Positions 1-64,000 of a stretch of 64,000 nt of DNA are shown here, piece by piece. Source of the stretch: Rhizobium sp. NXC24 (GTDB lineage Bacteria > Pseudomonadota > Alphaproteobacteria > Rhizobiales > Rhizobiaceae); contig NZ_CP024314.1 of assembly GCF_002944315.1 (NCBI RefSeq), forward strand, positions 248,001 through 312,000, read 5' to 3'. The notes below the pieces were generated by a model. The model was not told where the DNA came from. It ran no database searches and saw only the letters and a program-made list of their open reading frames with translations. Every line of letters begins with the position of its first letter. Position 1 is the stretch's first letter. Both the position numbers and the translations under genes were made by a program.

Positions 1-439
1 TTGCGTTCGCGTTTGTTGCCGCAAGCCCGATAAGACCTTCCCCGGCCAGCCTTCGAACGTAGTATCCGAGCTCTCCCGCGGTGTAGCTGTTGGTCTGCGT
101 AAACACCGCGACGCCTAATGTGCGGGTGGTTTCAACCAAATCCGCAAAGGCAAGGTCAAAGCCGAGCTGCGCAATTCCGCCGTCGGCATCCGAAACCATG
201 AATGCGGGGAAACTCCGTTGCAGACTAGGTTGCGAGTCGCCCTTGATCCGGCCTTCGGCGAAGGCATTGAGGTAATCGACGAAATGCGGGAAGCCCAGCG
301 TTGCGGGACCAAAAAGCGCAGCCGACAATGTTGCATCGACGAGGGAACGGGCGCTCGCCTGCGAGGCACCGGCCGCTACGCAGGCGCGCATTGCGAGTTC
401 TTCCGCTTCCGGCCTACGGAGCGAGACCTCTTCTGCCAT
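1..439 (-). CDS. Ldh-family (malate/lactate/imino-acid) dehydrogenase, 3' end missing
   Basis: The reading frame starts with ATG at 439 (MAEEVSLRRPEAEELAMRAC) and stays open to the left edge, giving 146 codons of a protein that is usually about 330-350 residues. Stretches such as SLVDATLSAALFGPATLGFP and GVAVFTQTNSYTAGELGYYV fit the Ldh_2 family (PF02615): NAD(P)-dependent dehydrogenases of malate, ureidoglycolate or cyclic imino acids (DpkA type). It starts one base after the stop of the upstream flavoprotein gene (TGA-T-ATG), so it is the distal visible gene of the betaine operon. Known family members that reduce pyrroline- or piperideine-2-carboxylate would suit a proline- or pipecolate-betaine pathway, but the substrate is an inference. 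Confidence 0.72.
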   Translation of the reverse strand, partial: MAEEVSLRRPEAEELAMRACVAAGASQASARSLVDATLSAALFGPATLGFPHFVDYLNAFAEGRIKGDSQPSLQRSFPAFMVSDADGGIAQLGFDLAFADLVETTRTLGVAVFTQTNSYTAGELGYYVRRLAGEGLIGLAATNANA

Positions 440-440
440 A

Positions 441-2426
441 TCAAATCTCCAATCCTGTCTTTCGACCTTCGTAAAATGCGTAGGGAGCTTGTCGCGGGGC
501 CGCGCAATCGCCGATCTGACGAATGGTGACACCCAAAGCCGACAGACCTGGCATCAGCCAATCCGCGGGAAGATTTGTCGTCGCCATGACCAGCGTATCC
601 GCCTCGAGAAAGCGATGTTCGCCGGTATTGTGATCCACGAGCGTTGCGCCGTCCCCCTTCCACTCGACCACGCTCGATTCGACGATCCACTGGACGCCGA
701 GTTTGCGCAGGGCCTGCCGCATGGGGACGTCGGCTGCCGTTCGCTGAAGCTCTTTGCCGACAAAAGGATCCGGGGTGACGATGGTGACCAAATGACCCTC
801 TTCGGCCAGCTTCCAGGCCGTACCGCATGCCCTCCAGCCGCCGCCTTCGTCCAGAAGAAGAACGTGTTTTCCGGGTCTGACCTGCTTTGCCATCACGCCT
901 TCGACGGTAAAGACGCCGCCCTTCTCGATGCCGGGCAAGGTCTCCACAGTCGGCAGCGCCTTCTGGAAGCCAGTTTCCGGCGAATAGGATCCCGTGGCCA
1001 CAACAACCACATCCAACTCGGCCGCATTGATTTCCTCAGCTTCTACGTAGGTATTAAGCCGGACTTCGACGCCGAGGCTTTCGAGCTGGCGCTCATACCA
1101 TGCCAGGAGATCCAGTATCTGCGCCCGGCGCGGCTGAAGCCCCGCCAGCAGGAAATTGCCGCCCAGGCGACTGGACGCCTCGGCGAGGACGACGCTATGG
1201 CCTCGCTCTGCGGCCACTCTCGCCGCCTCCAGCCCAGCCGGCCCTCCGCCGATGACAAAAACCCGTTTGGGGACGTCTGTTTTTGTGAAGCGATCGCCGT
1301 TCCATTCGGACTCGCGGCCGGCTGAAGGATTGATCAGACAGCTTATCCAGTAATCGCGTGAGCGGCGGCCCCAACACATCTGATTGCACGAAATGCAGCC
1401 ACGAATGTCCTCAGGGCGACCTTCGGCAGCTTTCCGTGCCAGATGAGGATCGGCAATCTGACCTCGCACGATCGAGACTAGGTCGCAGGCGCCTTCTCCA
1501 AGCACCGTCTCGGCATTCTCGGGTGTCCGGATGTGGCTTTCTGCGGTGACGACAGCTTTCTTCACAACCTTTTTCAAAGTCGATGCCAGATCGGCCCCGA
1601 GCTTTTCAGGATAGATGAAAGTCGGCATCAGCTTGTAGAAGTCGAGATAGCCGCCCGATCCGCAGGTGACGTAGTCTATCAGGCCGAGCTCGTCATGGAG
1701 TTTGACGATCTCGGCAAGCTCCTCGCGTGAAAGAGCTGCCTTTACGTCAGGCTCGTCGCTGACGGCGATGCCGACGATGAAGTCAGGCCCGCAGGTCTCA
1801 CGGATCCTGGAGAGTATTTCCCGAGACATCCGTGTGCGATTTTCAAGCGACCCTCCCCATTGGTCGCCCCGGCGGTTGCTCCAGGGCGTCCAGAACTGAT
1901 CGACCATCCCGAGATAGGCCGCCCAGACCTCCACTCCATCAAAGCCCGCCTCGCGACATCGCCGTGCGGCCTGAACGAAGCCATCGATGGTTTCCCATAT
2001 CTCGTTTTCGGTCATCGGGTGCGATCCGTCGCTATCGTGATAGCTCGGCAAGCCGGAAGGCGACCAATGAGGATGGAAGGAATTATCGGAGTCGCCGTGC
2101 GCGCCGACATGGTAGAGCTGCTGAATGGCAACGGCGCCGTTGTCTTTGATCACCCGGACGACCTTTGCGAAATGCGGAATAACGGCGTCGTCCGAATGCC
2201 GGAAGTTGTGATGCGTCAGGACCGCGGACGCATGCACCGGCATCGGCTCGACGACAATCATCGCAGCGCCGCCGATCGCCCGCTCGGCATAATATGCCGC
2301 ATGGCGTTCGGTCGGCAGACCCTCCAAGGCGAGGTTTGAGGTGTGCGCGCCGAAGACAATTCGGTTTCGAAGGGTGCGGGAACCAATCTTTAGAGGCGCG
2401 AACAGGCGAGGAAACGTCTGGGACAT
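441..2426 (-). CDS. FMN/FAD/[4Fe-4S] oxidoreductase of the TMADH / 2,4-dienoyl-CoA reductase family
   Basis: This 661-residue protein has an N-terminal Old-Yellow-Enzyme-like TIM barrel (starting SQTFPRLFAPLKIGSRTLRN), then a four-cysteine cluster motif with the spacing C-x2-C-x3-C-x11-C (CISCNQMCWGRRSRDYWISC), then a dinucleotide-binding domain (VFVIGGGPAGLEAARVAAE). This is the architecture of trimethylamine dehydrogenase, dienoyl-CoA reductase and the demethylases DgcA and StcD. I chose ATG 2426 because the barrel begins there; the longer open frame overlaps the upstream gene. It lies 31 bp after the DUF3422 gene in the betaine transport operon. It is a distant paralogue of the flavoprotein at 8427 but, unlike that one, keeps all four cluster cysteines. 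A second demethylation or dehydrogenation step is a reasonable role; the substrate is unknown. Confidence 0.85.
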   Translation of the reverse strand: MSQTFPRLFAPLKIGSRTLRNRIVFGAHTSNLALEGLPTERHAAYYAERAIGGAAMIVVEPMPVHASAVLTHHNFRHSDDAVIPHFAKVVRVIKDNGAVAIQQLYHVGAHGDSDNSFHPHWSPSGLPSYHDSDGSHPMTENEIWETIDGFVQAARRCREAGFDGVEVWAAYLGMVDQFWTPWSNRRGDQWGGSLENRTRMSREILSRIRETCGPDFIVGIAVSDEPDVKAALSREELAEIVKLHDELGLIDYVTCGSGGYLDFYKLMPTFIYPEKLGADLASTLKKVVKKAVVTAESHIRTPENAETVLGEGACDLVSIVRGQIADPHLARKAAEGRPEDIRGCISCNQMCWGRRSRDYWISCLINPSAGRESEWNGDRFTKTDVPKRVFVIGGGPAGLEAARVAAERGHSVVLAEASSRLGGNFLLAGLQPRRAQILDLLAWYERQLESLGVEVRLNTYVEAEEINAAELDVVVVATGSYSPETGFQKALPTVETLPGIEKGGVFTVEGVMAKQVRPGKHVLLLDEGGGWRACGTAWKLAEEGHLVTIVTPDPFVGKELQRTAADVPMRQALRKLGVQWIVESSVVEWKGDGATLVDHNTGEHRFLEADTLVMATTNLPADWLMPGLSALGVTIRQIGDCAAPRQAPYAFYEGRKTGLEI

Positions 2427-2457
2427 GGGTGTTGGCTGCCAAGATGAGTGTCGTTGG

Positions 2458-3699
2458 TTACGATGCGCTATGCGCTGCGATGCCCTTTCGGACATGCCGA
2501 ATGCCCGCCCAGATCGCGAAAACTGCCACGGGAACGGTAAACAGCAGGCCGGCCTTTGCCAGATGGACGTCGAAGCCAAGTTCGCCAGCCGCCTCCAGGC
2601 ACACCTTTGTCAGGCTGATGGCGTAGTAGGTGATCGCGATGACCGAAAAGCCCTCGACCGCCTGCTGAATGTGAACCTGCACGCGTGCACGCTCTTCCAT
2701 CGAGCTTAGGAGCGATGCGTTCTGGTCCTCAAGCTGCACCTGGACGGTCGTCCGCAAGAGGTCGCCTGCAAGGCTGACCCGCTCACCCACTTCGGAAAGA
2801 CGCCGCTCCGTTGCATGGACGAAGCGAACGGCGGGCTGAAAGCGGCGATCGATGAAGGTACAGATACGTTGTCTTTCCTCCACTCGTTCTTCGCGCAGCT
2901 CAATCATCCTGCTTGCGACAATTTCGGCGTAGGCCTTTGTGGCTCCAAATCGTTGTTTTGCCTTTGCCGTCAGCTTCAAGACATCGGAAGATAGCTTCGT
3001 CACTTCCGACAGGAGCGCCTTGTCCACCTTTATTTCGCTCTGCATGTGCTCAATCAGAACGGTGAGGCGCCTGTCAAAATCCGAAAGTTGTTTGACCGTC
3101 TCACGCGCCACCGGCATGCCGAGCAGCGCCATCATCCGGTAGGTTTCAATTTCCAGCAGCCGCCTCACCATGCGACCCGTACGGTAGGCATTGAGGTTGC
3201 GGTTATAGACGCGAAATTCGACGAATCCGTCGTCATCGAGACGGAAACTCGAATAGACCTCCGCGTCGCCGCCGCCCACTTTCGATGCGACGTAGTCGAC
3301 TCCGGGTTTTGGACGCGGCGCCTCCTTTTCGTCTCGCACCAGGACGCGTACGGCAGCGATCACCTTGCCTTCTACGAAGCGAATGCAGTCGTAAAACGGC
3401 TTCGGCAATGCAGTCGGCTGGTCGATCGATGCCGGTGAGACGTAGGTCAACGTCACAAACTCGGTATGCGCCTCCCATTTCAGCCGTCCGTCGCCACATT
3501 TTCCTATGCCGTGGCTTCCCTGGCCCGTGATTGCAACATCATCAAGCTCCAGCAGTTCTGATGGGATGGGAGGAGCTGCGTTCTCCGAAACGATGGCGAC
3601 GTGCCAGACATCGGTGTCGCCATCGAAATAAAGTGAAGGTCTTGCGTGGAGTTCCTGATGGAGTTCCCTGCGCAATGGATGTTCGGCGCCGACAAGCAT
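2458..3699 (-). CDS. DUF3422 family membrane-anchored protein
   Basis: The protein has 413 residues and matches the DUF3422 pattern: the N-terminus HPLRRELHQELHARPSLYF, a long soluble middle, a helical region with coiled-coil character, and two hydrophobic segments near the C-terminus (around GFSVIAITYYAISL and LLFTVPVAVFAIWAGI) followed by a basic tail. No biochemical function is established for the family as far as I know. ATG 3699 is preceded by AAAAGGG and lies 26 bp after the proV stop; longer frames would overlap proV. Its place between the betaine ABC transporter and the oxidative enzymes suggests a role in betaine use, perhaps a membrane scaffold or transport modulator, but that is context only. 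Confidence 0.8.
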   Translation of the reverse strand: MLVGAEHPLRRELHQELHARPSLYFDGDTDVWHVAIVSENAAPPIPSELLELDDVAITGQGSHGIGKCGDGRLKWEAHTEFVTLTYVSPASIDQPTALPKPFYDCIRFVEGKVIAAVRVLVRDEKEAPRPKPGVDYVASKVGGGDAEVYSSFRLDDDGFVEFRVYNRNLNAYRTGRMVRRLLEIETYRMMALLGMPVARETVKQLSDFDRRLTVLIEHMQSEIKVDKALLSEVTKLSSDVLKLTAKAKQRFGATKAYAEIVASRMIELREERVEERQRICTFIDRRFQPAVRFVHATERRLSEVGERVSLAGDLLRTTVQVQLEDQNASLLSSMEERARVQVHIQQAVEGFSVIAITYYAISLTKVCLEAAGELGFDVHLAKAGLLFTVPVAVFAIWAGIRHVRKGIAAHSAS

Positions 3700-3725
3700 C
3701 TGGTTGACCCTTTTCAAACAATGGA

Positions 3726-4802
3726 TCAGCGCACCATGGCGACCACGTCCCTTTGTCGTTCTTGATCTTGTGAACTGACCATTGCACAAGCGAGCTGGCG
3801 CAGTGTCACCACGCCGACAGGCTCGGAAGAGGCGCCTAGCACCGTCACGTCCCCATCCGGCACAGATGCAAGCAAGCGCACGGCTTCTTCCACCGTCGTC
3901 CCCGCGTGCACGGTAAGGCCGCTGGATGCTGTCGCGCCACGGAGAGGCGACATGATCGCCTCCACCTGGACGACGCGCCCGCGGTTTACTTCCTTGACGA
4001 AGTTGGCGACATAGTCGTCGGCCGGACGCAGGACGATGTCCTGGCTGGTTCCTTGCTGAATGATCTCGCCGTCGCGCAGAATTGCGATTTGATCACCGAG
4101 ACGAAGAGCCTCGTCGAGGTCGTGGGTGATGAAGACGATCGTTTTTTTGATCTCCTTCTGGATGTCGAGAAGGACAGTCTGCATGTCCGTTCGGATCAAT
4201 GGATCAAGAGCCGAATAAGCCTCGTCCATGAGCAGCACCGGCGCATCGTTCGAAAGAGCGCGTGCGAGCCCGACGCGTTGCTGCATCCCGCCCGAGAGCT
4301 GATTGGGATACTTGTCTTCAAATCCCTTCAGTCCCACTCGCTCCAGCCATCGCATGGCGACATCGACGGCTTTCGCACGAGCAATTCCTTGGACTTCCAA
4401 CCCGAAAACGGTGTTGTCGAGGACGCTACGGTGCGGCAGAAGTGCAAACTTCTGAAACACCATTGCCGTCTGGTGCCGGCGGAACTCGCGAAGCTGGGTT
4501 TCGTCCATTTTGACAACGTCGACACCATCGACCAGCACTTCGCCCGCTGTCGGATCGATCAGACGGTTTATGTGGCGAATGAGCGTTGACTTGCCTGAGC
4601 CGGAGAGGCCCATGATGACCTGGATACAGCCCGATGGGATCTCGATATTGATGTCTTTCAGACCCAATATATGCCCGTGCGTTCGGTTGAGCTCGGCCTT
4701 GGTCATGCCCTTCTGAGCAGCCTCGATATGGGCTGCCGCATTGGGACCGAAGATCTTGTAAAGGTGTCGGATCCTGATACCGCCGAAATGATGATCAGCC
4801 AT
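3726..4802 (-). CDS. proV: Glycine betaine/proline betaine ABC transporter ATPase (ProV/OpuAA type)
   Basis: The 358-residue protein is a quaternary-amine-type ATPase. It has Walker A (GLSGSGKST), a Q-loop (MVFQKFALLPHR), the ABC signature (LSGGMQQRV), Walker B (VLLMDEAYSALDP) and the H-loop (ITHDLDEAL), followed by a C-terminal CBS-like sensory region of about 90 residues. The ATG at 4802 overlaps the last 8 bases of the permease gene, which indicates translational coupling. The family energises import of glycine betaine, proline betaine or related compounds. In this operon the enzymes downstream favour stachydrine-like substrates used as carbon and nitrogen source rather than pure osmoprotection. 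Confidence 0.93.
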   Translation of the reverse strand: MADHHFGGIRIRHLYKIFGPNAAAHIEAAQKGMTKAELNRTHGHILGLKDINIEIPSGCIQVIMGLSGSGKSTLIRHINRLIDPTAGEVLVDGVDVVKMDETQLREFRRHQTAMVFQKFALLPHRSVLDNTVFGLEVQGIARAKAVDVAMRWLERVGLKGFEDKYPNQLSGGMQQRVGLARALSNDAPVLLMDEAYSALDPLIRTDMQTVLLDIQKEIKKTIVFITHDLDEALRLGDQIAILRDGEIIQQGTSQDIVLRPADDYVANFVKEVNRGRVVQVEAIMSPLRGATASSGLTVHAGTTVEEAVRLLASVPDGDVTVLGASSEPVGVVTLRQLACAMVSSQDQERQRDVVAMVR

Positions 4803-5682
4803 GAACGGTCTCCCGGTGCTTCTGGAGTCTTTTGCCGTATGCCTGGCTGACCCGGTCAAAGATGATGGCGATGCCAACGATGGCAAGTCCGTTAAAGATA
4901 CCCAAGGTGAAGTATTGATTTGCGATTGCCTTGAGCACGGGTTGGCCGAGGCCTTGCACGCCGATCATCGAGGCGATGACGACCATTGCCAGTGCCATCA
5001 TGATGGTCTGGTTGATCCCGGCCATGATTGTCGGCAAGGCAAGCGGCAACTGCACCTTGAAGAGCTTCTGTGATCGGTTGGTTCCGAATGCGTCGGCAGC
5101 TTCCAGGACATCCTTATCGACAAGCCGGATACCAAGGTCGGTGAGCCTGATCATCGGCGGAATAGCGTAGATGACGACTGCGATGAGGCCGGGTACGCGT
5201 CCGATGCCAAGAAGCATCACCACGGGGATGAGATACACGAAACTCGGCATGGTCTGCATGATATCGAGGATCGGGCTGACCAGCTTCTGAATGCGGTCGG
5301 AGCGCGACATCAGAATGCCGATAGGCAGACCTATGGCGATCGAGAGTACGGTGCAGACGAAAATCATCGAGATCGTGCGCATCGTGTCCTGCCACATGTC
5401 GAAATAACCGATCAGCAACAGCGTCACGAGACAGCCCAGGACGATCTTGAAATTGCGGCTCGCAAGCCACGCGACCGCCAGGATCAAGAGCGTGATGATC
5501 GGCCACGGGGTTTGGGTCATGAATTTCTCGGCCGCCATCAAGAAATGCTGCAGCGGCGTGAAAAAGCCCTCGATCGTGTCTCCGTAGGCTCTTGTGAATG
5601 CGCGAAAATTGTCGTCGATGAGCTTCTTGAGATCACGAAGCGCATCGTCGTTCATGTGAGGGAAGGTGTAAAACCAGTCCAT
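4795..5682 (-). CDS. proW: Betaine ABC transporter permease (ProW type)
   Basis: The 295-residue inner-membrane protein has a hydrophilic N-terminal segment of about 60 residues, then five to six membrane helices (for example PIITLLILAVAWLA, IVLGCLVTLLLIGYF, IFVCTVLSIAIGLPIGIL) and the binding-protein-dependent permease EAA-type loop (DVLEAADAFGTNRSQKLFKVQLP) that contacts the ATPase. It belongs to the QAT family of betaine importers. It sits between the binding-protein gene (95 bp upstream, with a stem-loop between) and proV (8-bp overlap), the normal order for this transporter. Confidence 0.92.
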   Translation of the reverse strand: MDWFYTFPHMNDDALRDLKKLIDDNFRAFTRAYGDTIEGFFTPLQHFLMAAEKFMTQTPWPIITLLILAVAWLASRNFKIVLGCLVTLLLIGYFDMWQDTMRTISMIFVCTVLSIAIGLPIGILMSRSDRIQKLVSPILDIMQTMPSFVYLIPVVMLLGIGRVPGLIAVVIYAIPPMIRLTDLGIRLVDKDVLEAADAFGTNRSQKLFKVQLPLALPTIMAGINQTIMMALAMVVIASMIGVQGLGQPVLKAIANQYFTLGIFNGLAIVGIAIIFDRVSQAYGKRLQKHRETVHG

Positions 5683-5741
5683 GCGGTTCCCCTTTTCTTA
5701 AAGAAGCCGTGCCAGTCTTTTTATGTTGTGCGGCGGTGAGG

Positions 5742-5764
5742 AGCGGCGCGCCCTGCGCGCCGCT
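5742..5764 (-). promoter_or_regulatory. Intercistronic stem-loop between proX and proW
   Basis: A perfect 9-bp stem (AGCGGCGCG / CGCGCCGCT) with a 5-base loop lies in the 95-bp gap between the binding-protein and permease genes. There is no T-run after it on the minus strand. In many ABC operons such a hairpin protects or partly ends the binding-protein message so that more of it is made than permease; that role is inferred here. Confidence 0.55.
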
Positions 5765-5777
5765 TGTTTAGGGGCGG

Positions 5778-6779
5778 CTAGAGAGCGGCCTCGATCTTCT
5801 TGGCGGCATCCGGAGTGACCCACTTCGTCCAGACGTCTTTGTTTTCCTTCAGGAAGTGCTTGGCGCCATCTTCGCCGCTTGCCTGGTTGTCCGTCATCCA
5901 GGCCATCAGACCGTTGACGGTCTGGTTGCTCCAGGAGCGCTTCTTGAGATAGTCCATGACTTCGGGGCTGACCTTCTCGGAAAAGGTCTTGGCAACCAGC
6001 GTGACGACATGGTCGGTCGGCCAGGCATTCGGCTTGGGATCGGCGCAGTCAGCCACTGTATTGCAGCGCTTCCATTCCGCAGGATCGTTCGGCACGCCTG
6101 CATCGAGCTTCACCATCGCGTATTTGCCGAGCAATGCCGTTGGCGCCCAGTAATAACCTACCCAGCCTTCTTTGCGCTCATAGGCTTTTGCAATCGAACC
6201 ATCGAGGCCTGCCGCAGAGCCGGTATCGACCAGAGTGAAGCCTGCCTTGTCCGCATTGAAGGCCTTGTAATATTGCGATGTGACGATCGTGCCGCCCCAA
6301 CCCTGGGGGCCATTGAAGATAGCGCCCTTCTTGGCGTCTTCAGGATCTGGGAACAATTCGGGGTGCTTCAGCATATCAGGAATGGTCTTGATGTCCGGAT
6401 GTGCGTCGGCAACATACTTCGGGATCCACCATCCCTGCACGCCGCCATCGGGAAGCGGGGATCCGACCTGAACGATCCTCCCTTCGTCGGTACCCTTCTT
6501 GACGACGTCTGGCAGCAGGTCGATCCAGGCTTCCGGCGCAATATCGGGTTCACCCTTCTCCGCCATGGAGGTGATCGTCGGAACGGTGTCACCAACGGTG
6601 ATATCCGCTTCGCATCCATAGCCTTCATTCAGGATGATCTTATCGAGATTGGAGAGGACTTCCGCGCTTTGCCAGTTCATGCTGGCGATCGTGATGTTGC
6701 CACATTCGGCGGCACTCGCAATGGAAGCTCCGCCTACCAGTCCAAACAACATGCAGGTCGATGCCAATAGCTTTTTCAT
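5778..6779 (-). CDS. proX: Periplasmic betaine-binding protein (ProX/OpuAC type)
   Basis: The 333-residue precursor starts with a clear signal peptide (MKKLLASTCMLFGLVGGASI, cleavage after ASA). The mature part matches OpuAC-like substrate-binding proteins: NITIASMNWQSAEVLSNLD near the start, GEPDIAPEAWIDL, and several Trp residues (QGWWIPKY, EGWVGYYWAP) of the kind that form aromatic cages for quaternary ammonium groups. It delivers betaine to ProW/ProV. It follows the ProC-like gene by 64 bp and precedes proW. The exact ligand (glycine betaine, proline betaine or hydroxyproline betaine) cannot be read from the sequence; the neighbouring demethylase favours proline betaine. Confidence 0.92.
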   Translation of the reverse strand: MKKLLASTCMLFGLVGGASIASAAECGNITIASMNWQSAEVLSNLDKIILNEGYGCEADITVGDTVPTITSMAEKGEPDIAPEAWIDLLPDVVKKGTDEGRIVQVGSPLPDGGVQGWWIPKYVADAHPDIKTIPDMLKHPELFPDPEDAKKGAIFNGPQGWGGTIVTSQYYKAFNADKAGFTLVDTGSAAGLDGSIAKAYERKEGWVGYYWAPTALLGKYAMVKLDAGVPNDPAEWKRCNTVADCADPKPNAWPTDHVVTLVAKTFSEKVSPEVMDYLKKRSWSNQTVNGLMAWMTDNQASGEDGAKHFLKENKDVWTKWVTPDAAKKIEAAL

Positions 6780-6843
6780 TATCGTTCCCTCAGTTTAGCG
6801 GCTTGTCTTAGGGGCGGGGCGCCGCAAACCCGCATTCAGGCTA

Positions 6844-7638
6844 TCAGGAAATCTGTCCCATTTTTATTGATTTTGCGAATGCTGCGGACAAACCATTTTG
6901 TACCGCGGTATCGAAGCCGGAAGCGCGCATTTCCTCGATCGCTGCTGCAGTTGTGCCGCGATAATCGAGAAAGGTGCGAACGATGTCGTCGGGATTTTCA
7001 TCCCGCTTTTGCAGCAAGCCACCCGTGCCGACCAGAACAGCGTTAACGGCGCGGTGCGCGACTTTTGGTTCCAGCCCGCGCGCGATCGCATCCTTCAGCA
7101 TGGCAGCGGCGAGCAGGGCGGGGAATGCCGGCCCCGCGCCCGAAAGACCGGTCAGATAGTCGATGTCGCCTTCGCTTGCGACCTCGTCCTGCATTCCGCA
7201 GGCGTCGAATATGGCTCGAACAGCGGCCTTGTCTTCACCTGTCGCATGCTGCGTGGCGATCCATGGTGTATAGGAAAGCGCCACTTCCGCGGCTGCGTTG
7301 GGAAGTGCACGGACAACGCGCGGAGTATTGTGGTGATGGCAAAGCGCGGCGAGGGAGACACCGGCCATAACAGAGATCACCAACTTGCCTTTGGCATCGA
7401 TACGCAATTGCCTCCAGTCGGCAGGTCGCACGGAAAGAAAAATGATATCGGAACGGTCTGCCAACTCTTGATTGTCGACGGTCCAGAAAGCTTGCGAAAA
7501 CCTGTCCGGCCGCGTGCTTCGATAGGAGAGGGCAAGATCTTCGTCGCCGACGACGCCAGCGCTTACCAAAGACTCTGCAATCGCCCCGCCAAGCCAGCCT
7601 GCACCTCCAACGATACCGATCTTTCCTAAACCGCTCAT
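6844..7638 (-). CDS. Pyrroline-5-carboxylate reductase family protein (ProC-like)
   Basis: The 264-residue protein has an N-terminal Rossmann motif (KIGIVGGAGWLGGAIAESL) and the C-terminal ProC dimerisation signature (LTGLSGAGPAFPALLAAAML, then FLDYRGTTAAAIEEM). Canonical ProC reduces P5C to proline with NAD(P)H. Within a betaine operon a biosynthetic ProC would be paradoxical, so it probably acts on a cyclic imino acid formed in the pathway. It starts 12 bp after the TetR gene and is followed by proX, so it is the second gene of the operon. Activity on P5C or another imine is not decidable from sequence alone. Confidence 0.85.
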   Translation of the reverse strand: MSGLGKIGIVGGAGWLGGAIAESLVSAGVVGDEDLALSYRSTRPDRFSQAFWTVDNQELADRSDIIFLSVRPADWRQLRIDAKGKLVISVMAGVSLAALCHHHNTPRVVRALPNAAAEVALSYTPWIATQHATGEDKAAVRAIFDACGMQDEVASEGDIDYLTGLSGAGPAFPALLAAAMLKDAIARGLEPKVAHRAVNAVLVGTGGLLQKRDENPDDIVRTFLDYRGTTAAAIEEMRASGFDTAVQNGLSAAFAKSIKMGQIS

Positions 7639-7650
7639 TCTTGCCCGCCG

Positions 7651-8280
7651 TTAGTCTGGCTTGTAACCGTGCCGCGCAAAGAAGCGGTCCAGCTCTCTCT
7701 GCTGCGGCACCTGGCCAGTATAGATTGCGATATATTCAGGTATGCGCTTCATACGCAGACCGATTTCCTCGTTGGACTGCATCGAGATGTAGCCGATCTG
7801 CACCAGATAGGTTGTTCTCGCGCGCACGTCTGCGGCGGCGGCTTCATAGCCGAACCGCATGAACATCCGCGTAAGCGCCTCTACTCTTGCCTGGTCCGCG
7901 CGCTGAACCTCTTCGAGAATTTCCGACGATTGCAGTGCCCAACTGCGCACTGCGAACTCGAACTGCGAGTCGAAAAGGTCCTTATTCAGCCAGCAATCGA
8001 AAACATTGAGCATGGCTTCCGCCAAGGATTCTGCATATGCCTCCGACTGCTTGATAATGTTGCCGGTGTTCTTGTCTCTCCATCTTGCAAGCAAAGCGCC
8101 CAGCAGCTCCTCCCGATCCTTGAAGAACCAGTAGAAGCTGGTGCGGGAAAGCTTGAGCTTCTTTGCCAGCGGCAGGATTTTGACCGCATCAACTCCGGCG
8201 TCGATCAGCGAGCTGTATGCCGCCTCCAGCCAGCCTTCCTGCGATCCGCGCCAACCACTGTCGTTCAAACTCTGGTCCAT
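7651..8280 (-). CDS. TetR/AcrR family regulator of the betaine operons
   Basis: The 209-residue protein has a TetR-type N-terminal helix-turn-helix (AAYSSLIDAGVDAVKILPLA, then KKLKLSRTSFYWFFKDREEL) and a larger C-terminal ligand-binding half. It is the first gene of the minus-strand operon and is transcribed away from the stcD-like gene at 8427. The 146-bp gap between them holds a long inverted repeat that is the probable operator. It likely represses both operons until a betaine or demethylated intermediate binds; the ligand is inferred from context. Confidence 0.88.
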   Translation of the reverse strand: MDQSLNDSGWRGSQEGWLEAAYSSLIDAGVDAVKILPLAKKLKLSRTSFYWFFKDREELLGALLARWRDKNTGNIIKQSEAYAESLAEAMLNVFDCWLNKDLFDSQFEFAVRSWALQSSEILEEVQRADQARVEALTRMFMRFGYEAAAADVRARTTYLVQIGYISMQSNEEIGLRMKRIPEYIAIYTGQVPQQRELDRFFARHGYKPD

Positions 8281-8319
8281 GACCTATCTCCTATCAAATT
8301 GCGAAGGCCGACACAAGGA

Positions 8320-8383
8320 AAATGTACATCAGTGTCGAAATTAGAGACTAAAATGTTTTCTGCATTGACACGTATGTACATTT
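8320..8383. promoter_or_regulatory. Probable TetR operator: paired ATGTACAT elements in a long inverted repeat
   Basis: Two 17-bp arms, AAATGTACATCAGTGTC at 8320-8336 and GACACGTATGTACATTT at 8367-8383, are inverted copies matching at 15 of 17 positions. Each arm contains the perfect palindrome ATGTACAT. They sit between two divergent start codons (8280 and 8427), where one regulator could control both promoters. The two palindrome centres are about 51 bp apart, close to five helical turns. Confidence 0.75.
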
Positions 8384-8426
8384 GCGCATAGCGTCATTGT
8401 GATGTTTCTAATCCGGAGCCCGACAT

Positions 8427-10463
8427 ATGTCGAACGATCCTCTTCTTCAGCCCTATAAATTAAAGCATCTGACGCTGCGAAACCGCATCATCGTGACATC
8501 CCACGAGCCGGCATATCCCGAGGACGGAATGCCGAAGGAACGGTATCGGGCTTACACGGTGGAGCGGGCGAAGGGCGGAGTGGCCTTGACGATGACGGCG
8601 GGATCTGCGGCCGTTTCGCGCGACAGTCCGCCGGTCTTCAACAACCTGCTCGCCTATAAGGACGAGATCGTTCCCTGGATCCGCGAAATGACCGATGCCG
8701 TTCACGAAGAGGGCGCGGCGATCATGATTCAGCTCACCCATCTCGGGCGCCGCACCCGTTGGGACAAGGGCGATTGGCTGCCGGTCGTGGCTCCATCGCA
8801 TCACCGCGAGGCGTCCCACCGCGCCTTTCCCAAGAAGATGGAAGACTGGGACATCGAGCGCATCATCAAGGACTTTGCGGATGCCGCCGAACGCATGAAA
8901 GCGGGCGGCATGGACGGGGTGGAGCTGGAGGCCTATGGCCATCTGATCGATCAGTTCGCGTCTCCGCTCACCAACGAACTCGACGCTCCCTATGGCGGCC
9001 CGCTGGAAAATCGGATGCGCTTCTGTTTCGATGTCTTCAAGGCGATGCGTGAACGCGTTGGTGACGACTTCATTCTCGGCATTCGCTACACCGCCGACGA
9101 ATGTCTTCCCGGCGGGACCGGTAAGGCAGAGGGTATCGAAATTTCCAAGCGGCTGCGCGATAGCGGTCTGGTCGACTACCTGAACGTCATCCGTGGTCAC
9201 ATCGACACCGATCCGGGCCTGACCGATGTCATTCCAATTCAGGGCATGGCCAATTCGCCGCATCTCGATTTTGCCGGTGAGATACGCGCCGCGACGAACT
9301 TCCCGACATTCCACGCCGCAAAAATTCCGGACGTTGCCACCGCCCGCCATGCCATCGCGGCCGGAAAAGTGGACATGGTCGGAATGACCCGCGCTCATAT
9401 GACCGATCCGCATATCGTGCGGAAGATCATCGAAAAGCGCGAGGAAGACATTCGGCCGTGCGTCGGCGCAAACTACTGTCTCGACCGCATCTACCAGGGC
9501 GGCATGGCATTCTGTATCCACAACGCCGCGACCGGCCGCGAGCAGACAATGCCTCATATCGCGTCGAAGGCTGACACCCGGAAGAAGGTTGTCATCGTCG
9601 GTGCCGGTCCTGCCGGTCTCGAGGCCGCCCGCGTCGCCGGGGAACGCGGCCATGACGTCGTCGTTTTCGAGGCGGCGAACAATCCGGGCGGCCAGATCCG
9701 GCTTACCGCGCAGAGCGAACGCCGGCGAGAGATGATCAGCATCATCGACTGGCGCATGAGCCAGTGCGAGAAGTATGACGTCAAGTTCCACTTCAACACC
9801 TGGGCGGAAGCGGAAACGGTTGCTGCGGAGAATCCGGACGTCGTCATCATCGCGACGGGCGGCTTGCCGCATACGGAGGTATTGTCGAAGGGCAACGAAC
9901 TCGTCGTGTCCTCGTGGGACATCATCTCCGGCGACGTGAAACCCGGCACGAACGTTTTGATCTTCGATGACGCCGGCGATCATGCGGGATTGCAGGCAGC
10001 CGAATTCCTGGCAAAGGCTGGCGCGAAGGTCGAGATCATGACGCCCGACCGCTCCTTCGCGCCGGAAGTCATGGCGATGAACCTCGTTCCTTACATGCGC
10101 TCGCTGCAGAAGCTCGATGTCACCTTTACCGTGACGTTCCGATTGGAGTCGGCTGAGAAGAATGGCAACCAGATCGTCGCCCATGTCGGAAGCGACTATG
10201 GTGGTGTCTCCAAGCAGCGTGTCGTCGACCAGATCGTCGTCAATCACGGCACCATTCCACTGGACGAACTGTATTTCGAGCTGAAGCCGCTCTCCAGTAA
10301 CTTCGGCGAAATATCGCACGATGAGCTTCTCGCAGGAAAACCCCAGTCCGTCGTTCGCAATCCGGAAGGAAAGTTCCAGTTGTTCCGGATCGGTGACGCC
10401 GTCGCGGCTCGCAACACGCATGCAGCGATCTACGATGGCCTTCGGATCGCGAAGGACATCTAG
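8427..10463 (+). CDS. stcD: N-methylproline demethylase-like flavoprotein (StcD/DgcA type)
   Basis: The 678-residue enzyme has the TMADH-type layout: an N-terminal FMN barrel (YKLKHLTLRNRIIVTSHEP), a cluster region near residues 347-365, and a nucleotide-binding C-terminal half (VVIVGAGPAGLEAARVAGE). Family knowledge for StcD and DgcA supports oxidative removal of an N-methyl group with release of formaldehyde and transfer of electrons to ETF. The next genes (etfBA, ETF-QO, formaldehyde oxidation) fit this exactly. One oddity: the cluster motif reads CVGANYC followed 11 residues later by C, so one of the usual four ligands is Ala. The start is the first ATG after the divergent operator region. 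Confidence 0.87.
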   Translation: MSNDPLLQPYKLKHLTLRNRIIVTSHEPAYPEDGMPKERYRAYTVERAKGGVALTMTAGSAAVSRDSPPVFNNLLAYKDEIVPWIREMTDAVHEEGAAIMIQLTHLGRRTRWDKGDWLPVVAPSHHREASHRAFPKKMEDWDIERIIKDFADAAERMKAGGMDGVELEAYGHLIDQFASPLTNELDAPYGGPLENRMRFCFDVFKAMRERVGDDFILGIRYTADECLPGGTGKAEGIEISKRLRDSGLVDYLNVIRGHIDTDPGLTDVIPIQGMANSPHLDFAGEIRAATNFPTFHAAKIPDVATARHAIAAGKVDMVGMTRAHMTDPHIVRKIIEKREEDIRPCVGANYCLDRIYQGGMAFCIHNAATGREQTMPHIASKADTRKKVVIVGAGPAGLEAARVAGERGHDVVVFEAANNPGGQIRLTAQSERRREMISIIDWRMSQCEKYDVKFHFNTWAEAETVAAENPDVVIIATGGLPHTEVLSKGNELVVSSWDIISGDVKPGTNVLIFDDAGDHAGLQAAEFLAKAGAKVEIMTPDRSFAPEVMAMNLVPYMRSLQKLDVTFTVTFRLESAEKNGNQIVAHVGSDYGGVSKQRVVDQIVVNHGTIPLDELYFELKPLSSNFGEISHDELLAGKPQSVVRNPEGKFQLFRIGDAVAARNTHAAIYDGLRIAKDI

Positions 10464-10503
10464 CGCGGGAGGACGGTTGGTCGATCCGGCGGGAGGGGAT
10501 GGA

Positions 10504-11118
10504 ATGAGCCAAAGAAATGAGGACCTGCAGCACTTCATCGACGCTGCTTTCGTAGCCTTCGACAAATGTGTGAAAGATCCGCAGGGTCGCCGCTCGATCG
10601 CGGAAATCTTTTCGGCGCTGGAACGTCCAGGCATGCAAAGGGAAGGGAATGGCAGCCGTCTTCCGGTCTGCGCGTTCCTTGCCGACGCCTTGTCCGTCCA
10701 CACGTCCGATCCTGCTCTTCGGCGCATAATGGAGCTTTTTCGGCGAGTTGAACCTCTGCTCGAGTGGAGACAGCGAACCAAGTATGATGCCGCCACGGCC
10801 AGCGAGAATTTCCTTGATGGCCACGCCAATGCGATGATCATTGGCCCGGGCGGTTTGGAAATTCGCAACGACCTCTGGTTCGGAGTAACCCTCTTGGCGC
10901 CCAGAGTTCGCTATCCGGATCACAATCACCCTCCTGAAGAAACCTATCTCGTGCTGTCTGATGGCGAGTTCCGGCAAGAGGACGGGGATTGGTTTTCGCC
11001 CGGTATCGGCGGGTCGTTCTATAATATCCCCGGTATCAAACATGCCATGAGATCGGTCGACACGCCTCTCTTCGCCTTCTGGGTGTTGCTTGCCGAACGA
11101 CCGCACACGGAACAATGA
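10504..11118 (+). CDS. DddQ/DMSP-lyase-like cupin protein
   Basis: The 204-residue protein carries a cupin core with the block YPDHNHPPEETY and a later His in GIKHAM. The residues Tyr137, His140, His142, Glu146, Tyr148 and His180 have the same spacing as the metal and catalytic residues I recall for DddQ, an enzyme that cleaves dimethylsulfoniopropionate to dimethyl sulfide and acrylate. ATG 10504 is preceded by GGGAGGGGATGG, a strong ribosome site, 40 bp after the demethylase stop. Its place between a betaine demethylase and etfBA suggests it acts on a betaine-type zwitterion. Whether the substrate is DMSP or a nitrogen betaine is open. Confidence 0.78.
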   Translation: MSQRNEDLQHFIDAAFVAFDKCVKDPQGRRSIAEIFSALERPGMQREGNGSRLPVCAFLADALSVHTSDPALRRIMELFRRVEPLLEWRQRTKYDAATASENFLDGHANAMIIGPGGLEIRNDLWFGVTLLAPRVRYPDHNHPPEETYLVLSDGEFRQEDGDWFSPGIGGSFYNIPGIKHAMRSVDTPLFAFWVLLAERPHTEQ

Positions 11119-11130
11119 AAGGGGTCCGCC

Positions 11131-11880
11131 ATGAAGATTCTCGTCCCGGTGAAGCGGGTGGTTGATTACAACGTGAAGATCCGTGTGAAGGCGGATGGCA
11201 CGGGTGTCGAGCTTGCGAATGTGAAGATGTCGATGAACCCGTTCGACGAGATCTCGGTCGAGGAAGCGCTGCGGCTGAAGGAGGCCGGCAAGGCCGAAGA
11301 GGTGGTGGTGGTGTCGATCGGCCCGGCCAAGGCCGAGGAGACGCTGAGGACGGCGCTGGCCATGGGGGCGGATCGTGCGGTGCTGGTCGAGACCGACGAT
11401 CAAGTCGAGCCGCTGGCGGTGGCGAAGATCCTGAAAGGCGTGGCCGAGGCCGAACAGCCCGGCCTGATCATCGTCGGCAAGCAGGCGATCGATGATGATA
11501 GCAACCAGACCGGCCAGATGCTGGCGGCGCTGCTCGGTTCGGCGCAGGCAACCTTTGCCTCGAAGATCGAGATCGGCGATGGCAAGGCGACTGTCACCCG
11601 CGAGGTCGATGGTGGCCTGCAGACGATCGAGGTCAAGCTGCCGGCGGTGGTCACGACGGACCTGCGCCTCAACGAGCCGCGTTATGCCTCGCTGCCGAAC
11701 ATCATGAAGGCGAAGAAGAAGCCGCTCGACAAGAAGGCACCTGCCGATTTCGGCGTCTCCACCGAGCCGCGCCTGAAGGTGCTGAAGACCGAGGAGCCGT
11801 CGGGCCGCAAGGCGGGCGTCAAGGTCAAGTCGGTGGCCGAGCTGGTCGAAAAACTCAAGACCGAAGCCGGCGTGCTGTAA
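11131..11880 (+). CDS. etfB: Electron transfer flavoprotein beta subunit
   Basis: The 249-residue protein matches EtfB from the first residues ([20 protein letters not shown]). It has the AMP-binding region around [24 protein letters not shown] and the ETF recognition loop ([20 protein letters not shown]) that docks onto partner dehydrogenases. It starts 12 bp after the cupin gene and 27 bp before etfA. It accepts electrons from the demethylase and passes them, with EtfA, to the quinone oxidoreductase encoded next. Confidence 0.96.
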
Positions 11881-11907
11881 TCCAGTCCGAACGAGGAGTT
11901 AGACACC

Positions 11908-12849
11908 ATGGCCATTCTTCTTCTGGCTGATCATGACAGCAACCATCTATCCGACCAGACCGCTAAGGCGCTGACGGCGGCGACCCAGATCGCCCAGGGA
12001 ACGGGAAGCGACGTGCACATCCTCGTCGCCGGCGCTGGCGCCAACACTGCGGCCGAGCAGGCAGCGAAACTCTCCGGCGTCTCCAAGGTGCTGGTTGCCG
12101 ACGATGCGAGCCTTGCCAACAATCTCGCCGAGCCGCTTGCCGATCTCATCGTGTCGCTCGCCGCTTCCTATGACACCATCCTGACGGCGGCCACCTCGGT
12201 CGGCAAAAACGTCATGCCGCGGGTTGCCGCTTTGCTCGATGTCGCCCAGGTCTCGGAAATCATCGAGGTCGTCTCCGCCGATACCTTCAAGCGGCCGATC
12301 TATGCCGGCAATGCCATTCAGACGGTGCAGTCGACCGATGCCAAGAAGGTCATCACCGTGCGCACCGCTTCCTTCGCCTCTGCCGCAGACGGTGGTTCGG
12401 CCAGCATCGAGGCGATCCCGGCGGTCGCCAATCCCGGCCTGTCCAGCTTCGTCGCCGATGCGCTGTCGGCGTCCGACCGTCCGGAACTCACCTCCGCGAA
12501 GATCATCATCTCCGGCGGCCGCGCGCTCGGTTCGGCGGAAAAGTTCAAGGAAGTCATTCTTCCCGTCGCCGACAAGCTTGGGGCTGCCGTCGGCGCCAGC
12601 CGCGCTGCCGTCGATGCCGGCTATGCCCCGAACGACTGGCAGGTCGGGCAGACCGGCAAGGTGGTGGCACCGCAACTCTACATCGCCTGCGGCATATCCG
12701 GTGCCATCCAGCATCTCGCCGGCATGAAGGATAGCAAGGTCATCGTCGCCATCAACAAGGACGAAGAGGCACCGATCTTCCAGATCGCCGACTACGGCCT
12801 CGTCGCCGATCTCTTCGAGGCCCTGCCGGAACTCGAAAAGGCACTGTGA
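11908..12849 (+). CDS. etfA: Electron transfer flavoprotein alpha subunit
   Basis: The 313-residue protein starts [20 protein letters not shown] and carries the C-terminal FAD domain with [20 protein letters not shown] and [20 protein letters not shown], the EtfA signature. With EtfB it forms the soluble heterodimer that carries single electrons from flavin dehydrogenases. The ribosome site AACGAGGAGTTAG precedes it. The stop lies 7 bp before the ETF-QO start, so the three genes form a compact electron-transfer unit inside the betaine operon. Confidence 0.96.
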
Positions 12850-12856
12850 TATCGCA

Positions 12857-14521
12857 ATGACCGACGCTAGCGAGCTGCCAGAACGCGAAAGCATGGAATT
12901 CGACGTGGTGATCGTCGGAGCGGGGCCGGCTGGCCTGTCTGCGGCGATCCGTCTGAAGCAGGTCAATCCCGATTTGACCGTCGTCGTGCTGGAGAAGGGT
13001 GCCGAGGTCGGCGCCCATATCCTGTCGGGCGCCGTCGTCGATCCCATCGGCATCGACCGCCTGCTCCCCGGCTGGCGGGAAGAAGACGGCCATCCCTTCA
13101 AGACGAAGGTGACGGACGATCACTTCCTGGTGCTCGGACCGGCCGGCTCCGTCCGCCTGCCGAATGCGCTGATGCCGCCGCTGATGAACAATCACGGCAA
13201 TTATATCGTCTCGCTCGGCAACGTCTGTCGCTGGCTCGCCGAAAAGGCGGAGGCCCTCGGCGTCGAGATCTATCCCGGCTTTGCCGCCACCGAAGTGCTT
13301 TACAATGACGAAGGTGCCGTCATCGGTGTTGCCACCGGCGACATGGGTATCGAAAAGAATGGCGAGCCCGGCCCGAACTATACCCGCGGCATGGCGCTGC
13401 TCGGCAAATACGTGCTGATTGGCGAAGGCGTGCGCGGTTCGCTTGCCAAGCAGCTGATTGCCAGGTTCAAGCTCGATGAGGGACGTGACGTGCCGAAGTT
13501 CGGCATCGGCCTCAAGGAACTCTGGCAGGTCAAGCCCGAGCACCACAAACAGGGCCTGGTGCAGCACTCCTTCGGCTGGCCTTTGGGCATGAAGACCGGC
13601 GGCGGTTCGTTCCTCTATCACCTCGAAGACAATCTCGTCGCCGTCGGCTTCGTTGTGCACCTCAATTACAAGAACCCCTATCTCTATCCCTTCGAGGAAT
13701 TCCAGCGCTTCAAGACGCACCCGGCGATCCGCTCCACCTTCGAGGGCGGCAAGCGCCTCTCCTATGGGGCACGCGCCATCACCGAAGGCGGCTGGCAATC
13801 GGTGCCGAAGCTTTCCTTCCCCGGCGGGGCGCTGATCGGCTGTTCGGCCGGTTTCGTCAACGTGCCGCGCATCAAGGGCAGCCACAATGCGGTGCTGTCG
13901 GGCATGCTGGCGGCCGACAAGATCGCCGCGGCGATCGCCGCTGGCCGCGCCAATGACGAGGTGATCGAGATCGAAAACGAGTGGCGCCAGACGGACATCG
14001 GCAAGGACCTGAAGAAGGTCCGCAACGTCAAGCCGCTGTGGTCGAAGTTCGGCACGGCGATAGGCGTGGCGCTCGGCGGTCTCGACATGTGGACGAACAC
14101 GCTATTCGGCTTCTCCTTCTTCGGCACGCTGAAACACGGCAAGACCGATGCGCAGTCACTGGAGCCGGCGGCCCAGCACAAGCCGATTTCCTATCCGAAG
14201 CCGGACGGCGTTCTGACCTTCGACCGTCTGTCGTCGGTGTTCCTGTCGAACACCAATCATGAAGAAGACCAGCCGGTGCATCTCAAGGTCAAGGATATGG
14301 ACCTGCAGAAGCGCTCCGAGCACGACATCTATGCCGGCCCGTCGACGCGCTACTGTCCGGCCGGCGTCTATGAATGGGTGGAAAAGGACGGCAAGGATAC
14401 CTTCGTCATCAACGCCCAGAACTGCGTGCACTGCAAGACCTGCGACATCAAGGACCCCAACCAGAACATCAACTGGGTGCCGCCGCAGGGCGGCGAGGGG
14501 CCAGTCTATCCAAATATGTAA
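12857..14521 (+). CDS. Electron transfer flavoprotein:ubiquinone oxidoreductase
   Basis: The 554-residue protein has an N-terminal FAD site (DVVIVGAGPAGLSAAIRLKQ), a monotopic membrane-association region, and a C-terminal [4Fe-4S] site (RYCPAGVYEW and NCVHCKTCDIKDPNQNINW). The family oxidises reduced ETF at the inner membrane and reduces ubiquinone. The start is 7 bp after etfA. Rhizobia usually also have a general chromosomal copy; this one appears dedicated to the electrons released by betaine demethylation, an inference from its position. Confidence 0.96.
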   Translation: MTDASELPERESMEFDVVIVGAGPAGLSAAIRLKQVNPDLTVVVLEKGAEVGAHILSGAVVDPIGIDRLLPGWREEDGHPFKTKVTDDHFLVLGPAGSVRLPNALMPPLMNNHGNYIVSLGNVCRWLAEKAEALGVEIYPGFAATEVLYNDEGAVIGVATGDMGIEKNGEPGPNYTRGMALLGKYVLIGEGVRGSLAKQLIARFKLDEGRDVPKFGIGLKELWQVKPEHHKQGLVQHSFGWPLGMKTGGGSFLYHLEDNLVAVGFVVHLNYKNPYLYPFEEFQRFKTHPAIRSTFEGGKRLSYGARAITEGGWQSVPKLSFPGGALIGCSAGFVNVPRIKGSHNAVLSGMLAADKIAAAIAAGRANDEVIEIENEWRQTDIGKDLKKVRNVKPLWSKFGTAIGVALGGLDMWTNTLFGFSFFGTLKHGKTDAQSLEPAAQHKPISYPKPDGVLTFDRLSSVFLSNTNHEEDQPVHLKVKDMDLQKRSEHDIYAGPSTRYCPAGVYEWVEKDGKDTFVINAQNCVHCKTCDIKDPNQNINWVPPQGGEGPVYPNM

Positions 14522-14554
14522 AACCGCGAACGAAACGAGAAGGGAACCACATCC

Positions 14555-15682
14555 ATGGACGTACGCGCCGCCGTAGCCGTTGCCGCCGGTAAACCGCTGG
14601 AAGTCATGACCGTTCAGCTCGATGGCCCGAAGGCCGGCGAGGTGCTGATCGAGGTCAAGGCGACCGGCATCTGCCACACCGACGATTTCACCCTGTCGGG
14701 CGCCGATCCGGAGGGCCTGTTTCCGGCGATCCTCGGCCATGAGGGCGCCGGCATCGTCGTCGATGTCGGCCCGGGGGTGACCTCGGTCAGGAAGGGCGAT
14801 CACGTCATTCCGCTTTATACGCCCGAATGCCGCGAATGTTATTCCTGCCTCAGCCGCAAGACCAATCTCTGCACCGCGATCCGTTCGACCCAGGGTCAGG
14901 GCCTGATGCCGGACGGCACCTCGCGCTTTTCGATCGGCAAGGACAAGATCCATCACTATATGGGCTGCTCGACCTTCGCCAATTTCACCGTGCTGCCCGA
15001 GATTGCCGTTGCCAAGGTCAATCCCGACGCTCCCTTCGACAAGATCTGCTATATCGGCTGCGGCGTCACCACCGGCATCGGTGCGGTCATCAACACCGCC
15101 AAGGTGGAGATCGGTTCGACGGCGATCGTCTTCGGTCTTGGCGGCATCGGCCTCAACGTCCTGCAGGGCCTGAAGCTTGCCGGCGCCGACATGATCATCG
15201 GTGTCGACATCAACAACGACCGCAAGGCCTGGGGCGAGAAATTCGGCATGACGCATTTCGTCAATCCGAAGGAGGTCGGTGACGACATCGTGCCCCATCT
15301 CGTCAATCTGACGAAGCGCAATGGCGACCTCATCGGCGGGGCCGACTATACGTTCGACTGCACCGGCAACACCAAGGTGATGCGCCAGGCGCTGGAATCG
15401 TCGCACCGCGGCTGGGGCAAGTCGGTCATCATCGGCGTTGCCGGCGCCGGCCAGGAAATCTCGACCCGTCCCTTCCAGCTCGTCACCGGCCGCAACTGGA
15501 TGGGCACGGCCTTCGGCGGCGCCCGTGGCCGCACCGATGTGCCGAAGATCGTCGACTGGTACATGCAGGGCAAGATCCAGATCGACCCGATGATCACCCA
15601 CACCATGCCGCTCGAGGACATCAACAAGGGCTTCGACATGATGCACAAGGGCGAAAGCATCCGCGGCGTCGTGGTCTATTAA
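14555..15682 (+). CDS. frmA: S-(hydroxymethyl)glutathione dehydrogenase (class III alcohol dehydrogenase)
   Basis: The 375-residue zinc enzyme shows catalytic-zinc motifs (GICHTDDFTLSG, GHEGAGIVVDVG), a structural-zinc lobe with C-x2-C-x2-C-x7-C spacing (CRECYSCLSRKTNLC), and an NAD-binding motif (FGLGGIGLNVLQGLKLAGA). It oxidises the formaldehyde-glutathione adduct to S-formylglutathione. It follows ETF-QO by 33 bp and precedes the hydrolase gene by 4 bp, so formaldehyde removal is built into the same operon that produces it. Confidence 0.95.
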   Translation: MDVRAAVAVAAGKPLEVMTVQLDGPKAGEVLIEVKATGICHTDDFTLSGADPEGLFPAILGHEGAGIVVDVGPGVTSVRKGDHVIPLYTPECRECYSCLSRKTNLCTAIRSTQGQGLMPDGTSRFSIGKDKIHHYMGCSTFANFTVLPEIAVAKVNPDAPFDKICYIGCGVTTGIGAVINTAKVEIGSTAIVFGLGGIGLNVLQGLKLAGADMIIGVDINNDRKAWGEKFGMTHFVNPKEVGDDIVPHLVNLTKRNGDLIGGADYTFDCTGNTKVMRQALESSHRGWGKSVIIGVAGAGQEISTRPFQLVTGRNWMGTAFGGARGRTDVPKIVDWYMQGKIQIDPMITHTMPLEDINKGFDMMHKGESIRGVVVY

Positions 15683-15686
15683 GGCG

Positions 15687-16520
15687 ATGAAGACCATATC
15701 GAAAGAGAGATCGTTCGGCGGAACGCAGGGCGTCTACTCGCATGCGTCACAGGCGTGCGGGTGCGAGATGACGTTCGCCGTCTACGTCCCACCGCAGGCC
15801 GCCGAACGCCAATGTCCAGTCCTCTGGTATCTCTCCGGCCTCACCTGCACGCATGCAAACGTCATGGACAAGGGGGAGTACAGGCGGCTTGCCGCACATC
15901 TCGGCATCATCATCGTCTGCCCGGACACAAGTCCCAGAGGGGATGGAATTCCGGACGAGCCGGAAAACTGGCAGATGGGCAAGGGCGCCGGCTTCTATCT
16001 CGACGCCACGCAGGAGCCATGGGCCGAGAACTATCAGATGTACACCCACATCACCCAGGAGCTGCCCGCCTTGGTCGCTGAGGAGTTCAACGCCGACATG
16101 GAGCGGCAAGGGATTTTCGGCCATTCGATGGGCGGGCACGGGGCGATAACCATCGCTCTCAAGAATCCGGATCGCTACCGAAGCTGCTCGGCCTTCGCAC
16201 CGATCAGCCGCCCGAGTGTCTCCGGATGGTCGAAGCCGGCATTGGAGAAATATCTCGGACCCGACCAGCAAAGCTGGCGCGAGTACGACGCCTGCGCGCT
16301 GATAGAGGACGGACGCAGATTTCCGGAAATGCTTGTCGATCAGGGAACGGCTGACAGCTTCCTCGAAGACGGGCTCCGCCCGAACGAGCTGAAGGCGGCG
16401 TGCGACGCCGCCGGCATCTCGCTTCGCCTCAGGATGCAGGAAGGCTACGGCCACTCCTACAGCTTCATCTCGACTTTCATGGACGATCACCTGCGCTGGC
16501 ACGCCGAGAGGCTAGCGTAG
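15687..16520 (+). CDS. fghA: S-formylglutathione hydrolase
   Basis: The 277-residue esterase D-type protein has the nucleophile elbow GHSMGGHGAI, an early oxyanion region (VLWYLSGLTCTHANVMDKGE) and a late catalytic His in GYGHSYSF. It hydrolyses S-formylglutathione to formate and glutathione, the step after the dehydrogenase encoded immediately upstream (4-bp gap). Length and motifs agree with the family; no oddity is seen. Confidence 0.94.
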   Translation: MKTISKERSFGGTQGVYSHASQACGCEMTFAVYVPPQAAERQCPVLWYLSGLTCTHANVMDKGEYRRLAAHLGIIIVCPDTSPRGDGIPDEPENWQMGKGAGFYLDATQEPWAENYQMYTHITQELPALVAEEFNADMERQGIFGHSMGGHGAITIALKNPDRYRSCSAFAPISRPSVSGWSKPALEKYLGPDQQSWREYDACALIEDGRRFPEMLVDQGTADSFLEDGLRPNELKAACDAAGISLRLRMQEGYGHSYSFISTFMDDHLRWHAERLA

Positions 16521-16590
16521 AAGGCTCACGAGAGAACTACAGCTCGGTCACGGCATTCTGCGGTGACCCAGGAGGAAGGGAGAAACCTCA

Positions 16591-17163
16591 ATGACGAGCA
16601 TATCAATACATCCGACGGTCGACTCCGGATATCGGGCGACCGACGCATCCTTTTCCGGCGGCACCCTCATCTGCAATTGCGCAAGCAACCCGGTGAAGGT
16701 CCGCATCAAGGGCGACATCGCGCACAATCATGCCTGCGGCTGCACGAAATGCTGGAAACCCGAAGGTGCGGTATTCTCTGTGGTCGCCGTCGCGCCGACG
16801 GAGAATGTCGAAGTTGTGGAGAACGGCGACAAACTCGCGGTCGTTGACCCGTCGGCGCTGATCCAGCGTCATGCGTGCAAGGAATGCGGCGTCCATATGT
16901 ATGGACCTGTCGAGCGCGATCATCCCTTCAAGGGACTGTCTTTCGTTCATCCCGAGCGTTTCGAGGGGAAGGGTTGGGCCGCGCCCGGCTTTGCCGCGTT
17001 CGTTTCGTCGATTATCGAAAGCGGATACGACCCAACCAAAATGGATGCCGTGCGAGCCCGTCTGAAAGAACAGGGTCTCGAGCCCTATGATTGCCTCAAC
17101 CCGGCGCTGATGGATTACATCGCCACCTGGACAGTCAAGAAAAACGGCGTACTGGCCGCCTGA
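16591..17163 (+). CDS. gfa: Glutathione-dependent formaldehyde-activating enzyme (Gfa)
   Basis: The 190-residue protein has the Gfa zinc motifs: [28 protein letters not shown] with paired cysteines, and [14 protein letters not shown]. In Paracoccus this family promotes condensation of formaldehyde with glutathione, although a carrier rather than catalytic role has been argued. The ribosome site GGAGGAAGGG precedes ATG 16591. It is the last gene of the demethylation operon and completes the set Gfa, FrmA and FghA for formaldehyde oxidation. Confidence 0.93.
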
Positions 17164-17185
17164 GAATAGATCAAATCATGCAAAA

Positions 17186-17212
17186 GGCCGCCTGGCAAAC
17201 CACCAGGCGGCC
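17186..17212 (+). terminator. Stem-loop after gfa
   Basis: A perfect 10-bp GC-rich stem (GGCCGCCTGG / CCAGGCGGCC) with a 7-base loop lies 22 bp after the gfa stop. The T-run after it is weak on the plus strand, while four A's precede it, so it may work in both directions or as an RNA-stabilising hairpin. It ends the long plus-strand betaine operon. Confidence 0.6.
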
Positions 17213-17309
17213 ATTACCGTCAGCGAATTTGGCGCCTTGACATAATGAAATGTAATGCAAAAAACTGCTGAGGCTGGTGCGGCTGCACTCCTCATCAATA
17301 AGGTTTTCC

Positions 17310-18224
17310 ATGGTAAGTCTGCGGCGACGATTGCCTCCTTTGACCGGATTGACTGCATTTGAAGCCGTGGCTCGCAATGGCAGCTTCACGCGTGCGGCAA
17401 GCGAGCTCGGCGTTACGCAAGCCGCCGTCAGCCGGCAGATTCATCTGCTCGAAGAAATGCTGGGTTTCGATCTTTTTCGGCGCTTGCACCGCAGGATAGA
17501 GCTGACTGAAAAAGGAAGAACCCTGTCGACGGCCGCAACCACCGCCTTCAACCTTGTTGCCGAAACGATCTCTGAAATCACCAAGGAAGAGGCAGCCGAA
17601 GGGCTGACGATTTCCGCCACCGTCGCATTCTCACATTTCTGGCTGCTGCCGAAGATCTCTTCCTTCTCGAAAGCATTCCCAGACAGCGCCCTTCGCATCA
17701 TTACGCAGGACAACGCAACCAGCCTCGGGAGCAGCGATGTGGACCTCGCCATTCGTTATGGCAACGGCATGTGGCCGGATGGACAGGCTGAACTGCTCTT
17801 CGATGACGAGATCTTTCCTGTCTGCAGCCAGGAATATGCTGAGAACCTCGGAAAAATCGAAGACCTTGCCGAGTTGGTGCGTTATCCGCTCATCAGCTCC
17901 GACACCGACGACCCGAGTTGGACAGGCTGGAGCGAGTGGCTCGCTGCGTTCTCGGTGGAAGCACCCAAGCGTTCCCTCGGCATGCGCTGCAGTTTTTATA
18001 CCGAAGCGGTTTACGCTGCATTGAACGGGCAGGGGATCGCACTCGGCTGGCGGCGCCTCGTTCAGGATCTCTTGAACAGGAAAGCGCTTGTTCGGCTGAC
18101 CGAGCAGTCGATCGCGACGAGGAACGGTTATTTCATTGTTGTTCCGCGGCGAAGCGCAAAAAATCCGCATGTCGCTCAGTTTACCGCGTGGTTGAAAGAG
18201 ACAGCGCATGCCATGCAGCAATGA
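17310..18224 (+). CDS. LysR family regulator (GcvA-like)
   Basis: The 304-residue protein has an N-terminal winged helix (LTAFEAVARNGSFTRAASEL, then GVTQAAVSRQIHLLEE) and a LysR substrate-binding domain ending about 10 residues before the stop. The motif PPLTGLTAFEAVARNGSFT is typical of the GcvA/BetR-like branch that controls amino-acid or choline-related genes. ATG 17310 has AATAAGG upstream; an alternative GTG 11 codons earlier is less likely. It stands between the formaldehyde genes and putR, convergent with putR. Its target is unknown; no same-direction partner follows it. Confidence 0.87.
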   Translation: MVSLRRRLPPLTGLTAFEAVARNGSFTRAASELGVTQAAVSRQIHLLEEMLGFDLFRRLHRRIELTEKGRTLSTAATTAFNLVAETISEITKEEAAEGLTISATVAFSHFWLLPKISSFSKAFPDSALRIITQDNATSLGSSDVDLAIRYGNGMWPDGQAELLFDDEIFPVCSQEYAENLGKIEDLAELVRYPLISSDTDDPSWTGWSEWLAAFSVEAPKRSLGMRCSFYTEAVYAALNGQGIALGWRRLVQDLLNRKALVRLTEQSIATRNGYFIVVPRRSAKNPHVAQFTAWLKETAHAMQQ

Positions 18225-18246
18225 CGTTGCTGTCCGATGATGGCCG

Positions 18247-18738
18247 CTACAAGCCGCTTGTCTTTATTCGGCCGCCTTCCTTGACTGTTTCCATCGCCAC
18301 ACTTGTGGATGTGCTCGCCACGTAGGGGAGGGTCGATATTTTTTCTCCGAGGACGTGGCGGTATCGGCGGATGTCTCGTGTTCTTATCTTGATAAGATAG
18401 TCAAAACGTCCTGCGATCATGTGGCATTCTTCCACCTCCTTGATCTTCCTCACCGCTGCATTGAAGCTTTTCAACGCGTCTTCCTTGGTACTCGTCAGCT
18501 TCACTTCCGCGAAGGCGACGTGATCGAGCCCAAGTTTGGCGGGATTCAAGATAGCCGAGAATCCCACGATGTATCCTTCGTCCACGAGTCTCTTAAGGCG
18601 AAGCTGACAAGGGGTTTTCGATAATCCGATCCGGCTGGCCAGATCCGTAATCGAGATTCGGCCGTCCTCGGTGACGACTTCGAGGATCTTCAAATCAAAC
18701 TGGTCCAATTCACTAGTTTGAGCCTTTTCTGTAGACAT
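18247..18738 (-). CDS. putR: Lrp/AsnC family regulator of proline catabolism (PutR)
   Basis: The 163-residue protein has an Lrp-type HTH (LDQFDLKILEVVTEDGRISI, then TDLASRIGLSKTPCQLRLKR) and a RAM ligand domain (HVAFAEVKLTSTKEDALKSF and CHMIAGRFDYLIKI). In Agrobacterium and Rhodobacter, PutR activates the divergent putA when proline is present. The same arrangement is seen here, with about 0.5 kb and two small reading frames between putR and putA. This fits proline as the end product of the betaine pathway to the left. Confidence 0.88.
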   Translation of the reverse strand: MSTEKAQTSELDQFDLKILEVVTEDGRISITDLASRIGLSKTPCQLRLKRLVDEGYIVGFSAILNPAKLGLDHVAFAEVKLTSTKEDALKSFNAAVRKIKEVEECHMIAGRFDYLIKIRTRDIRRYRHVLGEKISTLPYVASTSTSVAMETVKEGGRIKTSGL

Positions 18739-18778
18739 TTTGCAATCCTATTGCTGTTCAAATAAGTTAATACGTCAA

Positions 18779-18806
18779 TCATTCGGCCTTAATCAAGTCT
18801 GAATGA
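18779..18806. promoter_or_regulatory. Candidate PutR operator
   Basis: An interrupted inverted repeat, TCATTCGG and CTGAATGA with a 12-base AT-rich spacer, lies 40 bp upstream of the putR start in the putR-putA gap. Lrp-family proteins bind degenerate repeats of this kind. No second strong copy was found, so this is a weak call. Confidence 0.35.
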
Positions 18807-18857
18807 CTTTAGCTCCTCGGTTATGATGAAGCGAAGCCGGTGGAGGAAGAAGTCCAG

Positions 18858-18989
18858 ATGAATTCCGCAGCCAAGAAGGTCGAGGGATTCCTTCAAAAAC
18901 GCGCTCATCGACATACCGTTCGGCGGATCAAACGATGCGCTTTGCATCTCAATCAGATTGCAGAGGCCTATGAGGCGATCGGCATCTGA
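18858..18989 (+). CDS. Small basic ORF (43 aa) upstream of putA
   Basis: A 43-codon frame starts MNSAAKKVEGFLQKRAHRHT and ends at TGA 18989. It has a good ribosome site, TGGAGGAAGAAG, at suitable spacing from ATG 18858. The product is strongly basic with several Arg, Lys and His residues and no membrane segment. It is the first reading frame after the putR-putA regulatory region, so it may be co-transcribed with the next small gene and putA. I recognise no family. It could be a regulatory leader peptide or simply a chance frame. Confidence 0.45.
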   Translation: MNSAAKKVEGFLQKRAHRHTVRRIKRCALHLNQIAEAYEAIGI

Positions 18990-19026
18990 TTTTGCCTATT
19001 TCGCTCGCGTCAAAAGGGGATCACGG

Positions 19027-19236
19027 ATGTATAACTACAATAAGAAGCGCGAAGTCAGTCAGGAGCCGGATCTGCTGGCTCACTATCGGCCGGTGGCGAT
19101 CAGAGCGGTGGCGGCTGCGCTCGCTGTTAAGGCGAGCAAGCCGGATGCGGTGCCGCTTCGAGACACCGAGTATTCAGGTCCGGCCTGGCTGGACCATCCC
19201 GACGACGGCGAAGCCGGCGTTTCATTCATTCGCTAA
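19027..19236 (+). CDS. Small hypothetical protein (69 aa) before putA
   Basis: The frame starts MYNYNKKREVSQEPDLLAHY with AAGGGG 8 bases upstream and ends 26 bp before the putA start. The central part (PVAIRAVAAALAVKASKP) is probably helical and the end is acidic. No known domain is recognised. The good ribosome site, the absence of overlap with other genes and the position between the 43-residue frame and putA support it as a real co-transcribed gene. A role in PutA control or membrane association is a guess. Confidence 0.6.
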   Translation: MYNYNKKREVSQEPDLLAHYRPVAIRAVAAALAVKASKPDAVPLRDTEYSGPAWLDHPDDGEAGVSFIR

Positions 19237-19262
19237 TCGACACATTGTTCACAGGTATTCCC

Positions 19263-22200
19263 ATGCTAGACGCGGTGCCCAATTCCACCTCTTCCCACGA
19301 CGGCGTGTCACCCTTTGCCGACTTCGCGCCGCCCATTCGGCCGCAATCCGAACTTCGGCAAGCAATTACCGCTGCCTATCGCCGGCCGGAAACCGAATGC
19401 CTGCCACCGCTTGTCGCTGCGGCCCGTGTCTCCGAAGCGAAGCGCTATGACATTCGCAGCACTGCCCGCACCCTGATCGAAGCGCTGCGCGCCAAGCATA
19501 AGGGCACCGGTGTTGAAGGGCTTGTTCACGAGTATTCGCTGTCGAGCCAGGAAGGCGTGGCTCTGATGTGCCTTGCCGAAGCGCTCTTGCGCATTCCCGA
19601 CACCGATACCCGTGACGCACTCATTCGAGACAAGATTGCCGAGGGCGACTGGTCGTCTCACATTGGCGGCGGCAAATCGCTGTTCGTCAACGCCGCCACC
19701 TGGGGGCTCGTGGTTACCGGCAAGCTGACCTCCACCGTCAACGACCGCAGCCTTTCGGCAGCGCTGACGCGGCTGATCGCGCGCGCCGGCGAGCCGGTGA
19801 TCCGCCGTGGCGTCGACATGGCAATGCGCATGATGGGCGAGCAGTTCGTCACCGGCGAAACAATCGAGGAGGCGCTGAAGCGCGCCCAACCGCTGGAGGG
19901 CCGCGGCTTCCGCTATTCCTACGATATGCTTGGCGAGGCGGCGACGACGGCGGCTGATGCCGAGCGCTATTTCCGCGATTATGAAAAAGCGATCCACGCG
20001 ATCGGGAAAGCCGCGGCAGGGCGGGGCATCTATAATGGGCCCGGCATCTCCATCAAGCTCTCGGCATTGCATCCACGTTACAGCCGCTCGCAGTCCCGTC
20101 GGGTGATGAGCGAGCTGTTGCCGAAAGTGAAGTCGTTGGCGGCACTCGCAAAGGGATATGACATCGGCCTCAATATCGACGCCGAAGAAGCCGACCGGCT
20201 GGAGCTTTCGCTTGATCTTCTCGAGGAGCTTTGCTTCGATGCCGCTCTCAAGGGTTGGAACGGCCTTGGCTTCGTGGTGCAGGCATATGGCAAACGCTGC
20301 CCGTTCGTGCTCGATTATATTATCGATCTGGCTCGTCGCTCTGAGCGTCGGATAATGGTGCGCCTCGTCAAGGGTGCCTATTGGGACGCCGAAATCAAGC
20401 GCGCCCAGCTTGATGGCCTTGAGGATTTTCCGGTCTATACCCGCAAGATCTATACCGACGTCGCCTATGTCGCCTGCGCACGCAAGCTGCTTGCGGCGCC
20501 GGATGCGGTGTTCCCGCAGTTTGCCACCCACAATGCGCAGACGCTTGCTACGATCTATCATCTGGCGGGTCCGGATTTCGAAGTCGGCAAGTATGAGTTT
20601 CAGTGCTTGCATGGCATGGGCGAGCCGCTTTATGACGAGGTCGTCGGCAAGCAGAAGCTCGATCGCCCCTGCCGGATTTATGCGCCCGTCGGCACGCATG
20701 AAACGCTGCTCGCCTATCTGGTCCGACGTCTCCTGGAAAACGGCGCCAATTCCTCCTTCGTAAACCGTATCTCCGATCCGAATGTTTCGATCGACGCACT
20801 GGTCGCCGATCCCGCCGAAGTCGTCGCGGCAATGCCCGTGGTCGGCGCACCCCATGAACTGATCGCTCTTCCTGGCGACCTATATGGCAGAGCTCGTGCC
20901 AATTCCTCCGGCCTTGACCTGTCGAGTGAGAAGACCCTCTTCGAGTTGTCGCAATCGCTGGCCGCGACGGTTCAGACGCCATGGCAGGCGCTTCCCATCC
21001 TCGCAGACGGTTCGACTGATGGGGTGACACGGCAGGTTCTCAATCCAGCCGATCACCGCGACGTCGTCGGGACGGTCACTGAGCTTAAGGTCGAAGAAGC
21101 AGCCCGGATTGCTCGCATGGCTGCCGAACACGCCCCACAATGGGCTGCTATTCCCCCGGCAGAGCGCGCGGCATGCCTGGAGCGGGCCGCCGACATCATG
21201 CAGTCCCGTATCGAGACGTTGATGGGGATAGTCATGCGCGAAGCCGGAAAGTCGGCGGCCAATGCCGTTGGCGAGGTCCGGGAAGCCATTGATTTCCTGC
21301 GCTACTATGCCGACCAGGCCCGCAAGACGCTTGGTCCTGCGCATGCGCCGCTTGGACCGATCGTCTGCATCAGCCCGTGGAACTTCCCGCTTGCGATCTT
21401 CACCGGACAGGTGGCGGCAGCCCTCGTGGCGGGCAATCCAGTGCTTGCGAAACCCGCTGGCGTGACGCCGATCATCGCATCGGAAAGCGTCAAAATCCTG
21501 CACGAGGCGGGAGTGCCACGGGGGGCGCTGCAATTCGTACCCGGCAGCGGTCGCCTTGGTGCCGCTCTTGTCGGCGCTCCCGAAACGGCAGGCGTCATGT
21601 TCACGGGGTCGACGGAAGTCGCCCGCCTCATTCAGGCGCAGTTGGTCGAGCGCCTATCGGCCACAGGCAAGCCCATTCCGCTGATTGCCGAAACGGGCGG
21701 CCAGAACGGCATGATCGTCGACTCCTCAGCACTTGCCGAGCAGGTCGTCGCAGATGTGATCGCCTCTGCCTTCGATAGCGCCGGCCAGCGCTGCTCCGCA
21801 TTGCGCGTCCTGTGCCTTCAAGACGATATTGCGGATCGAACGCTCAATATGCTCAAGGGCGCCTTTAAGGAGCTGACGATCGGCCGCACCGATCGGTTGA
21901 ACATCGACGTTGGCCCGGTCATCAATGACAGTGCCAAGGCGGAGATCGATCAGCATATCGAGCATATGCGTGGTCTTGGCTGCAAGGTGCATCAGTTGCC
22001 GCTCCACGAGGGCGCCGCGGCCGGGACGTTTGTGCCGCCGACGATCGTCGAGATCCGATCCCTTTCCGACCTCACCAGAGAAGTGTTCGGGCCGGTTCTG
22101 CACGTCATTCGCTACCGCAGAAACGGGCTCGATCGCCTGATCGACGACATCAACGCTTCCGGCTACGGTCTCACCTTCGGCCTTCATACCCGGCTCGATG

Positions 22201-22964
22201 AAACGATCGCGCATGTGACGAGCCGCATCAAGGCCGGCAACCTTTATGTGAACCGGAATATCATCGGAGCGGTCGTTGGCGTTCAACCATTCGGTGGACG
22301 TGGCCTCTCCGGTACCGGTCCGAAGGCTGGTGGCCCTCTCTATATCGGCCGCCTGGTTCAGAAAGCGCCTGTTCCGCCGCAGCAGGATTCGGTTCATACC
22401 GACCCGGCATTGCGGGACTACATCATCTGGCTGGATCGTCGGGGATTGTCAGCGGAAGGCGAAGCGGCCCGTGGCTATGCAAGCCGATCGGCGCTGGGAT
22501 TGGAACGCGAGTTGGTCGGCCCCGTTGGCGAACGCAATCTCTATGCGCTTCATCCTCGCGGCCGAATCCTCCTGGTGCCGGAGACAAAGACCGGTCTCTT
22601 CCGTCAGATTGCCGCTGCTCTGTCGACAGGAAACCAGATCGCCATAGATGCGGGATCCGGTTTGGAATCCGTTTTGCCGGATTTGCCATCATCCGTTTCC
22701 AGCCGCATTTCCTGGACCTCGAACTGGGAGAAGGACGGGCCGTTTTCGGGTGCGCTGGTGGAAGGGGATCGGGCTAGGGTCCAGTCCATCAATCAGAAGA
22801 TTGCGGCTCTTCCCGGCCCGCTCCTCCTGGTGCAGGCGGCGACCACGGATGAAGTAGAGAGCGACCCCGACGCATATTGCCTCAACTGGCTGTTGGAAGA
22901 GGTGTCGACCTCGATCAACACCGCGGCAGCGGGCGGGAATGCAAGTCTGATGACGATCGGATAG
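19263..22964 (+). CDS. putA: Bifunctional proline dehydrogenase / P5C dehydrogenase (PutA)
   Basis: The 1233-residue protein lacks the N-terminal ribbon-helix-helix domain of enterobacterial PutA, in keeping with a separate PutR. The FAD-dependent proline dehydrogenase barrel includes RLVKGAYWDAEIKRAQ near residue 370. The aldehyde dehydrogenase half includes the general-base region ETGGQNGMIVDSSAL and the nucleophile in GQRCSALRVL near residue 842. A C-terminal ALDH-like extension follows. It oxidises proline to glutamate in two steps and feeds electrons to quinone. ATG 19263 has CACAGG upstream; a TTG six codons earlier is possible. It completes the betaine route by consuming the proline produced. 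Confidence 0.96.
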   Translation: MLDAVPNSTSSHDGVSPFADFAPPIRPQSELRQAITAAYRRPETECLPPLVAAARVSEAKRYDIRSTARTLIEALRAKHKGTGVEGLVHEYSLSSQEGVALMCLAEALLRIPDTDTRDALIRDKIAEGDWSSHIGGGKSLFVNAATWGLVVTGKLTSTVNDRSLSAALTRLIARAGEPVIRRGVDMAMRMMGEQFVTGETIEEALKRAQPLEGRGFRYSYDMLGEAATTAADAERYFRDYEKAIHAIGKAAAGRGIYNGPGISIKLSALHPRYSRSQSRRVMSELLPKVKSLAALAKGYDIGLNIDAEEADRLELSLDLLEELCFDAALKGWNGLGFVVQAYGKRCPFVLDYIIDLARRSERRIMVRLVKGAYWDAEIKRAQLDGLEDFPVYTRKIYTDVAYVACARKLLAAPDAVFPQFATHNAQTLATIYHLAGPDFEVGKYEFQCLHGMGEPLYDEVVGKQKLDRPCRIYAPVGTHETLLAYLVRRLLENGANSSFVNRISDPNVSIDALVADPAEVVAAMPVVGAPHELIALPGDLYGRARANSSGLDLSSEKTLFELSQSLAATVQTPWQALPILADGSTDGVTRQVLNPADHRDVVGTVTELKVEEAARIARMAAEHAPQWAAIPPAERAACLERAADIMQSRIETLMGIVMREAGKSAANAVGEVREAIDFLRYYADQARKTLGPAHAPLGPIVCISPWNFPLAIFTGQVAAALVAGNPVLAKPAGVTPIIASESVKILHEAGVPRGALQFVPGSGRLGAALVGAPETAGVMFTGSTEVARLIQAQLVERLSATGKPIPLIAETGGQNGMIVDSSALAEQVVADVIASAFDSAGQRCSALRVLCLQDDIADRTLNMLKGAFKELTIGRTDRLNIDVGPVINDSAKAEIDQHIEHMRGLGCKVHQLPLHEGAAAGTFVPPTIVEIRSLSDLTREVFGPVLHVIRYRRNGLDRLIDDINASGYGLTFGLHTRLDETIAHVTSRIKAGNLYVNRNIIGAVVGVQPFGGRGLSGTGPKAGGPLYIGRLVQKAPVPPQQDSVHTDPALRDYIIWLDRRGLSAEGEAARGYASRSALGLERELVGPVGERNLYALHPRGRILLVPETKTGLFRQIAAALSTGNQIAIDAGSGLESVLPDLPSSVSSRISWTSNWEKDGPFSGALVEGDRARVQSINQKIAALPGPLLLVQAATTDEVESDPDAYCLNWLLEEVSTSINTAAAGGNASLMTIG

Positions 22965-22982
22965 CCCGTTGTAGATCATATA

Positions 22983-23009
22983 GTGAGGGCGCGTTGCTTG
23001 CGCCCTCAC
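22983..23009 (+). terminator. Stem-loop terminator after putA
   Basis: A perfect 10-bp stem (GTGAGGGCGC / GCGCCCTCAC) with a 7-base loop lies 18 bp after the putA stop. The following bases are only moderately T-rich (GATCATCTCTTTG). Its position at the end of a large gene makes it a likely intrinsic terminator. Confidence 0.7.
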
Positions 23010-23247
23010 GATCATCTCTTTGATGCTCAGATTTCGCCCATCGCGAACGCGGTCGCATGGACCGTCGACCGGTCTGTGTTTGGCGAAATCCTTCTCGATT
23101 GGTGCGTTCGCGCGATCCGCTATCAGAATGAGAGCCTATACGCATAGCTCCGCACTTTTTGAAAAGCCACTCTGCGATTCTTCACGAGAAATTTATTTTC
23201 TTTTGAAAAAAATTCGAAAGATGCAGAAATGGAGCACGCGGATACCA

Positions 23248-25434
23248 ATGAAGACGCTTTCGGGGAAGCTCGTAATTGCAACCGGTATTGCCGTTGCGAC
23301 GATTTTGCTTGGGTATACAGCAATCAACACAATTTCCGCCAAGGTCAGGACCGAACAGGAAGTCATGCTCCGGGCAACGGAGCAGGCAGCTTCTGTCAGC
23401 CAGAGTGTTGCTGTTCAAATCACCGAGGCGACTTCGGCAGGTAAGGCGCTAGCGTCATCGCTGGTAGGTTTTGTCGATGGCGGATCAAGAAAGCGGGCGG
23501 ATATTGTTGCCATGCTGAAGACAGTGCCGCCGCAATACTCCAATGTATTCGGCGCCTGGATGTGTGAACTTATCGACGGAAAGTCCCCCAAGCCGACCTC
23601 CGGCGATGAGGGATTGAACAAGGAAGGTATTTTCACGCCTTATTGGACCAAGGGCGACAGCGGTCAGATGGAGTTCTCGACTTGGAAAATCGATCCCAAG
23701 CAGGAATATTATCGCGTTCCGCTGGAAACCGGAAAGCCGGTCATCACCTCTCCCTATCTTACCAACATGAAGAAGCTGGTCACATCGGTTTCCGTCCCGA
23801 TGACGTTGGACGGGCATACCGTCGGATTGGCGGGTGTCGACATAAAACTCGATGATCTGACAGCGGCGCTCAACACGATGCATCCGTTTGGAGACGGGCG
23901 CGTCATGCTTGTAGCCAATGATGGAAAATGGCTTGCGCATCCGAGCCAGGATAATCTTATGAAGGACTATGGCGACGTCGGCTCCGATCTGGTCAAACAA
24001 GCGCTGGCGGATGGCAAAATGCGCGTCGTCCCCGGGATGCCCGACGGCGTAGTTCGCCTTGTCTATCCGTTTAGTGCGCCCGGAATGAATACGACCTGGG
24101 CCGCGATTCTTGACGTTCCCGCTTCGGCCTTCGCGACACCCGTTCGCCAGCAGATGTACAGCGCCATCCTTGGCGGCTTCGCCATTCTGGTCGTGACGCT
24201 CGGCGTCATCCTGATCGCGAGCCGAAGCCTGATCGGTAAGCCACTGACGAATGTGCTGGCCCATGTCCATCGCATGGCGAATGGGAACTATCGTGATGCG
24301 ATCGAGGTCGGCAAGAGGAGCGATGAGCTCGGAAGCCTCATCTCGGCGCTGGAGATGTTTCGCCAGGAACTCGCCAACGGCGACAAGATGAAGGCCGACC
24401 AGGAAATCCTGCAAGGCCAGATCGAATTGGATCGAAAGACGCAGCGAGATCACGAAGTTGCCAAGGCCGAGGACCTTCGTCAATTTGTTGAGACCGTGCA
24501 AACGCGATTTGAACGCCTTGCTTCCGGCGATCTCACGGTGCGCATGAACGAACCGGTCGCTCCGGAATTCGAGATGATCCGGCAAAATTTCAACACCGCC
24601 ATCGCATCTCTCGAGGAAACGATCCTCAATGTCGTCCAGTCAGTCTACACGATCAGGGGTGGGCTCAATGAGATTTCCAATGCATCCAACGACCTCGCGC
24701 GACGCACCGAGCAGCAGGCAGCCTCTCTTGAAGAAACGGTCGCGGCGCTTGGTGAGGTCACCCGCGGTGTGAACGAGACCGCCGACGGTTCCCGCAAAGC
24801 GCAAGGTGTTGTTTCGGACGCGCGAGGCGATGCCAAGACGGGTAGTGACGTCGTTTCCCGCGCAATCTCGGCGATGATGGAGATTCAAACGTCCTCCAAC
24901 AAGGTCGGCAATATCCTGCGGGTGATCGACGAGATTGCCTTCCAGACAAATCTGCTTGCTCTGAATGCCGGCGTCGAAGCGGCGCGGGCCGGGGAGGCCG
25001 GCAAAGGCTTCGCGGTTGTCGCCCAGGAAGTTCGGGAACTTGCGCAAAGATCGGCCCAGGCTGCCAAGGAAATTGCCGCGCTGATTTCGCTGTCGTCGTC
25101 ACAGGTCGGAGCAGGTGTCGATCTCGTCGAGGAGACGGGAACATCTCTGTCGCACATCGTCACCAAGGTCAGCGATCTGACCGAGACCGTAAACGCAATT
25201 GCAGCCAGCGCTGCGGAGCAAGCGGTAAGTTTGCGAGAGGTTTCGGCGGCTGCGGACTTGATGGACAAGGTTACGCAGCAAAACGCCGCAATGGTTGAAG
25301 AGACGACGGCTGCCGCAAGAAGCCTTGCTGACGAAACAAATTCTTTGGCCAATTTCGTCGCTCGGTTCAAACTGAGCAAAACGCGCGGTTCCGTTGAGCA
25401 CACAAGGGAAACGAACTTCGCCTTGGCGAGCTGA
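23248..25434 (+). CDS. Methyl-accepting chemotaxis protein with periplasmic Cache domain
   Basis: The 728-residue protein starts [20 protein letters not shown] with the first membrane helix. A periplasmic sensor of about 270 residues resembles a double Cache/PDC domain ([34 protein letters not shown]). A second helix ([20 protein letters not shown]) leads to HAMP and then the methyl-accepting signalling domain with the hairpin tip [20 protein letters not shown]. There is no C-terminal CheR/CheB pentapeptide. Cache receptors often bind amino acids or amines, so proline or betaine sensing next to putA is attractive but inferred. An ATG at 23221 is an alternative start; neither has a strong ribosome site. 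Confidence 0.88.
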
Positions 25435-25518
25435 CTGATCGTCCAGCTATCATTTGGGCAGCAGATACGAGAACTGCCCAGGCAGAAGGCGTGCGAAGGT
25501 CAATGGTAGCGTCATATC

Positions 25519-25544
25519 GCCTGCCGATTTGTCGATCGGCAGGC
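25519..25544 (+). terminator. Stem-loop terminator after the chemoreceptor gene
   Basis: A perfect 10-bp stem (GCCTGCCGAT / ATCGGCAGGC) with a 6-base loop lies 85 bp after the stop. A weaker 7-bp hairpin (TGGGCAG / CTGCCCA) lies just before it at 25455-25480. The two together separate the plus-strand chemoreceptor from the convergent minus-strand quorum-sensing genes. Confidence 0.6.
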
Positions 25545-25606
25545 TTCATGCCCGAGATCCTGGGCCGATCGGCGCCGCCGCGTTGCAGGGCGCTTTTTCT
25601 TGCAAG

Positions 25607-25819
25607 CTAGTGGACCTTTCTTTCGACCTCAGTTTCAGTTGCTACGCTGAGCATTTGAAGCAGATATCGTATCAATGTGACGTCCTCGGTGGACGTCTGG
25701 TTTTCAAATACCTGAGTGATGATCGCTCTCAAATTATTGGCCTGGTCGTGCACCAGCTCCTTAATATAGATTTCGGATTCCGCAAAAACTGCATTTTCGT
25801 TCTGTTTATCGCTTGTCAT
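25607..25819 (-). CDS. Small hypothetical protein (70 aa), distal gene of the luxI transcript
   Basis: The frame begins MTSDKQNENAVFAESEIYIK and is rich in acidic and aliphatic residues with a probable long helix (IKELVHDQANNLRAIITQVF). Its ATG overlaps the stop of the upstream small gene as ATGA, a classic sign of translational coupling. No membrane segment or known domain is seen. It is on the same strand as luxI, so it may belong to the quorum-sensing transcript. Small coupled proteins downstream of AHL synthases are known (CinS with CinI in R. leguminosarum), but no specific homology can be claimed. Confidence 0.55.
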   Translation of the reverse strand: MTSDKQNENAVFAESEIYIKELVHDQANNLRAIITQVFENQTSTEDVTLIRYLLQMLSVATETEVERKVH

Positions 25820-26004
25820 CTCACACCAACTGGTCCTGAAGCGTCTTTCCGGTTTGTCCGGCATTCTGCAGCCCTCAATTCTCGATCGAACTGATCGATC
25901 ATGCGTTGCACCCATGGCTCATTGTAAACGTCGTCGCCGTCCCGACGGCGATCGCGTTCTTGGACGGATCTAATCTGCTCGACCAATGCTCGCAGCAGTG
26001 ACAT
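25816..26004 (-). CDS. Small hypothetical protein (62 aa) downstream of luxI
   Basis: The frame begins MSLLRALVEQIRSVQERDRR and is highly charged. The stretch DDVYNEPWVQRMIDQFDREL loosely recalls the anti-sigma factor NepR consensus (around DDVVNEPVPDRFLDLL), which is suggestive but far from proof in so short a protein. It overlaps the next small gene by ATGA and lies 159 bp after the luxI stop. The start ATG at 26004 is followed by a good coding pattern. The function is unknown. Confidence 0.5.
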   Translation of the reverse strand: MSLLRALVEQIRSVQERDRRRDGDDVYNEPWVQRMIDQFDRELRAAECRTNRKDASGPVGVR

Positions 26005-26163
26005 AACCCCCTCATTTCAGCTCGTTTCCGGAACGGAGCGACCTGGCGCATTTCGTTTGAAATCCCTCGGCCGCATCCCAGCAGACGGCGCTTGCAGCAC
26101 CTCCCGATCGCATAATGTCGCCTGCTTCAAGCCGGCTCGCGCTTGCAACTCTGGCCATTGCTT

Positions 26164-26868
26164 TCACTTAGCCAAATAGGCGCTTTCATTGTGGTTTGAA
26201 CGAACTCTTGCGTGAGCCAAGTAGGGAAGGTGGCTCAAAGTAGTCTCGGGCTTCAGCGGATTGCGAAGCTCTGGTTCCAGCAAGAGGGTTGTTCCCTGGA
26301 TGGAGTAGAGTTGATGATGCTTCATCAAACCGGCCATCGAAGGCTTTGCTTGGATCGGCACAATCAAGCCGCCCTCCAGCAGTGACGGCAATCCGAGTTT
26401 GGTTACCTGCCAGCCTGTCGAAATCAACAGATCCACCAACTTTGGATGCGTTTCGACAATCACCGAAGTAATGCCAGCGACGAGGCAAAACTCCATGACG
26501 CCGGTCATCAAGATGTGGGAGGCCGGCACCTGATTGATCAGTACGTCACCTTCCGCGACACATCGGGTCCACTCGAAAATGTCGGGCGAGCGTGGCCATG
26601 TTCCGCCGTTCATTATCTGAGGATATACGTCCGACAGCAAATGCGGTTCTGTCGTAGGGAGCAATCGCGTATATCCGACAACGGCATCTTCGTGAAAGAG
26701 GGCGAGATGCACAGCGCGGTCGCGATCGAACTGGTCAATTTCCAATCCGTCGCTTCTGCGGATGGCCTCCCAACCGAGCCTTTCCACAAATTGCTCGTGC
26801 CGAAAGCGCCAAATTTTCTCCATTGTTTGCTCGTTTGTTGCCGAGCAACCGACGTAGACTTTTATCAT
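26164..26868 (-). CDS. Acyl-homoserine-lactone synthase (LuxI family)
   Basis: The 234-residue protein has the LuxI invariant positions: Arg and Phe in RFRHEQF, Trp in RLGWE, the D-x2-D pair in EIDQFD, Arg in GYTRLLP, and Glu/Arg in FEWTRC. The enzyme makes an AHL from S-adenosylmethionine and an acyl-ACP. It is about 20 residues longer at the C-terminus than typical LuxI proteins. It lies 99 bp downstream of a luxR gene on the same strand, forming a complete cognate pair. The acyl chain cannot be predicted from sequence here. Confidence 0.9.
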   Translation of the reverse strand: MIKVYVGCSATNEQTMEKIWRFRHEQFVERLGWEAIRRSDGLEIDQFDRDRAVHLALFHEDAVVGYTRLLPTTEPHLLSDVYPQIMNGGTWPRSPDIFEWTRCVAEGDVLINQVPASHILMTGVMEFCLVAGITSVIVETHPKLVDLLISTGWQVTKLGLPSLLEGGLIVPIQAKPSMAGLMKHHQLYSIQGTTLLLEPELRNPLKPETTLSHLPYLAHARVRSNHNESAYLAK

Positions 26869-26869
26869 C

Positions 26870-26892
26870 CTTGCCCCTGGTTTTACGGCAAG
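26870..26892 (-). promoter_or_regulatory. Inverted repeat covering the luxI ribosome-binding site
   Basis: Reading toward the gene, CTTGCC, 11 bases, then GGCAAG end one base before the luxI ATG. The 3' arm and loop contain the purine-rich ribosome site (AGGGGCAAGG). The hairpin could hide the ribosome site in the mRNA, or the repeat could act as a lux-box-like DNA site. The 6-bp stem is short, so this remains a candidate. Confidence 0.4.
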
Positions 26893-26967
26893 AATGCATG
26901 ATAGTCCCTGTGATTTAAATGAGTAAAAATACCCAGCTTTCAGTCGTTAGCCGACTTCTAAGACACT

Positions 26968-27711
26968 TTAGCGAAGTATTCCGAAACGAAAACTTTCCGC
27001 TATCATCTGGGCCGCATTCACGACATTCAGTTTGCGCTGAACGTTGAGAATCTCATTCTGAATGGTGCGGTGCGAACGTCCCAGAATTTCGGCGATCTCG
27101 ATGGCCGTCTTGCCTGCCGCGCACCATTGAATGATCTCACGTTCCCGCGCCGTGATCCGCAACAGGCTTCGATCTCGCGATCTCGCCTCTTTTGCCATAA
27201 GACCGCGCAGCGCGTTATGGGCGTAGATCGACAGGATATGCAACGCCCCTCTGGCGGCGTTGGAGAGGTCCACCTTTTCGGCACCAAATGTAACAACCGC
27301 CTGGAAGCCGCTCGCTGTGTGCAACGGCACGCTGTAGCCGTCTTTCATTTTGAATTCTCTGGCTTCGTTCATGACGCGTCGCCCGTGACGGCCAAGCTCT
27401 TGATCTCGCAGAGCCTCCGACCAAACGAAAGCGCCGTCCTGCATCTTACAGAGCTGGATAATGGGATCGGCATGAACGTAGTTGTTCGACAAATAGTGTT
27501 CAAACCATTCCGTCGGCCAGGCATTCAACATGAAGTAGGAATCGATGCGTTCTGTGGGCAAGGGTATGCCGGAAATTGCAAAACAGTTGAAACCGAAGTG
27601 GCGTGCGGATCTGTCCAGGGATCCGAGTATGTCTTCCTTGCTTTTTGCGGCTGTTGTTTCCGACAAAAAGTCGAACATTAGATTTGCGGTTGCCACTGCT
27701 TCGCTGTTCAC
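26968..27711 (-). CDS. LuxR-family AHL-responsive regulator
   Basis: The 247-residue protein has an autoinducer-binding domain and a C-terminal LuxR HTH ([20 protein letters not shown], then [20 protein letters not shown]). Five ligand-pocket residues known from TraR occur with exact TraR spacing: Trp and Tyr in [10 protein letters not shown], Asp-Pro in HADP, and Trp in FVWSEAL. The conserved Gly follows at the expected distance in KMKDGYS. It should therefore bind an AHL and act as the partner of the LuxI encoded just downstream. Regulated targets may include luxI and the two small genes after it. Confidence 0.9.
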
Positions 27712-28589
27712 TCGCCCCTCCCCAGGATTTCAGACAATGTAGGGCATATTAGCTCAAGGAAGTATTATTTTCATGACCGCATCCGCCGAATGCTGGCGGT
27801 ATATGATATTTTTATAATAAACTTGAATACGGAAGGGAAGGTCATTGGCGAGAGCAGGGCGGTCCGCATGATCTGATGGACATACCACATGCCATGAATT
27901 GCACGACTTCGCTTCGCTTTCATGCTCCTGGTCAGCGCTGGCAGCTTCGCCACAGGTCCCCTTGTCCAATCGAAAATGCACTTAAAGGTAGGCAAAATTG
28001 CTTATTTACCGTTGCGTAAGGTAGCTGTTAAATCCGACATTAAGGGAAGGAAATAACAGGCAAACGGGTGCGGGCTTACCGGAGGCCAACGATGGTCTTT
28101 CGTTGGAGGCAATGCCGTGCAGAATGGCATTGCCTGGCCGATCTTTCGGCATCTGGGAAAGAAATTCCAAAGAGCTGTGCAGGCGGGATCGAACCCGCCG
28201 CTTAAACCTCCGATACCGACGGAAGCGCCGACTTCCGTCGGCACCAATAAAATCGTCAGCCTTCAGAATCGACCCTCGACATCACTGGGTCGATGAAGCG
28301 GTGAAGCTACGGCTTGGCCGCGGCCAGGAGAGACCGGCAACGGGCACGCAGCATGTGCGGCCTGTTTCGGGAAATTGTGACGTGTGACTGATGGAGGGGC
28401 ACTTGTCCTGCCTCATCGATCAGTCTTCAGGCCTAATGATGTGACGCTGCGCCGAGATAGTCGCGATCTCGTGCGGCAGCACCAATGCTTGAATTCCGAA
28501 AGTCGAACCAAATTCAAAGCCTTGCGTCACGGTCGTAGACGACCGTGCGGGGCGCAGCGATTACGTTTCCGGCAAGCAGAGAGGGGCCC
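27712..28589. other. Gene-free stretch of about 0.88 kb before the sugar-oxidation operon
   Basis: I see no convincing coding frame: the short frames on both strands lack ribosome sites and familiar domains. The left 370 bases are AT-rich and hold the luxR upstream region. The right 500 bases are GC-rich and full of inverted repeats, six of them between 28086 and 28294 and another at 28528-28547 (CACGGTCGT / ACGACCGTG). The stretch probably holds the promoter and a long structured leader, or an independent non-coding RNA, upstream of the operon starting at 28590. Confidence 0.6.
28086..28294. other. Cluster of six stem-loops (candidate structured RNA)
   Basis: The cluster holds CCAACGA/TCGTTGG (28086-28106), abutting AGGCAATGCC/GGCATTGCCT (28107-28135), then GCCGA/TCGGC (28137-28150), GGCGGG/CCCGCC (28182-28199), CCGACGGAAG/CTTCCGTCGG (28216-28241) and ATCGACCC/GGGTCGAT (28268-28294). 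All arms are perfect. The density far exceeds what is seen in the other gaps of the window. The fourth hairpin read on the minus strand resembles a tRNA T-arm, but no tRNA can be folded around it. I recognise no known riboswitch or RNA family. Confidence 0.5.
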
Positions 28590-29027
28590 ATGAACAGCCT
28601 TAAAGGATCTTGGAAACTATCAGGATGGCGCAGGACGACCAGCAAGGGGGATGTTTCCTATCCGCTTGGTGAGGAAGCATCGGGTTTGCTTGTCTACACG
28701 TCGAGCGGCACGATGATGGTGCAAATGACGGCCGCAAACCGTCCGGCTTTCGAAACCAGCGATCCTCTCGGGGGAAGTGCCGAGGAGCGGGCGGCCGCAT
28801 ACTCAACGTGCCTCGCTTATTTCGGCAGCTACAGGGTTGGCGACGGCAAGGTCACTCACAGGATCGAAGGCAGCTCCTTTCCCAATTGGGCGGAAACCGA
28901 ACAGGTTCGGCCCTACGAGCTCAAGGGCGACGAACTGATCTTGCGCACGCCCCCTTCTGAGAGCGGCGGAATAACCACCGTAAACGAGATGTCCTGGATC
29001 CGCGTCAAGGGACCAGCCGACGCCTGA
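28590..29027 (+). CDS. Lipocalin-like domain protein
   Basis: The 145-residue protein starts MNSLKGSWKLSGWRRTTSKG and fits the bacterial lipocalin-like family (PF13924): the GSWKL opening, YPLGEEASGLLVYTSSGTMM, and a terminal strand with WIRVKG. These are small beta-barrels with mostly unknown ligands. There is no signal peptide. ATG 28590 follows GAGAGGGG. It is the first gene of the operon and ends 49 bp before the glucoamylase-like gene. A role in binding a small hydrophobic or sugar-derived molecule is a guess. Confidence 0.75.
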   Translation: MNSLKGSWKLSGWRRTTSKGDVSYPLGEEASGLLVYTSSGTMMVQMTAANRPAFETSDPLGGSAEERAAAYSTCLAYFGSYRVGDGKVTHRIEGSSFPNWAETEQVRPYELKGDELILRTPPSESGGITTVNEMSWIRVKGPADA

Positions 29028-29076
29028 CTCACTTGGGCGCGGCTGCGCCTCATTCATGCATTCGAGGGAGGAACAG

Positions 29077-30528
29077 ATGAACATCACCAGCACCATCCAT
29101 CATACGGCCCGTGCTCGGGCGGGAGTGCCGCTTGCTTTGGGAAGGCAGCACCCGAAAGCGGCCTACCAACAAACCGATCTGGCAGCTCTCGCCAAATATT
29201 TCATTCTGCTGATGCTGCGCAATGTCACGAGCGACGGCTATGTCATCGAGGATCCCGCCAATCCCGGGCAATATTCGGTGCCGGGATGCATTATCGCCGC
29301 GCCTTCCTTTCCTTCCAACACACCCGGCGTTGATCAAGACTATGTCTATAATTGGGTGCGCGACGCTGCGATCACCGCTATCGAGATCGCGGTTGCCGAC
29401 TTGCCTGGAACCCCAGGCGGTGGCGTGCCGAGCCTAGTTGATTACGTCAGCTTCGCCAGGCTCTGTCAGACCAATGCCCATCCGACGCTGGGGCACGCAT
29501 GTTTTACCGTGGCCGGGCAGCCGCGTCCCTGGACCGAACAGAATGATGGCCCCGCCATTCAGAGCCTCGCCCTCCTGCAGGCCTATCCACAGTTGGACGC
29601 AGCGACGCAAGCCATCGCCAGACAGGTCATCGAAACAAATATCTCTTATCTCCTCAGCGCCTACCAGCAGCCAACCACCAATCTGTGGGAGGAGCACGAA
29701 GGTCTGTCCTTCTTTGCGCGCTCGGTTCAGCTACGTTGTTTCCGGGAGATTGCCGCCAATAGCTATGGGATTGGCGTTGCTGCCAATATTCCAACGGCAA
29801 TTGCCTGGCTTGAAAACGCCCTTCAGGATCATTGGAACGGCTCGTACTATGTGACGATGCTGGCGCCGGGCGCCGGTCCCGGCGTTTCCGTTGTTCCCGG
29901 CGATCTCGGCTACGATCCAAACATCGACATCATTTCAGCCTGCGTCTACGGAGCGGTGCCGGCAACCGACACGAGGTTGCTTGCGACTGCAGCCCGCCTG
30001 CGCAGCCAGTGGGCGGACCCCAATTCCAATTCATTCTACCCGATCAATGGCGCGGATCAGGCACATGGGATTGGTCCTCTCCTCGGCCGCTATCCCGGCG
30101 ACACCTATGACGGCGATGTCGCCCATCCCGTCGCCGGCGGGCATCCCTGGGCGCTGTGCACATGCAACTTCGCGGAACTTTACTATCGTCTCGCCAACGA
30201 CATCGATCATGCGGGGACGGTTCCTTTGGACAGTCTGTCCGAGGATTTCTTCGCACAGGTTGGGGTGACGAGCACGACCTCCGTTGCCGATGCGTCGGCC
30301 GCGCTGCGAAACGCGGGTGACGCTATGCTGCGCGCGGTTGTCTATCACAGCGATCGTTATGAGTTGAGCGAGCAGTTCGACGGCACGTCCGGCTATGAAA
30401 AGAGCGTGCACAATCTGACATGGAGCTACGCATCATTTCTGTCTGCGGTGCGCGCCAAAACCGGCGGAAGCAAACTGTCAGGTAAGGCCGCCAGCAAGTC
30501 CGCGCGGACGTCCGGAGGCAAGAAATGA
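29077..30528 (+). CDS. GH15 glucoamylase-like glycoside hydrolase
   Basis: The 483-residue protein shows the (alpha/alpha)6 glucoamylase motifs in fungal-like form: YNWVRDAAIT near residue 90, PWTEQNDGPAIQSLALL, NLWEEHEGLSFF with the putative acid Glu near 204, GHPWALCTCNFAELYYR, and SEQFDGTSGYEKSVHNLTWS with the putative base Glu near 431. GH15 enzymes release glucose from the non-reducing end of alpha-glucans with inversion. No signal peptide is visible, so the substrate would be intracellular. The ribosome site GGGAGG precedes ATG 29077; the stop overlaps the next gene by 4 bp (ATGA). Confidence 0.88.
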   Translation: MNITSTIHHTARARAGVPLALGRQHPKAAYQQTDLAALAKYFILLMLRNVTSDGYVIEDPANPGQYSVPGCIIAAPSFPSNTPGVDQDYVYNWVRDAAITAIEIAVADLPGTPGGGVPSLVDYVSFARLCQTNAHPTLGHACFTVAGQPRPWTEQNDGPAIQSLALLQAYPQLDAATQAIARQVIETNISYLLSAYQQPTTNLWEEHEGLSFFARSVQLRCFREIAANSYGIGVAANIPTAIAWLENALQDHWNGSYYVTMLAPGAGPGVSVVPGDLGYDPNIDIISACVYGAVPATDTRLLATAARLRSQWADPNSNSFYPINGADQAHGIGPLLGRYPGDTYDGDVAHPVAGGHPWALCTCNFAELYYRLANDIDHAGTVPLDSLSEDFFAQVGVTSTTSVADASAALRNAGDAMLRAVVYHSDRYELSEQFDGTSGYEKSVHNLTWSYASFLSAVRAKTGGSKLSGKAASKSARTSGGKK

Positions 30529-30968
30529 GCGAGCGCTTTGCAAGCTTCATTGCTCTCTCGAGCGTGCTGACCGGTTTCAACGCGATGCAGCTTCACGCTA
30601 CCGGCCTGGCGGAAACCTATCTCGGCCTGCTGGATCAGATCGTTCCGGTCGATATCGTGAACGATCTGCTTGAAAGCCTTCGAGAACTGCCGGCGAACCG
30701 GGATGGTGAGCGATCAGCGGCAATTCTTAGGGATCCGCAACTTGGGCCGATCGCGCGCAACGTGATCATGCTTTGGTACTGCGGCACCTGGCAACAATTG
30801 CCTGCGGGATGGCGTACCGCCTTTGGAGCATCGCCGCTCGATAAAACCCATCTGGTCTCCGGTGCGGCCTATCAGGCCGGCCTGCAATGGCTTGCGGCGG
30901 GTGCCCATCCGCCGGGAGCCAAGCAGCAAGGTTTCGGCGCATGGGCCTTGGCGCCCGCGGGGGGATGA
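30525..30968 (+). CDS. Sugar (sorbitol/fructose-type) dehydrogenase small subunit, copy 1
   Basis: The 147-residue protein matches small subunits of FAD-dependent sugar dehydrogenases (GDH gamma, fructose/sorbitol dehydrogenase small subunit, glucoside 3-dehydrogenase partner): SSVLTGFNAMQLHATGLAET, GPIARNVIMLWYCGTWQQLP and AYQAGLQWLAAGAHPPGAK. The family chaperones and secretes the catalytic subunit, normally with a Tat signal. Here the N-terminus has no twin-arginine motif, so the complex may stay in the cytoplasm. It is coupled by ATGA to the GH15 gene and followed one base later by the GMC catalytic subunit. Confidence 0.82.
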   Translation: MSERFASFIALSSVLTGFNAMQLHATGLAETYLGLLDQIVPVDIVNDLLESLRELPANRDGERSAAILRDPQLGPIARNVIMLWYCGTWQQLPAGWRTAFGASPLDKTHLVSGAAYQAGLQWLAAGAHPPGAKQQGFGAWALAPAGG

Positions 30969-30969
30969 C

Positions 30970-32727
30970 ATGACGACCGAGATGTCCTTTGACGTGGTGA
31001 TCGTTGGCGCCGGTGTTGCCGGCGCCCTGATCGCCAAGCGTCTGACCAAGGCCGATATGCGGGTTCTGCTGCTTGAGGCAGGACCTGGCACAACGCGCAA
31101 CTACAGCGAGTACACGCAGCATCTGGAGCACTTTTACGCGGCAAACAGCAAAGGCCCGGAATCGCCGTGGCCGCCAGCGGCCGCCGCCCCGCAACCGGAC
31201 ACAGCCGATTTGCGTTCGAACAACGGCTACTTCGTCCAACGTGGCCCCAATCTCTATGGCAGCAGCTACACGCGGCTATGGGGCGGATCGACCCTCCACT
31301 GGCTTGGCGTGTCGCTGCGCATGTTGCCGGAAGATTTCCGCATGCGATCGCTGCATGGGGTCGGGCGGGACTGGCCTATCGATTACGACACCATCGCACC
31401 CTATTACGAGCAGGCCGAACACGAAATCGGCGTTTCCGCCGACGTCTCCGAACAGCACTATCTCGGGCTTCGCTTCTCCGACGGCTACGACTATCCGATG
31501 CAGCGCGTCCCGCCCAGTTTTTCGGATCGGGTGCTCGGGACGGCGGTTGACGGTATGGAGGTTCAGCTTCAGGACGAGTCGTTCCGGCTCAGGGTTCGAA
31601 GCTATCCGGCGGCTCGCAATTCGCTGCCGCGCAACTCCTACCGGCCGGTCGGCATCGGCTATCTCGGGGAGCGCTGCGAGGGCAATACATCCTGCACGCC
31701 GATCTGTCCGGTGCAGGCGAAATATAATGCCAGCAAAACCCTCGCTCAGGCGGCTTCGAACCGGCTGACCGTCATGACACAGGCAGTGGCCTCGAAGATC
31801 CGTATCGATCCGGCAAGCGGCGAAGTGAAGGGGATCGAGTATCAGCGCTACGAGGATCAGACCTCGACGGAGGCAAAGACCTTCGTCGCAAAGGCCCGGG
31901 TCTACGTTTTGGCGGCCCATGCCGTGGAAAATGCCAAGCTCATGCTGGCTTCAGGTATCGACGGTCCGCGCGGTCAAGTCGGCAAGACCCTCATGGATCA
32001 TCCGACGCTCTATGCCTGGGGGCTCGCGCCCTCTTCGATCGGTGCCTATAGGGGCCCGCAGTCGACGGCCGGCATTGAGGATTTGAGGGGCGGTGCGTTT
32101 CGCTCAAAACACGCGGCATTCCGCTTTGACATCGGCAATGACGGCTGGCGGGCGAGCGCCGGAGCTCCCGACACGGCGGTTTTGCAGGCGGTGATGAACG
32201 GCGGGCTCTACGGCTCGGCGCTGCGTGGGGAACTGGAAGCGACACTGCCGCGCCAGATCCGCTTCTCCCTTGCGGTCGAACAGCTTCCCGATGCTGCCAA
32301 TAGCGTCAGCATCGATCCGCGCTATCGCGACCCCCTCGGCAATCCGCGCCCCGTGATCGATTACAGGATCGATGACTATACGCTGGCCGGAATGGCGGCC
32401 GCTTCGGGTGTCGCCGAAGCCGTGTTTCGTCGAGCCGGGATAAAGGATTGTACCGATCCGGATAAGGGAAGCTGGTTCCCTACGGTCGATTATAAGGGGC
32501 GCACTTTTAGCTATCACGGAATGGGGCATTTTGCCGGAACGCATGCCATGGGCGCGGACCCCAGCGGCTCCGTCCTCGATTTGGACCAGCGGGCCTGGGA
32601 GCATCGGAACCTTTTTATCGTCGGTTCAGGCAGCTTTCCAACGCTTGGCACGTCCAATCCCACTCTGACCCTATCGGCTTTGGCATTGCGGACAGCGGAT
32701 CGGTTGATCGCGACCTTCGCACACTGA
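30970..32727 (+). CDS. GMC-type FAD sugar dehydrogenase with [3Fe-4S] motif, copy 1
   Basis: The 585-residue flavoprotein has the FAD fold (DVVIVGAGVAGALIAKRL), the cluster motif C236-x5-C242-x3-C246 (CEGNTSCTPIC) matching FAD-glucose and fructose dehydrogenase large subunits, and the catalytic C-terminal block with His in FAGTHAMG and Asn in TSNPTLTLSA. Such enzymes oxidise a sugar hydroxyl, for example C1, C2, C3 or C5, and pass electrons through the iron-sulfur cluster. ATG 30970 follows the small-subunit stop by one base. No cytochrome c subunit gene is present. Glucoside 3-dehydrogenase activity is a plausible inference. Confidence 0.88.
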   Translation: MTTEMSFDVVIVGAGVAGALIAKRLTKADMRVLLLEAGPGTTRNYSEYTQHLEHFYAANSKGPESPWPPAAAAPQPDTADLRSNNGYFVQRGPNLYGSSYTRLWGGSTLHWLGVSLRMLPEDFRMRSLHGVGRDWPIDYDTIAPYYEQAEHEIGVSADVSEQHYLGLRFSDGYDYPMQRVPPSFSDRVLGTAVDGMEVQLQDESFRLRVRSYPAARNSLPRNSYRPVGIGYLGERCEGNTSCTPICPVQAKYNASKTLAQAASNRLTVMTQAVASKIRIDPASGEVKGIEYQRYEDQTSTEAKTFVAKARVYVLAAHAVENAKLMLASGIDGPRGQVGKTLMDHPTLYAWGLAPSSIGAYRGPQSTAGIEDLRGGAFRSKHAAFRFDIGNDGWRASAGAPDTAVLQAVMNGGLYGSALRGELEATLPRQIRFSLAVEQLPDAANSVSIDPRYRDPLGNPRPVIDYRIDDYTLAGMAAASGVAEAVFRRAGIKDCTDPDKGSWFPTVDYKGRTFSYHGMGHFAGTHAMGADPSGSVLDLDQRAWEHRNLFIVGSGSFPTLGTSNPTLTLSALALRTADRLIATFAH

Positions 32728-32741
32728 TCGCAATTGCGCGT

Positions 32742-32757
32742 GCCGGCAAAAGCCGGC
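32742..32757 (+). promoter_or_regulatory. Small stem-loop between the two GMC genes
   Basis: GCCGGC, AAAA, GCCGGC form a 6-bp hairpin 14 bp after the first GMC stop, in the 179-bp gap that is the largest inside this operon. It may be an attenuator or mRNA-stability element, or mark an internal promoter region for the second half of the operon. There is no clear T-run. Confidence 0.4.
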
Positions 32758-32906
32758 CGACGAATTCATCCATCCGGAGCGGTCCTTTGATCGCGCCACG
32801 CAAAAGGGAGCAAGCGGAATGCATCTATCATGTCGGCTGCGCGCCAACCGGAAAGAAGGGCGAGAGAGCAGCACCCGTTTTTCACCGTATAGGATGGAGG
32901 TGCGCC

Positions 32907-34763
32907 ATGCTGTTTGCCATTGACTCTGCACGAAGAACCGACGCCGGAGCCGTCGCTGCGGACGGAAATTATGATGCGGTGGTCGTCGGCACCGGCATCT
33001 CGGGCGCCATCATCGCCAATGAGCTCAGCAAGGAGGGCAAGCGTGTCCTTGTCCTGGAAGCTGCGTCCGGAACGAACCGGACCTTAGCCGGATATGATGC
33101 CTTAGTAACCAACTTTTATAGTGCAGCAAGCAAGGACAACCAGTCGCCCTATCCGGTCAATCCCAATGTTCCGATGCCGCGTAGCGGGGAGCTGCGCAAG
33201 CTCCAGCCGGGCGAAACCGACGCCTCGACCTATATGGTGCAATCCGGCCCCTACGTGACCGACACGACCTATACGCGGATTTTTGGCGGCACGACCATGC
33301 ACTGGGAAGCCAAAACGCCGCGACTGTTGCAGGAGGACTTCAAGTCGAACGCACTGTACGGTCAGGGGCTCGATTGGCCGCTGGACTATCACGACATCGA
33401 GGCGGACTATCAGACTGCCGAGCGCGAGATCGGCGTGTCGGCCGATGTCGAGGACCAGAGCTATCTCGATATCACCTTTCCCTCCGGTTACGTCTATCCC
33501 ATGCGGGGTCTGCCACTTTCCTACCTGGACCAGAAGGTGGCAGAGGGCATCGACGGAACCACGGTCGAGCTCCGCGGCGAAACCTATCCCGTCAAGGTGC
33601 GGCCCTATCCCCAGGGACGCAACGGCATCCCCAATCCAGCCTATGACGGAGGCAAGGGATATGTGCCGGTCGGCGCGGTCAATACGCACGAGGTCGAGGA
33701 GGGGGGACGCTGTCAGGGCAACACGAACTGTGTTCCGATCTGTCCCGTGCAGGCGCGCTATCATTCCGGGAAAACGCTGGCGAAAGCATTCCAGACCGGC
33801 CGCGTCGATCTCCTAGCACAGGCTGTCGCCTCGCGCGTTCTGATCGACAGTGACTCGGGCCGGGTGACTGCACTCGAGGTCAAGGTCTACAAGAACGAGG
33901 CCTCGCCCGAATATGAAACGATCACCGTCAAGGGCAAGATCTTCGTGCTGGCCGCAGGGGCCATCGAAACGCCGCGGCTGATGCTGGCATCGGGCCTGCA
34001 GAGCTCGAGCGGTCTGATCGGCCGCAACCTGATGGATCACGCCTATTTGCTGAGCTGGGCGCTGATGCCGGAGATCTGCGGCACCATGCGTGGCACGAGC
34101 TGCACCGGCGGCATCGTGGATTTGCGCGGCGGGGCTTTCAGGCGGCATCAGGCGGCCTTCAGCGTCGATATTCACAATGATGGCTGGGGATGGGCTGTCG
34201 GCTCGCCCTATTCCGACGTCACGGAGCTTGTCGACCAGCATAACCGCTTCGGCGGCGATCTAAGGCAGGGCCTGATAGACCGCATTTCGAGCCAATTGCT
34301 GCTCGCCTTCATGATCGAAGTGATGCCGGTCGAGAGCAATCGCGTCACGGTCGATCCGAAATATACCGATCTGCTCGGCAATATGCGGCCGGTCGTCTCG
34401 TTCACGGTTCCTGAATACACGATGCGTGGTGCCGCCTATGCGCGGGAGTTCGCAAAGACCATGTTTGCCCGGCTCGGTGCAGCCGACCACACCCGCTACG
34501 ACCCCAGCGATTACGGCTACATGAACTACGAGGGCGAAGGCTATGCCATCCGTGGCGGCAACCACCTGGCCGGCACCCACATCATGGGATCGGACAAGCA
34601 GAGGTCGGCGGTAAACATCGACCAGCGCTCATGGGAGCACGACAACCTCTACCTAGTCGGGGGTGGGAGCATGCCCACCATCGGTACCGCCAATGTCACC
34701 TTGACCCTCGCCGCACTGTGCTACCGCAGCGCTCGAGCAATGCTGAAACAGTTGCAACGATAA
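32907..34763 (+). CDS. GMC-type FAD sugar dehydrogenase with [3Fe-4S] motif, copy 2
   Basis: The 618-residue protein is a paralogue of the preceding GMC enzyme: FAD fold (DAVVVGTGISGAIIANEL), cluster motif C269-x5-C275-x3-C279 (CQGNTNCVPIC), and the C-terminal block LAGTHIMG with NVTLTLAALC, so the usual catalytic Asn is in TANVTL. ATG 32907 follows GGATGGAGG; a longer in-frame start at 32787 lacks support. The N-terminus has no Tat signal (MLFAIDSARRTDAGAVAADG). It differs enough from copy 1 to suggest a second substrate or oxidation site. Its small subunit is probably the product at 35910. Confidence 0.87.
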   Translation: MLFAIDSARRTDAGAVAADGNYDAVVVGTGISGAIIANELSKEGKRVLVLEAASGTNRTLAGYDALVTNFYSAASKDNQSPYPVNPNVPMPRSGELRKLQPGETDASTYMVQSGPYVTDTTYTRIFGGTTMHWEAKTPRLLQEDFKSNALYGQGLDWPLDYHDIEADYQTAEREIGVSADVEDQSYLDITFPSGYVYPMRGLPLSYLDQKVAEGIDGTTVELRGETYPVKVRPYPQGRNGIPNPAYDGGKGYVPVGAVNTHEVEEGGRCQGNTNCVPICPVQARYHSGKTLAKAFQTGRVDLLAQAVASRVLIDSDSGRVTALEVKVYKNEASPEYETITVKGKIFVLAAGAIETPRLMLASGLQSSSGLIGRNLMDHAYLLSWALMPEICGTMRGTSCTGGIVDLRGGAFRRHQAAFSVDIHNDGWGWAVGSPYSDVTELVDQHNRFGGDLRQGLIDRISSQLLLAFMIEVMPVESNRVTVDPKYTDLLGNMRPVVSFTVPEYTMRGAAYAREFAKTMFARLGAADHTRYDPSDYGYMNYEGEGYAIRGGNHLAGTHIMGSDKQRSAVNIDQRSWEHDNLYLVGGGSMPTIGTANVTLTLAALCYRSARAMLKQLQR

Positions 34764-34806
34764 GCCTCGGACCGCTTCCGCGCGCACAACAATCGGAGAA
34801 GCCAGC

Positions 34807-35913
34807 ATGTCTGACACTATTACAACGCTTCATGCTCTCAAGGAGCATCTGTACGCAGCAATGCAACTGGAACATGCAACCATTCCACCCTATCTGACGG
34901 CGCTTTATTCGATCAAGCCCGGTACCAACGTGGATGCTGTCCAAGTCATTCGGGTGGTCGCGGTCGAGGAAATGCTGCACTTGACGGTTGCGGCAAACCT
35001 TCTGAACGCCATCGGCGGGACCCCTGATTTGACCAGGCCAGGATTCGTGCCTTCCTACCCCGCGCATCTTCCGGACGGTGAAACCGATTTCAAAGTAAGT
35101 CTGGCGTCGTTCAGCAAGGAGACGCTTGCGATCTTCAAGAAGATCGAGCGTCCGCGTCTCGCCCCGGGATCACAGAAGCTCGTGAAACGCCTGTACCGTG
35201 GAAGCGTGTCGGTGCTTGCAAGCTATCCGGGCGCCAGCGACATGCAATATTACAGCATTGGGGATTTCTACGCGGCCATCGAAGACGGATTCGATCGTCT
35301 TGAGAAGGAAGCGAATGCCGCCGGTAAGACGATTTTCATCGGGGATCGGAAGCGCCAGGTCACATCGGAATATTACTATTCCGGCGGCGGCGAGCTCTTT
35401 CCCGTCATTGATATCGAAAGCGCAAGATCGGCGATCCGCCTGGTGATGGAACAGGGCGAAGGTGCCGGCGGCGGCATCTATGACCATGAGAGAGAACTCG
35501 CGCATTACTACCGCTTCGACGAGCTGGACAGAGAGCGCTACTACCAGCCCGAGGACAGGCCCGGCCATCCGACCGGCCCGACCTTCAGCGTCGATTGGCA
35601 GGCGGTTTATCCGGTCAAACCCGATCTGAAACTCTCCGACATCGACGGCAATAAGAACCCCGAACTCTACGAGGCGGCGCTCTCGTTCAATCAAACCTAT
35701 GCGGAATTCCTCGGGCAATTGACGCTGGCTTTCAACGGCCAGCCGCAGTTGCTGCTGCAGGCAGTGCCCAGAATGTTCGAATTCAGGAATCTGATGGGAG
35801 ACCTGATCCGCAATCCCCTGCCCAACCACCCCGGCCAATATGCGATGGCGACGTTTGAGATTGGCGACAAAGAACTGGTGCGCGGCGTGGCGATCGAGGA
35901 GGCGCAGGCATGA
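34807..35913 (+). CDS. Ferritin-like (VioB/iminophenylpyruvate-dimer-synthase-type) protein
   Basis: The 368-residue protein has an N-terminal ferritin-like domain (PF12902 type): MQLEHATIPPYLTALYS, then VAVEEMLHLTVAANLLNAIG with the E-x2-H metal motif, and a longer C-terminal part (YDHERELAHYYRFDELDRER) that may complete a second metal site. The family is best known from VioB and RebD, which couple iminopyruvates in bisindole biosynthesis, but many members stand alone with unknown function. It starts 43 bp after the second GMC gene and overlaps the next gene by ATGA. Its redox-active di-iron site might serve the neighbouring flavoenzymes. Confidence 0.82.
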   Translation: MSDTITTLHALKEHLYAAMQLEHATIPPYLTALYSIKPGTNVDAVQVIRVVAVEEMLHLTVAANLLNAIGGTPDLTRPGFVPSYPAHLPDGETDFKVSLASFSKETLAIFKKIERPRLAPGSQKLVKRLYRGSVSVLASYPGASDMQYYSIGDFYAAIEDGFDRLEKEANAAGKTIFIGDRKRQVTSEYYYSGGGELFPVIDIESARSAIRLVMEQGEGAGGGIYDHERELAHYYRFDELDRERYYQPEDRPGHPTGPTFSVDWQAVYPVKPDLKLSDIDGNKNPELYEAALSFNQTYAEFLGQLTLAFNGQPQLLLQAVPRMFEFRNLMGDLIRNPLPNHPGQYAMATFEIGDKELVRGVAIEEAQA

Positions 35914-36455
35914 GTACCAAAGATCATTCCCACCACTTTCTTGCCTTCTCGACGGAGGTGAGCGCCTTTGCCACCTTCGAATTGTGGGCCACAGGCCAGG
36001 TAGAAGCCTACCTTGCGACCGTCACCGCCGCAGTTGGCGACGAGATCTTGAACGAACTGCTTTTCACCTACGAAAAGATCTGTCTGGAGACGGAAGGCCA
36101 GCCTTCGTCCAAGCGGAAGGCACGTCTGCGCCGGGAGATTTTTGGAAGCGAGAAACTTGGCCCGGTCGCGCGAAACATCATCAAGCTCTGGTACGTCGGC
36201 ACTTGGTACGAACTGCCGACGGCCTGGTTCGAGGCGTTCGGTGTCAGGTCAAAGGACGTGACCTTTGTCGTATCGCCGGCGGCCTATGCCGAAGGCCTGA
36301 TGTGGAAGGCGATCGGAGCCCATCCCGCGGGGGCGAAGGCCCCGGGTTACGGGTCATGGGCGTCCCCGCCACGGATTCCGGCATTCGCGGGCGAGCATGC
36401 GAATGCGCAAGTCAAGGAAGTTCAAGTCAACCGCAACGAAGGATTGGCAAAATGA
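35910..36455 (+). CDS. Sugar dehydrogenase small subunit, copy 2
   Basis: The 181-residue protein is a paralogue of the small subunit at 30525: FSTEVSAFATFELWATGQVE, GPVARNIIKLWYVGTWYELP and AYAEGLMWKAIGAHPAGAK align clearly. It has a longer C-terminal tail and no Tat motif. It overlaps the ferritin-like gene by ATGA at its start and the TIM-barrel gene by ATGA at its end. It is the likely partner of the second GMC enzyme, though the two are separated by the ferritin-like gene. Confidence 0.8.
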   Translation: MSTKDHSHHFLAFSTEVSAFATFELWATGQVEAYLATVTAAVGDEILNELLFTYEKICLETEGQPSSKRKARLRREIFGSEKLGPVARNIIKLWYVGTWYELPTAWFEAFGVRSKDVTFVVSPAAYAEGLMWKAIGAHPAGAKAPGYGSWASPPRIPAFAGEHANAQVKEVQVNRNEGLAK

Positions 36456-37390
36456 GCACGCAAACACCTCGACTCTCCCCCGATAAAGTCTGGCTTGGAA
36501 TCACGCCGACGCTTTGGTGGAATGATGATTTCATCAATATCGATATCGGCATTCCCTTCGAGCAATGCATCAGCGAAATGGCGCTTGCCGGCTATGTCGG
36601 CTGCAGCATCGGCCACAAATATCCGACGAACCCCAAGGTTCTGAAGGCGGCACTCGACCTGCGTGGTCTGCGCGTCTCTGAACCATGGGTCAGCACCTAT
36701 TTCACGATTAAAGCCATGAAAGAGCAGACAATCGCAAAGGTTCGCGAGCAACTCGCCTTTTTGGAGGAGATGGAGCGCGGCAGCACGGATCCGAGGAGAG
36801 CAGATCTTGTCGTGGCCGAGTTCGGCCATGCCGTCAATCCGCTGCCATTCGCGCTGTTTCCGAATTGCCCGACGTTGACCGACGAACAGTGGGATCGATT
36901 GGTGGATGGACTGCATCAGATTGGCAGGATTGCCAGGGAGGAAGGTCGGCGCCTTTGCTATCATCCGCATCTCGGCACCGGTGTGATGATCGCTTCGGCC
37001 GTCGATCGGCTGATGGAAAGGACCGATCCGGATATCGTCCATCTGTTGCTGGATACCGCCCATCTTGCCGCCGCCGGCGTCGATCCCCTGGCTGTCACCA
37101 AGAAATACGCCTCCCGCATCAAGCATATCCACCTGAAGGATATCCGCGCCGATGTCGTAAGCCGCGTTCATGCAGAAGGGCTTTCCTTCGAGGCGGCCAT
37201 TGAGGCCGGCATATTCACCGTTCCCGGCGACGGCTCGATAAAGACCTTCCCGCAAATTCTTGCGACGCTTGCTGAGGCCAATTTTGCCGGTTGGCTGGTG
37301 ATCGAGGCAGAGCAGGATCCGGCAAAGGCCAATCCGCTCCGTTATGCCAAGATGGCGCGTGCCTATCTGCACGAGACGCTTGGGTGGTAG
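36452..37390 (+). CDS. Xylose-isomerase-like TIM barrel (IolE-type)
   Basis: The 312-residue protein resembles inosose dehydratase and sugar isomerase/epimerase barrels: KVWLGITPTLWWNDDF, CYHPHLGTGVMI, LLDTAHLAAAGVDP, IKHIHLKDIRAD and VIEAEQDP. The Asp, His and Glu in these blocks are the typical metal ligands. IolE dehydrates 2-keto-myo-inositol; relatives isomerise or beta-eliminate keto sugars. In this operon a 3-keto or other keto sugar made by the GMC enzymes is the natural substrate. The start overlaps the previous stop by ATGA and it ends 2 bp before the next gene. Confidence 0.85.
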   Translation: MSTQTPRLSPDKVWLGITPTLWWNDDFINIDIGIPFEQCISEMALAGYVGCSIGHKYPTNPKVLKAALDLRGLRVSEPWVSTYFTIKAMKEQTIAKVREQLAFLEEMERGSTDPRRADLVVAEFGHAVNPLPFALFPNCPTLTDEQWDRLVDGLHQIGRIAREEGRRLCYHPHLGTGVMIASAVDRLMERTDPDIVHLLLDTAHLAAAGVDPLAVTKKYASRIKHIHLKDIRADVVSRVHAEGLSFEAAIEAGIFTVPGDGSIKTFPQILATLAEANFAGWLVIEAEQDPAKANPLRYAKMARAYLHETLGW

Positions 37391-37392
37391 CG

Positions 37393-38394
37393 ATGGATAG
37401 GGGCGCAAAAAGAGAGATTTTGCTGAGCCTGTTCATGTTTACGGCGGACCTGCGGCCGAATGATCGGGCCTATACCCAAATCCTGATCGATCACATCAAG
37501 GCCCTTCTCGCCATGGGTTACGACGGCTTCGATTTGCCGATCGCCGCCCAGCAGACGAGCGACCATCAGGCCGAGATCGACAGCTACGCCCGCTTCAAGC
37601 AAGCCTTGGACGCCGCCGGCTTGGAAACGATACGCTTCACGACCAATGTCGGGACAACCCGTACCTTCGATCCAACGTCGCCTTTCCGGGAGCAGCGGGA
37701 AGGCGCCTTGGCCTACTTGAAGTCCCGCGTCGACATCACGTCGATCCTGGGTGGCAAGACCGTCATGGCGGGACCGATCGTCTTCCCTTATGGCGTCTTT
37801 CCGACGCTCGATTCCGGCACGCCGCTATGGAGCGACGCGCTGCAGGATTGGCTTGAACCTCGCTACAGGCTCGCGCGGCCGATTATCGAGGAACTCGCCA
37901 ATTATGCGGAAAAGAGAGCCGTCAAGCTCGCGATCGAGCCGGTGGACCATTGGGAAACACCGGCGCCGAACATGGTCTCGGATGTGCTCGATTTTCTGGA
38001 AGGGGTCGGCAGTTCCCAGGCGGGCTTGACCATCGACAGCGCCCATGTGGTGCTTGGAAGCAGCGGACCTGCGGCTTTCCAGAACGACTTGCGCAACACC
38101 GTGGCGCAGCGTCGTCTGAACTACATCCATATTTCTGCGCCTGATCGAGGCGCGTTGAAGGACTGCTGGATCCCCTGGGAAAGCTTCCTTGCGCCGATCC
38201 TGCCGGTCTATGACGGCCCATTCCTGATCGAAGTCTTCAACGCGGTGCCGGCTTTTCTCGGCGGCCTGCGTCTAACCCGTCGCAAGTTCTGGATTCCCGG
38301 CGAGGATCAGCCGGTGGCGGACCAATCCAGTGCCTACGACCTCGCCCGCGACGGTTTGGAAACCCTCCGGGAGGAATTCGCCAAGCTTGAGTAA
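37393..38394 (+). CDS. Sugar isomerase/epimerase-like TIM barrel (tagatose/psicose 3-epimerase relatives)
   Basis: The 333-residue protein has the four metal-ligand blocks of ketose 3-epimerases: Glu in LAIEPVDHWE, Asp in LTIDSAHVVLG, His in YIHISAPDRG and Glu in FLIEVFNAVP. Unlike classic enzymes it has a longer insertion before the first ligand. It starts 2 bp after the preceding barrel gene, so the two are expressed together. Members of this superfamily also act as 3-keto-glycoside lyases and C-glycoside deglycosidases. That activity would suit a pathway with two sugar oxidases; it is an inference. Confidence 0.83.
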   Translation: MDRGAKREILLSLFMFTADLRPNDRAYTQILIDHIKALLAMGYDGFDLPIAAQQTSDHQAEIDSYARFKQALDAAGLETIRFTTNVGTTRTFDPTSPFREQREGALAYLKSRVDITSILGGKTVMAGPIVFPYGVFPTLDSGTPLWSDALQDWLEPRYRLARPIIEELANYAEKRAVKLAIEPVDHWETPAPNMVSDVLDFLEGVGSSQAGLTIDSAHVVLGSSGPAAFQNDLRNTVAQRRLNYIHISAPDRGALKDCWIPWESFLAPILPVYDGPFLIEVFNAVPAFLGGLRLTRRKFWIPGEDQPVADQSSAYDLARDGLETLREEFAKLE

Positions 38395-38457
38395 CTTTCG
38401 GCGCTTTAATCGATCCGCTGACACCGACCAATATCACAAAAAGGACTGGTGACGACG

Positions 38458-39387
38458 ATGAACGAAATACAGCCTTCACCTCTTCACATGCGGGGCCTGA
38501 CCACATTGCGGCGCGTGGCGCCGTCACAGCGGGTCACCGCCGATCGACTCGGCGCCCTGGCGGATCTCCCCGGTTTCTGGGAAGGGACGGGTTTCAGCCT
38601 TATTGCTCGTCCCGATTATTCCGGGCGCAGCGAACACGGCTTCTACCTTCAACTCAATCTGTTGCATGAAACGATCGAATTCACTTCGATCGGCTCCCCC
38701 GTCTTCAATCGTGGCAGCGAGCAAGGCGATATCGCCATTTATGGCGTCACCTATCTGCATCGCGTCACGGACGGCACCAATGGCGGCGCGCTTCATATCG
38801 AACCCGGCATGTGGCTGACTATCCCGGCGACGACTGCGCCAAAGGCCGACGCGAGCATTGCGAGGCTGGGTACGATTCCCCACGGCAATGCCTTCTGCAC
38901 GGTTGGTTTCGTACAGCATGCGGAGTTCAACAAGGTACCGGACATTCCGCCGGCCAATACGATACCCTTCCCCATAGACGGCAAGCCGCCGGAACCCGGC
39001 AGCAAGAATCCGTATCCGGAATATGATCTCGCCATTCCGAGCCAATTCCGAACCAATCCTGTCCCGGCAGGCATTGTTCAGGCGATGATCGATGACCCCA
39101 ACCAGGTGCTGCGGGATACCTTGAACCATCAGGTCTTCGAGCAGGGGCAGACGCTCAAGCAGATCACACGGTTGATAACCTCCACGGCCGGCGGCATCGC
39201 AAATATCCCGTTCATCACCACCAATGCCAATACGCTCGATCTCGACTCCGTCTTTGCCATCGAAACTGTCGTGGACGCTCTGGGCAACGAGTTTCTGCAA
39301 CTGCAATATTCGCAAACCGGCTTGCTGAATTTCAAAGGCAAGAGCTTTCCGCACGTAACGGTCGGAACATTGATCAAAGCATTTTAG
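38458..39387 (+). CDS. Heme-binding/lipocalin-like beta-barrel family protein of unknown function
   Basis: The 309-residue protein contains LGALADLPGFWEGTGFSLIA, GDIAIYGVTYLHRVTDGTNG, HIEPGMWLTIPATTAP and TIPHGNAFCTVGF, a pattern shared by large bacterial and fungal proteins sometimes labelled heme-binding. It looks like a beta-barrel with a helical C-terminal part. No signal peptide is visible. The ATG at 38458 is 64 bp after the epimerase gene with AAAAAGGA upstream; a GTG three codons earlier is possible. It is the last gene of the operon. Its ligand is unknown. Confidence 0.7.
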   Translation: MNEIQPSPLHMRGLTTLRRVAPSQRVTADRLGALADLPGFWEGTGFSLIARPDYSGRSEHGFYLQLNLLHETIEFTSIGSPVFNRGSEQGDIAIYGVTYLHRVTDGTNGGALHIEPGMWLTIPATTAPKADASIARLGTIPHGNAFCTVGFVQHAEFNKVPDIPPANTIPFPIDGKPPEPGSKNPYPEYDLAIPSQFRTNPVPAGIVQAMIDDPNQVLRDTLNHQVFEQGQTLKQITRLITSTAGGIANIPFITTNANTLDLDSVFAIETVVDALGNEFLQLQYSQTGLLNFKGKSFPHVTVGTLIKAF

Positions 39388-39417
39388 GCTGGTTTGGCGA
39401 AGTGCCGCTATGCGGTT

Positions 39418-39447
39418 GGGACCGGTTCTGCGACCAGAACCGGTCCC
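39418..39447. terminator. Strong stem-loop at the end of the sugar-oxidation operon
   Basis: A perfect 12-bp stem (GGGACCGGTTCT / AGAACCGGTCCC) with a 6-base loop lies between the convergent genes ending at 39387 and 39527. It has no long T-run, but its symmetry and place suggest it stops transcription from both sides. Confidence 0.7.
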
Positions 39448-39526
39448 CCGTGATATTATCGTTCTCTCCCAGCAATGCCGGCCGGAAAGGCTGGGACGAA
39501 ACCTCATCGTGGGAGGATTTTTCCCA

Positions 39527-40429
39527 TTAATGTTTCAAAATGACCTTCCCTTGAGCTCCCGCGGCGACCGCGTTTTGGGCCGCCCCGATCTCTTCGAGCT
39601 GGAAGCTGTGCGATATGGGTATGACGAGCAATCCCCGCGCGGCTGCGTCCAGCACCGCGTCGAGCGTGGCAGCATCGGTTCGATGGTAGAGTTCGTGGAT
39701 GATCACGCGGTTGTCGGTGTTGGCGCCTTCGGGCACCGGAACGATGCTGGCGACTTGACCGCCGTCTTTCACATGTCCGATGAGGTTTTGAGCCACAGGC
39801 GCCGCGGCGCTAATCGCGTAGTTGAAGGTGGGGCTCTCCGCTGGCACGGTGATGTCCAAGGCTTCTTCCGCTAGCTCCTGCGCCTCATTCAACCGCTCTG
39901 GCCGAACGCCGGCGACAGGTTTGGCACCTATCTGCTGGATGTATTGGATCGCGGCGCGTCCAACAGAGCCGAGAGCACCCGAGATCAATACACGGTCGCC
40001 TGCCTTGACACCCAAGGCATCCACCGTCTGCCGCCCGGTAAGGCCAGCCTTAACCAAGGCCGCTCCCTGTTCGAACGTCAGTGCGGCGGGCAGCTTGGCA
40101 ACGGAGGTTGCGGGCACGAGTCCGAATTCGGCATGGGCGCCTTTGCCATTCGCTGAGAAGTCGGCAACGACCCTGTCGCCGATCGCAAAGCCCGTAACGC
40201 CTTCACCGATTTCCGATATCGTGCCAGCGGCGTCGCCGCCCAGCACCGCCGGCAGCGGAAGCGGTATGTACTGAGCCATAAAGCCCTGGCGCAGGATGAG
40301 GTCGAAGGGGTTAACGGCCGAAGCTTCGATTTTGATCAGGACTTCACCGGCTCCCGGCTTCGGTGTCGGAATATCACCGATCTCAAATTGCTCGATACCG
40401 CCATAGGATTTCAGAAGAGCAGCCTTCAT
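39527..40429 (-). CDS. NADP-dependent zinc-independent quinone oxidoreductase (MDR family)
   Basis: The 300-residue protein is a medium-chain reductase of the quinone oxidoreductase branch: MKAALLKSYGGIEQFEIGDI, NPFDLILRQGF, GGDAAGTISEIGEGVTGFAI and a nucleotide-binding motif GALGSVGRAAIQYIQ. No structural zinc cysteines are seen. The family reduces quinones or enones with NADPH. ATG 40429 is preceded by GGAGACA; an upstream ATG 11 codons earlier is less likely. It follows the DoxX and dioxygenase genes on the same strand, a set often controlled by the divergent LysR regulator. Confidence 0.88.
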   Translation of the reverse strand: MKAALLKSYGGIEQFEIGDIPTPKPGAGEVLIKIEASAVNPFDLILRQGFMAQYIPLPLPAVLGGDAAGTISEIGEGVTGFAIGDRVVADFSANGKGAHAEFGLVPATSVAKLPAALTFEQGAALVKAGLTGRQTVDALGVKAGDRVLISGALGSVGRAAIQYIQQIGAKPVAGVRPERLNEAQELAEEALDITVPAESPTFNYAISAAAPVAQNLIGHVKDGGQVASIVPVPEGANTDNRVIIHELYHRTDAATLDAVLDAAARGLLVIPISHSFQLEEIGAAQNAVAAGAQGKVILKH

Positions 40430-40543
40430 TGCTTGTCTCCAGATGTCTGGTGTTGCTTTCACAAAATTCCGGTCTTCCGCCGAACGTTTGATCAGATCGC
40501 ATGAGCGCGATACGCCCCTGCCGCCCGACGGAAGTACGCTGGC

Positions 40544-40966
40544 TTATGCGCTTTTCGTGGCTGAGACCTGGTTCGAAGACGAGCGCCGGATGTTGTCCAA
40601 TGCCCAGCTACCGGCGCCGGCAAAGGCGATGAAGAGGAAGATGAAGCAGAACATGATGGCTGGCTCGCCCATGTTGAGTGCCGGCCAGAAGCCCTGCGGC
40701 GCATGCGCCATCCAGTAGGCGGCTGCCATTTCGCCCGAGGCGATGAAGGCGGCGACGCGCGTGAAGAGACCGGCGGTAATCAGCAATCCAGTGACGATCT
40801 CGATTGCGCCGGCGATGAGCATGATGGCCGGCAACGGATAGGGCACGCCCGGAATTGCCGCCGGGAACTGGAAGAACTTCATTGTCGCGTGTTCGAGGAA
40901 CAGCAGTGCGGTCACGATCCGCAAAATCGCGAGGACATGAGGCGTCCATTTCGTGGTGTTCAACAT
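40544..40966 (-). CDS. DoxX family membrane protein
   Basis: The 140-residue protein has four hydrophobic helices (VLAILRIVTALLFLEHA, AIMLIAGAIEIVTGLLIT, AAFIASGEMAAAYWMA, AIMFCFIFLFIAFAG) and the DoxX pattern LFLEHATMKFFQFP. DoxX-like proteins occur with thiol or quinone redox enzymes in the inner membrane; their exact function is not settled. It lies 75 bp after the dioxygenase gene and 114 bp before the quinone oxidoreductase gene on the same strand. Confidence 0.9.
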   Translation of the reverse strand: MLNTTKWTPHVLAILRIVTALLFLEHATMKFFQFPAAIPGVPYPLPAIMLIAGAIEIVTGLLITAGLFTRVAAFIASGEMAAAYWMAHAPQGFWPALNMGEPAIMFCFIFLFIAFAGAGSWALDNIRRSSSNQVSATKSA

Positions 40967-41041
40967 GATATTTCTCCTGAATGGCCGTTGAGATCGTCAA
41001 GCGGCGGTGGTGTTGATTTCGATTTTCTTTTCAGCGCTTCA

Positions 41042-41878
41042 TCATTGGCCTGACGCGGCGATGGGCACATTGCCGAAGCGGAAGCTGGAAGCTGTGAGCC
41101 CGCCTGCGAAGTCATTCTGATGATAGGTGACGGCGCCGGGTTCATCTCTTGCGGCCCCGACTGCCACCATCAGCGGGATGAGATGATCCTCGCGTGGATG
41201 CGCAGCGCGGGCAGATGGTGCCTGCTCCCATTCGAGCAACAGCTTCGCTCGCTCATAGGGAGAAGAGTGGACCAGCGTCTGCTGGAGCCACGCATCAAAC
41301 TGGCGGGATGGCTCGTGGCCTTCATTGCCCCGCATGGCCCTCAGATTGTGATAGCTGAGGCCGCTTCCGATGATCAGCACGCCTTCATCGCGCAGCGGCG
41401 CCAGCGCGCGCCCGGCTTCAAGATGCAATGCCGGATCGTAGCTGACGTCCAGTGAGAGCTGAACGACAGGCACGTTTTCCTCGGGATAGAGCGGCTTCAG
41501 GATACTGAAAGTACCATGGTCGAAACCACGGGTCGGATCGAGCGCAGCCTCAATGCCGCGTCCCTGCAGCAGAGCCTGCACGCGCTTGGCAAGCTCAGGC
41601 TGGCCCGGCGCACCATATTTGATGTGATAAAGATATTCGGGGAAGCCGTGATAGTCGTAGACCATCCCCGGCTGGGCGCCTGAAGATATGGCAAAGCGCT
41701 GCTCTTCCCAATGGCCGGAGACCACCAAGATTGCCCGGACTGCATTGCCGAGCTCCGCGCGCATCTCGACCAACGACTGCTCGAGCTTGTCGAAGTTCCG
41801 GCGGAATCCATCGGTGATATAAGGCCAGGGACCACCGCCATGGCTGACGAAATAGGTCGGAAGACTAAGCTCATTCAT
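41042..41878 (-). CDS. Extradiol dioxygenase of the LigB/DODA type
   Basis: The 278-residue protein has the class III ring-cleavage motifs: TYFVSHGGGPWPYI near the start, ILVVSGHWEEQRFAI, RGFDHGTFSILKPLYPE, VLIIGSGLSYHNL and REDHLIPLMVAVGAA. The His residues in SHGG and GLSYHN are expected metal or acid-base residues. Homologues open catechols such as DOPA. ATG 41878 has AAGGG upstream; longer frames are weakly supported. It is divergent from a LysR gene with a clear LysR box between, and heads a DODA-DoxX-oxidoreductase cluster. Confidence 0.9.
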   Translation of the reverse strand: MNELSLPTYFVSHGGGPWPYITDGFRRNFDKLEQSLVEMRAELGNAVRAILVVSGHWEEQRFAISSGAQPGMVYDYHGFPEYLYHIKYGAPGQPELAKRVQALLQGRGIEAALDPTRGFDHGTFSILKPLYPEENVPVVQLSLDVSYDPALHLEAGRALAPLRDEGVLIIGSGLSYHNLRAMRGNEGHEPSRQFDAWLQQTLVHSSPYERAKLLLEWEQAPSARAAHPREDHLIPLMVAVGAARDEPGAVTYHQNDFAGGLTASSFRFGNVPIAASGQ

Positions 41879-41962
41879 ATGGATCTGCCCTTGTCGAACT
41901 GTGCGGATGCCGCATGGCATCTTGGCTTGATGGGCAGACCTTGAACTTTTCGCCAATGTTGA

Positions 41963-41981
41963 TCAATGTGGCTTACATTGA
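41963..41981. promoter_or_regulatory. LysR box between the dioxygenase and lysR genes
   Basis: TCAATGT, five bases, ACATTGA form a perfect 7-bp inverted repeat that contains the T-N11-A core of LysR sites. It lies 29 bp before the lysR start and 85 bp before the divergent dioxygenase start, where the LysR protein would control both. Confidence 0.7.
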
Positions 41982-42009
41982 AGAGCTATTTCCTCAGGGT
42001 TGATGATCA

Positions 42010-42954
42010 ATGGACACCTTGACGAGTTTGCGCGTCTTTTGCGCCGTGGCTGAACTTAAGAGCTTCACAGTGGCTGCGGATCGCCTTGGCCTCTCGCCGG
42101 CCATGGCGAGCAAACATGTGATGCACTTGGAAAGCCGGCTGGGAACGCGGCTGCTGAACCGAACCAGCCGGCACGTCAGCATGACCGAGAGCGGCATGCT
42201 CTATTTCAACCAGACCAGGCAGATGCTCGACGGATTGGATGAGGTGGAAGCCGCCGTGAGCAACGTCACGGTCATGCCCCGCGGAACACTAAAGTTCAGT
42301 GCCCCGGTATGGGCCGCAAATTCGCTCATCGCCCGCGTGCTTGCCGAATATCAGCAGCGCTATCCCGACGTGCGCTTCGACATGGATCTTAGTGGCCGCA
42401 TCGTCAATCTGGTGGATGAGGGCTTCGATCTCGCTTTGCGCGCGACCGCACCCGAGCGGCTCGATCCGAGCCTTGTCGCACGCCCCTTGATGCAGGTTGC
42501 CTTTCATCTCGTGGGATCTCCCGGCTATCTGTCACGAACAGGGCGTCCTACCGAGGTGGCTGATCTCAATGGTCACGCGCTGCTGGCCTACAGCGGCATG
42601 AACATGAACGGCGGCTTGGCGATCAAGGGAACAGAGGGACCGGAAACGGTGAATTTCCGACCCGTCATGCAAAGCGAAAACGAGATCATGCTGCATCTGG
42701 CCGCGCTCGAGGATATGGGCCTCGTCTTTTTGCCGATATGGATGACGCAGAATGACATTGCCGAAGGGCGCCTGGAGTTGGTTCTTCCCAAGGCAGTGAC
42801 ATTCAACGCCACTCTTCATGCCGTTTATCCCAGCAAAAAATACCTTTCAGCCAAAGTTCGCACCTTCATCGACTTTATCGCTGCGCGAAAGAACCTCTGC
42901 TCAGCGGCAGCCGAAGAACAGTCGGCCGGGGAGGTTCATTCCATTGATTGGTGA
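42010..42954 (+). CDS. LysR family transcriptional regulator
   Basis: The 314-residue protein has a winged helix (LRVFCAVAELKSFTVAADRL, then GLSPAMASKHVMHLESRLGT) and a LysR effector domain with FDLALRATAPERLDPSLVAR, typical of the CrgA/DmlR-like branch. It is divergent from the dioxygenase cluster and a perfect LysR box lies between, so it probably regulates that cluster and itself. The inducer may be a catechol or quinone; this is inferred from the neighbours. Confidence 0.9.
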   Translation: MDTLTSLRVFCAVAELKSFTVAADRLGLSPAMASKHVMHLESRLGTRLLNRTSRHVSMTESGMLYFNQTRQMLDGLDEVEAAVSNVTVMPRGTLKFSAPVWAANSLIARVLAEYQQRYPDVRFDMDLSGRIVNLVDEGFDLALRATAPERLDPSLVARPLMQVAFHLVGSPGYLSRTGRPTEVADLNGHALLAYSGMNMNGGLAIKGTEGPETVNFRPVMQSENEIMLHLAALEDMGLVFLPIWMTQNDIAEGRLELVLPKAVTFNATLHAVYPSKKYLSAKVRTFIDFIAARKNLCSAAAEEQSAGEVHSIDW

Positions 42955-42984
42955 CTTCCGGGCGGCAAACGCGACCGACAACCC

Positions 42985-43341
42985 CTAGCGGCTGAACTTC
43001 AGATCCGGCTTGTCGCCATCCCAGGATTGGAGCCCGCCCGAAACCTCGCGGAATCTTAGACACTTCGTCCCCATCTTGCCGGAGAGGCACATCGCATCGC
43101 CCTTAACCGTCCAGGTGACGGAGAGCGCAAACGGCAGGGGGCCGCGTATGCTTCCGGTGCCATCCTTGTTGAGCGTGACTTTGAGCGTCTTGCCATCGGG
43201 CGCGTCGGCCATCCAGGGAGCTCCATCGGCAAGCATGGCAGCGGCCCTTTGGGCCGGAAGATAAGGCTGCCCTTCCGTCGCGCATGCGGGGTTTGAAGCA
43301 AAAATTACGGCGATTGCCGCAAGCTTCAGATGCATCTTCAT
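42985..43341 (-). CDS. Small secreted hypothetical protein
   Basis: The 118-residue precursor starts MKMHLKLAAIAVIFASNPAC with a signal peptide probably cut after ACA. The mature part has repeated polar strands (LKVTLNKDGTGSIRGPLP, SVTWTVKGDAMCLSGKMGTK) with two cysteines that could pair. It looks like a small periplasmic beta-protein of the kind annotated as hypothetical in rhizobia. It ends 30 bp after the convergent lysR gene and lies 70 bp downstream of the DUF3313 lipoprotein gene on the same strand, so co-transcription with it is possible. Confidence 0.75.
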   Translation of the reverse strand: MKMHLKLAAIAVIFASNPACATEGQPYLPAQRAAAMLADGAPWMADAPDGKTLKVTLNKDGTGSIRGPLPFALSVTWTVKGDAMCLSGKMGTKCLRFREVSGGLQSWDGDKPDLKFSR

Positions 43342-43411
43342 GGTCGATATCCTTTCCTTGTTCTATTCGTTTGGAGCCTTGTAGGCTCATGCTGAGGGGC
43401 AGTGGCAACGT

Positions 43412-44254
43412 CTACTGCGAAGCGGCCGCTCCTTTGTCGCTCCAGCCCGGCGGTAGGCCCAACTGGCCGGCGACCGCTCCCGTGATGCCGGGGGAAGATC
43501 CGAACGCCTTGCAGGCGTCGTATTTCGGAGCGCCACCGAGCGATGCCTTTATCTTTTGCATCGACGGCATGGTCGGCGTTCCCTTGAATGGATCGCGGCC
43601 CTTGACCAGCATGCGGCTGAAGTCGCCGCCGAATGCGGAGGAGAGGGAGTAGGCATCCCCGACTGTGGAAATGCGCGCCCTTGTCGTCAGCATGTTCGCC
43701 CCGCGCGACCAAAGCATCGCCGCCTTCTGCGCCCCGTCCTGACCGACCGCTTCCGCTTCGACGGACAGTCCGCCGAGACCGATTGGAATCCTTGGAATTG
43801 GGACGGCGAGCGCGACCGATGCGCCGAGCGATGCGACGGCGGATGTTGCCGCGGCCGTCCTATTTGTTGGAACGATATCGGTGACCCTGGCATGAACCAC
43901 GAGATCCGCCGGATGGTTGGCAGCCACGATCTGAAAGCGGTCACTGAGGCCGACGCAAAGGGCGCGGTCTATGGCGTTGGTGACAAGCGCAAGCCCTTTC
44001 GGGTCCAATGCTCCGCTGTTGCCGAGCTGTGCCGATGTCGGCATGATACGTACCGTGCGTGCCTTGAGAACTGACGCTGGGTCCACCCGCAGCTTTGCTT
44101 TGGTCAGCGAACCTCCCGATGCCGCCATATCCGTATAAGAACTGAGAGAAGTACCCTGGTGCAGGGGCACGTTCGCACAAGAGGGAAGTATTGCAAGCGC
44201 AGCGACGGCTAAGGTTTGTCGGCGGACGTCAGCAAGCCTAAGGCAAAAACTCAT
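43412..44254 (-). CDS. DUF3313 family outer-membrane lipoprotein
   Basis: The 280-residue precursor has a basic N-terminus and a lipobox (LAILPSC) for lipid attachment. The mature part resembles DUF3313: SSYTDMAASGGSLTKAKLRV, a middle region GLSDRFQIVAANHPADLVVH and a Gly/Ala-rich section SAVASLGASVALAVPIPRIP. The C-terminal 60 residues are proline- and glycine-containing. Function is unknown. Its upstream region carries the same GTAAA-like repeat as the outer-membrane factor and two-component promoters, which ties it to the efflux/envelope regulon. Confidence 0.78.
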   Translation of the reverse strand: MSFCLRLADVRRQTLAVAALAILPSCANVPLHQGTSLSSYTDMAASGGSLTKAKLRVDPASVLKARTVRIMPTSAQLGNSGALDPKGLALVTNAIDRALCVGLSDRFQIVAANHPADLVVHARVTDIVPTNRTAAATSAVASLGASVALAVPIPRIPIGLGGLSVEAEAVGQDGAQKAAMLWSRGANMLTTRARISTVGDAYSLSSAFGGDFSRMLVKGRDPFKGTPTMPSMQKIKASLGGAPKYDACKAFGSSPGITGAVAGQLGLPPGWSDKGAAASQ

Positions 44255-44304
44255 GTGGCAAATCTTCTGAACGGGGATCGTGGCCGAGCTTTAGCAATGC
44301 CGGC

Positions 44305-44340
44305 GTTAATGGCCGTAAAGGCGGTGTAAAGTTGGGTAAA
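44305..44340. promoter_or_regulatory. CpxR-like operator upstream of the DUF3313 gene
   Basis: Four direct half-sites GTTAA, GTAAA, GTAAA, GTAAA start at 44305, 44315, 44326 and 44336 (steps 10, 11, 10). The pattern fits tandem GTAAA-N5-GTAAA boxes of CpxR/OmpR-type regulators. The same layout occurs at 46009 and, inverted, at 48131. It lies 51 bp upstream of the minus-strand start at 44254. Confidence 0.8.
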
Positions 44341-44474
44341 ACTGAGAGCGGTCTTTCCGGGGGCAGGATGGGGCCCGATCCATTGCCGCCTGAGCACGGC
44401 AGATCGCCCCGCTATGGGATAGCGTCGGCACGACGGCTAAATACTCAAGCGTTTACTTCAATCGCCATTGCTAC

Positions 44475-45905
44475 TCATGGTGCCGCTGCCGGCGCTGCTG
44501 AGTTCAACGTCGCTTCTTGAGAACGATAACCCGCACCTATGGCGACGTGGAGGTCGACATAGTCCTTGGCAAGCGTCTGAATGGCTTCCGCAAGACTTGC
44601 CTGCGCATCGGAAACGTCACGCTGCGAAGTCAGGACGTCGAGCAATGAGGATGCCCCATCTTTGTAACTCGTGGTCGAAAGCCGCAGGGATTCCCGCGCC
44701 GTCTTGACCTGATTGCGCAGCGCTGCCTCAGCCTGTGCATCGCGATGAATGGCAGAAAGAGCGTTTTCCACGTCTTCCGCCGCACTGTTCACTGTATCCT
44801 TCCAGGCTAGATACGCTGTTTTGGCCTTGGATCTTGTGCTGTCGACATCGGCACGCAGACTTCCACCATCGAAGATCGGCAGGTCAAGGGTAGGGCCGAA
44901 GGACCAGCTTGTCAGGCTTCCGGCATTGCTTGCCGTCGAGCCGACCCGGCTTGGAGAGATCGAGCCGGACAGGGAGATGGACGGATAAAGCTTAGTCTCG
45001 GCAACGCCGATATTGGCAACGGCCTCCGCCAATTCGCGCTCGGCCTTTCGTATGTCGGGACGATTGCGGATCAGATCGGCCGGAACGCCGGCTTGTATCG
45101 TGCCGTTGAATACCGGCTGCGCGGCAGCCTTACGCAGCTCCGCCTTCATCGTCGATGCCGGCATATTGAGCAATGTCGCTATATGATGGACTTCGCCGTT
45201 GAAGCTGTTTTCAAGGCCGGGGATCTCCGAGCGCGTCGATTGCACCAAACCCTCGGCCTGGACGACGTCGAGACGAGAAGCGGCGCCGGCACTCGATTGT
45301 TGCTTGGTAAGGTCATATGTCTCGAGCCGGGATTTCAGGTTCGCGTTGGAAAGCGCGATGCGCTCTTGGTAATAGCGTGCATCGATGTAGCTCGACACAA
45401 TATCCTTCATTACGGAGAGTTTCTCGTCATCAGCAGAAGCGTAGGCTGCATCCAAAGCGGCGCGTGCGCTCTCCGTCGCGCGACGGTACCGGCCGAATAG
45501 ATCGAGCAGCCATGAGGCGCTGGCCTCGCCGGTGGTTGTGTTGGTGGTGCCTGTGGTCGTGCGCAGCGAACCTTTTTCACCCGAAACCGTATGCGATGCG
45601 CTGAGGTCGAGGCTCGGTAATCCGCCAGCGCCGGCGGTGACGACATTTGCGGAGGCCTGATTGATTTCCTCCAATGCTTGCTGCACATCGAGGTTGCGGG
45701 ACAAGCCGCGTGCCACCAGACTGTCGAGCTGCTTGTCGCGATAGGCTGTCCACCACCGGGTCGTTGAAACATCGTTATTGCTCTTGGCTCCCCCTTCCGT
45801 GAACTTTGCCGGAAGCGGCATCTGCGGGGGGACATGATCCGGACCGCTCACGCATCCTGCCAGCATAAGCAGCAACGCCAGTGAGGAATAACGCAGGGAT
45901 ATCAT
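44475..45905 (-). CDS. RND efflux outer-membrane factor (NodT/OprM family lipoprotein)
   Basis: The 476-residue precursor starts MISLRYSSLALLLMLAGCVS, a lipoprotein signal. The two outer-membrane-factor repeats are visible (LVARGLSRNLDVQQALEEIN and LLNMPASTMKAELRK, then RPDIRKAERELAEAVANIGV, and SYKDGASSLLDVLTSQRDVS). It forms the trimeric outer-membrane channel for the RND pump encoded at 49323. It is encoded on the minus strand, about 2.3 kb from the pump across the two-component genes, and has its own copy of the shared operator. Confidence 0.92.
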   Translation of the reverse strand: MISLRYSSLALLLMLAGCVSGPDHVPPQMPLPAKFTEGGAKSNNDVSTTRWWTAYRDKQLDSLVARGLSRNLDVQQALEEINQASANVVTAGAGGLPSLDLSASHTVSGEKGSLRTTTGTTNTTTGEASASWLLDLFGRYRRATESARAALDAAYASADDEKLSVMKDIVSSYIDARYYQERIALSNANLKSRLETYDLTKQQSSAGAASRLDVVQAEGLVQSTRSEIPGLENSFNGEVHHIATLLNMPASTMKAELRKAAAQPVFNGTIQAGVPADLIRNRPDIRKAERELAEAVANIGVAETKLYPSISLSGSISPSRVGSTASNAGSLTSWSFGPTLDLPIFDGGSLRADVDSTRSKAKTAYLAWKDTVNSAAEDVENALSAIHRDAQAEAALRNQVKTARESLRLSTTSYKDGASSLLDVLTSQRDVSDAQASLAEAIQTLAKDYVDLHVAIGAGYRSQEATLNSAAPAAAP

Positions 45906-46008
45906 TCAATTTCTTCCTGTGTGGCAGACGAAAGAGCGCTTCGTCGAAGGAGGGCATTTGATGGAATCCCCGGAACAGGGATCGCGGCCCAGCTGTAGCC
46001 ACGCCAGC

Positions 46009-46044
46009 GTTAATGGCCGTTAAGACAGTGTAAAATTGGGTAAA
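46009..46044. promoter_or_regulatory. CpxR-like operator upstream of the outer-membrane factor gene
   Basis: Half-sites GTTAA, GTTAA, GTAAA, GTAAA start at 46009, 46019, 46030 and 46040, the same 10-11-10 spacing as at 44305. The surrounding 60 bases are also similar to those at 44305 (GAACAGGGATCGCGGCC versus GAACGGGGATCGTGGCC), as if the promoter had been duplicated. It lies about 104 bp upstream of the start at 45905. Confidence 0.8.
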
Positions 46045-46089
46045 GACACGCGCGGCTGTGGCGCCATGCGCCCTGAAGGTCGAGCCGGA

Positions 46090-47379
46090 TCAGGCGCGAT
46101 CGCTTGTCGGGCCAAACATCGCCGGGCGCCGGGGGATTTCAAGGGTGAGAGCCAGACCGCCGGCTGCCGGCAGCGACGCGGCGACCCGCCCGCCGTGACG
46201 CTCGACCGCCTGCCTGGTGATCGCAAGCCCGAGGCCATATCCACCTTCCGGCACGGCGTCGTCGCCACGGGAGAACGGCTGGAAAATGCGTTCGAGCTCA
46301 TCTCGCCCGACACCCGGCCCTTGATCCGTCACGCGGATCTTAAGGAGGTCCGCCGTCGTCTCGCAGGACACCGAGATGCTCGAATGCGGGGCGGTATATT
46401 TGACCGCATTACGAATGACGTTTTCGAGAGCCCTATAGATCAGCTCGCCTTCGACTTCGGCCAGGAATATGCCGCCGACATTGGAGGTGATCGAGACCTC
46501 CCGTGCTTGAGCTTCGAATGCCGCATCGCCCAGGATCTCGTTCAACAGCTCGATGACATCAAGGGATTGCGTTTTCAGAGGCAGGCTGGCTCCGGCGGTC
46601 AGGCGGGCAAGCGTCAGGATTTCGCCTACCAGCACGTCGAGCCGTTCGACCTCACGATCCATGCGGTCCAGCATGAGGTCGAGTTTCGCCGGGTTCTGCC
46701 GAAGCACGCCCACGGCGGCCTGCAGGCGGGACAGGGGCGAACGCAGCTCATGGGATACGTCATGAAACAGCCGCTGCTGCGCGTCCTGGAGTTCCTGCAG
46801 CCGCGCGGCGCTGGAATCGAAATCATGCGCGAGCGCCGTGACCTCGTCCTTTCGGCCAGCCATCTTGTCTCCGATGCGGAAGTCAAAGCGGCCATGGGCG
46901 AGCGCACTCAGGCCGTCACGCAGATGAACGACCGGGCGAATGAGATATCGGGCGAGCGCGCCCGCCGATATCGTGGCCGAAATCAGGATCGTGATCCATG
47001 GCATCAAGGGAGCCAAGGTCTCCAAGCTGAAACTGATCGGAGTTGACAACGAAATGCGATAGCAAACCCCGTCTCTCAAGACGGATCTCGTATCGGCCGT
47101 TTTCTCCTGTGTGCAGGCGTTGGCGTCGGCGACCTTGGAAAGGGTCAGGCCGAGCGGTCGCGTCTTTTCACTCATGCGCACGAAATGCGCGGCCGCGTCT
47201 TCGCCGTCCTGAACCAGAACGTTCTCAGTCAGGTTCAGCACCAGCGTCCGGCGTTCCTCCTCAAGTTCCTTGGCGAAGGGCACCGCCTGAAGCAGCTTGA
47301 CGATAATGATGATGACCGCGACGGTTGTCGCCAGGGTCAGCCAGATGATTGTGAAGAACTTCCAGAAAAGCCGGGGCAT
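46090..47379 (-). CDS. Sensor histidine kinase (CpxA-like)
   Basis: The 429-residue protein starts MPRLFWKFFTIIWLTLATTV with the first membrane helix, has a periplasmic loop of roughly 100 residues, a second helix (PWITILISATISAGALARYL), a HAMP linker, and the kinase core: H-box FHDVSHELRSPLSRLQ, N-box NVIRNAVKY, G1 TDQGPGVGRDE and G2 GGYGLGLAI. ATG 47379 lies 2 bp after the response-regulator stop. It probably senses envelope stress or pump substrates and phosphorylates the partner regulator. Confidence 0.92.
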   Translation of the reverse strand: MPRLFWKFFTIIWLTLATTVAVIIIIVKLLQAVPFAKELEEERRTLVLNLTENVLVQDGEDAAAHFVRMSEKTRPLGLTLSKVADANACTQEKTADTRSVLRDGVCYRISLSTPISFSLETLAPLMPWITILISATISAGALARYLIRPVVHLRDGLSALAHGRFDFRIGDKMAGRKDEVTALAHDFDSSAARLQELQDAQQRLFHDVSHELRSPLSRLQAAVGVLRQNPAKLDLMLDRMDREVERLDVLVGEILTLARLTAGASLPLKTQSLDVIELLNEILGDAAFEAQAREVSITSNVGGIFLAEVEGELIYRALENVIRNAVKYTAPHSSISVSCETTADLLKIRVTDQGPGVGRDELERIFQPFSRGDDAVPEGGYGLGLAITRQAVERHGGRVAASLPAAGGLALTLEIPRRPAMFGPTSDRA

Positions 47380-47381
47380 GG

Positions 47382-48068
47382 TCAGTCCACGAGAAGTTGA
47401 TAGCCCTGGCCCCGGACAGACTGTATCCAGGATTGCCCGTCCTCTCTGAGCCCGAGTTTCTGACGAACGCTGCTGATATGGACGTCGATGCGGCGATCGA
47501 ACGGCGTGAGCGGCTTTCCGAAGGCGCGCTTCGAGATGTCCTGCTTCGACACGAGTTGGCCAGCGCTGCGGGCAAGGACTTCGAGCAGGCTGAATTCGGT
47601 GCCGGTCAGTTCCAACGTCTCGCCGCGCCATTCAGCGGTGCGGCTGCCCGGATGGATCACGAGCTGGCCAGCCCTCAGCGTATCGGTCGATGCGCCGGCC
47701 GCCGGCTGTCCCGCCCGGCGCAGGATCGCCCGCAGCCGGGCCGCAAGTTCGCCCGGCGAGCAGGGCTTCGGCACATAATCGTCGGCGCCGAGGTTCAGAC
47801 CGGATATGCGATCGATGTCATCGCCTCTTGCCGTCAGCATCAACACGGGAACCTGGCTCAATTTTCTGATGCGTTGTAGAACTTCTATCCCGTTCATGCG
47901 CGGCATCATGATATCGAGCACGATGATATCGACCGTATTGCCGGCGGCGGCGGCAATAGCCGCGCGACCATCCGTGTCTGTTGCGACGTCATATCCTTCC
48001 TCGGCCAGATATTCCTGCAGAAGCGTCGTCAGCTCGACATCGTCGTCGATGAGGAGAACCTTGTTCAT
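47382..48068 (-). CDS. OmpR/CpxR-type response regulator
   Basis: The 228-residue protein has a receiver domain (VLLIDDDVELTTLLQEYL, phospho-Asp in IVLDIMMPRMNG, Thr in LMLTARGDD, Lys in YVPKPCSPGE) and a winged-helix output domain (ELTGTEFSLLEVLARSAG, DRRIDVHISSVRQKLGL). It is the first gene of a two-gene transcript with the kinase. The predicted recognition of tandem GTAAA-like sites fits the shared repeats found at 44305, 46009 and 48131. It is divergent from the RND adaptor gene, with one repeat between them. Confidence 0.94.
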   Translation of the reverse strand: MNKVLLIDDDVELTTLLQEYLAEEGYDVATDTDGRAAIAAAAGNTVDIIVLDIMMPRMNGIEVLQRIRKLSQVPVLMLTARGDDIDRISGLNLGADDYVPKPCSPGELAARLRAILRRAGQPAAGASTDTLRAGQLVIHPGSRTAEWRGETLELTGTEFSLLEVLARSAGQLVSKQDISKRAFGKPLTPFDRRIDVHISSVRQKLGLREDGQSWIQSVRGQGYQLLVD

Positions 48069-48130
48069 TCACGTCGTCCGTCATTCCTATCTGTCATCCA
48101 TACAATACAAATGCGAATGCGGGGCCAAGT

Positions 48131-48166
48131 TTTACCCAGCTTAACACTAACTTGACCGCACTTAAC
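48131..48166. promoter_or_regulatory. CpxR-like operator between the two-component and RND promoters
   Basis: On the plus strand TTTAC, TTAAC, TTGAC and TTAAC start at 48131, 48141, 48152 and 48162; on the minus strand these read as GTxAA half-sites with the same 10-11-10 phasing as the two other copies. It lies in the gap between the divergent response-regulator and adaptor genes, giving autoregulation and pump control from one site. Confidence 0.78.
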
Positions 48167-48225
48167 GTTCGTCCGGCTACTGATCGACGTGGGGCATTGG
48201 TCGCGCGGCAGGAATAGCCGTGCCC

Positions 48226-49323
48226 ATGCCAGACTTGCCAAGGAATGCATCGTTGAAAAAGCCGTTCATGACATTCGCCACCGCGCTCGTTGCGGCGGCG
48301 CTTCTGTTTCACAGCAATGCCGTAGCCGAACAGGCCGCCGCACCTGCTCTCACCGTCTCTCTGACAGCGCCGGCAAAACGGGACTGGCCGGAAACCGTTC
48401 CCGCGAGCGGCTGGCTGAAGCCGTGGCAGGAAGCGATCATCGCCTCCGAGACGAGCGGCCTGCGCATAACCGACGTCCTGGTCGATGTCGGCTCCGTGGT
48501 TACGAAGGGGCAGACGCTGGCCCGGCTTTCGCAGGAGAGTGTGCTAGCAGACCTTCGCAAGCAGGAGGCGGCTGTCGTGACCGCCAAGGCAAATCTGACG
48601 AAGGCCAAGGCGAATGCGGATCGGGCGCGGCAGCTCAGTTCGTCCGGGGCTCTCTCCGACGAGAAAATCACTGAATATTTCGCCGACGAGCAGACGGCGA
48701 CGGCAAGCCTGGCATCCGAGGAAGCCGCGCTCGACAGCGAAAAGATCAAGCTCGGGCAGACGACCATCACCGCCGTCGATGATGGCCTCATAACCTCGCG
48801 TTCCGCCAACCTCGGCGCCGTCGTCTCAACCGGCACCGAGCTGTTCCGCATGGTCCGTCAGCAGCGTGTCGAATGGCAGGCCGAAGTATCGGCGCGCTAT
48901 CTGCCGCGGATTTCCGAAGGCTTGAGCGTTGCGATCAACGGGCCGGATGGGCATGCCATCGAAGGCAAGGTGAGGCTTGTCGGGCCTTCGGTCAGTACCG
49001 ACACGAGCCGGACAATCGTCTATGTCGCGCTTCCAGCCGATGCCCGTCCGCGCACCGGCCTTTACGTCACGGGCAACATCGAATTGCAGACCACGCCGGC
49101 TCTGACCGTGCCCGAAACGGCGATCGTGTTCCGGGACGGCATCAGCTACGTCTTCGCGGCAGGCGAGGACAACCGGGTGCGCAGGGTTCGGGTGGAAACC
49201 GGCCGTCGCAACGATGGCGAGGTGGAAATCATCTCCGGCATAGATGCCTCGTCGAAGGTCGTGACCTCGGGCGGTGCCTTTCTGTCGGACAATGACCTCG
49301 TGAAGATTGCGGAGAAAAACTGA
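48226..49323 (+). CDS. RND efflux periplasmic adaptor (membrane fusion protein)
   Basis: The protein has up to 365 residues. It has a barrel-sandwich/lipoyl region (IASETSGLRITDVLVDVGSV), an alpha hairpin (ATASLASEEAALDSEKIK), and a beta-barrel (IVYVALPADARPRTGLYVTG). The start is uncertain: ATG 48226 is used here, but a TTG at 48253 has AAGGA at ideal spacing and would begin a clean signal peptide (LKKPFMTFATALVAAALLFH). It bridges the inner-membrane pump, whose start overlaps its stop by one base, to the outer-membrane factor. Confidence 0.9.
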   Translation: MPDLPRNASLKKPFMTFATALVAAALLFHSNAVAEQAAAPALTVSLTAPAKRDWPETVPASGWLKPWQEAIIASETSGLRITDVLVDVGSVVTKGQTLARLSQESVLADLRKQEAAVVTAKANLTKAKANADRARQLSSSGALSDEKITEYFADEQTATASLASEEAALDSEKIKLGQTTITAVDDGLITSRSANLGAVVSTGTELFRMVRQQRVEWQAEVSARYLPRISEGLSVAINGPDGHAIEGKVRLVGPSVSTDTSRTIVYVALPADARPRTGLYVTGNIELQTTPALTVPETAIVFRDGISYVFAAGEDNRVRRVRVETGRRNDGEVEIISGIDASSKVVTSGGAFLSDNDLVKIAEKN

Positions 49324-52300
49324 TGAATTTCTCCGCCTTCTCGATCCGCAACCCTGTTCCGGCGATCCTGCTGTTCATCATGCTTGCCGCCGGCGGGCTG
49401 CTGGCCTTCAAGCATTTGCCGATTCAGAATTTCCCCGATATGGACCTTCCGACCATCAGCGTCACCGCCACGCTCGATGGTGCTGCGCCGACGCAGCTTG
49501 AGACGGAGGTAGCCCGCACCATCGAGGACAGTCTCGCCGCGCTGAGCTATCTCGACCATATCACCACGACGATCACTGACGGCACCGTCTCGATCAAGGT
49601 TTCCTTCAAGCTGGAGAAAGACAGCGAAGCGGCCCTCAACGAGGTCCGCAATGCCGTCGACAGCGTCAAGGCTGATCTGCCGTCGCAGATGGAAACGCCG
49701 AGCGTCACCAAGGTCACGGTACAGAGTTCCGCATTGGTCACCTATGCTGTCCGCTCAACCGCTCTCAACGAAACCGAACTGTCCTGGTTTGTCGACAATG
49801 ATCTGACCAAGGCGCTGCTGTCGGTGCCGGGTGTGGGGCAGGTCAACCGCATCGGTGGGATCGACCGCGAGGTTCATGTCGATCTCGATCCATCGACGAT
49901 GGCGTCGTTCGGGGTCACCGCTGCCACCGTCTCGGCGCAGTTGAAGGCCGTGCAGGCCGACACGTCCGGCGGCCTCGGCGAGATCGGCGGCTCTCGTCAG
50001 ACATTGCGTACGCTGGGCGCGCTGCCCTCTGTCGAGGCGTTGAAGGGACTCAGGATTCCCCTGGCCAATGGGCAGCAGGTTCGCCTCGACGACGTCGCAT
50101 CCGTCACCGACAGCTTCGCGGAGCGCTCTTCGATGGCCTATCTCGATGGCAAGCCGGTGATCGCGGTCGAAATCAAGCGTTCGAACGGGTTTTCGGACAG
50201 CGGTGTTGCGGCCGGCGTCGACGCTACGATCAAGACGTTCGCAGCCGCCCATGCCAATGCGCAGATCGATGAAGCCTACAGCACGATCGGACCGATTATC
50301 GATAATTATGACGGTTCGATGCACATGCTGTATGAGGGGGCGATCCTGGCGATCGTGGTCGTCTGGCTCTTCCTTCGGGACTGGCGCGCAACGATCCTCT
50401 CGGCGGTGGCGCTGCCTTTGTCGGTCATCCCGACCTTCCTGGTCATGTACCTGGCGGGCTTCAGCCTCAATATCGTCACCCTGTTGGCACTGTCGCTGGT
50501 GGTCGGAATCCTCGTTGACGACGCGATTGTCGAGATCGAAAACATTGCCCGCCACCTTCAAATGGGCAAGCGGCCGCTCGATGCTGCAATGGAGGCTGCC
50601 AACGAAATCGGCCTTGCGGTCATCGCGACCACCTTCACGCTGGTCGCCGTCTTCCTGCCGACGGCATTCATGAGTGGCATACCGGGCCTCATATTTCGCC
50701 AGTTCGGCATCACAGCCGCTGTTGCCGTCGTTGCCTCGCTTGTCGTTGCCCGTCTGCTCACCCCCATGATGGCGGCCTATTTCATGAAGGCTCATCCGTC
50801 GGAGCAGAAGGATGGCCGCATCATGCGCGTCTATATGGCTGTCGCGAAGGCTGCTCTCAATCACAGGAAGACCACGGTCGCCGTGACTGCCGTCGTCGTT
50901 GCGCTTTCACTTGCCACCATTCCCTTGCTGAAGTCCGGCTTCCTGCCTGCTTCCGACGATGCGCGCGCCCAGATCACGCTCACCATGCAGCCAGGCGCCA
51001 CCATCGAGCAGACGGATGCGATGACCAGAAAAGCCGCCGACATCGTCGGCAAGCTGCGTGATGTCACGCATGTCTTCTCCTCGGTCGGTTCGACATCCTC
51101 CGGCGGCGGCCCGGACACCAGCAGCACGAGCGATGTTGGCTCCGCAACGATCGTCGTCGTGCTGACGCCCATCGATGAGCGCGACCGCAAGCAGTCGGAA
51201 ATCGAAAACGATATCCGACAGGCGCTCTCCGTCCTCCCCGGAGTGCGTGTGGCGGTCGGTAGCGGCGGCAACGGCACCAAGCTCGATATCACCCTTGCCA
51301 GCGACGACGCCAATGCGCTCGACAGCGCAAGCACGGCGTTGGAGGAGCAACTGCGCACGCTGCAGGGCATCGGCGCGGTCACATCGACAGCGGCCAGGCA
51401 GGCGCCGGAAATTCAGATCACGCCCGATTTTGCCCGCGCCGCAGCGCTCGGCGTGACGTCGAATGCGATCGCCAGCGCCGTGCGCGTGGCGACGAACGGA
51501 GAATATTCTTCCGATCTGCCGAAGCTCAACCTGCCGCAGCGGCAAATCCCGATCGTCGTCCGCTTCTCGCCTGAGACGCGCACCAATCTCGATGGCATCA
51601 AGAACATGCGCGTCGCCGGCACCAACGGCAATGTCGATCTCGGATCGATTGCCGATATCCGCATCGGCGGCAGTCCTTCAGAGATCGACCGCATTGACCG
51701 CATGCGCAATGTCACCGTTTCCGTCGAACTCAACGGCCGCATCTTGGGCGACGTCAACCGTGAGGCGAAGGCGCTGCCGGCGCTCCAGCACCTGCCGCCG
51801 GGCGTCACGCTGGTGGAACAGGGCGAACTTCAGCGCAGCTCCGAGCTGTTCCAGAGCTTTGCCCTCGCAATGGCGATCGGCGTGTTCTGCATCTACGCCG
51901 TGCTGGTCCTGCTGTTCCACGATTTCCTGCAGCCGTTGACACTTCTGATGGCCCTGCCGCTCTCGCTCGGCGGTGCGCTGGTGCCACTTGTGGTAACCGG
52001 CACCAGTTTCTCGATGCCCGCCGTCATCGGCCTTCTCATGCTCATGGGCGTGGTGACGAAGAACTCCATTCTGCTCATCGAATACGCGATCATGTCGCGT
52101 CGCCAAGGCATGTCCCGATTCGATGCGCTCGTCGATGCCTGCCACAAGCGGGCGCGGCCGATCGTCATGACCACCATTGCCATGGCCTCGGGCATGCTGC
52201 CGGCTGCGCTCAGCCTGATGGGCGGAGATTCAAGTTTCCGGCAGCCAATGGCGATTGTGGTGATTGGCGGGGTGATGATGTCGACACTGCTCAGCCTCAT

Positions 52301-52478
52301 CGTCATCCCGGTCATCTTCACCTTCGTCGACGATCTGGAAAACGTCCTCAAACGGCTCCTGCGTTGGCTCGGGCTGAGTCATGAAAGTGCCGACGACGCG
52401 GCGCCACATGCTGCATCTAATGACCGGGAGGCGCTCGCCTTTAAACCCGATCAGAAGCAGGCACGCGGCCACAGATGA
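49323..52478 (+). CDS. RND multidrug efflux pump (HAE-1/AcrB-like permease)
   Basis: The 1051-residue protein has the RND layout: an N-terminal helix, two large periplasmic loops and twelve membrane helices. The proton-relay helix contains LLALSLVVGILVDDAIVEIE, the motif with paired Asp, and the second half repeats the fold (LLMLMGVVTKNSILLIEYAI). It drives substrate export by proton antiport. The stop-start overlap TGATG with the adaptor shows coupling. It is the central pump of this regulon; the substrates are not predictable. Confidence 0.95.
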   Translation: MNFSAFSIRNPVPAILLFIMLAAGGLLAFKHLPIQNFPDMDLPTISVTATLDGAAPTQLETEVARTIEDSLAALSYLDHITTTITDGTVSIKVSFKLEKDSEAALNEVRNAVDSVKADLPSQMETPSVTKVTVQSSALVTYAVRSTALNETELSWFVDNDLTKALLSVPGVGQVNRIGGIDREVHVDLDPSTMASFGVTAATVSAQLKAVQADTSGGLGEIGGSRQTLRTLGALPSVEALKGLRIPLANGQQVRLDDVASVTDSFAERSSMAYLDGKPVIAVEIKRSNGFSDSGVAAGVDATIKTFAAAHANAQIDEAYSTIGPIIDNYDGSMHMLYEGAILAIVVVWLFLRDWRATILSAVALPLSVIPTFLVMYLAGFSLNIVTLLALSLVVGILVDDAIVEIENIARHLQMGKRPLDAAMEAANEIGLAVIATTFTLVAVFLPTAFMSGIPGLIFRQFGITAAVAVVASLVVARLLTPMMAAYFMKAHPSEQKDGRIMRVYMAVAKAALNHRKTTVAVTAVVVALSLATIPLLKSGFLPASDDARAQITLTMQPGATIEQTDAMTRKAADIVGKLRDVTHVFSSVGSTSSGGGPDTSSTSDVGSATIVVVLTPIDERDRKQSEIENDIRQALSVLPGVRVAVGSGGNGTKLDITLASDDANALDSASTALEEQLRTLQGIGAVTSTAARQAPEIQITPDFARAAALGVTSNAIASAVRVATNGEYSSDLPKLNLPQRQIPIVVRFSPETRTNLDGIKNMRVAGTNGNVDLGSIADIRIGGSPSEIDRIDRMRNVTVSVELNGRILGDVNREAKALPALQHLPPGVTLVEQGELQRSSELFQSFALAMAIGVFCIYAVLVLLFHDFLQPLTLLMALPLSLGGALVPLVVTGTSFSMPAVIGLLMLMGVVTKNSILLIEYAIMSRRQGMSRFDALVDACHKRARPIVMTTIAMASGMLPAALSLMGGDSSFRQPMAIVVIGGVMMSTLLSLIVIPVIFTFVDDLENVLKRLLRWLGLSHESADDAAPHAASNDREALAFKPDQKQARGHR

Positions 52479-52604
52479 TCTCCTCTCGGCAGGCCTTGCT
52501 CCGATGCATCTGCACCAAACAGAAGCAATGCTTGCCGATGCTTATCGCAACCTCTTCGGTCGCGTTCCTCCCCCGGGAACGAGGCCGCGGGACGTGTACC
52601 CCCC

Positions 52605-52627
52605 GCAGGCGGCGTCATGCCGCCTGC
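52605..52627 (+). terminator. Stem-loop between the RND and patatin genes
   Basis: A perfect 9-bp stem (GCAGGCGGC / GCCGCCTGC) with a 5-base loop ends 28 bp before the patatin start. No T-run follows. It may partly terminate the pump transcript or regulate read-through into the lipoprotein gene. Confidence 0.5.
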
Positions 52628-52655
52628 CGTCCTGCTCTCCAAAGGTCATAGGCCG

Positions 52656-53834
52656 ATGAACCTCCGGTCGTTCGCGTTTTCCCGCAACAGCCCGATGCGG
52701 GCGCTTCTTATCGTACTCCCGCTTCTGCTCGCCCTCTCCGGGTGCGTGCAGACCTTAGACAGGGCTCTCGATGCGAAGGAGGCGGACAAGGGCGCCATTG
52801 CTGGCTACGGCGAAATCCGGGCCTATCTCGATGACCGGTTCGATGAAGTCCCGGGCGATCTCCATGACTGGGCGCCGGTGACGGCGCACAAAAAAGCCGC
52901 CGCGTTGATGATTTCGGGCGGCGGTGCGGGTGGCGCGTTCAGCGTCGGCGTGCTTTCGGCATGGAGCGCCGCCGGGAACCGTCCGCAGTTCGACATCGTA
53001 ACGGGCGTCAGCACCGGCGCCTTGATCGCTCCTTACGCATTTCTCGGATCGGCCTATGACGATACCCTGGTGGACCTCTACACCAGCGGCGTTGCGCAAG
53101 AGTTGGTCCGGACCAAGGGCTTCGTCGGACTGTTCGGGTCGAGCCTGCTGCGAGCCGGACCATTGAGAGGAATGATCGAACGCTACATCACGCCCGCGAT
53201 TCTGCAGCAGGTTGCCGCTGAGCATCGCAAGGGTCGCCGCCTCTTTGTACTGACCACCAATCTCGACAGCCAGCGCGCCGTCGTATGGAACATGGGCGCG
53301 ATCGCCAATAGCGGGCGCCCCGACGCCCTGAAGCTGTTTCAGGATGTATTGACGGCATCGGCGAGCATTCCCGGCGTTTACCCGGCGGTCATGATCAAGG
53401 CCGAGTCGGGCGGGCGGCAATTCGAGGAGATGCATTCGGACGGCGGCTCGGCGTCGCAAGTCCTCATGATGCCGCAAGCTTTTCTGACGAGTTCCAATCG
53501 CCTCCTGCCCGTCAAAGGGAAGGGCATCGATTTCTACGTGATCGTCAACAATGCGCTCATGCCTGAATTCGCCATCACGCCTGACAGAACGCTTCCTGTG
53601 ATCGTAAGGGCCTATTCGATCTTCATCAAATCGCAGACGCAGAGCGCGTTGACGGCTCTCTATAACTATTCGCGGCTGACCGGCGCCGGTTTCCATCTCG
53701 CCTCGATTGACGCGCCGGTTCAATATTCGATGTTCGATCCGTTCAACACCAACTATATGCGGGCGGTTTATAGCCTCGGATACGCCGAATTCACCGCGGG
53801 GACTCTGTGGAAGGACAAACCCGTGTTTCGCTAG
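52656..53834 (+). CDS. Patatin-like phospholipase lipoprotein
   Basis: The 392-residue precursor has a lipoprotein signal (LLLALSGC). The patatin fold is intact: glycine-rich oxyanion loop SGGGAGGAFSVG near residue 86, nucleophile Ser119 in GVSTG, and catalytic Asp262 in HSDGG. It should hydrolyse phospholipids or lysophospholipids from an envelope location. It follows the RND genes by 177 bp on the same strand, separated by a stem-loop, and may join the envelope-stress regulon by read-through. The physiological lipid is unknown. Confidence 0.86.
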   Translation: MNLRSFAFSRNSPMRALLIVLPLLLALSGCVQTLDRALDAKEADKGAIAGYGEIRAYLDDRFDEVPGDLHDWAPVTAHKKAAALMISGGGAGGAFSVGVLSAWSAAGNRPQFDIVTGVSTGALIAPYAFLGSAYDDTLVDLYTSGVAQELVRTKGFVGLFGSSLLRAGPLRGMIERYITPAILQQVAAEHRKGRRLFVLTTNLDSQRAVVWNMGAIANSGRPDALKLFQDVLTASASIPGVYPAVMIKAESGGRQFEEMHSDGGSASQVLMMPQAFLTSSNRLLPVKGKGIDFYVIVNNALMPEFAITPDRTLPVIVRAYSIFIKSQTQSALTALYNYSRLTGAGFHLASIDAPVQYSMFDPFNTNYMRAVYSLGYAEFTAGTLWKDKPVFR

Positions 53835-53852
53835 GGGGCGCTCGCCTAGAAA

Positions 53853-54356
53853 CTACGCGAGGGCGGCGCTGCCGCTCTCGAATATGGACTGATCGTCGAG
53901 GATGTTCGCGGCAAGCATAGCCCCCTCAAGGGTGGCGAGAACCTGCACGGCGGCGTCTTTGGTGAGGCCATCCTTCATCAGCTTCTCGATTCCGAGGACA
54001 AAGAATCTTTTCACTTCCTCCCTGACCTCGTCCGCCAGATCGTATGACGTCACCGCCAAGGCACCGCAGAGGCACATTCTGCCGTCGCGGTGCAAGGCTG
54101 CACGGAAAACCTGCCGCCAAGCTTGGACGACGTCCGTGCCCTGAGCCAACTCATTCTCCACCGCTTCCAGAAAGCGATCCGTGTAGCGGCGAGCGACCGC
54201 TGCAGCCAGCTTCTCCTTAGCCGGGAAATGGTAGTGCACGGAGGAAGCCTTCACGCCGACGTCGGCGGCGACATCGCGGAAGCTGAAACCACTATACCCT
54301 GCACTGCGAATCCTTTCTTCGGCCGCGTCCAGGATTGCACTTGCTGTATCGTTCAT
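53853..54356 (-). CDS. TetR family regulator
   Basis: The 167-residue protein has a TetR helix-turn-helix (IRSAGYSGFSFRDVAADVGV, then KASSVHYHFPAKEKLAAAVA) and a short C-terminal domain with CLCGALAVTSYDLADEVREE, typical of repressors of SDR or reductase genes. It is divergent from the SDR gene at 54465. Two near-identical palindromes in the gap are its likely operators, giving autoregulation and repression of the SDR/AhpD-like pair. The paired cysteines in CLCG might allow electrophile sensing. Confidence 0.9.
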   Translation of the reverse strand: MNDTASAILDAAEERIRSAGYSGFSFRDVAADVGVKASSVHYHFPAKEKLAAAVARRYTDRFLEAVENELAQGTDVVQAWRQVFRAALHRDGRMCLCGALAVTSYDLADEVREEVKRFFVLGIEKLMKDGLTKDAAVQVLATLEGAMLAANILDDQSIFESGSAALA

Positions 54357-54370
54357 TACGCACGTCCTCT

Positions 54371-54446
54371 CTATCTAGTGTTAGATAGGGCTTGCGCATG
54401 GGAGACGCAACAACTATATGCCCCATATCTATCTAACGTTAGATAG
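54371..54446. promoter_or_regulatory. Two palindromic TetR operators
   Basis: CTATCTAGTGTTAGATAG (54371-54388) and CTATCTAACGTTAGATAG (54429-54446) share 7-bp arms CTATCTA/TAGATAG; the second is a perfect 18-bp palindrome. One lies 15 bp before the divergent TetR start, the other 19 bp before the SDR start, so each covers one promoter. Confidence 0.85.
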
Positions 54447-54464
54447 GCAAATTGGAGATAGGCA

Positions 54465-55232
54465 ATGAGATTTAAAGATAAAGTCGTCGCCATTACCGGC
54501 GGTGGGTCCGGCATCGGCAAGGAAGCGGCAGCTCGTTTTATCGGGGAAGGCGCGAGAGTGGCCCTCAACGGGCGCGATCTCGGTAAGCTTGAAGCCGCGG
54601 CGCGAGAAATCGATCCAAGCGGCACTAAAGTCGTCGTCTCCGCAGGCGACATCGCCTTGCCCGAAACCGGAGCGGCACTCGTTGACGCCGCCGTTTCGCG
54701 TTTCGGCAGGCTCGACGTCCTCGTCAACAATGCCGGCGTCTTCAACCCGACGCCGTTCCTCGAGCTGACGGAAGCGGACTACGACTGGTATCTGGATACT
54801 ATCCTCAAGGGTAAGTTCTTTACCGCCCAAGCCGCCGCCAAGGCGATGAAGGACAAGGGCGGCGCTATCGTGCAGACCGGTTCCATGTGGGCCATCCAAG
54901 CGATCGGGGCGACCCCGTCGGCCGCCTATTCCGCCGCTAACGCCGGCGTGCACGCCATGGTCCGCAACCTTGCTATCGAGCTTGCCCCCTACAACATCCG
55001 CATCAACGCCGTCGCGCCGGCCGTCGTCGAGACGCCTGTTTACAACACTTTCCTGTCGGACGATCAGGTCAAGCAGGTTCTGCCTACGTTCAATTCGTTC
55101 CATCCGCTCGGCCGCAATGGTCAGCCGCGCGATGTTGCCGAGGCTATCCTGTTCCTCGCTTCCGAGCAGGCGTCGTGGATCACCGGGACGGTCCTTCCCG
55201 TCGATGGCGGCGTCACCGCCGGCCGCCAGTGA
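54465..55232 (+). CDS. SDR family oxidoreductase with atypical active site (YxxxN)
   Basis: The 255-residue protein is a classical short-chain dehydrogenase: cofactor motif TGGGSGIG, NNAG, Ser in QTGSMWAI and the C-terminal substrate region ending DGGVTAGRQ. The active-site segment reads YSAANAG, so the Lys of YxxxK is replaced by Asn (codon AAC). This Lys normally lowers the Tyr pKa and binds the cofactor ribose, so activity may be reduced or altered. It precedes an AhpD-like gene by 9 bp and is controlled by the divergent TetR. Confidence 0.88.
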   Translation: MRFKDKVVAITGGGSGIGKEAAARFIGEGARVALNGRDLGKLEAAAREIDPSGTKVVVSAGDIALPETGAALVDAAVSRFGRLDVLVNNAGVFNPTPFLELTEADYDWYLDTILKGKFFTAQAAAKAMKDKGGAIVQTGSMWAIQAIGATPSAAYSAANAGVHAMVRNLAIELAPYNIRINAVAPAVVETPVYNTFLSDDQVKQVLPTFNSFHPLGRNGQPRDVAEAILFLASEQASWITGTVLPVDGGVTAGRQ

Positions 55233-55241
55233 GGAGCCGAA

Positions 55242-55592
55242 ATGAGCAATATGCAGGATTGGAATGCCTACCGTGACGCCTTGATCGGCCGTGTCGGCGA
55301 GTTCGCCAAGCTGAGCCCGGACGTCTTAACCGGTTTGCATGTGATCGAAGGCAGCGGCAACAAGACTGCTATACTGGAGCCGAAGATGCACGAGATCATC
55401 GCTCTGGCAGTTGCGGTCACGACGCGCTGCGATGGGTGCATCGCCGTTCACGCGAAGAAGGCGGTCGAACTCGGGGCTTCAAAGGGCGAGATCGCCGAAG
55501 CGCTGGGAGTGGCCATCGCGCTCAACGCAGGCGCTGCGCTCACCTATACGGCCCGCGTGTTCGACGCGATCGAGGCGTTGCCTGGAAAATGA
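55242..55592 (+). CDS. AhpD-like carboxymuconolactone decarboxylase family protein
   Basis: The 116-residue protein has the CMD/AhpD helical fold with the redox motif CDGCIAVHAKKAVELGASK and the following GEIAEALGVAIALNAGAALT. In this family the Cys pair with a nearby His forms a peroxidase or disulfide-reductase site. It is coupled to the SDR gene and ends before a strong terminator. The pair may detoxify peroxides or reactive carbonyls, an inference from the TetR-regulated pairing. Confidence 0.9.
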   Translation: MSNMQDWNAYRDALIGRVGEFAKLSPDVLTGLHVIEGSGNKTAILEPKMHEIIALAVAVTTRCDGCIAVHAKKAVELGASKGEIAEALGVAIALNAGAALTYTARVFDAIEALPGK

Positions 55593-55596
55593 GCGC

Positions 55597-55631
55597 GAGC
55601 CGAGCGCAAGGCGCTGCAGTGCGCTCGGCTC
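55597..55631 (+). terminator. Terminator after the AhpD-like gene
   Basis: A perfect 11-bp stem (GAGCCGAGCGC / GCGCTCGGCTC) with a 13-base loop begins 4 bp after the stop and is followed by TTCCTT. It ends the SDR/AhpD-like operon. Confidence 0.8.
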
Positions 55632-55693
55632 TTCCTTGGAAATCTCCGGCCGGTAAAAAGACACTGCCGATGGTACCGCGCGGAACCGAAACA

Positions 55694-55966
55694 TTATTCA
55701 GCGTCTGCGGATGCCTGACTGCGATCGATATGCAGGATGATCTTCTCCGGACGCTCGCCATCCTTTTGCAAGAGAATGATCACAGTGCATTTTTCGTCGC
55801 CTTGGCGAAACGATAGCAGCCGACCCCTTGTCTTCGACAGGACGTCTTCCACCACGTCGGTGCAATCGTTCAAGCGATTCGGTGCAGGATTTGGCCGCAG
55901 CGCTTGTGCATGCGCCGAGATGGCCAGAACCGAAACCACCGCCAAAGCGCTCCAAAACGAATTCAT
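55694..55966 (-). CDS. Small secreted protein, possibly PepSY-like
   Basis: The 90-residue precursor starts MNSFWSALAVVSVLAISAHA, a signal peptide cut after AHA. The mature 70 residues include VEDVLSKTRGRLLSFRQGDE and CTVIILLQKDGERPEKIILH, which resembles the curved sheet of PepSY-like periplasmic proteins, with two cysteines that may pair. Upstream in-frame ATGs would place the signal peptide internally and are rejected. Function is unknown; PepSY-like identity is a weak guess. Confidence 0.6.
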   Translation of the reverse strand: MNSFWSALAVVSVLAISAHAQALRPNPAPNRLNDCTDVVEDVLSKTRGRLLSFRQGDEKCTVIILLQKDGERPEKIILHIDRSQASADAE

Positions 55967-56058
55967 GCCATCCCGGCAGCTTATCGGAGATAAGCTGCGA
56001 AACGGGCTGGATTGATCCATTCGTAATCTCGACAGCATAATTCCCGCTTCTGCTCTGC

Positions 56059-56304
56059 TCAGCATCTTGGCAGAGCGTCAACACGGTTGAGTGTCAGCGT
56101 CCACTCGTCCGGGCCTCCGTTGTCGTGGACATAAACAGATCGGCCATCGTTTTCGGCGATTTTGAGCAGCATCACCACCCAATCTGAAGGCGCCTCTCCG
56201 GGAAGCCTCTGTTTTTCCAGCCACCGAATGAGATATCCTAAGTCGCCAAAGCCCTTTTTGGGTTCAATGCGTGGCCGATAGAGTGCCCAGAGATAAACGG
56301 TCAC
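56059..56304 (-). CDS. Small hypothetical protein (81 aa)
   Basis: The frame starts with GTG at 56304, with AAAGAGG at proper spacing upstream, and begins TVYLWALYRPRIEPKKGFGD. It has a mix of aromatic and charged residues and a central region (WVVMLLKIAENDGRSVYVHD) that looks like a small alpha/beta domain. No known family is recognised. It lies on the same strand as its two neighbours. Confidence 0.55.
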   Translation of the reverse strand: MTVYLWALYRPRIEPKKGFGDLGYLIRWLEKQRLPGEAPSDWVVMLLKIAENDGRSVYVHDNGGPDEWTLTLNRVDALPRC

Positions 56305-56406
56305 ATAGATCCTCTTTGCAGTGTGCCGTTGCTGACGAGTGATTGCAAATATCCGCCAAAGATTCCGCAGCCTCGATTATCCGAGATTCAGGAACCGAAA
56401 GCGGAA

Positions 56407-56688
56407 TCAGGCTTCCTTCTGGATTGGCCTGGCGGGATCCAGATCTTGGATATGCCCTGCAGATCCGCTCAACACGACATCTCCCCCCTTGTTGATCAGC
56501 TTGCCGTGGATCGTTCCGCGAATGATCACGAACGCACCCTTCTCAACAATGAGATCGTGCCCGATGCTTCCATGGAGTTCGAACCGTCGGCCGGCGGGAA
56601 CCGTTACCGTGCCGGCGATAGACCCAAAGAACCGTACGTCGCGATCCAATACGATTGATCCATCGATATTGACATTGAGATCGTCCAA
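56407..56688 (-). CDS. Small bactofilin-like beta-helix protein
   Basis: The 93-residue frame starts at a TTG with AAAGGGG 6 bases upstream. The sequence has repeating turns of hydrophobic and Gly residues (NVNIDGSIVLDRDVRFFGSI, AGTVTVPAGRRFELHGSIGH, IRGTIHGKLINKGGDVVLSG), the pattern of a right-handed beta-helix such as bactofilins. It is much shorter than typical bactofilins. It could be a small polymerising or scaffold protein. Confidence 0.55.
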   Translation of the reverse strand: MDDLNVNIDGSIVLDRDVRFFGSIAGTVTVPAGRRFELHGSIGHDLIVEKGAFVIIRGTIHGKLINKGGDVVLSGSAGHIQDLDPARPIQKEA

Positions 56689-56828
56689 GCGATGCCCCTT
56701 TCAGTCACGAAGTTTTGGGATAAGGTTCGCGAGCGCTGCGTGTGGTGGCACGCGGCGCATATGGACCTAGCCTAAGCGCTCAGTGTGGCGCGCCCGCGAA
56801 CGTCCTCCCAATGCGGACGTCATGAAAA

Positions 56829-56847
56829 TATATCATGCCATGATATA
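56829..56847. promoter_or_regulatory. Palindromic MarR operator
   Basis: TATATCATG, C, CATGATATA is a perfect 9-1-9 palindrome 18 bp before the MarR gene start, overlapping where a promoter would lie. MarR dimers typically bind such sites, so autoregulation is likely. Confidence 0.75.
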
Positions 56848-56865
56848 AATAAAGGAAAAATGTGC

Positions 56866-57333
56866 ATGCCCTCGGGAAAGCGGTCCAGTCGGTCAAACAA
56901 AAACGAACTTGAGACCCAGCCCCTGGATCCGGGCATCTACGAAGGCCTTGCGGGCGTCAGGCTCGCCATGCGGCTATTTCTTTCTTTCAGCGAAGCCGCG
57001 GTTTCCGAGGCGGGAGTGACATCCCAGCAATATCAGGCGCTGTTGGTGATCAAGGTCGCGCCTGGAAGTCAGATTATGGTGCGCGAACTTGCCGATCAAA
57101 TGCTCCTGCAGCATCACGGTGCGGTGCAGCTCGTGGACAGGCTCGCGACGGCAGGGTTCGCCGTCCGCATTCCCTCGGAAGAAGACAAGCGAAGCGTGCT
57201 GATCGGCCTCACTCCCAAAGGAGAAGAGTTGGTCGAGCGCTTGGCAAGAACCCATCTGAAAGGAATGCTGGCAAATGAACGGCTGCTCGTCGAATCCCTC
57301 AAGAGACTACGGCGTCTCTCGAGATTGGGCTAA
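56866..57333 (+). CDS. MarR family regulator
   Basis: The 155-residue protein has a MarR winged helix: [40 protein letters not shown] and the wing [23 protein letters not shown] 56866 has AAAGGA 9 bases upstream. It stands 43 bp before the kinase/GatZ fusion gene on the same strand, so both may be one transcript, and a strong palindrome precedes it. The ligand is unknown; a sugar or phenolic effector is possible. Confidence 0.88.
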
Positions 57334-57376
57334 TTGCGGCCTGGTAATAACAACAGCTATCGAAAGCAGGATTGCA

Positions 57377-59626
57377 ATGGCTTCAATACTGGCTCCCGAC
57401 GAACTGGGTCCTACCGTGTGCGTAGGAGAAATCCTTGTGGAGATCGTGGCCACGACGGTCGGCGATGGGTTCCGCGATGCGCAGCCCCTAATCGGACCGT
57501 TCGCCAGCGGCGCGCCGGCAATCTTCATATCGCAGTGCGGGCGCCTCGGAGGTCGCGCGGCCATGGTCGGCGCCGTGGGCGACGACGATTTCGGGCGGGT
57601 GAATACCGATCGGCTCAAGCGCGACGGCGTCGATGTCTCGGCCATATCGATCGATCCCGAATACCCTACGGGCAGCGCCTTCGTCCGTTACCGCAAGGAC
57701 GGATCGCGAGATTTCGTTTACAACATCGCAAAATCCGCCGCCGCGCGCTTCGGATGGACCCGGCACGTCAGCGATCTCATCAATCGCAGCGGACATCTGC
57801 ACGTCATGGGTTCCGCACTCTCCATGCCAAGCGCCCGAGACGTCATCGACAAGGCGGTCGACGTCATCAAGTCCCGCGGCGGCACGCTTTCGGTCGATCC
57901 GAACATCCGGAAAGAGCTGAGGCTCGACGAAGACACCGAGCGTCGATTTGCGAAGCTCGTTGCGGCTGCGGATCTGCTTCTGCCTTCCGGCGAGGAACTG
58001 GAACGGGCGGCCGGTGTGGAAGGCGAAGACAATGCGGTCCGGCGTCTGCTCGAACTTGGTGTGAAGGAAATCGTACTCAAGCGCGGAGCTGCCGGCGCGA
58101 CCTATTTCAACGGGCAAGGAGAGCGCATCGATATACCGGCTTTCGCCGTCGAAGAGATCGATCCTACGGGTGCTGGAGATTGTTTCGGTGGCGCTTATCT
58201 CACCTGCCGCCGGCTCGGCATGCCGGCGCAAGACGCTCTCACTTATGCTGCGGCGGCTGGCGCGCGAAACGTGACCGTGCGCGGCCCGATGGAAGGAGCC
58301 GGCACTCGTGAAGAACTCGATGCATTCATCTCCGCAACGGAAAGGCGTTCCCTGATGCAGATCCATCTTAGCGAACTGGCCGCACTCAGGATTGCAGGCC
58401 GTCCGAGGGGGATCACATCCGTATGTTCCGCCCATCCCGTCGTGTTGCGTGCGGCACTTCGCCATGGACGCCAGCATGCCAGTACCGTCTTGATCGAGGC
58501 CACGTGCAATCAGGTCAATCACCGCGGCGGCTATACCGGAATGACGCCCAAGGACTTTGCCGCGCTTGTTGAGAAGCTCGCAAAAGAAGAGGGTTGCCCC
58601 GGTCATCTCGTGGTGCTCGGTGGTGACCATCTCGGTCCGAACCCGTGGCGAGACCGTCCAGCCGAAGAGGCTATGGCCGAAGCGGAGAAAATGGTCGCCG
58701 CATATGTTGAGGCCGGATTTCGCAAGATTCACCTTGATGCGTCGATGGGCTGCTTGGGCGAACCCCAGGCGCTTGACGACGAAACCACGGCGCATCGCGC
58801 GGCGCGTCTTGCGGCGGTCGCCGAAGCCTCGGCGAGGCGCAACGGCGGCGCGATGCCCGTCTATATCCTCGGCACCGAAGTTCCGCCGCCCGGCGGTGCG
58901 GATCATGCCCTTACCGCCATCGAACCGACCGCGGCGTCTGCCGCCAGGCAGACGATCGATGTGCATCGTCAAGTCTTTGAAAAGGCGGGTCTGCAGGAAG
59001 CATTTGCACGCGCCATCGGCTTGGTCGTCCAGCCGGGTGTCGAGTTCGGGAACCACAATGTAATACTTTATGATCGCAGCAAGATCGAAACCCTCCAACA
59101 GGTTCTGACCGACGAGCCGCAATTCGTGTTCGAAGCGCATTCGACCGACTACCAGGGTACGCGGTCGCTCGGTGCGCTGGTAGAGGATGGCTTTCCTATT
59201 CTGAAGGTTGGTCCTGAACTGACATTTGTATTGCGCGAAGCCCTTTACGGACTGGATTTGATCGCCTCCGATCTCGTGCCGGGCTACGGTGAGCGCCCGC
59301 TCCATGCGGCGATGGAAGCCTTGATGTCAGCGCACCCGGACAATTGGAACCGTCATTACCACGGAACGGAAGGGGAGAAGCGATGGCTGAGGCACTACTC
59401 GCTTTCCGACCGGATCCGATATTACTGGACGTCGCCGGACGCCCAGTCTGCAGTCGAACGGCTTTACGACGCGCTGCGGGGGCGGCTCGTACCTGTGCCG
59501 CTGTTCTGGCAGCACATGCCGGCCGCTCAGCAATTTGCCGAAGCGCCACTCGATCCGGAAGAGGTTTTGATTTGGCGGGTGACGAGAAGCCTCGCGGACT
59601 ATCACGCGGCCTGCGGCGCCGGCTGA
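57377..59626 (+). CDS. Fusion of PfkB sugar kinase and GatZ/KbaZ tagatose-bisphosphate aldolase subunit
   Basis: The 749-residue protein has two halves. Residues 1-325 are a PfkB/ribokinase-type kinase with the ATP/catalytic motif [14 protein letters not shown]. From about 330, beginning [20 protein letters not shown], it matches GatZ/KbaZ, the non-catalytic partner of class II D-tagatose-1,6-bisphosphate aldolase ([51 protein letters not shown]). The kinase half would phosphorylate a tagatose-type sugar phosphate. The GatZ part needs a GatY/KbaY aldolase that is not in this window. ATG 57377 follows CAGGATT. An internal ATG at the GatZ start might also be used. Confidence 0.87.
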
Positions 59627-59908
59627 GAATAGCGCGGCAGGCAACGTGCGGAGGACACGGGACCGTTCGACCCGGCAAAGCTAGCATCGCGATCGATACG
59701 CCCAATTCGCGAATGGGCGATGTTATGCTATCGTTACCTGCGCCTTCCACGAATTCTTGTTGTTTAAACTTCGACGTGCCTTGGATCGCAAGCCACCCGC
59801 CAAAATGCATTGGCCATGCGGCAGACGCGACGCGGCGGGCGGCAAAGCATCTCTGGATAGTCGACGTGAATAGCGCCGGAAAAGACAAATCATTTGAGGG
59901 AGATTGAC

Positions 59909-60361
59909 ATGAAAAAATATCTGCTTGCCGCTTCCGTGATTGCTCTTATGGCGCCGCCGGCCCTTGCCGAAGAGTGCGCGCCGATCACCAAACCTCAGGT
60001 GGAGCAGTTGTTTGATCGCTGGAACGCCTCGCTGGCCACGTTGGACCCAGAAAAGGTGGTCGAAAACTACGCGCCCGACGCCGTCCTCCTGCCGACCCTG
60101 TCGAATAAGCCGCGGCTGACGCAGCAGGAGCGCAAGGAATACTTCGTGGACTTCCTGAAGAAGCATCCGCAAGGGAAAATCAACAGCCGCACGATCAAAA
60201 TCGGCTGCAACGACGCGCTCGATACCGGCATCTACACCTTCACCTTGAAGGGCGGGACCAAGGTCCCGGCGCGCTATACGTTCACCTACGAATTCAAGAA
60301 CGGGAAGTGGCTGATCTCGTCGCATCACTCCTCGGCTATGCCAGAGAAGCACGCGGGTTAA
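59909..60361 (+). CDS. Secreted SnoaL/SgcJ-like (NTF2-fold) protein
   Basis: The 150-residue precursor begins MKKYLLAASVIALMAPPALA, a signal peptide cut after ALA. The mature part has the NTF2 cone pattern FDRWNASLATLDPEKVVENY, ILLPTLSNKPRL-like, and FTYEFKNGKWLISSHHSSAM, typical of SgcJ/EcaC or DUF4440 proteins. It contains two cysteines. Function is unknown; extracytoplasmic relatives bind or isomerise small molecules. GAGGGAG precedes the start. Confidence 0.82.
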   Translation: MKKYLLAASVIALMAPPALAEECAPITKPQVEQLFDRWNASLATLDPEKVVENYAPDAVLLPTLSNKPRLTQQERKEYFVDFLKKHPQGKINSRTIKIGCNDALDTGIYTFTLKGGTKVPARYTFTYEFKNGKWLISSHHSSAMPEKHAG

Positions 60362-60373
60362 AACGGCCAGAGA

Positions 60374-60404
60374 CGGGAGCACCGGGCTATTGCGGGTGCT
60401 CCCG
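60374..60404. terminator. Convergent stem-loop terminator
   Basis: A 10-bp perfect stem (CGGGAGCACC / GGTGCTCCCG) lies in the 55-bp gap between the convergent NTF2-fold and GreA-like genes and probably serves both. It has no clear T-run. Confidence 0.65.
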
Positions 60405-60416
60405 CAAGCGATACCC

Positions 60417-60899
60417 TCAAGTGATCGATACGATCTCCAGTTCATGGTCGCCGACCATGACTGCGTCGCCGACAGATTTTCCCATCAGGGACCGGGCGAC
60501 CGGTGAAACATAAGAGATCGTCCCTTGTTTGGGCTCGGCTTCGTCTTCCCCGACGATGCGATAGGTCTGCACGCGCCCGTCATCGCGGCTGAAGGTGACA
60601 GTGCTGCCGAAAGCGACGGTCTCATTGGATGTTGGGGCCGCTATCACCTCAGCAGTGCGAACCCGCTCGTTGAAATACCGCAGATCGCGAAGGGGTACTG
60701 CCGTTTGGCGCCGCCGCTCGTTTACATCCTCGACAGCGCTTGCGGCTTCGTATTGTTCGCGGGCCTCCTGCAGCGCGGCGTTGAGCGCCCTCAATCCTGC
60801 TTCGGTGACGAGGTTTTGATAGGGCGAGATAGCGCGGTCGGGAAGCTGCGTCTCCGCCGCCGTTTCCGCACTTTCCTCTTTTGTAAACGCAACAGCCAA
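60417..60899 (-). CDS. GreA/GreB-family (Rnk-like) transcription factor
   Basis: The 160-residue protein has an N-terminal coiled-coil part (GLRALNAALQEAREQYEAAS) and a C-terminal FKBP-like GreA domain (VAFGSTVTFSRDDGRVQTYR, SPVARSLMGKSVGDAVMV). The domain binds RNA polymerase; Gre factors rescue backtracked complexes if acidic residues sit at the coiled-coil tip, while Rnk-like forms lack cleavage. The tip here has Glu and Asp (SAVEDVNERR). Extra N-terminal residues suggest an accessory paralogue of the housekeeping GreA. Confidence 0.83.
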   Translation of the reverse strand: MAVAFTKEESAETAAETQLPDRAISPYQNLVTEAGLRALNAALQEAREQYEAASAVEDVNERRRQTAVPLRDLRYFNERVRTAEVIAAPTSNETVAFGSTVTFSRDDGRVQTYRIVGEDEAEPKQGTISYVSPVARSLMGKSVGDAVMVGDHELEIVSIT

Positions 60900-61215
60900 A
60901 ACAAACTCCGCAAGGCAAACGATCCTATAACAGGATGATATAGTCGGCCGATTATGAAAGCCAAGACGCGAGCGCGCAGGCGTGGCGAGAAGTTATTTAG
61001 CGCGACCTAAGGCGTGGATGTTGCCATGACCGACTGGCATAGTCGGCTGCCTCATCGGTGGGCGACAAATTCCCTATTTCTCCAGCTTCTGGAAAAACTT
61101 TCTCCATCAGACCGACGGTCGCAAAACAGATAGCCTATTAAATCCATCGATTATACCGCAATACTTAACATACGGCTTTTGGCCCGGCTAAAACTCAAAA
61201 TGCGGAGAGGAACTC
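60900..61215. other. Intergenic region upstream of the monooxygenase operon
   Basis: The 316-base gap between the divergent GreA-like and monooxygenase genes holds no credible coding frame. A 6-bp hairpin CCGACT/AGTCGG lies at 61030-61046. The right third is AT-rich (around ATTAAATCCATCGATTATAC) and probably carries the promoter of the plus-strand operon. No known riboswitch is recognised. Confidence 0.5.
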
Positions 61216-62562
61216 ATGACGAGACAGATCAAGCTTGGTGCATTTCTTCCCGGCGGCGGCCAGCATATCGCGTCCTGGCGCCATCCGGACCAGCCGGTCG
61301 ACGGGGCGGTCAATCTCAAGTTCCACATCGAACTCGCGCAGGCAGCCGAACGCGGCCTCTTTGATGCCTATTTCCTGGCAGACGGCCTTGCGATTGCCTT
61401 CGGCGCCGGCATTGAGGGCGGAAATGCGCGGGTAGTCGGTTTCGAGCCGGTCACGCTGTTTTCGGCGCTGGCGCCGTTTACGAAGAACATCGGCTTTATC
61501 GCCACCTCATCCACGACCTATGAGGAGCCTTACTCCGTTGCGCGCAAGTTCGCCTCGCTCGATTTGATCTCCGCTGGCCGTGCCGGCTGGAACGTTGTCA
61601 CCACCGCCACGGAAGCCGCCGCAAAAAATTTCAGTCTCGACCGGCAGCCGCCCCATGCGGCCCGCTACAAGCGGGCGGCCGAACATGTCGAGGTCGTCAA
61701 GAAGCTTTGGGAAAGCTTTGACGACGATGCCTTCATTCGCGATAGCGCAAGCGGCGTTTATTTTGACATCAACAAGGTGCACCGCACCGATCACCGCGGC
61801 GAGCATTTCAAGGTCGAGGGCCCATTGAATGTCCCGCGGTCACCCCAAGGACATCCCGTCATCGTGCAGGCTGGCCAGTCGGAAGACGGGCGAGGACTGG
61901 CAGCGGCCAGCGCGGAAGTTATCTTCACGGCACACCACAAGCTTGAGACCGCTCAGGACTTCTATCGCGATATCAAGACGCGTGCGCGCAGCTTTGGTCG
62001 CGACCCCTCGCATGTGCTCGTCATGCCGGGCGTCTCACCCTTTATCGGCCGCACGGAGGCAGAGGCGCGCGAAAAATACGAGCAGCTCACAAGCCTGATC
62101 ATCGAAGAGGATGGGCTGGCGTTGATTAATGCGCTGAGCGGCGGCGAGCTGGATCTTCGGGGCGTCGATCTCGACGGCCCGCTGCCTCCGGCGCCGCCGA
62201 CAGAGGGCATGAAAAGCCGCCAGGAACTGATCCGCCGCATTGCGGACGAGAACAATTTCTCCATCCGGCAGCTTTACCAGTGGATCGCTTCCGCGCGTGG
62301 CCACTTCACCATCGTCGGCTCTGCGGTCCAGGTCGCGGATACTCTGCAGGAATGGTTCGAAAACGAAGGCGCGGATGGCTTCAACATCCTGCCGCCGTGG
62401 CTGCCCACCGGTCTCAATGATTTCGTGGAACTCGTCATTCCCGAGCTGCAGCGCCGCGGTCTGTTCCGCACTGCGTATGAAGGCAAGACCCTCCGCGAAA
62501 ATCTGGGCCTGCCTTTCCCGCAGAGCCGTTGGGCCACCGCCTATACGGAAGCTGCCGAATAA
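61216..62562 (+). CDS. LLM-class flavin monooxygenase (NtaA/SnaA/DszA family)
   Basis: The 448-residue protein matches FMNH2-dependent monooxygenases of the NtaA/DszA branch: LGAFLPGGGQHIASWRHPD, FDAYFLADGLAI, SAGRAGWNVVTTATEAAAKN, SPQGHPVIVQAGQSEDGRG and the C-terminal FVELVIPELQRRGLFRTAYE. These enzymes use reduced flavin from a separate reductase to oxidise sulfur or amine compounds. It lies 25 bp before an Ssu/Tau-like permease, so it probably releases sulfite or an amine from the imported compound. Confidence 0.92.
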   Translation: MTRQIKLGAFLPGGGQHIASWRHPDQPVDGAVNLKFHIELAQAAERGLFDAYFLADGLAIAFGAGIEGGNARVVGFEPVTLFSALAPFTKNIGFIATSSTTYEEPYSVARKFASLDLISAGRAGWNVVTTATEAAAKNFSLDRQPPHAARYKRAAEHVEVVKKLWESFDDDAFIRDSASGVYFDINKVHRTDHRGEHFKVEGPLNVPRSPQGHPVIVQAGQSEDGRGLAAASAEVIFTAHHKLETAQDFYRDIKTRARSFGRDPSHVLVMPGVSPFIGRTEAEAREKYEQLTSLIIEEDGLALINALSGGELDLRGVDLDGPLPPAPPTEGMKSRQELIRRIADENNFSIRQLYQWIASARGHFTIVGSAVQVADTLQEWFENEGADGFNILPPWLPTGLNDFVELVIPELQRRGLFRTAYEGKTLRENLGLPFPQSRWATAYTEAAE

Positions 62563-62587
62563 CCGAGACAGGATAGGGGAAAAGCTC

Positions 62588-63433
62588 ATGGCGCTTGAAA
62601 CTGAACAACAGGCTATTTTTGCGAGCTATCGCGCACCATATTTCTCGCAGAGCAGGCTGGTACGGGAAGCAGGGGCGCTGTTGCGCGGTTTCATCTCGCG
62701 CTATAGCCTGATCATCGCTTTTGTTGCTCTCTGGCAAATTTCGCCCTCGCTCGGCTGGAGCAACCCCGCGGTCTTGCCGCCGCCGGATGCGATCCTGCGA
62801 GCGCTCTGGGACGGGGTCAGCGGCGGCCCGCTGCTGGGCGACATCGCCATCAGCCTCCAGCGCGCCGGTATTGCATTTGGCGCAGCAGTCGGCGTCGGCA
62901 TCCCGCTCGGGCTGTTCATGGGGCAGGTCCGAACTATCGAGCGCAGCCTTGATCCGATCCTGCAACTGTTTCGACAGACCTCCGCACTGGCGCTCTATCC
63001 CGTGTTCATCCTGTTGCTCGGCCTTGGCGAAGCGTCAAAAATCTTTGTGATCTTTTGGGCGACGCTGTTCCCAACACTTCTCGCCACGATTGGGGGAGTC
63101 AAGCAAGTAGACCCAAAGCTGGTGGAAATGTCGCGTGTCTACGGTGCCAAGCCGCTTACCGTGTTTCGCCGCGTCGTCCTGCCGGCTTCCCTGCCGCAGA
63201 TCTTTGTTGGGTTGCGGCTGAGTGCCACCACCTCGCTTTTGCTGCTCATCGCCGCGGAAATGATCGGCGCCAATTCCGGTGTCGGATTTCAGGTGATGAA
63301 TGCCCAGTACAATTTCCAGATCCCGTTGATGTTCGCGGCGATTCTATTGCTCGCACTTCTCGGACTGTCGGCGAATTTCATCCTCGAGGCATTGCAGGCT
63401 CGGCTCTGCCGTTGGTCCAATCCTCGAGACTGA
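62588..63433 (+). CDS. ABC transporter permease (SsuC/TauC type)
   Basis: The 281-residue protein has about six membrane helices (LIIAFVALWQISPSL, AGIAFGAAVGVGIPLGLF, FVIFWATLFPTLLATI) and the permease loop VEMSRVYGAKPLTVFRRVVLP that contacts the ATPase. The NPAVLPPPDAILRALW segment is typical of nitrate/sulfonate/taurine permeases. The ribosome site AGGGGAAAAG precedes ATG 62588. It is followed by the binding-protein gene; the ATPase gene is probably beyond the right edge. Confidence 0.9.
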   Translation: MALETEQQAIFASYRAPYFSQSRLVREAGALLRGFISRYSLIIAFVALWQISPSLGWSNPAVLPPPDAILRALWDGVSGGPLLGDIAISLQRAGIAFGAAVGVGIPLGLFMGQVRTIERSLDPILQLFRQTSALALYPVFILLLGLGEASKIFVIFWATLFPTLLATIGGVKQVDPKLVEMSRVYGAKPLTVFRRVVLPASLPQIFVGLRLSATTSLLLLIAAEMIGANSGVGFQVMNAQYNFQIPLMFAAILLLALLGLSANFILEALQARLCRWSNPRD

Positions 63434-63483
63434 AGCCTGAAACGCGCCACCATTTTCCATCTCATCCGATCTATGGAGTTCAC

Positions 63484-64000
63484 ATGCAGATTTCGCGTCG
63501 TTCTTTCGGTATCGCCGCAGTCGCAGCCGGCATGCTTCTGGCCGTCCCGGCAAGTGCTACCTTCGCTGCCGAGACAGATCAGGTCACCATCCGCTACCTC
63601 GCAAGCCAGGGCGGTCTTGCCGCTCATGAACTTGCCGATGCGCTCGGTTATTTCAAGGACACCGGCGTGACGGTAAAGGATGTCGGTTATGCCCAGGGCG
63701 GTCCGGCCTCCCTCTTCGCGCTGGCGTCGGGCAACGTTGAGGTCGGCGGTGCTGCGACCGCCGCGGTGCTGAACTCGATCGCCGGCGGCAACGATTTCGT
63801 CGCAGCCTATCCCTCGAATGGCATCGACAAGGTAACCGAGAGCATCTTCTATTCGCTTGACGGCAGCCCGATCAAATCGATCAAGGATCTGGCCGGCAAG
63901 ACGATCGCCGTCAATACGCTTGGCGCCCATCTCGATTATACCGTGCGCGAAGCGCTGCATTCTGTCGGCCTGCCGGAAAATGCGGCGAAGCTCGTCGTCG
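63484..64000 (+). CDS. ABC transporter substrate-binding protein (SsuA/TauA type), 3' end missing
   Basis: The frame starts MQISRRSFGIAAVAAGMLLA, a signal with twin arginines (SRRSFG) that suggests Tat export, and stays open to the right edge (172 codons). The mature part (VTIRYLASQGGLAAHELADA, GNVEVGGAATAAVLNSIAGG, DLAGKTIAVNTLGAHLDYTV) fits aliphatic sulfonate or taurine binding proteins. It forms an operon with the permease and monooxygenase. The ligand is likely an organosulfur compound, inferred from family and neighbours. Confidence 0.88.
   Translation, partial: MQISRRSFGIAAVAAGMLLAVPASATFAAETDQVTIRYLASQGGLAAHELADALGYFKDTGVTVKDVGYAQGGPASLFALASGNVEVGGAATAAVLNSIAGGNDFVAAYPSNGIDKVTESIFYSLDGSPIKSIKDLAGKTIAVNTLGAHLDYTVREALHSVGLPENAAKLVV

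Follow-up and report, generated by a model that had tools for sequence, protein, structure and literature searches.

In A. tumefaciens, a GlycDH-OGE-HYD-Gfo operon (PMC10628242) places an oxidoreductase and two sugar-isomerase-like barrels in one transcription unit, together with a second oxidoreductase (Gfo); a GH15 enzyme, a ferritin-like protein and luxRI are not named in the available excerpt of that paper. For the GlycDH of Rhizobium sp. GIN611, expression involved a signal protein of the Tat pathway. The FAD glucose dehydrogenase and fructose dehydrogenase complexes (FAD-GDH and FDH; 6a2u, 8hdd, 7w2j, 8jej) are three-subunit dehydrogenases built around a GMC catalytic subunit with an Fe-S cysteine motif, alongside a small subunit and a c-type cytochrome. 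In the fungal cortalcerone route, oxidation of a sugar by the GMC enzyme pyranose 2-oxidase is followed by dehydration by aldos-2-ulose dehydratase (AUDH), and fungal AUDH works with pyranose 2-oxidase according to the title of a 1992 paper cited in the excerpted part of PMC11650716. Finally, the quorum-sensing pair RaiR/RaiI of R. etli and R. leguminosarum had been described by 2002, as a reference in PMC5977203 indicates, and as of 2014 an excerpt of PMC4149787 stated of the genes under raiIR control that they 'have not been identified'. In the excerpted part of PMC5977203, a 2018 review, no phenotype beyond its AHL is linked with Rai of R. leguminosarum bv. viciae, and loss of raiI raised nodulation in R. 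etli.

We analysed the open reading frames and domains of a 64,000-nt stretch of DNA from Rhizobium sp. NXC24 (the window), which confirmed the ten-gene operon reported in a preliminary description of it, at 28590-39387 with all genes on the plus strand. That description had overlooked a LuxR/LuxI pair divergent from the operon (26164-27711), whose Autoind_synth domain and Autoind_bind and GerE domains all score over their cut-offs. The features are as follows.

26164..26868, minus strand: LuxI-type AHL synthase (PF00765, 76.7 bits, over the cut-off of 24)
26968..27711, minus strand: LuxR-type AHL-binding regulator (PF03472, 115.4 bits, and PF00196, 49.1 bits, both over cut-off)
28528..28547, no strand: 20-bp inverted repeat (7+6+7) lying 43-62 bp ahead of the first start codon, a weak candidate for a regulator site
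28590..29027, plus strand: lipocalin-like protein, accessory (PF13924, 116.2 bits)
29077..30528, plus strand: GH15 glucoamylase-like protein, no signal peptide seen; aligns with fungal glucoamylase 1agm at its WEE and SEQFD stretches
30525..30968, plus strand: small subunit 1, accessory; 43% identical to small subunit 2, with a weak FAD-SLDH match (18.6 bits, under the cut-off of 24.2)
30970..32727, plus strand: GMC oxidoreductase 1, accessory, with Fe-S cysteine motif
32907..34763, plus strand: GMC oxidoreductase 2 (GMC2), core, with Fe-S cysteine motif
34807..35913, plus strand: ferritin-like protein, core (PF12902, 234 bits; fold 3hl1)
35910..36455, plus strand: small subunit 2, core; predicted fold aligns with the FDH and FAD-GDH small subunits
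36452..37390, plus strand: IolE-like dehydratase barrel, core (TIGR04379, 320.3 bits, over the cut-off of 290)
37393..38394, plus strand: second sugar-isomerase-like barrel (PF01261, 89.2 bits; PDB 2qw5, 387 bits)
38449..39387, plus strand: FMP-type heme-binding protein, accessory (NF040572, 249.2 bits, over the cut-off of 150)

The operon shares an oxidoreductase and two barrels with the A. tumefaciens operon, but it has no counterpart of Gfo: domain and NCBIfam searches found no Gfo/Idh reductase of the known oxidation-elimination operon among the ten genes. Nor did the domain search find a transporter gene among the ten. A simple scan revealed no export signal on any of the proteins, suggesting that the earlier claim of a cytoplasmic location is probably right. 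No paper joining the operon's gene set was found among the main texts of the open-licence papers searched, in agreement with the earlier statement that no such system had been described, and the operon is thus new as a gene combination as far as these searches reach.

The two GMC proteins and their small subunits resemble the FAD-GDH and FDH complexes. All 53 aligned GMC rows (53/53) contain a [3Fe-4S]-type cysteine motif, which is read from the sequence and is not the cluster itself, and GMC2 aligned to 6a2u and 7w2j across this motif. The predicted small-subunit fold aligns with those of FDH and FAD-GDH in a fold comparison, as a helical fold with a Foldseek E-value of 0.18; a sequence profile of the small subunits searched against the PDB returned one chance match only. 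However, unlike in those complexes and in the GIN611 enzyme, there is no Tat-like signal, as neither small subunit has an RR pair within its first 40 residues, and no cytochrome c gene, as a simple scan for CxxCH found it only in three shadow frames at 18-46 kb; a ferritin-like gene is present instead. The GMC/small-subunit pairs without a cytochrome gene stand as first described. The nearest solved GMCs oxidise glucose at C1 or fructose at C5. The best NCBIfam match for both window GMCs is still pyranose oxidase (TIGR02462), at 77.8 and 72.7 bits, far under its cut-off of 544.9.

Since the ferritin-like gene directly follows the GMC gene in the intact mapped loci, including triplets without sugar genes, we infer that its product joins the GMC enzyme as a third partner. 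Two observations count against this partnership, namely, that other ferritin-like subfamilies adjoin a 670-aa protein, for which no Pfam match was found, and that on several plasmids the ferritin-like gene is intact while the adjacent GMC gene has decayed. The predicted structure (pLDDT 85.9) matches 3hl1 in a fold comparison, and six residues (E22, E55, H58, E114, E218 and H233), invariant in 27 aligned rows, are candidate ligands of a diiron site. We rejected VioB-like amino-acid chemistry because the match covers only part of the ferritin-like region; the protein reaches 24 bits against the cut-off of 1250 for VioB iminophenylpyruvate dimer synthase.

The claim of sugar-type barrels is borne out by the PF01261 match and by the IolE-like barrel, which scores over the cut-off for myo-inosose-2 dehydratase (IolE). 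However, the genome encodes another IolE that scores higher (371 bits) and is only 31% identical to this barrel, so a substrate other than scyllo-inosose is likely and, despite the TIGR04379 label, myo-inosose is probably not what it acts on. Among solved structures it resembles 3cny (192 bits) and weakly matches 8ro4, a 2-hydroxy-3-keto-glucal hydratase (32 bits). The structural match of the second barrel, 2qw5, is named only as a barrel, and among the 120 of its 1148 relatives that were listed, the source names, where given, are sugar phosphate isomerase/epimerase, xylose isomerase or 3-epimerase.

A gene-neighbourhood survey, which the preliminary description had proposed as a check, revealed conserved co-occurrence within a patchy distribution. 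Relatives of the ferritin-like protein occur in 7 of 247 genomes drawn from the family (E-value cutoff 1e-20), in 3 of 385 drawn from the class and in 12 of 398 drawn from the phylum (both 1e-10), with the window genome counted in all three draws; they also occur in 159 plasmid records. We mapped neighbourhoods with tblastn and HMMs in 57 fetched entries with a ferritin-like match above 150 bits; these represent 55 records, with L059/L071 and L064/L074 counted twice, once 15 duplicate ids, including the window's own copy, had been removed, and the plasmid loci were hand-picked from listings. A four-gene core of GMC, ferritin-like protein, small subunit and IolE-like barrel is present in 37 of the 57, spanning Alphaproteobacteria, Gammaproteobacteria and Bacteroidota, and every one of these core loci also has an alpha-glucan enzyme (GH15 in 33, a glycogen-debranching enzyme, GDE, in 4). 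The two oxidation steps proposed earlier are not general, as a second intact GMC and the heme protein, which define the window form, occur in 9/37 core loci, while 23/37 have genes for an MBL protein and a TPP enzyme; in the rest of the window genome, the best match to the TPP enzyme has 24% identity. In Vibrio (L043) and Pseudoalteromonas (L105) the same eight genes are arranged as two divergent units, and their GH15 proteins are only 28-29% identical to that of the window. The remaining 20 entries include small subunit-GMC-ferritin triplets without sugar genes (Hahella, L047 and L048; Ruegeria, L056), incomplete or decayed copies, and ferritin-like genes beside other genes. A PKS-linked natural product as a general role was set aside, since among the other fetched loci only L021 shares the PKS and AMP-ligase genes found in L049.

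In Bacteroidota the arrangement differs in its enzymes. Loci of Aquimarina (L040, L041) and Persicobacter (L109) have the order GMC, ferritin-like protein, small subunit, AUDH propeller, debranching enzyme, GH63-like protein and IolE-like barrel, and residues 20-417 of the L041 AUDH-like protein align with fungal AUDH 4a7k (215 bits). In L088, a locus from the window's own family, the debranching and GH63-like genes are present and its 19 kb gave no AUDH match. The window genome gave none either, in a search that matched 0 of 14 controls. AUDH homologues also occur on two Streptomyces plasmids, in a different gene setting.

We searched for relatives of three luxI families and found luxI within the fetched flank of 19 of the 37 core loci, all in Rhizobium; it was undetected in the other 18, which include all those outside Rhizobium. 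Three luxRI families are represented: the window type (L016, L036, L089-L091), Rai (13 loci) and the T1473 type (L092). As with the window pair, RaiR/RaiI lie divergent from the same operon family. However, the Rai form has an HTH gene between raiI and the operon, and the two pairs are only 22-27% identical (27% for the synthases). The Rai assignment was based on the CIAT 652 annotation and on the dadR context described in the excerpted part of PMC13133039, in whose main text the words GMC, ferritin and glycoside hydrolase are absent; likewise, the excerpt of PMC13295618 lacks the words glucoamylase, ferritin and iolE, and among the main texts of open-licence papers we found none linking raiI with glucoamylase. 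In a quick tree of the 53 GMC rows, in which some branches have SH-aLRT values below 95, the luxRI family labels fall at four separate GMC2 positions. The window luxI is one of three found in its genome, where, as a rough yardstick only, a random point has a chance of 0.0085 of lying within 10 kb of a luxI. Both raiRI and window-type luxRI are also found without the operon alongside, and the window genome itself has a T1473-type pair at another site.

A comparison of rai sites shows an exchange of cargo next to raiRI. The CIAT894 locus (L104) and that of R. leguminosarum TA1 (L052, as reverse complement) share 81-88% identity in their flanks, but in place of TA1 positions 15245-25524, from GH15 to TPP, CIAT894 has about 2.1 kb containing three unnamed genes, which also follow raiRI-HTH in L101-L103 (77-90% identity). 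R. acidisoli (L103) agrees in its left flank, while a piece of the right flank is inverted and further off, so this is not a clean swap. Taking the best place in each of the 60 plasmid records listed out of 148, raiRI and the operon form one stretch in 27, the operon occurs without rai in 8, and raiRI-HTH occurs without the operon in 10. Thus, raiRI is not bound to this operon, and the place after raiRI-HTH behaves like an output slot. The rhiABC genes, considered as an alternative rai cargo, gave no significant match. Palindrome scans of the intergenic regions found no lux box common to all loci. The 20-bp dyad at 28528-28547 has perfect arms in the window, L089, L090 and L091 and one mismatch in L016, and was not found in L036, which has window-type luxRI, or in L050, L092, L017, L018, L023 and L030; since 117 of 2000 random stretches contain a perfect dyad of the same shape, we regard it as a weak candidate. 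Adjacency, cargo swap and this weak dyad together suggest that the operon is probably under AHL quorum sensing where it adjoins luxRI, and point indirectly to several Rhizobium lineages having placed it under such control.

These results describe a conserved, patchily distributed and probably cytoplasmic unit of sugar oxidation and dehydration, for which we infer the substrate, the carbon oxidised, the product and the regulation, as well as the ferritin-like protein's metal site and its role as a partner. Our preferred reading, to which we give somewhat less than an even chance, is that sugars from alpha-glucans are oxidised and dehydrated in the cytoplasm by a GMC/small-subunit oxidase with a ferritin-like diiron partner, probably under quorum control. 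GH15 would release the sugar from an alpha-glucan or alpha-glucoside, the GMC/[3Fe-4S]/small-subunit enzyme would oxidise it to a keto-sugar, and the IolE-like barrel would dehydrate the latter by abstracting the proton beside the carbonyl, with loss of the beta-hydroxyl; the second barrel may isomerise or hydrate the dehydration product. The diiron protein, in place of a cytochrome subunit, might pass electrons to O2 or use the peroxide formed. In the window form, the second GMC pair would add an oxidation, and the heme and lipocalin-like proteins stand where the common form has the MBL and TPP enzymes. Because in several Rhizobium lineages the pathway adjoins, and is probably under, AHL quorum sensing, its product would likely be a compound useful at high density, such as an unsaturated keto-sugar or a pyranone, rather than a growth substrate.

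The preliminary description had favoured the breakdown of glycosides by oxidation and elimination. In such a catabolic pathway the GMC enzyme would yield a 3-keto-glycoside, from which one barrel would split off the aglycone, and 2-hydroxy-3-keto-glucal would be hydrated by the other. Glycoside 3-oxidation with beta-elimination is one option among others, as the gene logic resembles that of the GlycDH-OGE-HYD operon in the excerpt of PMC10628242 and the IolE-like barrel does match 8ro4 faintly. As originally written it is unsupported, however, and we consider it rather unlikely: the constant partners of the core are alpha-glucan hydrolases, the ten genes include neither a Gfo/Idh reductase nor a transporter, and quorum-sensing neighbours would be unusual for catabolic genes. 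Moreover, the AUDH homologue in the three Bacteroidota loci points to a free sugar that is oxidised and then dehydrated, and it is because of these AUDH/debranching loci and the fungal pairing of AUDH with pyranose 2-oxidase that we prefer oxidation and dehydration of alpha-glucan sugars to glycoside cleavage. An AUDH-type reading has against it that the window GMCs score so far below the pyranose oxidase cut-off and, from a search that hit none of its 14 controls, that the window genome gave no AUDH match; the window also differs from the fungal route in having an IolE-like barrel. That the operon is a bacterial counterpart of the cortalcerone route, in which rhizobia at high density make a dehydrated keto-sugar signal or antibiotic from alpha-glucan in the cytoplasm, by a new kind of oxidase with a diiron ferritin-like subunit for the cytochrome, and thereby the missing Rai output, is in our view unlikely.

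The same alpha-glucan partners would also suit a housekeeping use of glycogen or trehalose in stationary phase, as a respiratory or O2-consuming side route with no special product, and density-dependent genes often serve that phase. We think this quite unlikely in view of the patchy distribution within the family, the presence of dehydratase and decarboxylase-type genes, and the PKS/AMP-ligase neighbours in two loci. As for the luxRI link, it might reflect hitch-hiking on mobile plasmid segments, the operon itself not being quorum-controlled; each luxRI family does occur without the operon alongside, nearly half of the core loci (18/37) have no detected luxI, and no lux box is shared. However, three luxRI families at four tree positions, the low per-locus chance by the rough yardstick, and the clean exchange of the segment directly downstream of raiRI-HTH all argue the other way, making mere hitch-hiking fairly improbable.

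Under the preferred reading of quorum-controlled oxidation and dehydration of alpha-glucan sugars, the ferritin-like protein is proposed as a new partner for GMC/Fe-S/small-subunit sugar enzymes. The operon is a concrete candidate output for Rai quorum sensing, in strains that are in use (R. etli CFN42, p42f), and we predict that unrelated quorum pairs in other rhizobia would drive the same enzymes.

On the downstream side of the putative sugar oxidation operon in the window, three genes are encoded on the opposite strand:

Window 39530-40462, opposite strand, GroES-like alcohol dehydrogenase
Window 40547-40966, opposite strand, DoxX
Window 41045-41956, opposite strand, LigB-type dioxygenase

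The operon's upstream side is occupied in two fetched loci, from R. etli 8C-3 and R. sullae, by the terminal part of a type I PKS gene and by an AMP-ligase/methyltransferase/carrier protein:

L049:1-5510 and L021:1-5491, PKS gene end and AMP-ligase/methyltransferase/carrier protein

At the site of the quorum-sensing pair raiR-raiI, four loci carry raiR-raiI and the HTH gene followed by three unnamed genes in the operon's place:

L104:9001-13391 (also L103, L102 and L101), raiR-raiI-HTH and three unnamed genes

The products of these three genes are about 224, 239 and 134 aa long, the first and second sharing about one third identity, and none scored above the cut-off against Pfam and NCBIfam. 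In R. jaguaris, a luxRI pair of the window type lies about 4 kb from a group with two rhi genes:

L113:5070-7039, rhiA, tail-fibre protein and rhiC

An intact ferritin-like gene stands beside a decayed GMC gene on six contigs or plasmids (L025, L028, L032, L045, L051 and L055), which come from R. leguminosarum, its relatives and Bradyrhizobium elkanii. Immediately upstream of a ferritin-like gene, Azospirillum oryzae and Mycetohabitans encode a protein of 670-675 aa that matches no Pfam family:

L071:9955-11967 and L057:5875-7902, 670-675 aa protein

Homologues of the AUDH (aldos-2-ulose dehydratase) propeller, at 43-44%, are present on Streptomyces plasmids (L110 and L111); genes for an FAD-binding protein, for MFS transporters and for an MBL-fold protein lie within about 9 kb. 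A transporter gene adjoins the TPP-enzyme end of the Pseudoalteromonas operon:

L105:1-372, TCR/Tet-family MFS transporter

This transporter possibly plays a role in export or self-protection.
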